Origin: a virus | Strand: one strand, 5' to 3' | IMG/VR virus record: IMGVR_UViG_3300034104_001094 | Coordinates: 1-32,619 of that record | DNA length: 32,619 bases | Shown here: piece by piece, positions 1 to 32,619 of the stretch | How positions within the stretch are numbered: position 1 is the stretch's first letter | Layout: each line of letters opens with the position of its first letter | The notes under the pieces: model-generated | What the model saw: the letters and a program-made list of their open reading frames with translations, nothing else | What the model was told of the DNA's origin: nothing | The model's database searches: none | Made by a program: the position numbers and the translations under genes

Positions 1-12
1 AAAAAAAAGGCT

Positions 13-41
13 TTGACACATAATTGTTTGTGCACTATAAT
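13..41 (+). promoter_or_regulatory. Consensus sigma70-type promoter at left module boundary
   Basis: A perfect -35 TTGACA (13-18) and a perfect -10 TATAAT (36-41) are separated by exactly 17 bp. The expected start of transcription, about 6-8 bases after the -10, falls on or next to the ATG at 47. The first gene would therefore be leaderless, or nearly so. An imperfect dyad (CACA...TGTG, 17-32) lies in the spacer and might be an operator, but that is weak. Two more promoters of the same form occur in the window. Confidence 0.8.
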
Positions 42-46
42 AAATT

Positions 47-484
47 ATGACAACAAGTGCAGAAGTAGTAAGCGCAATCATCACCGAACTAAACCGTATA
101 GATGGTCAATTTTCACCATTTGATCGTGCTTATCGTTTTAACTATAATCTTCATCGTGATGTTTACATGGGATTCAAGTTTTTTGACGAGATCTCAAGCT
201 TTCCAAGCGTATATCTTACTGTTGAACGTGAAGACTATTTTCACTATGGCGCCAACAATCGGTTTATCGTGCTTACAATGGATCTTCGTGGATACACTTA
301 TGACCAGGAAGTTGAAGAAAGCGGTGAACTGTTGGCTCAAGATATAGAACACATCATGCAATATATCAAAAAGCAACGTCCTGACATCGAAGAAATTCGT
401 GTGCTAAGCGTAGAAACAGACTCAGGACTAAACGCTCCGTACGGAGTGGCACTATTTAAATTAGAGGCATTATATCAGCGATGA
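47..484 (+). CDS. Tail-terminator/tail-completion-like structural protein
   Basis: This is a 145-residue protein without membrane segments. Its layout is an N-terminal helix, then a segment with PSVYLTVERED (about 53-63), then FIVLTMDLRGYTYD (about 73-86), an acidic helix, and a C-terminal SGLNAPYGVALFKLEALYQ. From memory, small tail-terminator/neck proteins of long-tailed phages share this pattern of a central beta-sheet carrying a 'rgY' strand, followed by a helix and a 'PyGv...l.Y' end. Such proteins cap the tail tube at the head-tail joint. The start lies about 6 bases after a consensus -10 with no leader for a Shine-Dalgarno site, and the next in-frame ATG (167) would remove much of the fold. 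Its stop overlaps the next start (ATGA). It could also be another minor tail protein. Confidence 0.45.
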   Translation: MTTSAEVVSAIITELNRIDGQFSPFDRAYRFNYNLHRDVYMGFKFFDEISSFPSVYLTVEREDYFHYGANNRFIVLTMDLRGYTYDQEVEESGELLAQDIEHIMQYIKKQRPDIEEIRVLSVETDSGLNAPYGVALFKLEALYQR

Positions 485-930
485 ACACTCCAGTAACCTA
501 TAGCGACAATTTGAACGATGCGTTAAGTGCGCCAGAGCTAGATCCGCAACATCTAGTGGTAGCTAATGAGATATTAAGTGGCAAAAGCATCCCGCAGATC
601 GCTGAGATGACTGGGTTGAGTAATGACCAAGTTACTGCAATAGCCGAACGTGGCGAAATAAAACGATACGTAGATTCAGTGTACATGAGTCAAGGATATC
701 TAAACCGTGTTCGTCGTATGCAAGTTATAAACCGTGTGATTGATGAAAAAATGGCTGAAGCTGCCGAAACCGGCGTGTTTTCAAAGCGCGATTTGTTAGA
801 TTGGCTAAAACTGCTTAATGATATGGATCGCGATAGCCGTCCTAAAGCCCCTACAACTGCTGTGCAAGTTAACAACCAAACCAACAACTATAGCAGTTTA
901 ATGCAAGATCTACTTGGAGATAAAAGTTGA
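481..930 (+). CDS. terS: Probable terminase small subunit
   Basis: This is a 149-residue protein. An N-terminal helix-turn-helix-like segment (about residues 26-60, GKSIPQIAEMTGLSNDQVTA) is followed by a long charged helical stretch (about 70-118) and a C-terminal tail AVQVNNQTNNYSSLMQDLL. An HTH, then an oligomerising helix region, then a short 'vq.nnQ.n...lm..Ll' tail is the usual plan of small terminase subunits. These form a ring, bind the packaging site and load DNA onto the large subunit. The large subunit (30528) is almost 30 kb away, which is unusual. Coupling by ATGA and TTGA overlaps ties this gene to the tail-type genes on both sides. It could instead be another HTH phage protein, since no family-specific catalytic residue exists to confirm it. 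Confidence 0.6.
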   Translation: MNTPVTYSDNLNDALSAPELDPQHLVVANEILSGKSIPQIAEMTGLSNDQVTAIAERGEIKRYVDSVYMSQGYLNRVRRMQVINRVIDEKMAEAAETGVFSKRDLLDWLKLLNDMDRDSRPKAPTTAVQVNNQTNNYSSLMQDLLGDKS

Positions 931-1313
931 CAACATTACCAGGTCGTTACGATATCATAACACAACAGGGAGTCACTTATGATCTTCCTATCTCCTATCG
1001 TGACGTAGCCGGCATTCCAATCGATTTAACCGGATATAGTGCGCGCATCCAAGTTCGTGAACTGCCAAGCTTTCCAGTGCTGGTTGAGTTTAATTCAGCT
1101 TTAACAGCTAACGGATTTATTTTTCTATCAGGCCCTGCAGAAGATCGTGAAGATGGAGCTAATGGCAATCTTCGCCTATTTTTAACTGCCGCCAATTCAG
1201 CAAACATCTCCCCGCTTGTAGCTCGTTATCAGCTAAACATTACTGATAGTGAAGGATATGTTACCCCTATTATTGAAGGTCGCTTTGAAATCCAAGGATC
1301 GGTTACTGTATGA
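927..1313 (+). CDS. BppU-like baseplate/tail connector protein
   Basis: This is a 128-residue beta-rich protein. It opens with TQQGVTYDLPISYRDVAG, then PIDLTGYSARIQVRE (about 31-45), and ends with a YQLNITDSEG...GRFEIQGSVTV strand pair. The order 'qGdt..l.i.y.d..G.piDLtGy.ar.qvR' is characteristic of the N-terminal domain of BppU-type upper baseplate proteins and similar fibre-connector modules. The likely role is docking receptor-binding proteins to the tail. The start is TTG at 927, chosen because it overlaps the terS stop (TTGA) and because the domain begins almost at once with no later Met. Its own stop overlaps the next ATG. Standing at the head of the fibre island fits an adaptor role, which is inferred. 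Confidence 0.6.
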   Translation: MTTLPGRYDIITQQGVTYDLPISYRDVAGIPIDLTGYSARIQVRELPSFPVLVEFNSALTANGFIFLSGPAEDREDGANGNLRLFLTAANSANISPLVARYQLNITDSEGYVTPIIEGRFEIQGSVTV

Positions 1314-1984
1314 GTATTTTAACAGTATTTACAACTGAAAATCGTGTTACAGTTTTAGACAATTCTGTTATTGTTAACGCTCCTGCGGTAGTTGGACCTC
1401 GCGGACCTCGTGGTCCTACGGGTAATTCTACAGTTACAGGACTTGGCAACACTTTTGTTATAGCAGGCGACGGTCTTAGCGGCGGGGGCAACCTCGCCTC
1501 AAACGTTTCTATCGCAGTTAACTCAACTGTAGTTCGTACTAGCGGTAATCAAAGCATTGGTGGAACCAAAAACTTTTCAAACGGCGTGCTATTTATTGAC
1601 GCAGCTAACTCTAAAGTTGGAATCAACACTACTAGCCCTAAAATTGATTTACAAATAGGTGATGTAGGTCTAGGCACCTACAAAATGAACACCTCAACCA
1701 CTCTACCTAACCAGATTATTGACTCTTGGAGCGCACTAGATTTTCGTAGTGCAAAATACCAAGTTCAAATTTATAGCACTAGTGCTAATGAATATGAAAT
1801 TTCTGAAATATTTTTAGTTCATAACGATATAGACATATTTGTTACTGAGTATGCCGTGGTAAACCAAGGCACTCGACTAATGAATTTTAATGCATCGCTG
1901 TTTAATAACACAGTTCGTTTGATTGGAACTCCAACATACGCAATTAATGAAATAAAAGTATTTAGAACCGTTCTTAGCGCATAA
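1310..1984 (+). CDS. Short collagen-like tail fibre protein
   Basis: This is a 224-residue protein. It has an N-terminal anchor, a short collagen-like run GPRGPRGPTG (about 29-38), and then a fibre-shaft motif AGDGLSGGGNL with TVVRTSGNQSIGGTKNF. The last ~100 residues form a beta-rich domain (from about IIDSWSALDFRSAKYQVQI to the end). That C-terminal domain is clearly paralogous to the end of the next protein, which has DSWSATVFRTAKYTVQV and then SEILIIHNG...LTEYAIV. GXY triplets and the GDGL/TSGNQ motifs are typical of trimeric tail fibres, so a structural fibre is likely. Its receptor and exact position on the virion cannot be seen. Confidence 0.7.
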   Translation: MSILTVFTTENRVTVLDNSVIVNAPAVVGPRGPRGPTGNSTVTGLGNTFVIAGDGLSGGGNLASNVSIAVNSTVVRTSGNQSIGGTKNFSNGVLFIDAANSKVGINTTSPKIDLQIGDVGLGTYKMNTSTTLPNQIIDSWSALDFRSAKYQVQIYSTSANEYEISEIFLVHNDIDIFVTEYAVVNQGTRLMNFNASLFNNTVRLIGTPTYAINEIKVFRTVLSA

Positions 1985-1995
1985 AGGAAAGACTA

Positions 1996-4020
1996 ATGGC
2001 AACAATTAAAGATTTTGTCGTAAAACAAGGTATTTCAGCCCAGACTACAATCGTAGTTAATGGAGTTAACGTTTTAGCTAACGACTATGCTACTCATTTA
2101 AGCGCTAGCGCAAATGACTACAACACTTATACCACTCTTGTGGGATTTATTAACACAGTTCAAGGTAACGTTGGAGCTGGAGCTAGTGGGTATGAAGCTA
2201 ACGACTATGCTACACTACTTGCAGCATATAGCAATGACGGAGCAACACTAGCTTCAGCACGTAGCAACGACTACGCAACATTCTTAGCTGCAAGTGCTAA
2301 CGACTATAACAGCTACACCACTCTGCAAGGTGAATATCGTTCAAATGACTACGCAACTTATCTAAACGCACAATCTAACGACGGAGCTACTCTAGCTAGC
2401 GCCCGTGCTAACGACTATAGCACCTACACAACACTGCAAGGCGAGTTTGCTGCTAATGACTATGCTACTTATTTAAACGCACAATCAAACGACGGAGTTA
2501 CTTTAGGCTCAGCACGCGCGAACGACTATAACACTTATACAACGCTACAAGGTGAGTATCGTGCAAATGACTATGCAACATATCTTGCGGCACTATCTAA
2601 CGACGGCGCAACTCTTGCTTCAGCGAGTGCAAACGATTATAACACCTATACTACTCTACAAGGCGAGTATCGTGCAAATGACTATGCAACTTATTTAGCT
2701 GCACTAAGTAATGACGGAGCTACTCTTGGTACAGCTCGTGCTAATGACTACGCTACTTATACTGCTGCTCTTGCAAACGACTTTAACAGCTATACTACTA
2801 TTGTAGGTTTAATCAATACTGTACAAGATAACGTAACTAGCGGTGGAGACGCCTCTAACACGTTCGTTAACGCTAACGACTGGACCACTTATAGCACTCT
2901 TGTAAATGAGTATCAAGCAAATGACTATGCTACTTATACAGCTTTAGTTTCTGAATATAAGGCTAACGACTATGCTACTTGGAACGGCCTAAACGGTGCT
3001 ATTAACATCAAAGCTAATTCTAGCGTTAATATTATTGCTGGAGACGGATTGAATGGCGGTGGTGCTCTAACTGGTAACGTTACTTTAGATGTAGATTCTA
3101 CCGTAGTTCGTACTAGCGGAGACCAAACTATCAATGGAGTTAAGACTTTTGGTGATAGCATTGTTGTTCAAGGCAATTTAACGGTAAACGGAAACGTTAC
3201 AACTGTAGCTAGTACTAACCTAGTTGTAGACGATCGTTTTATTGAACTAGGAGCTAACACTACTGGACTACCTAGTGCGGACACTGGTATATACTTTAAC
3301 CGTGGTGCTAGCGGAAACTCTGCATTCTACTATGATCAAAGTGAAGGATGGTTCGCTCTTGTAAATAGTAATGATCCTACTACAAACGTTACTGTAAGTC
3401 CGACTAGCTACTCATGGTTAAAGTTAGATACGCTACTTGTTTCTAACACTTCAGTTGTAACTAACCTTAACGCTGACAGATTAGACAGCCAAGAAGGCAG
3501 CTACTATCTAAACTTCGGTAATGCTACAAATACAAACTTAATCACTCTAGCTTCTGTAACTGCTAATGGTGCAACAACCTCTAGCGCTATCTCAGTAGGC
3601 GGATTAAACGTAGATTCTGGCACTCTGTACGTAGATTCTACTAATAACTATGTTGGAGTTGGAACTGTAGAGCCTCGTGCTAAGCTACAAGTTTCTGATG
3701 TAGGCATTCATACTGCAACACTAACTACTACAGCTACAACTGCTAATCAAGTTGTAGACTCTTGGAGTGCTACAGTATTTAGAACTGCTAAGTATACTGT
3801 TCAAGTTCACGACACTGTAAACAACTACTATCACGCGAGCGAGATTCTAATTATTCACAACGGAACAACTCCTCACCTAACAGAGTATGCTATTGTATTT
3901 ACAGACAGCAGTCTTGCAACATTTGATGCTGATATCAGCGGTGGCAACGTAAGACTTCTAATAACACCAACTAATACAAATAATGATATTACAGTTGTAA
4001 GACATACTTTAACAGTTTAA
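1996..4020 (+). CDS. Tail fibre with long AND[YF] repeat stalk
   Basis: This 674-residue protein begins IKDFVVKQGI, an anchor also present in the next gene (KDFRVKQGI). Residues 28-333 are 22 units of an AND[YFW]/SNDG repeat of 11 or 15 residues. Next come fibre-shaft motifs AGDGLNGGGALTGNV and TVVRTSGDQTINGVKTF (about 347-386), then a beta-rich segment with FIELGANTTGLPSADTGIYF. The C-terminal ~110-residue domain is shared with the 1310 protein. Spacings of 11 and 15 residues are known non-heptad coiled-coil periods, so I infer a long helical, probably trimeric, stalk with a beta tip. RBS AAGGAAAG lies just before the ATG. No enzyme motif is visible. Confidence 0.7.
   Translation: MATIKDFVVKQGISAQTTIVVNGVNVLANDYATHLSASANDYNTYTTLVGFINTVQGNVGAGASGYEANDYATLLAAYSNDGATLASARSNDYATFLAASANDYNSYTTLQGEYRSNDYATYLNAQSNDGATLASARANDYSTYTTLQGEFAANDYATYLNAQSNDGVTLGSARANDYNTYTTLQGEYRANDYATYLAALSNDGATLASASANDYNTYTTLQGEYRANDYATYLAALSNDGATLGTARANDYATYTAALANDFNSYTTIVGLINTVQDNVTSGGDASNTFVNANDWTTYSTLVNEYQANDYATYTALVSEYKANDYATWNGLNGAINIKANSSVNIIAGDGLNGGGALTGNVTLDVDSTVVRTSGDQTINGVKTFGDSIVVQGNLTVNGNVTTVASTNLVVDDRFIELGANTTGLPSADTGIYFNRGASGNSAFYYDQSEGWFALVNSNDPTTNVTVSPTSYSWLKLDTLLVSNTSVVTNLNADRLDSQEGSYYLNFGNATNTNLITLASVTANGATTSSAISVGGLNVDSGTLYVDSTNNYVGVGTVEPRAKLQVSDVGIHTATLTTTATTANQVVDSWSATVFRTAKYTVQVHDTVNNYYHASEILIIHNGTTPHLTEYAIVFTDSSLATFDADISGGNVRLLITPTNTNNDITVVRHTLTV
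2077..2994 (+). repeat. AND[YF] repeat array in the 1996-4020 fibre gene
   Basis: This array encodes 22 in-frame units beginning AND[YFW], SNDY or SNDG, mostly 11 residues long, with 15-residue forms ending in QGEYR or similar. Codons vary while residues are kept, so selection acts on the protein. Longer linkers (VGFINTVQGNV, VGLINTVQDNV) interrupt it near 2150 and 2800. Confidence 0.85.
2341..2673 (+). repeat. Three consecutive 111-bp (37-residue) higher-order units
   Basis: Units start at 2341, 2452 and 2563, and each is exactly 111 bp. Each encodes an 11 + 11 + 15 residue set of the form [AS]NDYATYL..., SNDG.TL.SA., ANDY.TYTTLQGE... A fourth, altered unit begins at 2674. There are no indels between units, which suggests duplication of the whole 37-residue block. 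Confidence 0.85.
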
Positions 4021-4052
4021 TACAGCAGTAGTCGTCTAGGGATAGGGAACAG

Positions 4053-7031
4053 ATGGCAGATAAAGATTTTCGAGTAAAACAAGGTATTGTAGTTGGGGGT
4101 GACGCGTTCATCTCCAACTCTATCACACACGTAAACGCTATTAGTTTTGAGACTAATGGGTTTAGTGGTGGTAAACTATCTTGGAATACTTCCGATGGCA
4201 CTCTAGATATAGAAAGTGGTTATGGGGATGTAGTACTACAAGTAGGTCAAGAAACTCAGTATATCGTTAGAAATTCTAGCAATAGTAGTATATTAAACGG
4301 TACTTCTGTATTCTGTAATGGAGTAACTGAAGGATCTGGAAGATTTAGTGTATCTCCTATGATAGGTGATGGATCTATATCTCCAGTACAGTATCTTGGA
4401 CTTGCCACTCAAAACATAGCTTCAGGTGTAAACGGTGTTGTAACTTATTTTGGTTATGTAAGAGGGTTAGATACTCGCGGTACATCTAATAGCGCTATGA
4501 GTGTTGGAGATGAAACTTGGGCTGTAGGGGACAAGCTATACGTTCATCCTACTGTAGCTGGTAAGCTTACTAAAGTAGAGCCGGAAGCGCCCAATTCTAA
4601 GATTTGTGTGGCAGTAGTCACAGCACGACATCAGAGTACTGGTGCCGTTTTTGTTCGTCCTACTATTAACTTAACTGTAGATAAACTAAGTGATGTACAA
4701 CTAAACAGTTTGGTTGACGGGCAAAGTTTAGTTTGGGTGACAGCTAACTCTCGTTTTGAAAATAAAAATGTAACTTCTACTAGTTTTTCAACTATTGCTG
4801 TAAGCGGTCAAAGCAACGTTGTTGCAGATTCTAGCAGTGATACTCTAACTTTTGCTGCAGGCAGTGGTATACAAATTTCTACTGATCCTAGCACTGACAC
4901 AGTTACTATCACTAATACGGGTGGTAGTAGTGGTGGTGGCGGTTTAATTGCTGGTGATTATGTAGTTCGCGCTAATAAAAATGGTTCTGCACAAACAGTT
5001 ACCTCTGGTGCTGATGCAGTTGTTACTCTAGTAGATGATTTTGATCCACAAAATTGGTTTGCCTCAAATAAATTCCAACCTACTGTTGCTGGATACTATA
5101 GTATCAATGCTCAAGTTTGGTGGGATGCGGGTGCTGTAACTAATAATCAAAACAACGTACAGATTAGAAAAAATGGAAGTATTCAGTTAGCTATTAATCA
5201 AGACCAGATTATGACTGGTTCAGGATATGCGCAGGCACTATCTACTATAGCATATTTTAATGGTAGCACAGATTATGTAGAATTAACTGCCTTTACTGGA
5301 AATACCACATCACAAAATATTAATGGAGCAGCAGGTGGAACATATTTTACTGCTGCACTTTATGCCTATGGCGATGCGTCTAATGCTTGGGTAAATGCTA
5401 ATACTTATAATACGCTGTTAACCGCTCGTGCTAATGATTATAACAGCTTTACAACACTAACTGCTAATACTTACAATACGCTATTAGCTGCACAAGCAAA
5501 CGATTTTAATAGTTTTACTACCTTAACTGCTAATACGTACAACACGCTGTTAGCTGCTCAAAGCAATGATGGTGCCACTCTACTAACAGCACGTGCTAAC
5601 GACTTCTCTACCTTCACTACTTTAACTGCTAACACATACAACACGTTGCTAGCCGCACAAAGCAATGATGGAGTAACACTAGCATCAGCCCGAGCTAATG
5701 ACTTCTCTACTTTTACAACGCTAACAGCTAATATATATAATACTTATGTATCTCTTAGTGCTAATTCAGGGGCAGGTGCTAACACTTCAATTTACTTAGG
5801 AAATACCCTAATTGCTAATTCTGCACTAATATTCCAAACTAGCAACGGTCTTTCTATTACTGGTAACACTACTTCTAAGGTTATAAGCTTTGCTATTAAC
5901 ATGAGCAATGTAACCTCACAGGAAATAACTGCTAACGGAGCTTCTAATGTTTTCACACTAGCTAAAGCAGTATCTAATGCTAACATGATATTGGTTAGCT
6001 ATAACGGATTGCTTCAAAAACCAAGTACATATTCAGCCTCTGGAACTACTCTTACACTATCTAACACAACACCTATAGAATCAGGATCAGACATTGAAGT
6101 GCGATACTTTGACTTCTTCGATCTTCCAGGAGCTAGTGCTGGCGGTGGTGGGGGTACTAGTTTCCAAGGAAGTGTGAGCGGTTATACTTCTGGTGGGGGC
6201 AGCCCAACATTCAACACTGTAGATAAATTCCCATTCTCAAGTAATGGTAATGCTAGCGACGTAGGTGATTTAACGGTGACAAGAAGATCTTCTAGCGGGC
6301 AAAGTTCTTCTGTAAGTGGTTATAATTCTGGAGGTGTAAACTCAGGATATTATAATACAATAGATAAATTCCCTTTTGCTGCTAATGCCAATGCAACAGA
6401 CGTCGGTGATCTATTAACTGTTGGTGGGTATTTATCTGGGCACTCTAGTACTACTAGTGGGTATATTGCAGGGGGTCAACCGGGTTTAACTAATGTAATT
6501 CAGAAATTTTCTTTTACAACAGACGGTAATGCAAGTGATGTAGGCGACTTAACTCAAGGAAGATACGGATTGACAGGCCAGTCCAGTACTGTTTCAGGAT
6601 ATGCTTCTGCAGGTAGAACTTCTGTTTATGTTACTACTGTGGATAAGTTTCCATTTGCTTCTAATGCTAATGCTACGGACGTAGGAGACGTAACAGCTGC
6701 TAGAGGTTTTGTTTCTGGGCAATCTAGTGATTCTAGCGGTTACACTTCTGGTGGTTATGGAACTTCTATTCCCATTACTAACATTATAGATAAATCACCT
6801 TTTGCAAGTGATACTAATTCTACAGATGTTGGAGATTTATCGATAACTAAAGGTTATTCTGCAGGACAATCTAGCACAATTAGTGGTTATACGTCCGGAG
6901 GAATCTGGCCATCGGCTAGTCCTGCTACTCATAATATAATTGATAAGTTCCCGTTTGCCAGTGACGGTAATGCTACAGATGTAGGTGATTTAACACAAGC
7001 TAGAGCTAGAACTACAGGACAACAGGTGTAA
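4053..7031 (+). CDS. Multi-domain fibre: C1q-like, AND[YF] stalk, six kelch-like blades
   Basis: This is a 992-residue protein. Residues 1-240 hold an anchor KDFRVKQGI and a beta domain (LGLATQNIASGVNGVVTYFG, then WAVGDKLYVHP). About 297-440 looks like a C1q/TNF-type jelly roll (FQPTVAGYYSINAQVWW, IRKNGSIQLAIN, DYVELTAF). Residues 449-569 are eleven 11-residue AND/ANT units. About 623-692 is the recurrent small domain NVFTLAK...SGTTLTLSN...IEVRYFDFF. Residues 709-992 are six ~47-residue blades of type SGYTSGG...IDKFPFAS..NATDVGDL...GQSS. Six such repeats suggest one six-bladed beta-propeller, a plausible receptor- or glycan-binding tip. The gene has a 32-bp leader with RBS AGGGA. All domains are structural, and the target is unknown. 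Confidence 0.75.
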   Translation: MADKDFRVKQGIVVGGDAFISNSITHVNAISFETNGFSGGKLSWNTSDGTLDIESGYGDVVLQVGQETQYIVRNSSNSSILNGTSVFCNGVTEGSGRFSVSPMIGDGSISPVQYLGLATQNIASGVNGVVTYFGYVRGLDTRGTSNSAMSVGDETWAVGDKLYVHPTVAGKLTKVEPEAPNSKICVAVVTARHQSTGAVFVRPTINLTVDKLSDVQLNSLVDGQSLVWVTANSRFENKNVTSTSFSTIAVSGQSNVVADSSSDTLTFAAGSGIQISTDPSTDTVTITNTGGSSGGGGLIAGDYVVRANKNGSAQTVTSGADAVVTLVDDFDPQNWFASNKFQPTVAGYYSINAQVWWDAGAVTNNQNNVQIRKNGSIQLAINQDQIMTGSGYAQALSTIAYFNGSTDYVELTAFTGNTTSQNINGAAGGTYFTAALYAYGDASNAWVNANTYNTLLTARANDYNSFTTLTANTYNTLLAAQANDFNSFTTLTANTYNTLLAAQSNDGATLLTARANDFSTFTTLTANTYNTLLAAQSNDGVTLASARANDFSTFTTLTANIYNTYVSLSANSGAGANTSIYLGNTLIANSALIFQTSNGLSITGNTTSKVISFAINMSNVTSQEITANGASNVFTLAKAVSNANMILVSYNGLLQKPSTYSASGTTLTLSNTTPIESGSDIEVRYFDFFDLPGASAGGGGGTSFQGSVSGYTSGGGSPTFNTVDKFPFSSNGNASDVGDLTVTRRSSSGQSSSVSGYNSGGVNSGYYNTIDKFPFAANANATDVGDLLTVGGYLSGHSSTTSGYIAGGQPGLTNVIQKFSFTTDGNASDVGDLTQGRYGLTGQSSTVSGYASAGRTSVYVTTVDKFPFASNANATDVGDVTAARGFVSGQSSDSSGYTSGGYGTSIPITNIIDKSPFASDTNSTDVGDLSITKGYSAGQSSTISGYTSGGIWPSASPATHNIIDKFPFASDGNATDVGDLTQARARTTGQQV
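5397..5759 (+). repeat. Eleven uninterrupted 33-bp AND/ANT units
   Basis: Eleven units of exactly 33 bp run without an indel. They alternate ANTYNTLLAAQ-type with AND[YF].[ST]FTTLT-type and SNDG-type units. The same two unit types recur in the next two genes. Confidence 0.9.
6177..7031 (+). repeat. Six kelch-like blade repeats, set 1
   Basis: Six repeats of about 46-49 residues each follow SGY.SGG...[NT].[IV]DKFPFA...NATDVGDLT..R...GQSS. The last ends GQQV at the stop codon. Confidence 0.9.
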
Positions 7032-7032
7032 A
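7017..7032 (+). repeat. 16-nt junction repeat (copy 1)
   Basis: ggacaacaggtgtaaa is identical at 8766-8781. It encodes the shared C-terminal GQQV plus the stop. Its CAGGTG is placed to serve as a Shine-Dalgarno site for the gene that starts directly after it. Confidence 0.8.
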
Positions 7033-7034
7033 CA

Positions 7035-8780
7035 ATGGTAGATATTCGCATTAGATTAAATCAAATAAACGCAGATTCAATAGCAACTTCAGCTTTTGCT
7101 TCTAAAACAGAACTACAAGCAAATACTAATGCTTTAACTGCTAATACGTATAACACACTATTAGCCGCTCAAGCAAACGATGTTGCTACCCTAAACAGTG
7201 CTCGTGCTAATGACTTCACTACGTTCACAACTCTAACTGCTAATACATACAATACGCTGCTAGCAGCTCAAGCAAACGATTGGGCTACTCTACTAACAGC
7301 TAGAGCAAATGACTTCTCCACGTTCACAACTCTAACAGCTAATACCTATAATACGCTGCTAGCAGCTCAAGCAAACGATGTTGCTACTTTAAATAGTGCT
7401 CGTGCCAATGACGGGGTAACACTAGCCTCAGCCCAAGCTAATGACGGAGTTACTCTAGCTAGCGCCCGTGCTAACGACTTTGCTACTTATACCACTCTAG
7501 CTGGTATGATTAGTAACTCTACCTCTAATACAAATATCGTGGTAGGGAATGTAAGCCTCTCTAATACCACTGTATTCATTCAAGCTGGTGATGGAGTGTT
7601 ACTAAGTTCTAACACTACATCAAAAACACTAACCATTGCCACTTCAATGAGCAATGTAACTTCACAAACTATTGCCATAACTGGAACCTCAAATTCTTTT
7701 ACATTGACAAAGTCTGCAGCTAATGCTAACATGGTACTAGTAATGTATAATGGCTTAGTACAAGATCCTTCTCGTTATAGCATATCTGGCACAACTTTAG
7801 CGCTAAATAATGTAGCACCTCTTATAGCAGGAGCTAATATTGAAGTTCGTTACTTTGACTTCTTTAGTCTGCCTGGGGTGAGTGCTGGTGGAGGTGCTTA
7901 TACCTTCCAAGGTGAAGTGAGCGGTTATACTTCTGGTGGGTACGGTGGTGGTAATGTAATAGATAAATTTTCCTTTACTACTGATGCTAATGCAACGGAC
8001 GTAGGAGATCTTTCGGTGGCCAGGCGCGCGGGCTTAGCCGGTCAGAGTTCTAGCGCGAGCGGTTATACTTCCGGAGGTATGGTAGACGCGAGTACTGCAG
8101 TATTAAATACTATAGACAAGTTTCCTTTTGCTTCTAATGCAAATGCTACAGACGTAGGCGATCTTACACAAGCAAGAAAAAAAGTTGCTGGACAAAGTTA
8201 TAGTACACACGGATATTCTTCAGGCGGGGATGCAGGCGCGACGCCGACGGTGACTAGAAGTAATGTAATAGATAAGTTTCCGTTTGCTGCAGATGGAAAC
8301 GCAACAGATGTAGGTGATTTAACTGAGACAAGATGGGGGCAATCTGGACAAAGTTCTAGTACACACGGATATACATCAGGCGGAGTTCCGCCTTCTAATG
8401 CCTCAGGTAACACTATAGATAAGTTTCCGTTTGCTTCTAATGCAAATGCTACAGACGTAGGTGATCTAGTTTCTGGTCGTCGTGATATTGCTGGACAGAG
8501 TTCTAGCACACATGGATACGTGACTTCTGGTAATAGCACAACAATACATAAGTTCTCTTTTGCGTCTGACGGTAATGCGACAGCTATAGGATCTGTACTG
8601 CCCGCTGGAGGTCAGTATGGCTCAGTAGGTCAGAGTTCTACTACTAATGGGTATAGTACTGGAGGTTCGTCTGTATATGGATCGGATATTCAAAAGTTTT
8701 CGTTTGCAGTAGACGGAAACGCTACGGACGTAGCTAGTCTAACAGTTGGTAGATATAGTGGTGCGGGACAACAGGTGTAA
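7035..8780 (+). CDS. Fibre with AND[YF] stalk and six kelch-like blades
   Basis: This 581-residue protein is a shorter relative of the 4053 protein. The N-terminus IRIRLNQINADSI...ASK resembles that of the 8784 protein rather than 4053. Residues 36-156 are eleven uninterrupted 11-residue units. The next region contains FIQAGDGVLLSSNTTSKTL. About 211-280 is the FTL...SGTTL...IEVRYFDFF domain. Residues 296-581 hold six kelch-like blades (SGY/HGY..GG...DKFPFAS) ending GQQV, as in 4053. Blade 5 (HGYVTSGNSTTIHKF) is the shortest and most diverged. Likely a fibre with a six-bladed propeller tip. The pair of propeller genes may be alternatives or may form one assembly, and the sequence does not say which. 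Confidence 0.75.
   Translation: MVDIRIRLNQINADSIATSAFASKTELQANTNALTANTYNTLLAAQANDVATLNSARANDFTTFTTLTANTYNTLLAAQANDWATLLTARANDFSTFTTLTANTYNTLLAAQANDVATLNSARANDGVTLASAQANDGVTLASARANDFATYTTLAGMISNSTSNTNIVVGNVSLSNTTVFIQAGDGVLLSSNTTSKTLTIATSMSNVTSQTIAITGTSNSFTLTKSAANANMVLVMYNGLVQDPSRYSISGTTLALNNVAPLIAGANIEVRYFDFFSLPGVSAGGGAYTFQGEVSGYTSGGYGGGNVIDKFSFTTDANATDVGDLSVARRAGLAGQSSSASGYTSGGMVDASTAVLNTIDKFPFASNANATDVGDLTQARKKVAGQSYSTHGYSSGGDAGATPTVTRSNVIDKFPFAADGNATDVGDLTETRWGQSGQSSSTHGYTSGGVPPSNASGNTIDKFPFASNANATDVGDLVSGRRDIAGQSSSTHGYVTSGNSTTIHKFSFASDGNATAIGSVLPAGGQYGSVGQSSTTNGYSTGGSSVYGSDIQKFSFAVDGNATDVASLTVGRYSGAGQQV
7140..7502 (+). repeat. Eleven uninterrupted 33-bp AND/ANT units
   Basis: This array is the same length (363 bp) as that at 5397-5759, but the order of unit types differs (ANTYNTLLAAQ, ANDVATLNSAR, ANDF..FTTLT, ANDW..., ANDGVTLASA[QR]). 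It is therefore not a simple copy of that array. Confidence 0.9.
7920..8780 (+). repeat. Six kelch-like blade repeats, set 2
   Basis: Six repeats follow the same consensus as 6177-7031, with later blades starting HGY. Count and C-terminus (GQQV) match set 1, while loop sequences and lengths differ. Confidence 0.9.
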
Positions 8781-8781
8781 A
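8766..8781 (+). repeat. 16-nt junction repeat (copy 2)
   Basis: Identical to 7017-7032. It ends the gene with GQQV-stop and lies immediately before the next ATG at 8784. Confidence 0.8.
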
Positions 8782-8783
8782 GC

Positions 8784-10817
8784 ATGGATTTATTAAGACT
8801 CAGTATACAACAAATAAACACTACTGGTATAGATAGCACTGATATTGCATCTAAGTCCTCAGTTAACACTGTGCAGGCTAATGTAACTGCAGCTAATACT
8901 TGGGTTAATGCTAACGATCATACCACTCTTCTTAGTGCTCGTTCTAACGACTGGAATACGCTACTAACAGCTCAGTCTAATGACGGAGCTACACTGTTAA
9001 CAGCGCGAGCAAACGACTTCTCCACGTTTACAACTCTTACAGCTAATACGTATAATACTCTGTTAACAGCTCGTGCAAATGACTTTGCAACTTATACCAC
9101 TTTAAACGCTAGCATCAACTCAGTTCAGTCTAATTTAACATCTGTTATTGGTGCAGCTCCTAGTACTCTTGATACTCTAGCTGAAATCGCAGCAGCACTT
9201 GAAAATGATGCAAACATAGCAGTAACTCTTGTTACAGCTATTGGCACAGTTCAGTCAAACTTAACTACTTTAACAGGTACAACAGCAGCTAATGATTATA
9301 ATAGTTATACAACACTAACGGCAAATACATATAATACGTTGTTAGCAGCTCAAGCTAACGACTTTAATAGCTTTAATACCTTAACAGCTAATATATACAA
9401 TACTCTACTTGATACGCGTGCAAACGATTTTAATAGCTTTACTACGTTAACAGCTAATATTTACAACACCTTTGCTTATCTAAATGCTAACGTAGGCGGT
9501 GGCGGCGGTGATGTAGCTAACGCTTGGGTTAACGCTAACGACTATAACAGTTATACTACATTAACTGCAAACATATATAATACATATACCAGCCTATTTG
9601 CAAATCTGGGTGTAGGCGGCGGGAACGTTACTAATACAGTTTCTATCACTCCAGTTTTTAGCGGTGCTTTAAGAACCACCAATGCTACTCAAAGCTTAGG
9701 AACTGCTTCTTGGACTACTCTCACAGGTTATGATAATGTTATTTATGATACTAATAGCTTTACATCTGTTGCGGATAGATTTACTATACCATCTGGAGTC
9801 ACTAAAGTAAAACTTGCAGGATCTGTCGCTGGAACTAGTGCCATAGGCCAACTTATTACTCGTATTCTAAAAAATGCGAATACTGCTATAAGCTACACAA
9901 CTGAAGTAGATATTGAATCCACTGGGGCCGATAATGGCATAGCGATAACACCTGTTGTATCTGTAGTAGAAGGCGATTATTTTGTACTACAAGCATTTTC
10001 TGATAACTCAAGAACTATTTCTGTAGAATTAGTTTCTTGGTTTAGTATAGAAGTAGTAGAAGGATCTGTGCTAACTGCTACAGCTAACTTGACTATCTCA
10101 TCTGCTGGAAATGCTTGGGTTAATGCTAATGACTACGCAACTCTTCTTTCAGCACGTGCAAACGACTACAACAGTTTTACAACTTTAACTGCTAACACAT
10201 ATAATACGCTTTTAGCTGCTCAAGCTAATGACTTAGCTACCCTAAATACTGCGCGTGCTAACGATTTTAATAGCTTTAATACCTTAACAGCTAATACATA
10301 TAATACACTACTTGATACGCGTGCTAATGACTACAACAGCTTTACAACTCTAACTGCTAACATATACAATACTTTTGCATATTTAAATGCTAATGTAGGC
10401 GGCGGGGGTGGAGATGTAGCTAACGCTTGGGTAAATGCTAATGACTACGCTACGTATATAACATTACAAGCAAATCTAAATTCTGTAAGTTCTAATGTTG
10501 ACAATGTCACTGCAAACTTATATAATACTTATACATCATTAGCTAATGTGTATTCTGAAAAGTTTGAAGTAAACGGAAGTACTAATGTATTTACGCTATC
10601 TCGATCTATAACTTCAGAAGAAGCACTACTAGTTTATTTAGACGGCGTACTACAACATAGTGATTCTTATGTGATATCAGGTACTACTCTTACTATTGCT
10701 AATACAACTCCTATCCCAGTAACAACTTTAGGAGTACGTTCTCTTTCAGCACTAGCTACCTCAGCTGGTGAAAGTAGTGGGGGCTCTACATACTTAAAAA
10801 CCTTCGCTTTAGGATAA
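8784..10817 (+). CDS. Fibre with three AND[YF] blocks and a C1q-like domain
   Basis: This is a 677-residue protein. The N-terminus LLRLSIQQINTTGI...ASK is related to that of the 7035 protein. It carries AND[YF] arrays at residues 43-108, 169-272 and 448-562. A fibre motif APSTLDTLAEIAAALENDAN (about 129-148) sits between the first two; similar 'aLdTL.Elaaal.nDan' segments are common in phage tail fibres. Residues about 283-432 look like a C1q/TNF-type jelly roll (LGTASWTTLTGYDNVIYDT, FTIPSGVTKVKL, ILKNANTAI). The C-terminus is the FTL...SGTTLTIAN domain. There is no kelch propeller, so the C1q-like module may be the binding part. This is inferred. Confidence 0.7.
   Translation: MDLLRLSIQQINTTGIDSTDIASKSSVNTVQANVTAANTWVNANDHTTLLSARSNDWNTLLTAQSNDGATLLTARANDFSTFTTLTANTYNTLLTARANDFATYTTLNASINSVQSNLTSVIGAAPSTLDTLAEIAAALENDANIAVTLVTAIGTVQSNLTTLTGTTAANDYNSYTTLTANTYNTLLAAQANDFNSFNTLTANIYNTLLDTRANDFNSFTTLTANIYNTFAYLNANVGGGGGDVANAWVNANDYNSYTTLTANIYNTYTSLFANLGVGGGNVTNTVSITPVFSGALRTTNATQSLGTASWTTLTGYDNVIYDTNSFTSVADRFTIPSGVTKVKLAGSVAGTSAIGQLITRILKNANTAISYTTEVDIESTGADNGIAITPVVSVVEGDYFVLQAFSDNSRTISVELVSWFSIEVVEGSVLTATANLTISSAGNAWVNANDYATLLSARANDYNSFTTLTANTYNTLLAAQANDLATLNTARANDFNSFNTLTANTYNTLLDTRANDYNSFTTLTANIYNTFAYLNANVGGGGGDVANAWVNANDYATYITLQANLNSVSSNVDNVTANLYNTYTSLANVYSEKFEVNGSTNVFTLSRSITSEEALLVYLDGVLQHSDSYVISGTTLTIANTTPIPVTTLGVRSLSALATSAGESSGGSTYLKTFALG
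8910..9107 (+). repeat. Six 33-bp AND[YF] units
   Basis: Six consecutive 33-bp units in the 8784 gene (ANDH, SNDW, SNDG, ANDF, ANTY, ANDF types), without indels. Confidence 0.85.
9288..9599 (+). repeat. AND[YF] units with Gly-rich spacer
   Basis: Six 33-bp units (9288-9485) are followed by a 48-bp spacer encoding ANVGGGGGDVANAWVN and then two more units. The spacer is repeated at 10389-10436, and a shorter Gly-rich form recurs at 12889 and 13234. Confidence 0.85.
10125..10469 (+). repeat. AND[YF] units with Gly-rich spacer, second copy
   Basis: Eight 33-bp units (10125-10388) precede the same ANVGGGGGDVANAWVN spacer and one further unit. This is a larger-scale duplication within the same gene as 9288-9599. 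Confidence 0.85.
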
Positions 10818-10821
10818 AATA

Positions 10822-11157
10822 ATGACAGAAACATTAAAAAATGCTCGATCAAATCTAACTTCTAGCTATCAAACGCTGTACACTTGTCCTCCAGGTACTA
10901 CTGCAATGATAGTTTCGTTGTTAGCTGCTAACATAGATGGCGGTAGCACTCAAGACGTAACAATACAGTGGAGAGACTCTTCAGCCTCAAATGTACCTAC
11001 TTTTATAGCCTCTACTATTGCAGTACCTGCAGACTCTACTCTAACAGTGCTAACTAAAAACGCCCCTCTAGCTCTAGAAGCTGGAGATACTATTGAAGCT
11101 AGGTCTAATACTAGTTTTACTATTCACGCTACTGCTGTTGTGGTGGAGATTGTTTAA
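10822..11157 (+). CDS. Small beta-rich structural protein (cassette A)
   Basis: This is a 111-residue protein. It begins TETLKNARSNLTSSYQTLYT, has hydrophobic strands such as TAMIVSLLAANI and VTIQWRDSS, then IAVPADSTLTVL and LALEAGDTIEA, and ends ATAVVVEIV. A closely similar plan is seen in the 119-residue product at 13313, with a shared '..L..GD.[IL]..........v...E' end. I recall small beta-sandwich proteins like this next to fibre genes in marine phages, but their role is not established. It overlaps the next gene by one base (TAATG). The likely role is a tail-fibre accessory or a small virion protein. Confidence 0.5.
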   Translation: MTETLKNARSNLTSSYQTLYTCPPGTTAMIVSLLAANIDGGSTQDVTIQWRDSSASNVPTFIASTIAVPADSTLTVLTKNAPLALEAGDTIEARSNTSFTIHATAVVVEIV

Positions 11158-12158
11158 TGCAAAATGGTGGAATTATTGGCCAATTTGTTACCGCTAACGT
11201 TAGAGCTGCTCCAGGAATGTGGAGCATTCGTGAAGCTGAGCTTAACCGTAGAACCTCATCCTGGCCAACACTAGATGTAATACCGGATCAGGTAGTATAT
11301 GCAGCTGCCGGCTCCTATACTTTTACAGTCCCTTCAGGAATAAGCGCACTTTCAATAGTAGCTGTAGGCGGTGGTGGAGCTGGCGACGACGGCAACACTG
11401 GAGATGGAGGCGGAGGAGGCGGTGGCGGTGGCGGCTTAGCCTATGCCAATAATGTAGCAGTCACTCCAGGATCTTCGGTTAGCGTAATAGTAGGTGCAGG
11501 CGGTTCTGCAGGAAATGGTAAAAATGCTCGTGCTGAAAGTGGGGGCAATACTACTGTAACTGTAGGTTCTTTCGTTATAAGTGCTGGCGGAGGTCAAGGC
11601 GGCGCTGCTTACAGTGCTAGCCCTGGAGCAGTTGGCGGGGCATATAGCTTTACTAATACTCCTGCAAATACTACTACCGGAGGTGGTAATGGTGGCGGTG
11701 GCGGAGCCGGTTTTGATGGAGGTGGCGGTGGCGGAGGTGCTGGCGGCTATGGCAGTGCTGGTGGTAATGGCTCTACTGCTAATTCAAACTATGCCTTATA
11801 CCTTACCGGCTTTAATGGTGCCAGCGGTAGTGGTGGCGGTGGTGGGGCTGCTTATACAGCTGGAACCGCTAGTAATGGTAGTGGTGCCGGAGGTACGGGT
11901 CAACTTAATACAACTGGTGGTGGTGGGGGTGGAGCTACTCTATATAGCAGTACTAATCCTGCTACTTCTGGAACTAACGGTAATGGTAGTACTTCTACAG
12001 GATCTAAGGGTGGAGATGGTGGTTTTCCTGGTGGAGGCGGCGGAGGTAGTTTTGATGGCAACTTTGGCCTAGCCTCTACTGGAGGGTCTGGCGCTGTAAG
12101 AATAATATTCCCTGGAAACTTGCGAACATTCCCCTCAACTAGGGTGGCAGACGAATGA
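11157..12158 (+). CDS. Glycine-rich adhesin with GGIIG anchor (cassette A)
   Basis: This is a 333-residue protein. The N-terminus NGGIIGQFV...RAAPGMWSIREAE is an anchor shared with the 13669 protein (NGGVIG...RRAPGVWSAEE). It is followed by a strand motif GSYTFTVPSGISALSIVAVG and about 220 residues of extremely Gly-rich sequence. The C-terminus GSGAVRIIFPGN closes the domain. 'tftvPsG....v..vGgGG' followed by polyglycine is typical of glycine-rich phage adhesins. Some of these, such as gp38-type adhesins, use polyglycine-II helices. Low-complexity GGN codons create a long spurious frame on the same strand. It is likely a receptor-binding or fibre-tip protein. Confidence 0.65.
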   Translation: MQNGGIIGQFVTANVRAAPGMWSIREAELNRRTSSWPTLDVIPDQVVYAAAGSYTFTVPSGISALSIVAVGGGGAGDDGNTGDGGGGGGGGGGLAYANNVAVTPGSSVSVIVGAGGSAGNGKNARAESGGNTTVTVGSFVISAGGGQGGAAYSASPGAVGGAYSFTNTPANTTTGGGNGGGGGAGFDGGGGGGGAGGYGSAGGNGSTANSNYALYLTGFNGASGSGGGGGAAYTAGTASNGSGAGGTGQLNTTGGGGGGATLYSSTNPATSGTNGNGSTSTGSKGGDGGFPGGGGGGSFDGNFGLASTGGSGAVRIIFPGNLRTFPSTRVADE

Positions 12159-12565
12159 TTAGCTTAGTAATTAAAATAGATGATAGCGATAATACGATTT
12201 CAGATCCAATGCTATTGGATAATTTAAAGATGTTATACCCTAAAGCTAGTATTAATGCCTTACCTACCGGTTATGCAAAGTTTATACCTACTCCAACTCC
12301 AAATTTAGGAGTGTATGAAAAGCTAGACGGATATACCTACGTAAAAGTAGACGACTATTATACTCAACAGTATCATGTAGTACAAATGACTGATGAAGAA
12401 AAAAATATAAAACAAGATGAGGTAAAAGCTTCTTGGGCGCAAGTTGGGTTTCCGTCTTGGAGCTTTAATGAGCAACTTTGCTGCTACGAACCTCCAGTAA
12501 TAAATCCGGCGCAAAAGCGCTATGAATGGCATGAAGAAAGCCAAGCTTGGGTAGAAATTGAATGA
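12155..12565 (+). CDS. Fibre-assembly-chaperone-like protein (cassette A)
   Basis: This is a 136-residue protein with an N-terminal beta part (ISLVIKIDDSDN). The C-terminal half holds IKQDEVKASWAQVGFPSWSF and then EPPVINPAQKRYEWHEESQAW. A 'pSW.....w.pP...p....Y.W.e....W' ending is familiar from small proteins encoded beside phage fibre genes, several of which are fibre-assembly factors. The gene lies between two fibre genes and overlaps both by ATGA, and the equivalent slot in cassette B (16115) also holds a ~137-residue assembly-like protein. No enzyme motif is seen. It might instead be a minor virion protein. Confidence 0.4.
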   Translation: MISLVIKIDDSDNTISDPMLLDNLKMLYPKASINALPTGYAKFIPTPTPNLGVYEKLDGYTYVKVDDYYTQQYHVVQMTDEEKNIKQDEVKASWAQVGFPSWSFNEQLCCYEPPVINPAQKRYEWHEESQAWVEIE

Positions 12566-13311
12566 GTATATATAGAATAAACCCTGAACTATTAAAGTCA
12601 AATGGTGCTTCTAATGGTGACGTATTAACTTACGTAGCTTCTAATGCTAAAATAGAGTGGAAAGCTGCTTCAGGCGGTACTGGTGATGAGTCTAATCTTT
12701 ATAATACTTACAATACACTAACAGCTAATACCTATAATACGCTGTTAGCAGCTCAATCTAATGATGGGGCCACCCTAGCTAGTGCGTTTGCTAATGATCA
12801 TACAACCCTACTTACAGCACGAGCTAACGACTTTAACAGCTTTACCACGCTTACAGCTAACATATACAACACGTTTGCGTATCTAAACGCAAACGTAGGC
12901 GGTGGAGGTGGTGGAGGCACTATAGCTAACTTAGTTAGCGACCAGTATACGATCTCAACTACTAACACGTTCACACTAACTAAAACTGTTAGTGACGCTA
13001 ACAACATTATAGTATCTTTAGACGGTATTGTACAAAATCCGAATGATGATTACATAGTGTCTGGTACTACTCTAATATTTAATAACACTGCTCCATTACC
13101 TGCAGGTCGTGAAGTAGAAGTTAGACATATAGTAGGCGGCGGGGATGCTGCTAACACATGGCTAAATGCTAACGATTATAATAGCTATACAACGCTAACT
13201 GCAAATATTTATAATACTTTTGCCTATCTAAACGCCAATGTAGGTGGCGGAGGTGGTGGCGGAATAACCACAGGTAAAGCCATTGCTATGGCTATGATTT
13301 TCGGAGGATAA
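12562..13311 (+). CDS. Short fibre with GA-GDVL anchor and AND[YF] stalk (cassette A)
   Basis: This is a 249-residue protein. Its anchor IYRINPELLKSNGASNGDVL is shared with the 16544 and 20256 products. Five 11-residue units follow (55-109), then a Gly run, then the FTL...DGIVQ...SGTTLIFNN domain (about 130-192). Two more AND[YF] units lead into a second Gly run and the C-terminus TTGKAIAMAMIFGG. The 'GKaIAMAm.FGG' end is a sequence I recall at the C-terminus of marine phage tail proteins. The 3' codons contain GGAGG, which serves as Shine-Dalgarno for the next gene. It is probably a compact fibre or stalk unit. Confidence 0.65.
   Translation: MSIYRINPELLKSNGASNGDVLTYVASNAKIEWKAASGGTGDESNLYNTYNTLTANTYNTLLAAQSNDGATLASAFANDHTTLLTARANDFNSFTTLTANIYNTFAYLNANVGGGGGGGTIANLVSDQYTISTTNTFTLTKTVSDANNIIVSLDGIVQNPNDDYIVSGTTLIFNNTAPLPAGREVEVRHIVGGGDAANTWLNANDYNSYTTLTANIYNTFAYLNANVGGGGGGGITTGKAIAMAMIFGG
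12724..12888 (+). repeat. Five 33-bp AND/ANT units
   Basis: Five uninterrupted units (ANTY, SNDG, ANDH, ANDF, ANIY) are followed by a Gly-rich spacer. Two more units occur at 13168-13233 in the same gene. Confidence 0.85.
13303..13307 (+). promoter_or_regulatory. Strong Shine-Dalgarno GGAGG inside the preceding gene
   Basis: GGAGG lies 5 bases before the ATG at 13313, within the last codons (Gly-Gly) of the upstream fibre. It marks the junction between cassettes A and B and supports the start at 13313. Confidence 0.7.
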
Positions 13312-13312
13312 A

Positions 13313-13672
13313 ATGGCAAACCCAAATATAGTAAACGTAACGACAATATACGGAGAGACTGCCGTACTATCTGCTACCACTGCTAATGCTAACGTTGTAG
13401 CAAATCCTGCATCTAGTAGTTCTGTGTATAAAATTAATTCACTATTTGCGTCTAACTTAAATGTAGCTTCTGATATGGATTTAACTGTGGATATAATTAG
13501 ATCTGGAACTAACTATTCTCTAGCTAGAAATGTTACTATCCCGTTCAACGCTACAATAGTTGTAATTGCAAAAGACTCAACTCTATACTTACAAGAAGGA
13601 GACGCACTAAGTTGTGCAGCTTCATCTAACTCAAACGTGCAAGTAGTGTGTTCATATGAGGTGATAGCATGA
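13313..13672 (+). CDS. Small beta-rich structural protein (cassette B)
   Basis: This is a 119-residue protein. Its segments are VVANPASSSSVYKINSLFAS, DLTVDIIRSG, NVTIPFNATIVVIAKDSTLY and LQEGDALSCAASSN. It has the same strand order and 'L..GD.l' feature as the 111-residue product at 10822, and it holds the same position at the head of a four-gene cassette. It is therefore probably a diverged paralogue of that gene. A strong GGAGG site lies 5 bases upstream. Its stop overlaps the next ATG. Function is unknown; a small virion or fibre-associated protein is most likely. Confidence 0.5.
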   Translation: MANPNIVNVTTIYGETAVLSATTANANVVANPASSSSVYKINSLFASNLNVASDMDLTVDIIRSGTNYSLARNVTIPFNATIVVIAKDSTLYLQEGDALSCAASSNSNVQVVCSYEVIA

Positions 13673-16110
13673 GATTAAATGGTGGTGTTATTGGTAAAAG
13701 CAATGAACCTACTAATAGACGTGCTCCAGGAGTTTGGAGTGCTGAAGAACAACGTACCCGTCAACTATACGGTAAATTTCCTAGATATTATGAAGGCTGG
13801 GATCTAACTTATTTAGTTAATAGTTCTCCTAACTTTGTAAGATCTTTTAGTCCTGGTGAAGCAGCTCCCACAGGCGTTACGTTTACTCCAAGCGGTAACA
13901 CAATGTTTATAGCTGGTTTTACCGGAGATGATATTAAACAGTACTCAGTAGCTACTCCGTGGAATATTTCAACGGCCACACTTACTAGTAACTATGCTGG
14001 AGGATCTAGCTCTACTTTAAATCCTACTGGTGTAGCTTTTCGCTCGGATGGTAGATCTATGTTTGTATCTACTTCAGAAGCTTTAGGCATAACTCAGCAT
14101 AGTCCTAATATAGCCTGGGCTTTTAGCACAGCTTCAACTGCTTACGGAAAATATTTTACAACACAGTCTAGTTTAGTCCCTAGTGGTATTTTTTTTAAAC
14201 CAGATGGGCTAGCTATGTTTATGTCTTGCTCAAGCGGAAGCACTCAAGTAATACAACAATATTCGTTAAGTCAAGCTTGGGATATACAGTCTGCTACTTA
14301 TATCAAACTATTTTCCGTTGCTTCTCAAGAGGGTTCACTTCAAGATGTGGCTTTTAGTAGTGACGGAACTAGTATGTTTATTATTGGAAATAGTAGTGAT
14401 AGAGTACATCAATATAGTTTAAGTACGGCTTGGGATGTTGGTACAGCTAGTTACGGTGGTACTAGTTTCTCTTTAGCCTCAGTAGAAACAGATTCTTCAG
14501 GATTAGCTTTTAGCTCTGACGGTCTTTATATGTTTATAGTAGGTTATGCGTCTGATACAGTGCGCAGATATGCTTTAGGTTCTTCGTTTAATATATCTAG
14601 TGCTTCTGCTTCCGGAACCTTCTTACTTAGCGCTCAAGAAACCAGTCCGCAAGGCATAGACTTTAGTTCAGATGGCACAATAATGTATATAGTGGGTTCT
14701 AGTGGAAATGATATAAATCAATACTCTCTTTCTACTGCTTGGAATATTTCTACAGCATCGTATGTAGGTACATCAAGTGCTTTATCTCCAAGCGTGCTTA
14801 GTATTAGATTCAAACCAGACGGTAAAAGAGCTTTTGTAGTTGGTTCTGGCGGTGGATCCGTTAGAGTCGCTGAGGTAGCCTTTACTACTGCTGGACAAGT
14901 CTCTACTATGCAAAATGGCAGCTTACCTTCTAGTATAATACCTAGATCAGAAGATGTAGTATTTAGTAGTGATGGCACTAATATGTATGTTGTAGAGAAT
15001 GCACTTCCTATTATTAGGCAATATAGCTTGGATTATCCATGGGATTTTTACTCAGCAAATTATATTGCTAACCTTTCTGTAGCTTCTAATGATACACAGC
15101 CTAAAGGTTTAAGATTTAGCAATGATGGTACTACTATGTTAGTGATCGGTACTCTAGGTGATAACGTATTACAGTATTCCTTAAGTAATGCATGGAGTGT
15201 GTCTTCTGCTACCTATGTGCAGAACTTTTATGTTAACCATCTAGAAGCTGTTCCTCAAGGTATTGATCTATCACCTGATGGTTCTAATTTATACTTGACA
15301 GGAGACTCTGTTGATAGTGTATTTCAAATTTCACTAGGTACTCCTAATAGTGTAAGATCTCCAGCAGATGATAGTATAAGCTACTCTGTAGCCGGAGAAG
15401 AAAACGCCCCTAATGGGTTAGCATTTAAAACAGATGGCACACTAATGTACGTAGCCGGAACTTCCGGAGATGATGTTAACCAGTATATGTTGAGCATTCC
15501 TTGGAATGTGTCAACTGCAAGCTATGTTGCAAACGTGTCTGTAGCTGATAGGGAAGGCACGTGCTCTGCAGTAGTATTTAAACCCGACGGGACTCGTATG
15601 TTTATACTAGGAGGCACCACTGATAGAGTACAAGAATACGCACTATCTGCTCCTTGGGATATCACAACTGCTACATATACTTCTAACGTTTCTGTAGCTG
15701 CCCAGGAAACTAGCCCTAATGGATTAGCTTTTAAACCAGATGGTACTAAAATGTATGTAGCCGGAGCCGCCGGAGATGATGTTAATGAGTATACTCTATC
15801 CATTCCTTGGAATGTAACAACTGCTAGCTTTGTACAAATATTCTCGGTTGCAGCACAAGATATATCACCAGAAGATGTAGTTTTTAATCCAGACGGAACT
15901 CGTATGTTTATACTAGGATCTACTAATGACCGCATATACCAATATAATCTATCTACTCCTTGGAACATATCTACTGCAACTTTTGATAGGAGTTTATATA
16001 TTGCTCATTTAGACGTAACTCCTACAGGCTTAACTTTTAAAGATGATGGTACTATATTATATCTACTTGGAAATAGTAGTGATAGAGTACATCAAATTAA
16101 TTTAGGATGA
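13669..16110 (+). CDS. GGVIG-anchored YVTN-like propeller adhesin (cassette B)
   Basis: This is an 813-residue protein. It carries the anchor NGGVIG...RRAPGVWSAEE, followed by about 15 repeats of roughly 50 residues. Each has a core such as FKPDGTKMYVAG..GDDVNEY and a link such as LSIPWNVSTASYV. I count 15 SDG/PDG-type cores from residue ~80 to the end. YVTN/PD40-like beta-propeller blades look like this. Fifteen repeats would make about two propellers (for example 7 + 8), with the most diverged stretch after the seventh core. The last repeat ends at the C-terminus. It shares its anchor with the glycine-rich adhesin at 11157, so the tip seems to have been swapped. The likely role is receptor binding. 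Confidence 0.7.
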   Translation: MRLNGGVIGKSNEPTNRRAPGVWSAEEQRTRQLYGKFPRYYEGWDLTYLVNSSPNFVRSFSPGEAAPTGVTFTPSGNTMFIAGFTGDDIKQYSVATPWNISTATLTSNYAGGSSSTLNPTGVAFRSDGRSMFVSTSEALGITQHSPNIAWAFSTASTAYGKYFTTQSSLVPSGIFFKPDGLAMFMSCSSGSTQVIQQYSLSQAWDIQSATYIKLFSVASQEGSLQDVAFSSDGTSMFIIGNSSDRVHQYSLSTAWDVGTASYGGTSFSLASVETDSSGLAFSSDGLYMFIVGYASDTVRRYALGSSFNISSASASGTFLLSAQETSPQGIDFSSDGTIMYIVGSSGNDINQYSLSTAWNISTASYVGTSSALSPSVLSIRFKPDGKRAFVVGSGGGSVRVAEVAFTTAGQVSTMQNGSLPSSIIPRSEDVVFSSDGTNMYVVENALPIIRQYSLDYPWDFYSANYIANLSVASNDTQPKGLRFSNDGTTMLVIGTLGDNVLQYSLSNAWSVSSATYVQNFYVNHLEAVPQGIDLSPDGSNLYLTGDSVDSVFQISLGTPNSVRSPADDSISYSVAGEENAPNGLAFKTDGTLMYVAGTSGDDVNQYMLSIPWNVSTASYVANVSVADREGTCSAVVFKPDGTRMFILGGTTDRVQEYALSAPWDITTATYTSNVSVAAQETSPNGLAFKPDGTKMYVAGAAGDDVNEYTLSIPWNVTTASFVQIFSVAAQDISPEDVVFNPDGTRMFILGSTNDRIYQYNLSTPWNISTATFDRSLYIAHLDVTPTGLTFKDDGTILYLLGNSSDRVHQINLG

Positions 16111-16114
16111 AATC

Positions 16115-16528
16115 ATGACACTATACTACAAACCCGGAGAGACTCCGTCTCCACCTCCAGCCCGTATTATACTTAAAAATGGGCAGAGTCGTACAAATTA
16201 TAACTATAGCACTGAAGAGTTATTAGAAGCTGGATATATTGCCGCGCCAAATAAGCCGTCAGTGCAGTTTCCTCAGCGAATTGACTGGGCAGATAATGCT
16301 TGGACAATCCGTGATCCTAATGAAGGCGAGATCAACACTCAAATCATCTCAATCCGTGAAGAGTGTAAGAAACGACTAACTGAGAGCGACTATGTAGTTA
16401 TAAAAGCCCAAGAAGCTGGCACTGCAGTATCTGAAGGCTGGCTTACTTATCGTCAACGTTTGCGTGCTATTTATAATTTAGTTGACGTGCCTAGCATTTG
16501 GTCTGTATCTTGGCCTACAAAACCTTAA
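16115..16528 (+). CDS. Tail-fibre-assembly-chaperone-like protein (cassette B)
   Basis: This is a 137-residue protein. The N-terminal half includes SPPPARIILKNGQSRTNYNY. The C-terminal half has IREECKKRLTESDYVVIKAQ, then EGWLTYRQRLRAIYN and SVSWPTKP. An 'R..c..rL..sDy...ka.e.g......W..YRq.LR.i......p..WP..P' layout is typical of phage tail-assembly chaperone families (Phage_tail_APC/DUF4376-like), encoded next to fibre genes. The product at 30044 has the same ending style. The likely job is folding or trimerisation of the adjacent propeller fibre, inferred from position. Confidence 0.6.
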   Translation: MTLYYKPGETPSPPPARIILKNGQSRTNYNYSTEELLEAGYIAAPNKPSVQFPQRIDWADNAWTIRDPNEGEINTQIISIREECKKRLTESDYVVIKAQEAGTAVSEGWLTYRQRLRAIYNLVDVPSIWSVSWPTKP

Positions 16529-16543
16529 AGAGAGAATTACACA

Positions 16544-19500
16544 ATGGAAATTAAACGTATTAGTCCTTCATTTATTTCAACCGACGGCGCTACAGACGGT
16601 CAAGTGTTAGCTTATAGCGCTACTAGTAACAGTATCAGTTTTTCTGCAGCTGGCGGTGGTAGCGGAGTTACTGTGTATGCCAATGCTTCGGTACTTCCTA
16701 ATACTGGTATCTCTATTGGATCAGAAGCTTATGTAGAGTCTACAGATAGTTTATATATTTGGACTGTTAATAACGTTTGGCAACAAATTTCTACAGTTAA
16801 CACTCCTCCGAGTGCGCTAACTAATTATCTACCGATCTATTATCTAGCATCTAACGGCGCAGCAACCACAATTTCGTTTATCTCTTCAGATCCTGAAGAC
16901 ATACCTCTTAGCTGGGGGTACAACATAGTTAGTGGTGTGTTAGGCAATACAACTATAACTAATTCAGCTAATGTATTTACTATCACCCCGTCTACAAACT
17001 CGGTAGATGATGGTTTATTTGCTATAGACTTTTTTGCTAGCGACGGACTTTATAGTGCAAATGCAAACATACAGTTTAATTTAAGTTTTGCTCAAGGCTG
17101 GAATGTTTCTAATGCTACTCTAATTGGTAGCGCTAATGTTGCATTCTCAACTACAGCTCAAGAAACTAACCCGTTCGGAGTACAGCTTTCCGCTAACGGA
17201 ACCACAATGTATGTAGTAGGAGACGCTGGAGATGATATAAATCAATACACTCTTAGTGCTCCTTTTAACATTGATTCTCCTACGTTTGTAGCAGCTTATA
17301 CTTTTACAGCAAACGCGTCAGCTAATAACTTTGCTAATCCTAGAAACATTCAACTTAGTCCCGACGGTTCAAATGTGTACGCATTTGGAAATCTGTTTGA
17401 ACTAGGAACGGAGCCAGTAATAACACAGTTTTCTCTGCCAACTCCTAACAACTTAGCTACTATGACAACTAATTCACGTAACAGAAGATTTTCAGTAGCT
17501 CCTCAAGAAGCAGATTCTACAGAGTTATATTTTAGAGACGACGGTACTCGTATGTATATTATAGGAACTGCTGGAGACGATGTAAATGAGTATCAGTTAA
17601 GTCAAGCTTGGAATCCAAATACCGCTAGTTTTACCACTACGTTTTTAGTAAGTGGTAAAGAAACTACTCCAGGAGGAATATATTTTACTCCTAGTGGAAA
17701 TGCTTTTTACGTAGTAGGAACTACTAGTGATGCTGTACATAGGTATAATATGTCTACTGATTGGAGTGTCAACTCTGCTGTGTTTGCAAGCTCTTTCCCT
17801 TTAGCTAATCAGGAAACTATACCAACTTCAGTAGACTTTAAGCCTGATGGAACTCGTATGTACATTATTGGTCAGACTGGTGATGATTTTAATGAATATA
17901 CTCTAAGCACTCCTTGGGATATTACTACAGCATCATTTGTTAGATTACGAACACAATCTCAAGCCACTCTTCCAACTTCCATGCAATTTAGTAATACAGG
18001 TGCTAATTTATATATGACAGGCACCGCTTATGAAGTGCACAATTATACTCTTAGCGAAGCATGGAACGTAGCAACTATTACGTACCAATATACTTGGAAT
18101 CCTATATATGGTAGTGATTCAAGCACTCAAGGCATATATTTTAATCCTACTGGTGAATATTTTTATATACTTGGTCAAACTGGAGATAGAGTAATACCCT
18201 TTTTCCTACGAACTCCTTGGGATTTAAACTCTGCGTATCTTCCAGGTCTACTAGTAGACCAAAATAGGATGTCAGGATCTACTAATCATTTTAGACTAAA
18301 ACCTGATGGCACTAAACTATATGTAACCGGTGCAGCACATGATAACATATTAGAATATTCACTTAGTATTCCTTGGGATATCGCAAGTGCTGCTCATTCT
18401 AATACTTTTTCATTAGCGTCTGACACGCTAACACCACAAGGTATAGATTTAAGTGAAGATGGCACTGAAATATACGTAATAGACGGTAGTAGAACATACA
18501 CATACAAACTATCTACTCCTTGGGCTCTTAGTAGCGCTTATAGGTCTCAAACATTAAGACTGCCTAGTATCGTAATAAATGATGTTTTTATAAGCCCAAC
18601 AGGAGCAAACGTGTATTTAACACAAAGTTCTATTTCAGCTATTCTTCAGTACACTCTAACCAATCCTTGGGATTTAGATTCTATTAGCTCAAATACCGCG
18701 TTATCCCTCTCCGCTACTGCTGGCAGCCCTAGAGCGGTGACATTTAATGATCTAGGCACTAAGATGTACATAGCTCCTGGAAGCACTACAAGCTATCTAA
18801 TAAATGAATATACTCTATCCACTCCTTGGGATGTTACAACAGCTACCTATACTAAATATTATATGTTTGATCAGCCTAACGCAGCATCCGGTGTAGCACT
18901 TATTTCTCTATTAGAGTTTTCTCCTGATGGAAGAATTTTATATATAGGATCTGAAGAAACTGGAGCTGTAGAATATTTATATGCTGTTTACTTAACTGTA
19001 GCTTATGATCTATCCTCTATAGAAAAAATTGTACACACAGATTACTATAACATAGATACTACCGCAGCTAGCGGCATAGAATTCAGCAGCAATGGAGATA
19101 CTTTATATCTACAGATCTCAGGGACCATATATCCTGTAGATCTTTCAACTGCATACGATATATCTTCTCTAAAAATTCCTGCTAGACCAGCAGACTCTGG
19201 GGGTGTATATCAAGTAAGTGAGCGTTCAGATTTAGGTTCGCCCAGAGGATTAGCTTATAGTTCTAATGGTAAATACGCATATACAGCTACTAGCACTTCT
19301 TTATATAGACTTACGTTGGAAGAACCTTACAATTTATATTCAGCCAAACATCCTTACGTTACAAGATTACATCCTTATACTAATGCTGCTGATTATTATG
19401 ATATTAGTATAAAAGGTAATTCTATATTTACAGTTAATAATACCTTAGACAGCATTTTAAAGTTTCCTGTATCTAATGTAGACTCTAGAATCTCTTTCGG

Positions 19501-20254
19501 CAATGCTAACTCAGTTTCTGTAGCTAAGAATGCTTATTTAAATGCAGGCCCTGCAATGGATGATATAATTTTTAAGCCTGATGGAACTAAATTATTTGTG
19601 GCTGAATCTGGAACTACTATTTTAGAGTATGATTTGCTAACTCCTTGGGATTTAACTAGTATATCATTGCAAACAGCGTTAAACGTACCAAGACCTGGCG
19701 GAGCAGCTGATAGTATAAAGTTATCTTCAGATGGATACTATTTATATGTTCTTAGTGCTTCGGACGATAAAGTTTATCAATATAAACTAGCTAAACCTTG
19801 GACGGTATTCACTAGTGTACTAATCAACGAATTTTCAGTTGCTACTCAAGAAACTGCTCCGACAGCACTGGCTTTTAGTGACGACGGCGCTTACATGTAT
19901 GTAATGGGTACTTCAGGTGATGATATAAATCAATACACCCTTTCCACTCCGTGGAATATTTCAACCGCAACTTTTACCCGTACACAGTCTATTTCTGCTC
20001 AAGATACATCTCCTACAAATTTAACTTTTAAACCTGACGGAAGTAGGCTATATGTTAGAGGCGTTACTAATAACAGAGTGTCTGAGTACGCACTAAGCAC
20101 TCCTTGGAATGTATCTTCTCTTACATTTACAAGACAACTTCAACTACCTAGCTCATGGAGTGTAGGCGGTATAGCTTTAAATTATAATGGAACTAGACTT
20201 TATGTTGGCGATTCTACTTATGGATTTATTCGCGAATATATTATAGGAAGTTAA
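16544..20254 (+). CDS. Giant propeller adhesin with GA-DGQVL anchor (cassette B)
   Basis: This is a 1236-residue protein. Its anchor is IKRISPSFISTDGATDGQVL plus a small beta element, GVTVYANASVLPNTGISIGS (about 45-64). Residues ~86-185 look like a cadherin/Ig-type domain (SSDPEDIPLSWGYN, DDGLFAIDFFASDG). The rest is about 20 YVTN-like blades with cores such as FKPDGTRMYIIG, FSPDGRILYIG and FSDDGAYMYVMG, linked by LSTPWNISTATF-type segments. Twenty blades would suit about three seven-bladed propellers. The first and last blades are nearest the consensus and the middle ones are more diverged. It is the longest protein here and probably a large host-binding fibre. Confidence 0.7.
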   Translation: MEIKRISPSFISTDGATDGQVLAYSATSNSISFSAAGGGSGVTVYANASVLPNTGISIGSEAYVESTDSLYIWTVNNVWQQISTVNTPPSALTNYLPIYYLASNGAATTISFISSDPEDIPLSWGYNIVSGVLGNTTITNSANVFTITPSTNSVDDGLFAIDFFASDGLYSANANIQFNLSFAQGWNVSNATLIGSANVAFSTTAQETNPFGVQLSANGTTMYVVGDAGDDINQYTLSAPFNIDSPTFVAAYTFTANASANNFANPRNIQLSPDGSNVYAFGNLFELGTEPVITQFSLPTPNNLATMTTNSRNRRFSVAPQEADSTELYFRDDGTRMYIIGTAGDDVNEYQLSQAWNPNTASFTTTFLVSGKETTPGGIYFTPSGNAFYVVGTTSDAVHRYNMSTDWSVNSAVFASSFPLANQETIPTSVDFKPDGTRMYIIGQTGDDFNEYTLSTPWDITTASFVRLRTQSQATLPTSMQFSNTGANLYMTGTAYEVHNYTLSEAWNVATITYQYTWNPIYGSDSSTQGIYFNPTGEYFYILGQTGDRVIPFFLRTPWDLNSAYLPGLLVDQNRMSGSTNHFRLKPDGTKLYVTGAAHDNILEYSLSIPWDIASAAHSNTFSLASDTLTPQGIDLSEDGTEIYVIDGSRTYTYKLSTPWALSSAYRSQTLRLPSIVINDVFISPTGANVYLTQSSISAILQYTLTNPWDLDSISSNTALSLSATAGSPRAVTFNDLGTKMYIAPGSTTSYLINEYTLSTPWDVTTATYTKYYMFDQPNAASGVALISLLEFSPDGRILYIGSEETGAVEYLYAVYLTVAYDLSSIEKIVHTDYYNIDTTAASGIEFSSNGDTLYLQISGTIYPVDLSTAYDISSLKIPARPADSGGVYQVSERSDLGSPRGLAYSSNGKYAYTATSTSLYRLTLEEPYNLYSAKHPYVTRLHPYTNAADYYDISIKGNSIFTVNNTLDSILKFPVSNVDSRISFGNANSVSVAKNAYLNAGPAMDDIIFKPDGTKLFVAESGTTILEYDLLTPWDLTSISLQTALNVPRPGGAADSIKLSSDGYYLYVLSASDDKVYQYKLAKPWTVFTSVLINEFSVATQETAPTALAFSDDGAYMYVMGTSGDDINQYTLSTPWNISTATFTRTQSISAQDTSPTNLTFKPDGSRLYVRGVTNNRVSEYALSTPWNVSSLTFTRQLQLPSSWSVGGIALNYNGTRLYVGDSTYGFIREYIIGS

Positions 20255-20255
20255 A

Positions 20256-20507
20256 ATGAAAACAGTAGATCCATCTTTAATTTTAACTCAAGGAGCTAGC
20301 GATGGTGATGTGCTTACTTATATAAGTGCTAATGCTAGAATTGAGTTTAGTTCTTCAACCAGTGGAGCTGGAGTAACGGTTTATGATAATTCAAATGAGC
20401 TGCCTACTAGCAATGTAACTATTGGTAGTAGAGCTTATGTAAAATCTACCAATCGTTTTTATCTTTGGAACTCTAGCTGGAAAATGATACGTCTAATATC
20501 GCAATAA
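20256..20507 (+). CDS. Stand-alone anchor stub paralogous to the 16544 N-terminus
   Basis: This is an 83-residue product. It aligns end to end with the first ~82 residues of the 16544 protein: the anchor GASDGDVLTY, then GVTVYDNSNELPTSNVTIGS, RAYVKST and a Trp-containing end. It then stops, with no repeat or tip domain. It starts one base after the 16544 stop. It could be a remnant of a third cassette that lost its adhesin, or a deliberate plug or cap for an unoccupied fibre site. The frame is intact and keeps the conserved residues, so recent decay is not evident. A 69-bp intergenic stretch follows. Confidence 0.55.
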   Translation: MKTVDPSLILTQGASDGDVLTYISANARIEFSSSTSGAGVTVYDNSNELPTSNVTIGSRAYVKSTNRFYLWNSSWKMIRLISQ

Positions 20508-20515
20508 GTTTAGAC

Positions 20516-20544
20516 TTGCTTATTACTATTTTATATGTTATTGT
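20516..20544 (+). promoter_or_regulatory. Weak promoter-like sequence before the modification cassette
   Basis: TTGCTT (20516-20521) and TATTGT (20539-20544) are spaced by 17 bp in the only intergenic gap (20508-20576) between the fibre island and the enzyme genes. The match to consensus is partial. A short AATAAG/CTTATT pairing nearby is too weak to call a terminator. Confidence 0.3.
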
Positions 20545-20576
20545 GATTACACAAATAACCCGATAATGAGTAATAA

Positions 20577-21407
20577 ATGAAACAACTACACTTTTGCGGA
20601 GGTCTTCCGCGTACAGGATCTACAGTCCTGATGAATATTTTACAACAAAATCCATCTATATTTACTACCTCAACTGATCCTTATCCTCACATACTAAATG
20701 AGCAGATACTAGTCAAATCTAGATATAGCGAAGCTTTTCAGGCTATGAGTTGTGAACAAGCTGATGCGGCTATGTACGGGTTAGTGCAAGGTGGGACTAG
20801 TGGCTGGTATAGTGGGCTTACAAACAAGCCTATTGTAATTTCAAAAGCTAGGCAATGGAGTGGATTGCATCATCTTTTTCCAGATTCTAAGATTATAGTA
20901 ACAATTCGTGATCTAAGAGATATTGTTGAAAGCTTTGATCGAGTAAATTCTAAGATACGAGCACTACACACTTTTAGTGAAGATCACACTCTATATGCTT
21001 CTATGACTGAAGAAGAAAAGCTACACTATCACTTTAAAGAATCTAACGCACTATCTTCTACTCTACGTCACGAAATTCCTAAATATTTAGAGCTATTCAA
21101 AATCAATAACGCTAGAGTTAAGTTTGTGCGTTATGAAGACGTATTACGAGATCCTAGCTATATGCTATCTCGCATATACTCATTCTTAGGATTGGATAGC
21201 TTTAATCACGATTTAAATAATATTAACCAGTCTGAAATGTTTGAGCATGATAATGCTTATTTTAGAGAGAAAACAGATCACCGCACTCAACCTAAACTAA
21301 CTGCGTGGAGGGATCCTGTAAGAGTTCTTTCTGACAAATTTCATCAACAAGTTGTTAATAACAATAGCTGGTTTTATAAAGCTTTTTATCCTGAAGTGCT
21401 ACAATGA
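20577..21407 (+). CDS. PAPS-dependent sulfotransferase-like protein
   Basis: This is a 276-residue protein. Near the N-terminus, GGLPRTGSTVL (8-18) matches the 5'-phosphosulfate-binding loop of sulfotransferases. KIIVTIRDLRDIVESF carries the 3'-phosphate pair, Arg111 and Ser119, at the usual eight-residue spacing. VRYEDVLRDP is a further family feature. Full length suits the family. Such enzymes move sulfate from PAPS to hydroxyls or amines of glycans, small molecules or protein tyrosine, and the acceptor cannot be read here. It is the first gene of a cassette with three oxygenase proteins and a methyltransferase, joined to the next by ATGA. No signal peptide is seen, so it should act in the host cytoplasm. 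Confidence 0.75.
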   Translation: MKQLHFCGGLPRTGSTVLMNILQQNPSIFTTSTDPYPHILNEQILVKSRYSEAFQAMSCEQADAAMYGLVQGGTSGWYSGLTNKPIVISKARQWSGLHHLFPDSKIIVTIRDLRDIVESFDRVNSKIRALHTFSEDHTLYASMTEEEKLHYHFKESNALSSTLRHEIPKYLELFKINNARVKFVRYEDVLRDPSYMLSRIYSFLGLDSFNHDLNNINQSEMFEHDNAYFREKTDHRTQPKLTAWRDPVRVLSDKFHQQVVNNNSWFYKAFYPEVLQ

Positions 21408-21949
21408 ACGAACAATACGTCTTTTCAACTCCTATATGGGGTTATGTGTTAAACAATGAGCGGTCTAATATTCCTGTTTATATAAATGAAATTATTAGAC
21501 TAGCTAATACTACTGCTAGCGCTACAAAAAGTAATTTTGGTGGTTGGCAAAGTATCGACTCTTTACATCTAAATTCAATCTTCAAGCCTTTTGTTGACAC
21601 TCTTTCTGGCTTAGCTGCTGATATTGTGCCCACCTTTACTGATAGTAAGCATTGCCTACAATCTATGTGGGCTAATATAAATTATACTAACAATTTTAAT
21701 GCTCATCATACGCATGAGGGGTGGATTTCTGGAGTTTTTTACTTGCAGGTTCCTCCAACTTCTGGTAGATTAATATTAACAAATCCGAATATAAGAAGCT
21801 ACAACTCTCCTGTAAAACAAAAAGATTTTCCTATTACACCAGAGCCACTAGCTTGTATATTATTTCCTTCTTGGTTAGAACATTATGTAGAGCCTAATCA
21901 AGCTGAAATGCCACGAATTAGTATTAGTTTTAATATAGGTGAAGTATGA
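21404..21949 (+). CDS. Putative 2OG-Fe(II) oxygenase
   Basis: This is a 181-residue protein. The core HHTHEGWISGVFYLQVP (101-117) is followed by SGRLILTNPN and LFPSWLEHYVEPN...PRISISFNIG, with the distal His160 and Arg171. This order ('N.H.H....SGvyYl..p..sG.l...nP' then 'FPswl.H.V.pn....RisisfN') is the pattern of the phage 2OG-FeII_Oxy_5-type family. The metal ligands would be His102 or His104 with an acidic residue, and His160; Arg171 would bind 2-oxoglutarate. The exact facial triad is less standard than in the neighbours (HTHE rather than HxD). Substrate unknown. It overlaps both neighbours by ATGA. Confidence 0.65.
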   Translation: MNEQYVFSTPIWGYVLNNERSNIPVYINEIIRLANTTASATKSNFGGWQSIDSLHLNSIFKPFVDTLSGLAADIVPTFTDSKHCLQSMWANINYTNNFNAHHTHEGWISGVFYLQVPPTSGRLILTNPNIRSYNSPVKQKDFPITPEPLACILFPSWLEHYVEPNQAEMPRISISFNIGEV

Positions 21950-23217
21950 CTCCCTCAGAGTATTTTAAGAAAAATAAATATGTATATATTAGTGGCGCTG
22001 TGCCCCGCAATACATGTGATGATTTAACTAAGTATATGTTTAGCCTATATGATGAGGGTAAGCTTACTAAAGACCCTCAATGCCCTCTGTCTGACAGTGT
22101 GTACGGTGATCCAATACTAGACAATTTATTACAAGTTCTAGCAGCGCCACTATCTGCGCAGCTTGGAATTCAACTGTTGCCTACATACACTTATGCTCGT
22201 ATTTATAGACCCGGCGAAACTCTAGTACGTCATATTGATCGTGAAGCTTGTGAGATTTCTGGTACTATGACTCTAGGATTCGATCCTGGATCAGGTATTT
22301 GGCCTATATATTTTACAGGCGATAGAGATGATGTAGTAGGAACCTCAGTAGAAATTAATACTGGCGATCTTGTTATGTATCATGGCAATGAACTATGGCA
22401 TTGGCGCCCAGCATATCGAGGTAAATGGCAAGTTCAAGTATTCTTTCATTATGTAGATGCTAACGGTCCGCACGCTTCATGGGCTAATGATAAACGAACT
22501 ACTACGCCTAGCGTTAAAAGTTTAGATGCAGCCCCCGTAGTCGAAGCTAAGCAGATTACTAAAGCAGAAAATAATGCTTTTGCGGCTTTTAGTTCTAAAA
22601 TTATAAGCGATGGGCTAATAATTAAAACTAGCGATGATGTATTTCCAGGTGCAGTAACTTATCACTCGGGCTTTAATGCTGAACATACATTTAGCGCTGT
22701 AGAATGCGCTCGTATTATGGACTATAGTAAAAAACTATACCCAATTAAGTCTACTGTAGGTGATGGCGATAATAATAAGTATGATCCTAGTATCAGAGCA
22801 GTAGATACTTATAACATTGAATACAATGAAGAGAGTGCTTGGATATTTAAAAAGATTGCAGCAGCTGTAGGAAAAGCTAACGCTGAGTACTATCGTTATG
22901 ATCTGTATGGCATAACTCATGCGTTACAGCTACTACACTATAAAGCTACTGAAAATGGTCATTATGATTGGCATATTGATTGTGGAAATGGTGCTAGTGC
23001 AACTCGTAAAATTTCTGTGTCCGTTCCCTTAACTAGACGTGATGCTTATGTTGGTGGAAAGCTTATTATTAATAATAATGGATCAGAAGTAACAGCTGTA
23101 GACGAGCAAGGTTCTATTTCTATGTTTCCTAGCTATTTACTGCATCAAGTAACTCCCGTTACTGCAGGAGAACGTTGGGTAATTGTTATTTGGATTAATG
23201 GACCTAGGTTTAAATAA
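21946..23217 (+). CDS. Tandem two-domain 2OG-Fe(II) oxygenase
   Basis: This 423-residue protein has two dioxygenase domains in one chain. Domain 1 (about 1-180) has YARIYRPGETLVRHIDREAC with His96 and Asp98, then INTGDLVMYHGNELWHWRP with distal His152, and QVQVFFHYVDANGPH. Domain 2 (about 235-423) has LLHYKATENGHYDWHID with His343 and Asp345, then SMFPSYLLHQVTPV with His400, and ERWVIVIWINGP with Arg410. Both keep an HxD...H triad, so both may be active. Domain 1 resembles stand-alone phage oxygenases and domain 2 resembles prolyl-4-hydroxylase-type enzymes. A linker of about 50 residues joins them. Hydroxylation of a protein, glycan or small molecule is possible; the substrate is unknown. 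Confidence 0.75.
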   Translation: MTPSEYFKKNKYVYISGAVPRNTCDDLTKYMFSLYDEGKLTKDPQCPLSDSVYGDPILDNLLQVLAAPLSAQLGIQLLPTYTYARIYRPGETLVRHIDREACEISGTMTLGFDPGSGIWPIYFTGDRDDVVGTSVEINTGDLVMYHGNELWHWRPAYRGKWQVQVFFHYVDANGPHASWANDKRTTTPSVKSLDAAPVVEAKQITKAENNAFAAFSSKIISDGLIIKTSDDVFPGAVTYHSGFNAEHTFSAVECARIMDYSKKLYPIKSTVGDGDNNKYDPSIRAVDTYNIEYNEESAWIFKKIAAAVGKANAEYYRYDLYGITHALQLLHYKATENGHYDWHIDCGNGASATRKISVSVPLTRRDAYVGGKLIINNNGSEVTAVDEQGSISMFPSYLLHQVTPVTAGERWVIVIWINGPRFK

Positions 23218-23942
23218 TGAATTGTTATGAAAAGCTTTATTTTATAAAGCAGTATACTGATAGCATAGGCTCTATATACGGCACAGAAGACTTTGCTATA
23301 TTTTTATACTCTCTTATAAAAATGAGAAAATCTAAAACAGTGGTAGAGTTAGGAACTGGCTTAGGATCTATAATGCTATGGTCTGCACTAGCTCTACAAG
23401 AAAACAGCTCAGGGCATTTTTATACTGTAGATAATGGTAGCGAATGGCTTAGTTTAAAAGCAGCTAGACCTCAAATGGGCCCACTATTTAGAGAAGAGTA
23501 TGCAGATTATGTTAACAATTTAATCAACTATTTTAAGCTATCTGATAGTGTTACCTTTATTAACAACCAAATTAATTTAGCTAATCTGCCTAACAACATA
23601 GACATTATATTTTCAGACTTTGCTCATGGGCCTAAAGATATTGTAAGCATGTTACCTGATATGCTACTTAAATGTGCAGATAGTGCTGTAATAATGTTTG
23701 ATTCTGCAAGCACATATTATTCATCTTATCATACGTTAGAGGCTATAGTAGCATTGTTCAACGCAGGTAAAATACCTGCAAGTATGAAATCGTCTGAGCA
23801 GTTACAGAAAAAAATTAGTACTAGCAAGTTTACTATTCAACATATGGTAGAATCTAAGCCTAGAGCACAAAACAGCACCGCGTGTTTGTATATAGATCCT
23901 ATTGATATTTTGCCACACCCACTAACTAATATGAGGTTTTAA
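23217..23942 (+). CDS. Class I SAM-dependent methyltransferase
   Basis: This is a 241-residue protein. Motif I is TVVELGTGLGS (41-51), the acidic residue ending the second strand is in FYTVDNG (Asp72), and IDIIFSDFAHGPKD holds Asp134 at the motif IV position. The arrangement fits a small-molecule or O-methyltransferase-type Rossmann fold, and no DNA-methylase signature (NPPY/DPPY, or a PC motif) is present. It lies between two 2OG oxygenase genes and overlaps each by one base (TAATG), so co-expression is likely. Methylation of a hydroxyl made by a neighbouring oxygenase is an attractive but unproven idea. Confidence 0.65.
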   Translation: MNCYEKLYFIKQYTDSIGSIYGTEDFAIFLYSLIKMRKSKTVVELGTGLGSIMLWSALALQENSSGHFYTVDNGSEWLSLKAARPQMGPLFREEYADYVNNLINYFKLSDSVTFINNQINLANLPNNIDIIFSDFAHGPKDIVSMLPDMLLKCADSAVIMFDSASTYYSSYHTLEAIVALFNAGKIPASMKSSEQLQKKISTSKFTIQHMVESKPRAQNSTACLYIDPIDILPHPLTNMRF

Positions 23943-24514
23943 TGTTACAAGTAATTGATAATGTTATTGGAGATAAATATTCTCAACGATTATTTGAGCA
24001 TTGCGTTAGTTTAAAATGGACGTTTGTACCAGACATTTCGTTAGGAAATCAAGCTGCTCGTAATGTTCCCGGATTTTCTTATAACTTCTTTTTGCATAAA
24101 GATTTTAATAATATAGAGCCAGCAACTATAAATACTAATGAATATAGTTTTGTACTTCCTGCGCTACTTGAGGCTATAGACAAATTTGGTCTTACATCTA
24201 TTTCAGCAGAAAACATATTTAGAAGTAGAGCAAGACTTACTTTACCACATCCAGAACTGTCTGAAGAGCAGCGCATGGACAATCCTCATATAGACTATAA
24301 AATTCCTCATTATGTATTGCTATACTATGTTAACTCTACAGATGGTGACACCCTTATGTTAGATGGTAATATAATAAGAGATAGAATAACCCCTAAACGA
24401 GGTAGATTCGTGTTATTTGATGGAAGCATTTTACACTCATCATCAACGTCAACTCTAAGTCCTCGTATAATAATTAATAATAATATTAGACTACCAATAA
24501 AAGGAGATGCCTAA
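23942..24514 (+). CDS. 2OG-Fe(II) oxygenase
   Basis: This is a 190-residue protein. It has PHIDYKIPHYVLLYYVNSTD with His116 and Asp118, then ITPKRGRFVLFDGSILHSSS with distal His165, and SPRIIINNNI with Arg175. This is a complete HxD...H...R set of a 2OG-Fe(II) dioxygenase of the phage/prolyl-hydroxylase type. With the 181- and 423-residue proteins it makes four oxygenase domains in a row, broken only by the methyltransferase. A strong AAGGAG for the next gene lies inside its 3' end. The substrate is not recognisable. Confidence 0.7.
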   Translation: MLQVIDNVIGDKYSQRLFEHCVSLKWTFVPDISLGNQAARNVPGFSYNFFLHKDFNNIEPATINTNEYSFVLPALLEAIDKFGLTSISAENIFRSRARLTLPHPELSEEQRMDNPHIDYKIPHYVLLYYVNSTDGDTLMLDGNIIRDRITPKRGRFVLFDGSILHSSSTSTLSPRIIINNNIRLPIKGDA

Positions 24515-24837
24515 TGGCTGTTGTAGAATACATGTTTAACATAGACGATAATGGGAAACGTTATATCCCAGGATTTATAGATAATAGAGGTCATTGGTAC
24601 GACCCTAATACGGAGACTTATATCGGCTGGATTAAAGATTCTAGAGATTTTTACGTTCCTGACTCTATTGTTAGTTTAACTAAAGAAGAGTTAGTCCAAC
24701 GTCAATTAGCAATTCACGCTATTTCTCCCATGAATAATTTTGGTAATATTGAATCAGGACCTACAGTTATGACAGAAGAAGAAGTTAGAACTCAAGTTGA
24801 AACTTGGTATGATGCTTTTGTGGTGGAAAATTCTTAA
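24514..24837 (+). CDS. Hypothetical protein, 107 residues
   Basis: I do not recognise this family. The N-terminal half is aromatic and Gly/Asp-rich (GKRYIPGFIDNRGHWYDPNT, then YIGWIKDSRDFYVPDS). The C-terminal half is helical and acidic (LTKEELVQRQLAIHAIS; MTEEEVRTQVETWYDAF). There is no membrane segment or signal. The start is backed by AAGGAG 7 bases upstream, the best RBS in the cassette, so it may be made in quantity. Its size and position next to virion genes would suit a small structural or chaperone-like protein, but there is no motif evidence. Confidence 0.5.
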   Translation: MAVVEYMFNIDDNGKRYIPGFIDNRGHWYDPNTETYIGWIKDSRDFYVPDSIVSLTKEELVQRQLAIHAISPMNNFGNIESGPTVMTEEEVRTQVETWYDAFVVENS

Positions 24838-24968
24838 TGGAACTAGTTTTAGCTACAAAATTAAGCGACTTTTCAAAAACTGAATTAACAGAAGTTTTAA
24901 GAAAGCTATTAACACAAGACAGAGAAGCTTTTATGCTTTTAAAAGAGCTTGTAGAAGATGTATTATAG
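24837..24968 (+). CDS. Small 43-residue hypothetical protein
   Basis: The ORF starts with TAATG overlapping the previous stop and ends 8 bases before the next start. This is the same coupling used by real genes in this cassette. The product MELVLATKLSDFSKTEL... continues as a helical, charged peptide with EVLRKLLTQDREAFMLLKEL and looks soluble and amphipathic. It fills an otherwise unexplained gap exactly. The function is unknown; a small regulator or assembly partner is possible. Confidence 0.5.
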   Translation: MELVLATKLSDFSKTELTEVLRKLLTQDREAFMLLKELVEDVL

Positions 24969-24976
24969 GTAATTAT

Positions 24977-25891
24977 ATGACAGAACAACCACAAAGCAAT
25001 TCTATTGCTATATTTAACGATTTAAAATATGATTTAGTAGTAAAAGATGGATCAGAATTTACTATTCCGCTGTCTACTATTTTTGGACGAGGTACAGTAG
25101 CTAAGTCTGAGTCTTTTGGAGGTACTAGCTTAGCTGTAAATGCTCAAAAAGTAGACTTAGCTATAGCTAATACCAAAGATTTACAAAATATTTGGAATCG
25201 TAGCCATACTCAATGGATGTGGAAACACTTAAATCTTTCTTATTTAGATCCACACAAGAACATGAGACAAGTAGCAGCTGAAATAGCGCGTAAACGTCAA
25301 GCTTTAAACGAAGCTAAATGGAATCAGTTAAAGAATGAAATTAAAATTCGCAAGATTGAAGAGCAACTATCCAACGTAGAACTACTAGATCACTGGCAAG
25401 AAATAGAACTTACTGTTAAAAAAGCTGAACTACAAGAAAAAATGGCCGAAGGCATTAGCTATATTGAAGGTGCCATGAAAGATGTGCTTGCTTTGAATAA
25501 CTTATTTGAGCAATTAAAGTCTAAAGTCACCGACTTTAACGAGCTAGACATAGAAAAAGCTGAATCAAAAGCCCACTTAAAACGTAGTATTACTCAATGC
25601 ATTAGAGATGTTCGTCAAAGTGGTTCTATAACTAAAGGTGAACAAGAATATTTAGAACAAATTGGAGTAAATCCAATGAAAATGATGCAGCGTATTAGAG
25701 AATATGTAGCTAGAGAAGCTTCGTCTAGTAGTTGGGATGTTGCTATGTTGCATGAATTTGTAGATGCAGTTGCAGACGAGCTAATTGATGTGTGCAAAGT
25801 AGATGAAATTAGAATGTCAAAAATGGGATTAGATACTAGTATTGATGAAAGTATTGCCTATGATAAGCTAATTGGTAATTCTAATACCTAA
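24977..25891 (+). CDS. Coiled-coil protein of unknown function
   Basis: This is a 304-residue protein. The first ~75 residues are mixed (FNDLKYDLVVKDGSEFTIPL, STIFGRGTVA). Residues ~75-200 are strongly helical and charged (AAEIARKRQALNEAKWNQLK, ELTVKKAELQEKMAEGISYI), indicating coiled coil. The last 100 residues are also helical (YLEQIGVNPMKMMQRIREYV). No catalytic motif, signal peptide or membrane helix is visible. It is the last gene before the terminator at 25919. Candidate roles are an internal virion, scaffold-like or tail protein, and I cannot choose among them. Confidence 0.5.
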   Translation: MTEQPQSNSIAIFNDLKYDLVVKDGSEFTIPLSTIFGRGTVAKSESFGGTSLAVNAQKVDLAIANTKDLQNIWNRSHTQWMWKHLNLSYLDPHKNMRQVAAEIARKRQALNEAKWNQLKNEIKIRKIEEQLSNVELLDHWQEIELTVKKAELQEKMAEGISYIEGAMKDVLALNNLFEQLKSKVTDFNELDIEKAESKAHLKRSITQCIRDVRQSGSITKGEQEYLEQIGVNPMKMMQRIREYVAREASSSSWDVAMLHEFVDAVADELIDVCKVDEIRMSKMGLDTSIDESIAYDKLIGNSNT

Positions 25892-25918
25892 TAACTTTAA
25901 TCTTAATTATAAATGATT

Positions 25919-25954
25919 ATGCTATGTTAGTATCTTACTAACATAGCATTTTTA
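25919..25954 (+). terminator. Rho-independent-like terminator
   Basis: A perfect 14-bp inverted repeat (atgctatgttagta / tactaacatagcat) with a 3-base loop is followed directly by a T-run (ttttta). It begins 27 bases after the stop of the coiled-coil gene. The stem is A+T-rich, as is the genome. It ends the fibre/modification transcription unit and is followed by a fresh promoter. Confidence 0.75.
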
Positions 25955-25995
25955 TTGATATTCAACTCCTGTCCAATACTTTTTTAAAAATTGTT

Positions 25996-26024
25996 TTGAC
26001 TAAGTTACATAAATTAGTTAAAAT
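25996..26024 (+). promoter_or_regulatory. Sigma70-type promoter before the nucleotidyltransferase
   Basis: TTGACT (25996-26001) and TAAAAT (26019-26024) are separated by exactly 17 bp, the same form as the promoters at 13-41 and 31841-31869. The predicted start at about 26031 leaves a short leader containing the AAGG site before the ATG at 26059. Confidence 0.75.
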
Positions 26025-26049
26025 TGTTATAACGATAAAGCTATCCAAC

Positions 26050-26053
26050 AAGG
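26050..26053 (+). promoter_or_regulatory. Shine-Dalgarno site that fixes the start at 26059
   Basis: AAGG lies 5 bases before ATG 26059. An in-frame TTG at 25996 would extend the protein by 21 residues, but it lies inside the promoter -35 box, so it would not be on the mRNA. Confidence 0.65.
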
Positions 26054-26058
26054 TTTCT

Positions 26059-26475
26059 ATGATAAAAGTATTTGTTAACGGCACATTTGATGTTCTACAC
26101 TCAGGACATTTGCAACTATTAGCTCATGCTAAGAGCTTAGGTGATACGCTACTAGTAGCTCTAGACACGGATGATCGAGTATCTGCTAAAAAAGGACCAA
26201 GTCGTCCAGTAAATTCTTTAGTTACTAGATTGCATATTATGAGTTTTTTAAAGCCAGTAGACTCGGTCACTGCATTCAGCAGTGATGCTGAGTTAGAATC
26301 TATAATTAAAAATTACTGCCCAGATGTTATGGTTGTAGGATCAGATTGGCAAGGCAAGTCCGTTATAGGCAGTCAATATGCTAAACGCTTAGTATTTTTT
26401 GATAGAATAAAGAATTTTTCTACTTCAGCTACTTTAGATAAGTATTTGGGTAGTATAAGAGAGAACGATAAATGA
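26059..26475 (+). CDS. Cytidylyltransferase-like nucleotidyltransferase
   Basis: The protein is 138 residues from ATG 26059. VNGTFDVLHSGHLQLLAHAK carries the GTFD..H.GH nucleotide-binding signature (His14, His17). PDVMVVGSDWQGKSVIG and a FSTSATLDKY ending match the 'G.Dw......G' and 'iSTt.i' motifs of the TagD / RfaE C-terminal family. These enzymes make CDP- or ADP-activated alcohols or sugars, such as CDP-glycerol or ADP-heptose, for surface polymers. Which nucleotide and substrate cannot be told. It is first in an operon with fibre genes (ATGA overlap with the next), so surface-glycan synthesis or virion decoration is a plausible context. Confidence 0.7.
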   Translation: MIKVFVNGTFDVLHSGHLQLLAHAKSLGDTLLVALDTDDRVSAKKGPSRPVNSLVTRLHIMSFLKPVDSVTAFSSDAELESIIKNYCPDVMVVGSDWQGKSVIGSQYAKRLVFFDRIKNFSTSATLDKYLGSIRENDK

Positions 26476-28766
26476 GTAATACCTTTACTACTCCAGCAGT
26501 GGTTACCACTCTTTCTCAAAGTAGATTAGACTACAATGAGTCATTACTTACACTGCTTCAAAATTTTGCTAGTGCTGGCCAACCTTCTGGAGGAAACATA
26601 ACTACAGATGGTACTACTGGCTTGCGTACTGGTATGTTATGGTATAAAAGTGGATCTGATACTACCGACGGCCAAGGTAGAATGCTTGTTTATGATGGTA
26701 CAGGCTTTACTAGAAACGGGTTAGTAACTTACAAAATGCCTAGCGTTGCAGCAGCTAACTCTGCTGTAGTAGCTTCTAAAATTTCATATGGTGAGTTAGT
26801 TTCTGTAGGGACAGATGCACTATACATGGTTAATGCAGCTAATACAGGTATTTTTCAAGTAGGTGGAGATGCTATAACACTATCTGGGTTAACTTCTACT
26901 CAGTTTGTTAGAACCGATGTTACTTCTACTATAACAGCAAATCTAACTTTTAGCGGAAGTGGATTTGTTAAAGTACCGTCTGGCAATGATGCTCAGCGCC
27001 CTACTTCGCCAGTTGCAGGTATGTTCCGTTTTAATAGTAATACAATAAGTTTTGAAGGGTATGACGGAGTAGAATGGGGTGCTATTGGCGGGGGTGGGGC
27101 CTTCACTGATGACGGTACTTATATACATTACACTGGAAGCGCTAATGTTGGTATTGGAACTGCCACTCCGTCAGCCAATCTTCATATAGTTGGAACTGGT
27201 AATTTACTTAAGTTAGAAACTGGTACTGCTACTGATGCAAATGGGGTTACTTTAAGACTACAGCAAACCGACACAACTATGGATGTTAATCAGAGTTATG
27301 GCGGAGTTGAATGGGCAGGATTAGATGTTGGAAACGTTGGTGTTAGGGGTTATATTAAAGGTATAGCGGAAGGCACTTCTGGAGAATTTGGACTTAGGCT
27401 AGCTACTCAAGGATCTGGAGCGAGTGCTCCTGTAGATAGAGTTAACATTGGCGCTAGTGGTAATGTTGGTATTGGTGTTAGCGCTAATACTACATTACAA
27501 ATTGCTGGAAACGTAAGCATGTCCGGCGGCGACGCCACCATTTTTAATAGAGAAAACTTTTATTTAGCTCTAGGAGCTAATAATACTGAAGCTATTAGAA
27601 TACTTCCTAGCACTAATATTGGTATAGGGATTACAGCTCCTACAGCAAACTTACACGTTGCCGGAACTGGTTCTATAGTAAAGCTACAAACTGCTACTAC
27701 TACCGATACTAACGGTGTAGCTATGCAGTTTGTACAATCAGACACTACAATAATTAGCGGTCAAGGATATGGCGGCGTAGAATGGTTAGGTTCAGATATT
27801 GAAGGATCTGGTGTTAGAGGCTATATAAAAGGATTTGGGGAGGGCACCTCAGGTGAGTTTGGAATTAGACTGGCTACTCAAGGCTCAGGTGCCAGCGCTC
27901 CTATTGACAGACTTTATGTAGTTTCTAATGGTAACGTTGGTATTGGGGCTATTTCACCTTCTGAAAGATTAGAAGTGTATGGAACTACAAAAGCTAATAA
28001 TATAACCTCTACAAACCTACTAAGTGCTACAACTTCTAATTTAGACGGTGCTGTAACTGTTAACGAGTCTGGAGCTGCTGTTGATTTTAGGGTAGAATCT
28101 GATACTAAAACACATGCGCTATTTTTACTAGGCACTAGTGGTAACGTAAGTTTAGGCACATCTGTACCTACTCAACAGTTGCATATATATGCTAATGATA
28201 CTACTAGCACACAATTATTGCTTGAGCAAGACTCTACTGGTGATGTTGGAGTACAATTTAAGCTAACTGGCGAAAAAGACTGGACGTTAGGAGTTGACAA
28301 TTCTGATAGCAACAGCTTTAAGATTGAAAACGGATCTTCTATAGGTAGCAGCAACGATTTTGTTATTGCTAGCAACGGTTTTGTTGCTATTGGTACAGCA
28401 AATCCTACTGCCAGACTATATGTTAATGGTGTTACAAAATCTCTTAGCTACACTGAAACTGTAGTTACCCTAAGCGGAACCACTCCTTCTGTAGACTGTA
28501 CTCTAGGTAATATTTTTGAACTTACTACTTCTGGAGCTACTACTTTTACTTTTACCAACCCTCCGGCTTCAGGAACAGCGTATAGTTTCACTCTTACTGT
28601 TACTGCTGGAGGAGCTTATGCAATAAATTGGCCTGCAAGTGTTAGGTGGTCTTTAGATATTACTCCGTCAGCTCCAGGATCTGGAGAAGTTGATGTGTAT
28701 GTATTCTATACAACTACCGGTGGTAGCATTTGGTACGGCTTCCAAGCAGGGAACGCATTAGCATGA
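26472..28766 (+). CDS. Long tail fibre with NVGIG beta-repeats
   Basis: This is a 764-residue protein. The N-terminus has FASAGQPSGGNITTDGTTGL and LRTGMLWYKSG; such segments with 'G.lwyd...' are usual in marine phage fibres. From residue 225 on, motifs such as NVGIGTATPSANLHI recur about every 50-100 residues, as in beta-helical fibre shafts. A 106-residue block is duplicated (225-330 and 382-487). The C-terminal ~90 residues (FELTTSGATTFTFTNPP, WPASVRWSLDITP, WYGFQAG) are a familiar beta-sandwich tip. It is translated by ATGA overlap after the nucleotidyltransferase. A distal or long tail fibre is the likely role. Confidence 0.75.
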   Translation: MSNTFTTPAVVTTLSQSRLDYNESLLTLLQNFASAGQPSGGNITTDGTTGLRTGMLWYKSGSDTTDGQGRMLVYDGTGFTRNGLVTYKMPSVAAANSAVVASKISYGELVSVGTDALYMVNAANTGIFQVGGDAITLSGLTSTQFVRTDVTSTITANLTFSGSGFVKVPSGNDAQRPTSPVAGMFRFNSNTISFEGYDGVEWGAIGGGGAFTDDGTYIHYTGSANVGIGTATPSANLHIVGTGNLLKLETGTATDANGVTLRLQQTDTTMDVNQSYGGVEWAGLDVGNVGVRGYIKGIAEGTSGEFGLRLATQGSGASAPVDRVNIGASGNVGIGVSANTTLQIAGNVSMSGGDATIFNRENFYLALGANNTEAIRILPSTNIGIGITAPTANLHVAGTGSIVKLQTATTTDTNGVAMQFVQSDTTIISGQGYGGVEWLGSDIEGSGVRGYIKGFGEGTSGEFGIRLATQGSGASAPIDRLYVVSNGNVGIGAISPSERLEVYGTTKANNITSTNLLSATTSNLDGAVTVNESGAAVDFRVESDTKTHALFLLGTSGNVSLGTSVPTQQLHIYANDTTSTQLLLEQDSTGDVGVQFKLTGEKDWTLGVDNSDSNSFKIENGSSIGSSNDFVIASNGFVAIGTANPTARLYVNGVTKSLSYTETVVTLSGTTPSVDCTLGNIFELTTSGATTFTFTNPPASGTAYSFTLTVTAGGAYAINWPASVRWSLDITPSAPGSGEVDVYVFYTTTGGSIWYGFQAGNALA
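27144..27461 (+). repeat. 106-residue fibre block, copy 1
   Basis: 318 bp encode N[VI]GIG...NLH[IV].GTG...YGGVEW...GVRGYIKG...EGTSGEFG.RLATQ and then GSGASAP.DR. It has the same length as copy 2 at 27615-27932, with divergent codons. Confidence 0.85.
27615..27932 (+). repeat. 106-residue fibre block, copy 2
   Basis: Same 318-bp length and motif order as 27144-27461, with 153 bp between the two. Identical stretches include EGTSGEFG and LATQGSGASAP. Confidence 0.85.
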
Positions 28767-30031
28767 GTTTTTTAAGTAATAAATTAAGAATGGTAAGCTT
28801 GCCTGAATACGGTAAACCGCCTCAGTGGTTATTAAAATTAACTAATACAGGTACTAGTACTGTGGGTGCTGCAGTAGACTCTCAAGATAATATTATTGTA
28901 GTAGGCACTACTTCAAGCTTTGGAGCAGGGGGTTCAGATGCTCTAATAGCTAAATATTCTTCTACAGGTACTTTAGTATGGGCGCGAACTGTCGGCACAA
29001 CCTCTAGCAATGAAGGCGGTTCTAAAATTGATATTGATTCTCAAGATAATATTATTGCAATCATAAGATCTGGAACTTCTGGCATTTCTACTATTGTAAA
29101 ATATAATTCTACAGGAGTATTTCAGTGGGCTTTAAGGCTAAACACTACTGATAGCGGGGATAACCTAAGTAGCTTAGCCATAGATTCTTCTGACAATATT
29201 TTAGTTGCAGGTGGTATTGTAACTGGCGCTAGCGGTGCTCAAGATGCTTTTATAAGCAAAATATCTTCGGCAGGGGTTGTACAGTGGAGAAGAAGACTGG
29301 GCGGTACTGGTAGCGATTATGCTAGGGGTATAGATGCCGATTCGTCAGGAAATGTATATGTTGGAGGTACAAGCTCTTCTTTAGGTACGAACTATAGTTT
29401 TTGGGTAGCAAAATTTGATTCCTCTGGAACTTATGCAGGAGGTAGAAGAGTTCAGTATGGTAATTGCAATGCAATAAAAGTAAATAGGCTCACTAATATA
29501 ATATATGCTATAGGCACTGAATCCTTTTCTGGAACTGATGTATATTTTTTAACCTATAGTACCGCTTTAACCTTAATTTCAAGAATAAAATTTGGAACTA
29601 GTAATACTGATTTTCTAGACAGCTGCTACTTAGATAGAACTGGTAATGTTATATTAGTTGGAAGCGTATCTGGTAACAGCATATACCTAACAAAAAGAAG
29701 TAGTGTAGGTAGCCAAATTTGGTCGGGAACTTTATACAATAATGTTTTTTCAAGTTTTAGTAGTTCTGCGTATTGCGACTCTACAGATAATATTATAACA
29801 GTTGGTCCTACTGGTTTAGTAGCAAAATTACACCCAGACGGTCTGGGGGCCGGTACTTATGGAGAATATACATATAGTGGGTTAACAGAATCTAATAGGG
29901 GAGCTGTTCAAGGATTAGAAGCCAGCATAACAACATTTACAAGCGCTACACCTTCTATTGGATTTATAACGCCAACACTTACAGATAATTCTGCAGCTAT
30001 ATCAGATACATTAACCAATATAACAGTATAA
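28763..30031 (+). CDS. SBBP/delta-60-like beta-propeller adhesin
   Basis: This is a 422-residue protein with about seven repeats. Each has a 'DSQDNIIVVGTTSS' or 'DSSGNVYVGGTSSS' strand pair and a 'DALIAKYSSTGTLVWAR' or 'DAFISKISSAGVVQWRR' partner. This is the layout of SBBP-type beta-propellers. The start is set at ATG 28763, which overlaps the upstream stop (ATGA), rather than the GTG-type start at 28730 that would intrude 37 bases into the fibre gene. The C-terminal ~60 residues (from about EYTYSGLTESNRGAV) are not propeller-like. It follows a fibre gene and precedes an assembly-chaperone-like gene, so it is probably a fibre tip or receptor-binding protein. Confidence 0.65.
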   Translation: MSFLSNKLRMVSLPEYGKPPQWLLKLTNTGTSTVGAAVDSQDNIIVVGTTSSFGAGGSDALIAKYSSTGTLVWARTVGTTSSNEGGSKIDIDSQDNIIAIIRSGTSGISTIVKYNSTGVFQWALRLNTTDSGDNLSSLAIDSSDNILVAGGIVTGASGAQDAFISKISSAGVVQWRRRLGGTGSDYARGIDADSSGNVYVGGTSSSLGTNYSFWVAKFDSSGTYAGGRRVQYGNCNAIKVNRLTNIIYAIGTESFSGTDVYFLTYSTALTLISRIKFGTSNTDFLDSCYLDRTGNVILVGSVSGNSIYLTKRSSVGSQIWSGTLYNNVFSSFSSSAYCDSTDNIITVGPTGLVAKLHPDGLGAGTYGEYTYSGLTESNRGAVQGLEASITTFTSATPSIGFITPTLTDNSAAISDTLTNITV

Positions 30032-30043
30032 GGAAAATAAAAA

Positions 30044-30511
30044 ATGACTTACGTAAAAGTAGATAAAAGTAATAAAATTGTAGAATTCCCCTATAGTACT
30101 AATAAGTTGAGGGGTGATAACAAAAATACTAGTTTTCCTAGAAATATGTCTGAAGACTTATTAAACTCTTTTGGAGTTTATAGAGTTACCGTACAAGAAG
30201 CACCTACTATAGATGAAAAAATCTATAAAATTGTTTTGAAAAACGCTCCAGAGCTATCAAACGATGTTTGGGCTCTAAACTGGGATATAGTTGAAAAATC
30301 AGCACAAGAAAAACAAGACTACTATGATCAAGCCGCTCAACGAGTTAGAAATACTAGAGCTTCGTTATTAGCTGCTAGCGATTGGACACAACTTCCAGAT
30401 GTATCTGTAGACGTTACTGCTTGGACAGCATATAGACAAGCTCTAAGAAATATAACATCCTCTCCTAAGTTTCCCTATTTAGAAGATAGCGACTGGCCCG
30501 TTCAACCATAA
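30044..30511 (+). CDS. Tail-assembly-chaperone-like protein
   Basis: This is a 155-residue protein. It begins with a beta part (MTYVKVDKSNKIVEFPYST), then a long helix (AQEKQDYYDQAAQRVRNTRA). The C-terminal signature LLAASDWTQLPDV, WTAYRQALRNITS and DSDWPVQP is the hallmark of the Phage_tail_APC-type family. It follows the propeller gene with RBS AAGGAAAA. Its C-terminal half is similar in style to the 16115 product. The likely role is to help fold or trimerise the fibre encoded just upstream. Confidence 0.7.
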   Translation: MTYVKVDKSNKIVEFPYSTNKLRGDNKNTSFPRNMSEDLLNSFGVYRVTVQEAPTIDEKIYKIVLKNAPELSNDVWALNWDIVEKSAQEKQDYYDQAAQRVRNTRASLLAASDWTQLPDVSVDVTAWTAYRQALRNITSSPKFPYLEDSDWPVQP

Positions 30512-30527
30512 ACATTAAGGATAAGTA

Positions 30528-31811
30528 ATGAATTCAGACTATTTTAAAGTACCAGTAGACAAACTGGTAGCGCGACTACCAGACAAATATGGCTTTAAAG
30601 AGCTTAATGTAAGCCAGCAAGCTATGATGGAAGGGTTAAGTACTAAACGTAATTGGGTGCACATATCTGCTCGCCGTACTGGAAAATCTAGTGGTGCAGC
30701 TGTGCTAGCACTAGCTAAACTGCTAGAACCTAATCAACAAGTTATCGTAGTTGCTCCTGACTTCAATCTAAGCTCTATTATTTGGGATTTTACTACAGAA
30801 CTAATCGAAGCGTTTAATATTGAAACTAAGCGTTTCAATCTAAAAGATCGTGTAGTTAAGCTAGTAAATGATAGCACACTAAGACTGCTGTCAGCTAACA
30901 ATAGAAGTTCGCTAGTCGGTCGTGCAGCTAATCTTTTAATTGTAGACGAAGCTGCACTAATTCCTGATGATGAATATTTTACTAGAGATTTACGTCCTGC
31001 GCTATCAACCTTCCCAGATTCTCGTGCACTATTCATTTCTACCCCTCGCGGTAAAGAAAACTACCTATATAACTACTATCTACGTGGGCAAGATGAAAGT
31101 TTTCCTGAATGGGGCGGTGGACTATTTCCTTGGCACGCTAACCCTAGACTAACACAAGAAGATATTGAACAAGCTAGACGAGCTATTCCTGAAAGCTTAT
31201 TTAGACAAGAATACTATTGTGAATGGGCTACTTTTGAAGGTCAAATTTATAAACTAGATGAAAATGATCATTTAAAAGATCTTACTAGCGAAACCGCCCC
31301 GTTCAAAATAACTCCCGGTGATTCACGCTTTACATTTATCGCAGGTCTTGACATGGGTTATAGAGATGCTACTGCTTTTGTAGTATTAGCCACTGATGGA
31401 AGCACTTGGTTTGTAGTTGATGAGTATATAGCTGAAGAAGGTACTACTAGTCAACATGCTGAAGTAATTAAGTCTATGGTTGAGCTATGGGATATCGAAA
31501 ATATATTTATCGACTCTGCAGCACAACAAACTAAAGCAGATTTAGTTTACGATTATGATATAGCTTGTGAAAACGCTATTAAAAGTGTTAATGATGGTAT
31601 AGCCCATGTTCAAAGTTTGGTAGAACAAGATAGACTTGTATTTGATATGAATAATGCATCTTATACCTTTAAAAGTATGACTGCTTATCGCTGGAACTCT
31701 AAAACAGAAAAATCAAAACCTTACCATGATTGGACTTCACACTGTTGTGATGCTATACGTTACGCTATCTATACTTACACTAAAAATAGTGCTATTAGTA
31801 TATACGCCTAG
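30528..31811 (+). CDS. terL: Terminase large subunit
   Basis: This 427-residue protein powers DNA packaging at the portal and cuts the concatemer. The ATPase part has a Walker-A-like SARRTGKSS (47-55) and Walker B LLIVDEAAL with Asp140-Glu141, followed by the coupling motif FISTPRG. The nuclease part is RNase-H-like, with acidic residues Asp275 (AGLDMGYRDATAF), Asp329 (IFIDSAA) and Asp408 (SHCCDAIRYA). Length and motif order are complete. RBS AAGGA lies 8 bases upstream. The small subunit candidate is far to the left (481), while HNH and portal genes follow. Confidence 0.93.
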   Translation: MNSDYFKVPVDKLVARLPDKYGFKELNVSQQAMMEGLSTKRNWVHISARRTGKSSGAAVLALAKLLEPNQQVIVVAPDFNLSSIIWDFTTELIEAFNIETKRFNLKDRVVKLVNDSTLRLLSANNRSSLVGRAANLLIVDEAALIPDDEYFTRDLRPALSTFPDSRALFISTPRGKENYLYNYYLRGQDESFPEWGGGLFPWHANPRLTQEDIEQARRAIPESLFRQEYYCEWATFEGQIYKLDENDHLKDLTSETAPFKITPGDSRFTFIAGLDMGYRDATAFVVLATDGSTWFVVDEYIAEEGTTSQHAEVIKSMVELWDIENIFIDSAAQQTKADLVYDYDIACENAIKSVNDGIAHVQSLVEQDRLVFDMNNASYTFKSMTAYRWNSKTEKSKPYHDWTSHCCDAIRYAIYTYTKNSAISIYA

Positions 31812-31840
31812 GTATTAACAGATTTCAAAAATAAAATATT

Positions 31841-31869
31841 TTGACTATTATGAACATTAGACTTATAAT
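31841..31869 (+). promoter_or_regulatory. Sigma70-type promoter before HNH/portal
   Basis: TTGACT (31841-31846) and a perfect TATAAT (31864-31869) are 17 bp apart in the 86-bp gap after terL. The predicted start at about 31876 leaves a leader of roughly 20 bases with no clear Shine-Dalgarno site before ATG 31898. The promoter would drive the HNH nuclease, portal and downstream head genes. Confidence 0.8.
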
Positions 31870-31897
31870 AGATTAAGAAATTAAAAGTGATAAACCG

Positions 31898-32278
31898 ATG
31901 TCAGATTTGAAACGCCTTCCTGTTAAATACTTAAGAGACTACATAAAAAAAGACTATAAAATAAAAGATAAGTGTTTTATATGCGGATCAACTTCTGAAT
32001 TAGAGCTTCACCATTTGTTTAGTGTTAGTGAGCTGTTTGAGAGATGGTGCGTTAAAAATAAAATAAAAGCTGTCGAATCCGTAGATACTATGTTGACTTT
32101 GCGAGTTTCTTTTGCTGAGGATTGTAAAGAAGAATTAAGTAGCGAAAATTTATATACACTATGTACGTCTCACCATAAACGATTGCATTTTTTATTTGGT
32201 AAAAGCTATTCTAACTATACGGCTCTAAAAGTAAAAGACTGGCTTAGCACTCAAAAACATACTATGGAGATACAATAA
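31898..32278 (+). CDS. HNH endonuclease
   Basis: This is a 126-residue protein. CFICGS (Cys26, Cys29) and LELHH (His38-His39) are followed by ENLYTLCTSHHKRLH with Asn84, Cys89 and His92/93/97. This is the HNH beta-beta-alpha metal fold with a zinc knuckle. HNH proteins encoded beside terL and portal in HK97-type phages take part in genome cleavage or packaging, and the position here (terL-HNH-portal) fits that. A homing nuclease is the alternative, but there is no intron or interrupted gene nearby. Translation probably runs into the portal gene directly, as the ATG follows the stop with no gap. Confidence 0.8.
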   Translation: MSDLKRLPVKYLRDYIKKDYKIKDKCFICGSTSELELHHLFSVSELFERWCVKNKIKAVESVDTMLTLRVSFAEDCKEELSSENLYTLCTSHHKRLHFLFGKSYSNYTALKVKDWLSTQKHTMEIQ

Positions 32279-32619
32279 ATGGCAAGAGGACCACTAGGTT
32301 GGATTGTGGAAAAACTTAATCCAGTTCAGCCTTACATACAAAGTAGACAACCTTTTGCCATGCCTGAGTCTAATGTAGACTTTAGAGCTGCATACGATCA
32401 AATAGAAGTAGTCCATCGTGCCGTTGATATGATTGTCAGTGCTTGCGTAGAAATTCCTTTTGATATTACAGGCGAAGGCCCCGTAAAAAAGATAAGTAAA
32501 CTACTAAACGATAGACCGAATCCTTTTGAAGATAGAGTCAAGCTTTTAAGAAGAGCATACTTCGATTTACTAATGGATGGTAATGCGTTTTTCTATTATG
32601 ATGGCACTCACGTTTATGT
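32279..32619 (+). CDS. Portal protein, N-terminal part (cut by window end)
   Basis: The ORF is open to the end of the window, giving 113 residues. It begins MARGPLGWIVEKLNPVQPY. It has AYDQIEVVHRAVDMIVSACV with EIPFDI, then KISKLLNDRPNP, then LLRRAYFDLLMDGNAFFYYD. The 'a...v..v.ravd.ia......P' helix, 'LLN.rPNP' and 'GNaF.Y' are standard for HK97-family portals, the dodecameric ring through which DNA enters and leaves the head. Only about the first quarter is present. The start directly abuts the HNH stop. Confidence 0.8.
   Translation, partial: MARGPLGWIVEKLNPVQPYIQSRQPFAMPESNVDFRAAYDQIEVVHRAVDMIVSACVEIPFDITGEGPVKKISKLLNDRPNPFEDRVKLLRRAYFDLLMDGNAFFYYDGTHVY

Follow-up and report, generated by a model that had tools for sequence, protein, structure and literature searches.

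The window analysed here is a stretch of 32,619 nucleotides of viral DNA (IMG/VR record IMGVR_UViG_3300034104_001094), in which five neighbouring fibre genes, all on the plus strand and named here by their first position, encode uninterrupted arrays of an 11-residue repeat. Gene 1996 (1996..4020, 674 aa) harbours an array at 2077..2994 in which 11-residue units are mixed with six 15-residue units (2296..2340, 2407-2451, 2518-2562, 2629-2673, 2872-2916 and 2917-2961). The four extra residues of these longer units come after [GNS]E[YF][RQKA], and the array has a super-period of 37 residues, or 111 bp. The same protein contains a BppL_N-like segment (residues 366-385; Pfam match at 6.8e-6) and a C-terminal beta domain, for which a fold search of the PDB returned T4 gp9 (3.3e-6), and also a Lilla1 baseplate chain, Kp9 gp42 and tailspikes; a scan with this C-terminus found one locus. 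Gene 4053 (4053..7031, 992 aa) has an array of 11 exact units at 5397..5759, and its C-terminal part matches phrog_19111 (1.1e-9), a family of unknown function that is also matched by gene 7035 (7035..8780, 581 aa; 8.5e-18), with its own array of 11 exact units at 7140..7502.

Gene 8784 (8784..10817, 677 aa) matches phrog_23820 (tail fiber protein) over residues 93-200 (4.6e-7) and carries arrays of 6 units (8910..9107), 6 units (9288..9485), 2 units (9534..9599) and 8 units (10125..10388), with an exchangeable domain at 9600..10124 between the last two. The 8-unit array is followed by an array end, a glycine linker and the next cap (ANVGGGGGDVANAWVN, 10389..10436), and then by a single extra unit (10437..10469). 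The same layout of array end, glycine linker and cap is present at 9486-9533, and at the DNA level 9354-9544 and 10257-10447 are copies with 85% identity. Gene 12562 (12562..13311, 249 aa) matches phrog_18673 (tail fiber protein, 1.2e-7) and has arrays of 5 units (12724..12888) and 2 units (13168..13233). Similarity to known fibre or baseplate proteins was found for genes 1996, 8784 and 12562, and for genes 4053 and 7035 only to the PHROG of unknown function. A Pfam search of all five fibre proteins found no Peptidase_S74. Three 2OG oxygenase-like genes, a methyltransferase gene and a sulfotransferase gene lie downstream of the fibre genes.

Array boundaries were placed by hand from motif positions. 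The loose motif [AS]N[DTI][YFGWVIHL] had 84 matches over all 13 window proteins examined, whereas 1000 residue shuffles of the same proteins averaged 11.4 matches and never exceeded 23, which ruled out a chance origin of the repeat. The five fibre genes accounted for 77 matches (23 in gene 1996, 11 in gene 4053, 11 in gene 7035, 24 in gene 8784 and 8 in gene 12562), and removal of three overlapping caps (NTFVN, NTWVN and NTWLN) left 74 units in array phase. The first-pass annotation had estimated about 70 copies between 2077 and 13233; the number and both end coordinates held, but the arrays are not continuous over that span. Runs at a spacing of exactly 11 comprised 11 units in each of genes 4053 and 7035, then 6, 6, 2 and 8 units in gene 8784, and 5 and 2 units in gene 12562, and the arrays of 6, 8 and 11 units are indeed free of indels. 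The exact 33-bp phasing noticed earlier was recovered independently by Tandem Repeats Finder (periods of 33, 66, 99 and 111 bp). Differences in codon usage between units were also borne out, as all 74 units are distinct in DNA and only 47 in protein. Where two units encode the same peptide (64 pairs), their DNA differs by an average of 5.4 of 33 bases and is never identical. Over the units of the window and relatives, both Asn codons were in use (AAT 431, AAC 217). The proposed consensus, [AS]-N-[DT]-[YFGWV]-x-[TS]-[LYF]-x-x-[LA]-x, was correct overall except at position 3, which is wider than [DT], with Ile also accepted in the window and Leu, Val or Ser in relatives.

Relatives of the arrays were present in about 50 uncultured viral contigs, with 765 units in 59 distinct proteins (118 candidates were reduced to 65, and to 59 after removal of near-identical and contained proteins; windows of the same record, L006-L013, were left out of the counts). 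Array copy number varied between contigs and the longest runs reached 20 units. Spacings below 20 residues were 11 (529 times), 15 (34), 16 (2) and 18 (2). Searches of 50,697 phage records with three array queries came back empty. Even under the low-complexity filter, tblastn with two array queries matched 64 and 78 of 90 relative loci, so the empty result was not mere masking, and the repeat is thus known here only from uncultured viruses. One of 12 further TerL records, most of them short, had an array match; this set, collected as a control, was left out of the analysis. No catalogued repeat family was matched by Pfam, NCBIfam, PHROG or PDB profiles over the repeat, in line with the earlier failure to name a characterised family. 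The PHROG matches were weak (4 of 19 segments, best 1.5e-4, function unknown), the Pfam matches were to PSMbeta and apparently compositional (best 3.1e-10, L004), and the PDB profile search gave a best E-value of 0.08 and no relative by sequence. Fold searches with the predicted long helix gave no match, pattern scans of genome contigs gave 35 and 52 pattern matches with none confirmed, and no paper on this repeat in a phage or tail fibre context was found in the open-access literature. The 11-residue repeat is real and apparently undescribed.

The arrays lie in a tail-fibre context. Among the 59 array proteins, Pfam identified Peptidase_S74 in 10, BppL_N in 4 and Collar in 2, all of which are trimeric fibre domains. 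Many PHROG tail-fibre and baseplate families were also matched, and the fold match of gene 1996 adds a gp9-like domain to this context. In our own tally of 33 relative proteins, 12 of the 17 assignable domain pairs flanking an array had two sides that best matched different window genes. Positions 7925-8607 of one relative contig, L002, correspond to window positions 9530-10212 (91% DNA identity), yet lie inside the orthologue of gene 12562. One flanking match on L002 ends at window position 12739 and the next starts at 12823, and all breakpoints are within or at arrays. On a second contig, L001, the match jumps from window position 5746 to 9346, from array to array. The exchanged domain itself (9600..10124) is 96% identical in protein and 91% in DNA to its L002 homologue, and tblastn with it found Staphylococcus phage 812/K proteins, one record being annotated as central spike. 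Fibre genes have thus swapped domains, and at the nucleotide level the breakpoints fall in the arrays; we infer that arrays recombining with one another brought this about. With a unit of 33 bp and a constant phase, arrays of different fibre genes could recombine in frame and would then act as joints for the swapping of head domains.

AlphaFold2 predicted the gene 4053 array, as a monomer, to be one unbroken helix (residues 3-134 of 137, mean pLDDT 91.8, and about 96 over the 11-unit array), units with NDG included. Repetitive sequence is, however, often given long helices by AlphaFold2. For gene 1996, the model of the entire protein (8 rows, pLDDT 37) showed little helix in the array and was too poor to judge; it was confident only from about residue 571, with about the last 100 residues usable, and residues 1-333 of this low-confidence model contained no strand. 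The 15-residue spacing, which adds a step of 4 residues and occurred 34 times, was represented in a model only by this poor one. Covariation inside unit pairs pointed in the same direction as the predicted helix, as the eight top-scoring pairs were all separated by 1, 3 or 4 positions, the top two by 4. We counted an array end as continuing into heptads, by our own criterion, if the sequence running on from it had I, L, V or M at both position 14 and position 17. This applied to 39 of 99 ends (38 distinct). In the 38, position 7 was Y/W/F and position 10 was L/V/I, and position 21 was V/L/I in 31 of them; such continuation was absent at 60 of the 99. As judged from these residue patterns, some array ends pass into ordinary heptads. 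The first-pass annotation had proposed hendecad and pentadecad coiled coils, to be overturned by a confident prediction of disorder or a beta-solenoid; what was obtained for the gene 4053 array was a confident helix. The proposal is partly supported: its helical part is backed for this array by the model, with further support from the covariation and from the heptads at some array ends.

The hydrophobic moment at 11/3 was weak, both on the Fauchere-Pliska scale (power 0.19-0.23, permutation p 0.36-0.43) and on the Kyte-Doolittle scale (power 0.04, p 0.82). The conservation moment at 3.67 had a power of 0.52 with a permutation p of 0.06, and the periodicity is carried by conservation more than by hydrophobicity. 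On the 11/3 wheel, conservation points to 130 degrees, where Asn 2, Thr 6 and Ala/Leu 10 lie, and hydrophobicity to about 270 degrees, Asn 2 being roughly opposite the hydrophobic face. The Asn at position 2, described at first as almost invariant, was present in all 74 window units and in 648 of 648 units of the window and relatives (a leave-one-out count in which Asn was not required). A simple hydrophobic core does not account for this most invariant residue. The candidate core phases, at about 147, 196-230 and 270-280 degrees, are separated by none of the moments, the covariation or the flanking heptads.

The arrays are probably extended alpha-helical rods with little curvature that form tail-fibre stalks and serve as exchange joints as well; the trimeric state, handedness and stalk function are inferred. 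In the assembled fibre, the most likely form of an array would be a parallel three-stranded coiled coil of the hendecad (11/3) type with occasional pentadecad (15/4) steps. The arrays would act as stalks or spacers separating small N-terminal attachment domains from distal beta domains, and stalk length would change by whole helical steps. The evidence against this reading comprises the monomeric state of the model and the bias of AlphaFold2 towards helices in repeats, the pLDDT of 37 for gene 1996, the weak hydrophobic moment, the place of Asn 2 away from the hydrophobic face, the 60 of 99 array ends that lack heptads and the five window proteins without S74.

A buried polar face is a sub-model of the helical-stalk explanation and not an exclusive rival. 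Rings of Asn 2, Asp 3 and Thr 6 would lie near the bundle axis (with inter-chain hydrogen bonds, water or ions) and Ala/Leu 10 would form a hydrophobic layer, an arrangement that resembles the Asn layers in the stalks of trimeric autotransporters. We put this forward tentatively, as conservation is the most periodic property and falls on just that face, Asn has no exception, 50 of 648 units have Ile, Leu or Val at position 3, as would suit a core site, and the heptads after arrays align positions 3 and 10 with I14, V17 and V21. In Leu-rich units (e.g. SNDYTTLLSAQ), however, Tyr 4, Leu 7 and Leu 8 would stay on the exterior, hydrophobicity points elsewhere, the conservation moment reached only p 0.06, and register continuity also fits a core via positions 3, 7 and 10 with Asn at its flank. 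A more specific and more speculative form is a parallel homotrimer in which each unit would contribute its invariant Asn and nearly invariant Asp to a polar core ring of six residues, with up to 20 rings about 16 angstroms apart, held by inter-chain hydrogen bonds or by cations or water and sealed by hydrophobic flanks. If the core is hydrophobic, Asn 2 is instead among the most exposed positions and might, with Thr 6 and Thr/Ser 9, form a ladder repeated every 16 angstroms that binds a ligand or serves as substrate for a modifying enzyme such as a phage 2OG-Fe(II) oxygenase. Helical repeats that undergo asparaginyl hydroxylation offer a precedent, and the oxygenase-like, methyltransferase and sulfotransferase genes that come after the window fibre genes have homologues near array genes in several contigs. 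This reading is unlikely, as ligand-binding faces usually tolerate some variation. Of the two oxygenase families PF13640 and PF13759, the one counted, PF13640, is present in no more than 14 of the 50 records with arrays, and all of the four longest (78.4, 75.9, 62.6 and 58.6 kb) lack it, so oxygenase modification of Asn is not general.

The composition, rich in Thr, Asn and Tyr with NDG in many units, and the low confidence of the gene 1996 model in its array might suggest a beta-solenoid, a triple beta-spiral or a disordered linker. Such structures are improbable in view of the confident helix predicted for the gene 4053 array with its NDG units, the absence of strand from the N-terminal half of the gene 1996 model, and the 15 = 11 + 4 steps, which suit helices; for the gene 4053 array a beta-solenoid is disfavoured by the model. 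An alpha-helical barrel of more than three helices, forming a tube with an amide-lined lumen like the phiX174 DNA pilot protein, is very doubtful given that the arrays are accompanied by S74, Collar and BppL_N, which are trimeric fibre domains, and given the several different array proteins per phage and their widely differing array lengths. Hydrophobic positions do lie on two sides of the helix here, plus one invariant amide, and the phiX174 H tube has 11/3 helices, with Asn, Gln and Arg as the main residues of its lumen (PMC7354561). A tandem DNA repeat that is neutral or selfish and has no structural role would agree with the variable copy number, but was rejected as scarcely credible: every window unit has its own DNA sequence, yet Asn, Thr and the small or hydrophobic positions are kept, and the same peptides are spelled differently.

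Stalks of phage fibres are already known as such, and the arrays are best read as a hendecad-type form of them. In T4 fibritin and P22 gp26, phage fibres and needles have stalks built on heptads; the arrays resemble them as a predicted helical rod between attachment and distal parts, and differ in a period of 11 rather than 7 and in long tandem similarity. Trimeric autotransporter stalks are fibrous, mix periods of 7, 11 and 15, and have Asn core layers with an [IV]xxNT motif. The arrays may be compared with these in their fibrous type, mixed periods and LxxN[TD] pattern, by analogy with [IV]xxNT, but occur in a phage virion-protein context, and no YadA-type anchor or head family was among the 18 Pfam families listed for the 59 proteins. 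Tail fibres with Peptidase_S74, an intramolecular chaperone, at their C-terminal end are similar in that 10 of 59 array proteins have this domain, unlike the five window proteins. Hendecad and pentadecad coiled coils have repeat lengths of 11 and 15, 4-residue steps apart (PMC4786415). The arrays share with them an uninterrupted 11-residue period, the occurrence of 15, a continuous helix (predicted for gene 4053) and heptad transitions at some ends; they differ in the weak hydrophobic moment, the exceptionless Asn and the lack of a PDB sequence relative. The phiX174 H pilot tube is a decameric DNA conduit with three hendecads (PMC7354561). Like the arrays, it belongs to a phage, contains hendecads and presents amide side chains on one of its faces, whereas the arrays extend up to 20 units per run and are in fibre genes.

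The exceptionless Asn poses a sharp, testable puzzle over how a helix this polar is stabilised, and a polar-ring stalk, if true, would be a building principle other than the hydrophobic coiled coil. If the stalk reading is right, the unit would offer a simple element for the design of straight helical rods. The arrays would then be a modular ruler for virus fibres, with stalk length set in fixed steps and distal domains swapped in frame at the same joints, which would help to explain fibre diversification in this phage group.

The window comprises the whole 32,619-base IMG/VR virus record, which is classed as linear. Both terminase subunits, small and large, are encoded on it, along with many genes of tail-fibre type and the beginning of a portal gene. 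The large terminase was about 38-40% identical to its counterparts in Vibrio, Salmonella and Escherichia phages, which we take to be T5-type phages. Five fibre genes on the plus strand, named by their start coordinates (1996, 4053, 7035, 8784 and 12562), carried 74 in-phase units of an 11-residue repeat with Asn at position 2 (such as SNDYTTLLSAQ). A loose four-residue motif was present 77 times in these genes and 84 times in 13 window proteins; when the same 13 proteins were shuffled 1000 times, it averaged 11.4 occurrences and never exceeded 23. Indel-free runs comprised 11, 11, 8, 6, 6, 5 and 2 units. Six units of 15 residues gave gene 1996 an 11-11-15 super-period of 37 residues, detected by Tandem Repeats Finder as 111 bp. 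All unit DNA versions were distinct, none being identical, and encoded 47 protein versions. As the DNA differs in every unit and identical peptides differ by a mean of 5.4 bases (64 same-protein unit pairs), the repeat pattern is maintained at the protein level. The first-pass annotation, which had described about 70 copies in five genes, indel-free arrays of 6, 8 and 11 units and variable codons, was borne out. Many arrays were preceded by a cap such as DVANAWVN and terminated in NANVGGGG.

Viral contigs were scanned three times with array queries, which yielded 5, 25 and 8 loci, and once with an alignment of arrays, which yielded 51. The deduplicated set contained 765 units in 59 distinct array proteins, including the five window proteins; spacings of less than 20 residues between successive units were 11 (529), 15 (34), 16 (2) and 18 (2). 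Conservation was counted by a leave-one-out procedure that demanded a match at the remaining positions and a complete adjacent unit but did not demand the Asn. Position 2 was Asn in 648 of 648 cases (AAT 431, AAC 217), in a set from which arrays wholly lacking Asn would escape detection because the contig-finding patterns mostly include ND. The Asn, which the first-pass annotation had called almost invariant, had no exception in this count, and this invariance is what would surprise a specialist. Counted likewise, position 6 was Thr/Ser in 648/656, position 7 Leu/Tyr/Phe/Trp in 637/649 and position 10 Ala/Leu in 600/657. Array queries had no match among 50,697 phage records, in a search whose filter still allowed matches to 64 and 78 of 90 known array loci, and two scans of prokaryote genomes gave no confirmed relative.

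AlphaFold2 modelling of the gene-4053 array, from an alignment of 19 array segments, predicted one helix over residues 3-134 of 137 (array pLDDT about 96), continuing straight across the NDG units. This first model supports a helix for that array. The model of the whole gene-1996 protein (eight alignment rows, pLDDT 37) was reliable over about the last 100 residues only. Its array was mostly without assigned structure, with some helices (the longest at 229-276 and 296-323) and no strand N-terminal of residue 370; taken as a whole, the model gave fold matches to T4 gp9, to tailspikes and to a baseplate chain of a Klebsiella phage. This low-confidence model adds nothing in favour of a helix. Within two successive units, the top covarying pairs were four residues apart (7-11 and 4-8), and the first eight also contained 10-3' (the prime denoting the next unit), likewise four apart, and 1-4, 4-7 and 7-10, which are three apart. 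Such separations would be as for a helix, a pattern that common descent yields too.

Hendecad (11/3) coiled coils are described as slightly, and pentadecad (15/4) coiled coils as strongly, right-handed (PMC4786415). The coiled coil of these types suggested at first pass fits the periods of 11/3 and 15/4, but the hydrophobic moment at 3.67 was weak (power 0.19-0.23 by Fauchere-Pliska and 0.04 by Kyte-Doolittle; permutation p 0.36-0.82). The conservation moment at 3.67 (power 0.52, p 0.06) pointed to the face of Asn 2, Thr 6 and Ala/Leu 10, which lies roughly across the 11/3 wheel from the hydrophobic side. In 39 of the 99 array ends (38 distinct sequences), the helix could be traced on into a heptad-like stretch with hydrophobic positions 7, 10, 14, 17 and 21, of which 14 and 17 were hydrophobic by our selection criterion; this stretch draws position 3 towards the core. 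Some array ends (e.g. window 2143-2172) had a heptad-like [IL]xxVQxN[VL] after the array, and the Asn at position 20, 18 residues past Asn 2, was nearly invariant (35/38 distinct). We infer both the trimeric state and the handedness of the array helices.

When 33 relative proteins were cut at their arrays and the fragments compared with window proteins, 12 of 17 assignable neighbouring pairs had best matches in different window genes, not all of which are exchanges, because some N-terminal domains are mutually homologous. Exchange was clearer in the DNA cases than in best protein matches. Contig 3300032214_000214 (L002) was 85-91% identical to the window over long stretches, and carried the 175-residue domain of gene 8784 inside its gene-12562 orthologue (91% identity), where the matching stretches ended in or at arrays. 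In another matched contig, L001, the window match left gene 4053 within its array and continued in the array of gene 8784. The tail-fibre module around APSTLDTLAEIAAALENDANIA, which links two arrays of gene 8784 (window 9108-9287), was also found at five contig loci (L020, L022, L023, L030 and L034; 84% identity). Orthologues of structural gene 26472 in five relatives (L003, L015, L035, L042 and L043) had an array of 14-22 units, and the window gene itself had none. The exchangeable domain of gene 8784 (window 9600-10124) matched Staphylococcus phage 812/K proteins, one annotated as central spike; this search, run with a permissive E-value cutoff of 1, also returned many records of Mycobacterium and Gordonia phages.

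Other genes accompanied the fibre genes. A glycine-rich protein (11157-12158; Gly_rich_2, 2.2e-12) lay between array genes, and two large beta-propeller-like proteins with SGL/Lactonase Pfam matches (13669-16110 and 16544-20254) were present in the fibre cassette, the former with relatives in Roseobacter, Lentibacter and Synechococcus phages. The interval between the fibre genes and the terminase held a cassette (20577-24514) of a sulfotransferase, 2OG-Fe(II) oxygenases (two clear, one weak) and a methyltransferase; oxygenase and methyltransferase homologues were found on array-bearing loci L020/L021, L024 and L025-L028. A cytidylyltransferase-like gene (25996-26475) lay directly upstream of gene 26472, as did its homologues upstream of the orthologues in L003, L015, L035 and L043. 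In both gene 4053 (6150-7031) and gene 7035 (7900-8780), the C-terminal half was made up of a separate repeat matching phrog_19111 (function unknown), roughly SGYTSGG...IDKFPFA...GDLT...AGQSS and about 45-50 residues long.

Pfam domains among the 59 array proteins included Peptidase_S74 (10), BppL_N (4), DUF4183 (3) and Collar (2), and PHROG baseplate-wedge and long-tail-fibre families had up to 10 array-protein members each. Peptidase_S74 was not found in the five window array proteins; it was present in the L035 and L042 orthologues of gene 26472, each scanned singly. Genes 8784 and 12562 matched tail-fibre PHROGs. By sequence matches, the domains accompanying the arrays are those of tail fibres and baseplates. 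No report of the 11-residue repeat was found in the open-access literature searched on hendecads and on phage and tail-fibre repeats, and as far as that literature goes the family is apparently undescribed; the helical fibre stalk is already known as a kind of structure. The rise of a helix is 0.148 nm per residue, at which the arrays, if fully helical, would measure 18 nm in gene 4053 and likewise in gene 7035, and about 45 nm in gene 1996. The reading that we favour is that the arrays form helical stalks and joints of the fibres, probably as trimers.

Follow-up and report, generated by a model that had tools for sequence, protein, structure and literature searches.

The region examined lies within a window of 32,619 nucleotides, the whole of IMG/VR virus record IMGVR_UViG_3300034104_001094. 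At positions 20577 to 24968 it carries a PAPS sulfotransferase (ST) gene, three genes for 2-oxoglutarate (2OG)-Fe(II) oxygenases or proteins containing such domains, a SAM methyltransferase (MT) gene and two small genes, joined by 4-bp (ATGA) or 1-bp (TAATG) overlaps. The run was found to include one more gene, g24, and to end at a perfect 14-bp hairpin. The features of the run, and the fibre genes of the same window considered as candidate substrates, are as follows.

20577..21407, plus strand: ST, PAPS-dependent sulfotransferase, 276 aa
21404..21949, plus strand: OX181, 181-aa 2OG-Fe(II) oxygenase of the 2OG-FeII_Oxy_5/TIGR02466 type
21946..23217, plus strand: OX423, 423-aa tandem protein; C-half a 2OG oxygenase (PKHD/prolyl-hydroxylase-like), N-half a probable 2OG domain labelled "ferrochelatase" in PHROGs
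23217..23942, plus strand: MT, class I SAM methyltransferase, Methyltransf_24
23942..24514, plus strand: OX190, 190-aa 2OG-Fe(II) oxygenase
24514..24837, plus strand: s107, conserved 107-aa protein, possible chaperone or adaptor
24837..24968, plus strand: s43, conserved 43-aa protein
24977..25891, plus strand: g24, 304-aa all-helical (by model) signature protein of the module
25919..25949, plus strand: perfect 14-bp stem-loop, probable terminator at the end of the unit (both orientations score)
4053..8780, plus strand: g6 and g7, fibre proteins ending in GYTSGG propeller-like repeats, candidate substrates
11157..12158, plus strand: g10, fibre protein with a Gly-rich domain (PF21722, 2e-12), candidate substrate
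13669..16110, plus strand: g14, long SGL/lactonase-type beta-propeller repeat protein (Pfam SGL 8e-20, Lactonase 2.5e-12), candidate substrate
16544..20254, plus strand: g16, 1,236-aa lactonase-type beta-propeller repeat protein shortly upstream of ST (Pfam Lactonase 7e-17), candidate substrate

The original prediction, made from the sequence alone, described a sulfotransferase, four 2OG-Fe(II) oxygenase domains and a methyltransferase in one operon-like cassette inside the fibre island. This observation was confirmed, with two adjustments: the run extends one gene further, to g24, and the four 2OG domains are three that are well supported and one that is probable. To verify the assignments, the proteins were compared with Pfam, PHROGs and NCBIfam. 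ST matched Sulfotransfer_3 (2e-18; 67.8 bits against a cut-off of 27), and both its GLPRTGST loop and the RDLRD motif followed by S119 were conserved, which places it in the PAPS-dependent sulfotransferase superfamily. OX181 matched 2OG-FeII_Oxy_5 (PF13759, 8e-20; 71.5 bits against a cut-off of 27) and TIGR02466 (3.5e-20; 72.7 bits against a cut-off of 62.5). It lacks the usual HxD/E iron motif and has instead an invariant HTH...H...R, the HTH being followed by E in five relatives; how iron is ligated is not known. The C-half of OX423 matched 2OG-FeII_Oxy_3 (1e-15), with H343-x-D345...H400...R410 invariant. OX190 matched the same Pfam family at 5e-5, at 24.5 bits slightly under the 27-bit cut-off, and its assignment is backed by phrog_274 (4e-29) and by an HID...H...R motif visible in the sequence. 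MT matched Methyltransf_24 (3e-10) and had no match in GenBank phages. A search with PADLOC returned only generic 2OG and methyltransferase models.

The N-half of OX423 matched no Pfam family at E<=5, although H96-x-D98 and H152 were invariant in 17 relatives and the weak hits of its family were all 2OG enzymes (HalD, 0.095; PhyH, 0.097; Tet-like, 0.49). With the motif in place and no family match over threshold, this half can be called a 2OG domain only as probable. Its PHROG label was not supported, since none of five members gave a ferrochelatase hit in Pfam at E<=5. A profile comparison of the two halves, made to look for an internal duplication, gave nothing.

Next, to determine whether this gene set is particular to one record, we examined relatives of its members in other viral contigs. 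At least 169 viral relatives of g24 were found, but none in bacterial genomes or in GenBank phages. Of 26 independent, well-flanked g24 loci, 24 carried the tandem oxygenase, 24 a GYTSGG propeller-like fibre gene, 22 s107 and 16 s43. Within tandem-oxygenase loci, g24 and propellers occurred together (Fisher p=8e-7). OX190 was the adjacent labelled gene in 30 of 42 copies of MT. The set is thus modular rather than one fixed pathway: the tandem oxygenase, g24 and s107 form the core, while ST(-OX181) and MT plus OX190 are optional. Content and order recurred in dozens of independent viral contigs, which excludes chance, and the genes are under purifying selection (pN/pS, 0.20 to 0.43). The absence or scattering of the cassette in close relatives had been named in advance as an outcome that would count against the prediction, and this was not what we found. 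The carriers have very different terminases, so the module moves between phage lineages. The first 25 kb of the window had no near DNA match in GenBank phages.

We then examined the linkage to fibre genes in more detail. Of 28 ST clusters with an upstream gene in view, 24 had ST directly downstream of a propeller gene, 23 of them within 174 bp. Distant tandem oxygenases without g24 were found within 3 kb downstream of Gly-rich-tip fibres in 28 of 31 loci, against a background of 1 of 169 other ORFs. Therefore, when the tip type changes, the oxygenase still follows it. The linkage has exceptions: some ST relatives lie elsewhere, as in phage S-SCSM1, and one distant tandem oxygenase lies among DNA-metabolism genes. 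A Kelch-type beta-propeller has about six repeats of 44 to 56 residues with a GG pair. In the GYTSGG proteins the spacing mode was 47 and the commonest repeat count was six, but no Pfam or PDB sequence match was obtained and the fold was not modelled, so that their assignment to this class stays undecided and we refer to them as propeller-like. A search for DUF285 in large carriers was uninformative.

To look for covariation, we compared the Tyr, Pro, Asp/Glu, Lys, Asn and Cys contents of propellers in modules with and without ST and in modules with and without MT. The smallest p value was 0.03 among 12 tests, so there was no signal; propellers next to ST did not differ in composition from those without it. 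A tree-corrected comparison of module gain and loss with propeller changes over all g24 loci was not run. The possible hosts of the carriers were also considered. No g24 relative was present in bacterial genomes, and OX423-like hits there were mostly the N-half alone beside housekeeping genes, or short MAG contigs that may be phage. The gene psbA, taken as a marker of a cyanobacterial host, was absent from 15 IMG/VR carriers, which are fragments, and present only in Synechococcus phage S-SKS1.

The s107 family comprised 40 sequences, and an AlphaFold model of s107 had a pLDDT of 92.7, but fold searches of viral and PDB libraries (best E values, 0.008 and 1.2, respectively) gave no identifiable relative. 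The model of g24 was helical, with a pLDDT of 77, and a search of the viral library (best E value, 0.003; PDB was not searched) likewise gave none. Two small conserved ORFs next to tailoring enzymes could suggest a peptide or small-molecule pathway with s43 or s107 as a modified precursor. We consider this very unlikely because s107 is predicted to be a well-folded domain rather than a leader-core peptide, no transporter, protease or cyclase domain is present in the unit, and s43 lacks a variable core across 30 copies as far as inspected, which concerned length and family only.

Modification of DNA or nucleotides by the 2OG and methyltransferase enzymes was also considered. The PHROG names include "DNA endonuclease V" and "DNA methyltransferase," and the N-half of OX423 gave the faint Tet-like hits mentioned above. 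However, the good matches are to PKHD/prolyl-hydroxylase types, no DNA-methyltransferase hit was found in Pfam, the genes are placed among fibre genes, and a sulfotransferase does not fit. This was the least likely of the alternatives. Another possibility is that these are unrelated cargo genes (moron or auxiliary metabolic genes) that pile up in a recombination-prone fibre island, each acting alone on host metabolites. Fibre islands do collect cargo genes, so linkage alone is not function; presence and absence are modular, and such genes are usually described as auxiliary metabolic genes (PMC10580990, PMC12285232). Nevertheless, the fixed order, the overlapping frames, the shared terminator, the signature gene found only in this setting and the association of g24 with propellers argue against it, and we regard it as unlikely.

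A third alternative is that the enzymes modify the host surface (LPS, capsule or exopolysaccharide), for example by sulfating and methylating sugars to block superinfection or to free progeny, and sit with fibre genes because both concern the receptor. Many carbohydrate sulfotransferases belong to the same superfamily as ST, and the only NCBIfam match of ST was the nodulation protein NoeE, far below the cut-off (8.7e-6; 24.7 of 500 bits). A nucleotidyltransferase of the heptose-phosphate type also lies in the same island (26053 to 26475). On the other hand, the genes directly track two unrelated fibre-tip types, no glycosyltransferase is present in the unit, the closest solved relatives of the 2OG domain are protein- or peptide-acting types, and the location is the late structural block. 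Host-glycan modification is therefore improbable in our view, although not excluded.

The original prediction inferred a dedicated pathway that modifies the phage's own fibres or a surface glycan or receptor, and this interpretation was only partly supported. A coherent, conserved gene set linked specifically to fibre genes was found, and the fibre half of the idea gained support, whereas the glycan or receptor half was neither supported nor excluded. Which molecule is modified, and whether the enzymes form one pathway, was not settled. The reading we favor, with moderate confidence, is that the cassette is a modular tail-fibre modification unit. In this view, late in infection the phage makes propeller- or Gly-rich-tipped receptor-binding proteins from the adjacent genes, and OX423 would hydroxylate residues on these tips, with g24, s107 and s43 acting as scaffold, chaperone or adaptor. 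Optional enzymes would add more: ST a sulfate from PAPS, MT a methyl group, and OX181 and OX190 further oxidations. The changed surface would alter receptor binding or stability. What the analysis itself establishes is the genes, their motifs, the conserved order, the tight linkage to fibre genes, the purifying selection and the spread among phages with very different terminases; that the enzymes are active, that fibres are their substrate, which residues are modified and the benefit to adsorption are inferences from these data. No substrate or reaction was demonstrated, and there is no direct evidence of any modified residue. Substrate hints from PDB relatives are moreover biased by what has been solved, and PKHD-type enzymes include some whose substrates are not known to us.

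2OG oxygenases and sulfotransferases occur in many marine phages and are usually filed as auxiliary metabolic genes, and one paper states that the function of phage sulfotransferases "remains unclear" (PMC10580990). The linkage found here gives them a concrete, testable job, namely, acting on neighboring receptor-binding proteins. If this is true, phage host range would depend on chemical modification of fibres as well as on their sequence, and fibres made in E. coli or predicted from sequence would lack part of their binding surface. The analysis also provides g24 as a signature gene for finding the module and S-SKS1 as a cultured phage in which part of it can be tested. A further reading, possible but doubtful, is that an undescribed, horizontally mobile phage module carries out combinatorial posttranslational modification (hydroxylation plus optional sulfation and methylation) of arrays of propeller receptor-binding proteins, giving adhesins chemical diversity beyond sequence variation. 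It would include a sulfotransferase acting on virion proteins, for which we know of no phage precedent.

Single members of the set are common in marine phages, but no description of the gene set was found in the literature searched, which did not extend to subscription papers and preprints. We compared its parts with the closest known systems. The nearest solved relatives of ST were the protein-tyrosine sulfotransferases TPST1/2 (PDB 5wri, 5wrj, 9wp1 and 3ap1; 3.6e-13), with which the 5'-phosphosulfate loop (PRxGST) and the 3'-phosphate motif (RDLRDxxxS) align. However, the catalytic Glu of TPSTs, located after the loop in the GEETR region, is not conserved in ST: the aligned positions are T/S/D and vary among relatives. 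TPSTs are eukaryotic Golgi enzymes; the substrate of ST is unknown, and tyrosine sulfation was not assayed. The C-half of OX423 matched PKHD-type hydroxylases (PiuC, Sbal_3634) and prolyl-4-hydroxylases (2e-10 and 2e-5, respectively), with which it shares HxD...H...R, but it belongs to a tandem two-domain protein and falls far below the NCBIfam equivalog cut-offs (64 of 143 bits at best). In the 2OG oxygenase/"ferrochelatase" gene clusters of cyanophages and pelagiphages (S-CAM8, P-RSM4, HTVC023P and HTVC033P), both halves of OX423 are present as neighboring separate genes, in the tail region in HTVC023P and HTVC033P. These clusters have no g24 and, by tblastn, no MT relative, and ST homologues are in other cyanophages and single-cell viruses.

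Cultured S-SKS1 independently has a propeller array with ST inside it, an OX181-like gene next to it and a homologue of the OX423 N-half a few kilobases away. These are only 28 to 34% identical, no g24 is present, and the genes are annotated as hypothetical proteins, sulfotransferase, 2OG-Fe(II) oxygenase and ferrochelatase. Phage vB_PcaM_CBB has Kelch-type propeller proteins, one of them found in the virion (PMC5259590), but the account consulted mentions no modification cassette, and the GYTSGG repeats have no Pfam or PDB sequence match. Finally, virus-encoded modification of virion proteins has a precedent in the PBCV-1 prolyl-4-hydroxylase (cited in PMC9301287), where the virus carries its own 2OG enzyme proposed to act on its own proteins. 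There it is a single enzyme in an algal virus, whereas here it is a multienzyme set bound to fibre genes in tailed phages.

The window, a complete IMG/VR virus record of 32,619 bases, carries a T5-type large terminase that is about 38-40% identical to those of T5 and T5-like Vibrio phages. The features referred to by position below are as follows.
1996-10817 and 12562-13311, the region of fibre shafts with a shared degenerate repeat (g5, g6, g7, g8 and g12)
4053-8780, g6 and g7, fibre proteins ending in GYTSGG repeats
21946-22503, the stretch of the N-half of OX423 (the tandem oxygenase protein) whose homologues are labeled ferrochelatase
23942-24514, OX190, the 190-residue 2OG oxygenase
24514-24837, s107, a 107-aa protein
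24977-25891, g24
25919-25949, a perfect 14-bp hairpin with a T-rich tail
26053-26475, a cytidylyltransferase-like gene
28730-30031, an SBBP-type propeller protein
30044-30511, a tail-fibre-assembly-like gene
30528-31811, the large terminase

The genes for the sulfotransferase (ST), the 181-residue oxygenase (OX181), OX423, the methyltransferase (MT), OX190, s107 and the small protein s43 were found where the original prediction had placed them, each overlapping the next by 1 or 4 bases. A Pfam search supported a sulfotransferase (2e-18), three 2OG-Fe(II) oxygenase domains (8e-20, 1e-15 and 5e-5) and a methyltransferase (3e-10). The last of the oxygenase matches was slightly under Pfam's cut-off, but it was accompanied by a PHROG match of 4e-29 and an HID...H...R motif. 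Homologues of this protein, OX190 (phrog_274), are widely named DNA endonuclease V/DenV in cyanophage records, which does not fit the domain found here. The observation thus held, except that the fourth 2OG domain that had been claimed, the N-half of OX423, is probable only. H96-x-D98 and H152 were invariant in 17 relatives, but no library names this domain, and the faint hits of its family were HalD, PhyH and Tet-like enzymes. The PHROG name ferrochelatase (phrog_2954), which is also found in many cyanophage records, is not supported by any domain hit. It looks like a misannotation, since the N-half has an invariant HxD...H motif typical of 2OG enzymes. The original prediction also stopped one gene short. 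g24 starts 8 bases after s43, and the hairpin comes 27 bases after g24, so that the stretch from ST to g24 looks like one transcription unit, although this is an inference.

Next, to determine whether the gene set recurs, we searched viral contigs with a g24 profile. A total of 169 relatives were found, 80 of which were kept. No relative was found by tblastn in 50,697 GenBank phage records, and none in a pattern scan of 84,980 bacterial and archaeal genomes. After near-identical g24s were collapsed and 4 kb was required on both sides, 26 loci remained. Among these, the tandem oxygenase was present in 24, a propeller fibre gene in 24, s107 in 22, s43 in 16, ST in 11, OX181 in 9, and MT and OX190 in 7 each. 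The core is thus OX423, g24 and s107, with ST(-OX181) and MT plus OX190 as add-ons. The placement of ST was even tighter. Of 28 ST clusters with an upstream labeled gene in view, 24 followed a propeller gene (23 of them within 174 bp), and of 28 with a downstream labeled gene, 22 preceded OX181 or the tandem oxygenase. In L003 (5756-7583), a single-cell marine virus, ST lies 55 bp downstream of a Gly-rich fibre protein rather than a propeller. Some viral contigs (L231, L235, L246 and L256) carry many OX181- and OX190-like 2OG genes in one region, on both strands and without g24, a larger oxygenase cluster of unknown purpose.

We then examined the fibre proteins of the window. g6 and g7 end in a repeat of about 47 residues, GYTSGG...P...NTIDKFPFASDANATDVGDLTxxRxxxAGQSS, present in six copies in g7. 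This looks like a kelch-like six-blade propeller, but no Pfam or PDB sequence match confirmed the fold, which was not modeled here. Many contigs carry arrays of such proteins, with up to 13 matches in a 155-kb contig. In the window, the long genes before ST are instead two SGL/lactonase-type propeller proteins, with a short ORF between, and g6 and g7 lie further upstream. A further propeller protein, of the SBBP type (PF06739, 5e-11), is followed by the tail-fibre-assembly-like gene. Together with the GYTSGG and SGL/lactonase types, the island holds three propeller families. The fibre shafts share a degenerate repeat (ANDYNTYTTL.. / LTANTYNTLLAAQ..) reused across g5, g6, g7, g8 and g12 with different C-terminal tips. 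The cytidylyltransferase-like gene (PF01467, 1e-13; PHROG heptose-phosphate adenylyltransferase) recurs near propeller fibre genes, also at the loci labeled L007, L075, L115, L127-L131, L133 and L167, and is possibly another fibre-island modification gene.

Loci with a different fibre served as a control. The more distant tandem oxygenases (about 33% identical) mostly have neither g24 nor GYTSGG propellers. In 28 of 31 such loci, a protein with a Gly-rich C-terminal tip was found within 3 kb upstream, often separated only by a short ORF, whereas only 1 of 169 other ORFs in those loci had such a tip. The enzyme follows the fibre tip even when the tip type changes. Within tandem-oxygenase loci, g24 and propellers occurred together (7 with both, 0 with g24 only, 2 with a propeller only and 36 with neither; Fisher p = 8e-7). 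Since these loci share ancestry, the p-value is a guide only. In the carriers L017, L018, L023, L026 and L029 (contigs of 55-219 kb), ST was 57-72% identical to that of the window, while their terminases aligned to the window's only in parts, at 20-28% identity. We therefore infer that the module moves between phage lineages. Against T5-type relatives, pN/pS was 0.20-0.43 for the cassette genes and 0.14-0.27 for the terminase; these values are rough because synonymous sites are near saturation.

Parts of the module were also found in cultured phages. Synechococcus phage S-SKS1 (208 kb) has nine propeller places, an ST inside that array, an OX181-like gene (34%) beside it, and a homologue of the OX423 N-half a few kb away, but no g24. 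Pelagiphages HTVC023P and HTVC033P have the OX423 halves as separate neighboring genes in the tail region.

To better understand the chemistry that might be involved, the proteins were compared with solved structures and known families. The nearest solved relatives of the ST profile were protein-tyrosine sulfotransferases (TPSTs; 3.6e-13), followed by the CurM polyketide-synthase sulfotransferase at about 1e-8 and cytosolic sulfotransferases at 6e-5. Both PAPS-binding motifs are kept in ST, but the residue aligned with the catalytic Glu of TPSTs is not. It is possible that ST works like a TPST, but membership is not shown. The C-half of OX423 was closest to PKHD-type hydroxylases and prolyl-4-hydroxylases. 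OX181 belongs to the TIGR02466 subfamily and has an HTH motif, and MT had only weak, local matches to O-methyltransferases. Propellers next to ST did not differ in composition from others. g24 is predicted to be all-helical. s107 is predicted with confidence to be a small fold (pLDDT 92.7), possibly a new one, since no match was found in the PDB or the viral structure library; g24 was likewise without a recognizable relative.

The most economical reading of these results is a fibre-tip modification module. The gene content, linkage, conservation and motifs were demonstrated by the analysis, while the substrate, the reactions and the benefit to the phage are inferred from them. Modification of host glycans remains possible, although we consider it unlikely, and independent cargo genes are less likely still. 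In the literature searched, phage sulfotransferases and 2OG oxygenases appear as separate AMGs (PMC10580990, PMC12285232, PMC9301287), and Kelch propellers are found in phage CBB (PMC5259590). Virus-encoded modification of virion proteins is already known; what differs here from those reports is that the sulfotransferase and the 2OG oxygenases occur in one module linked to fibre genes.
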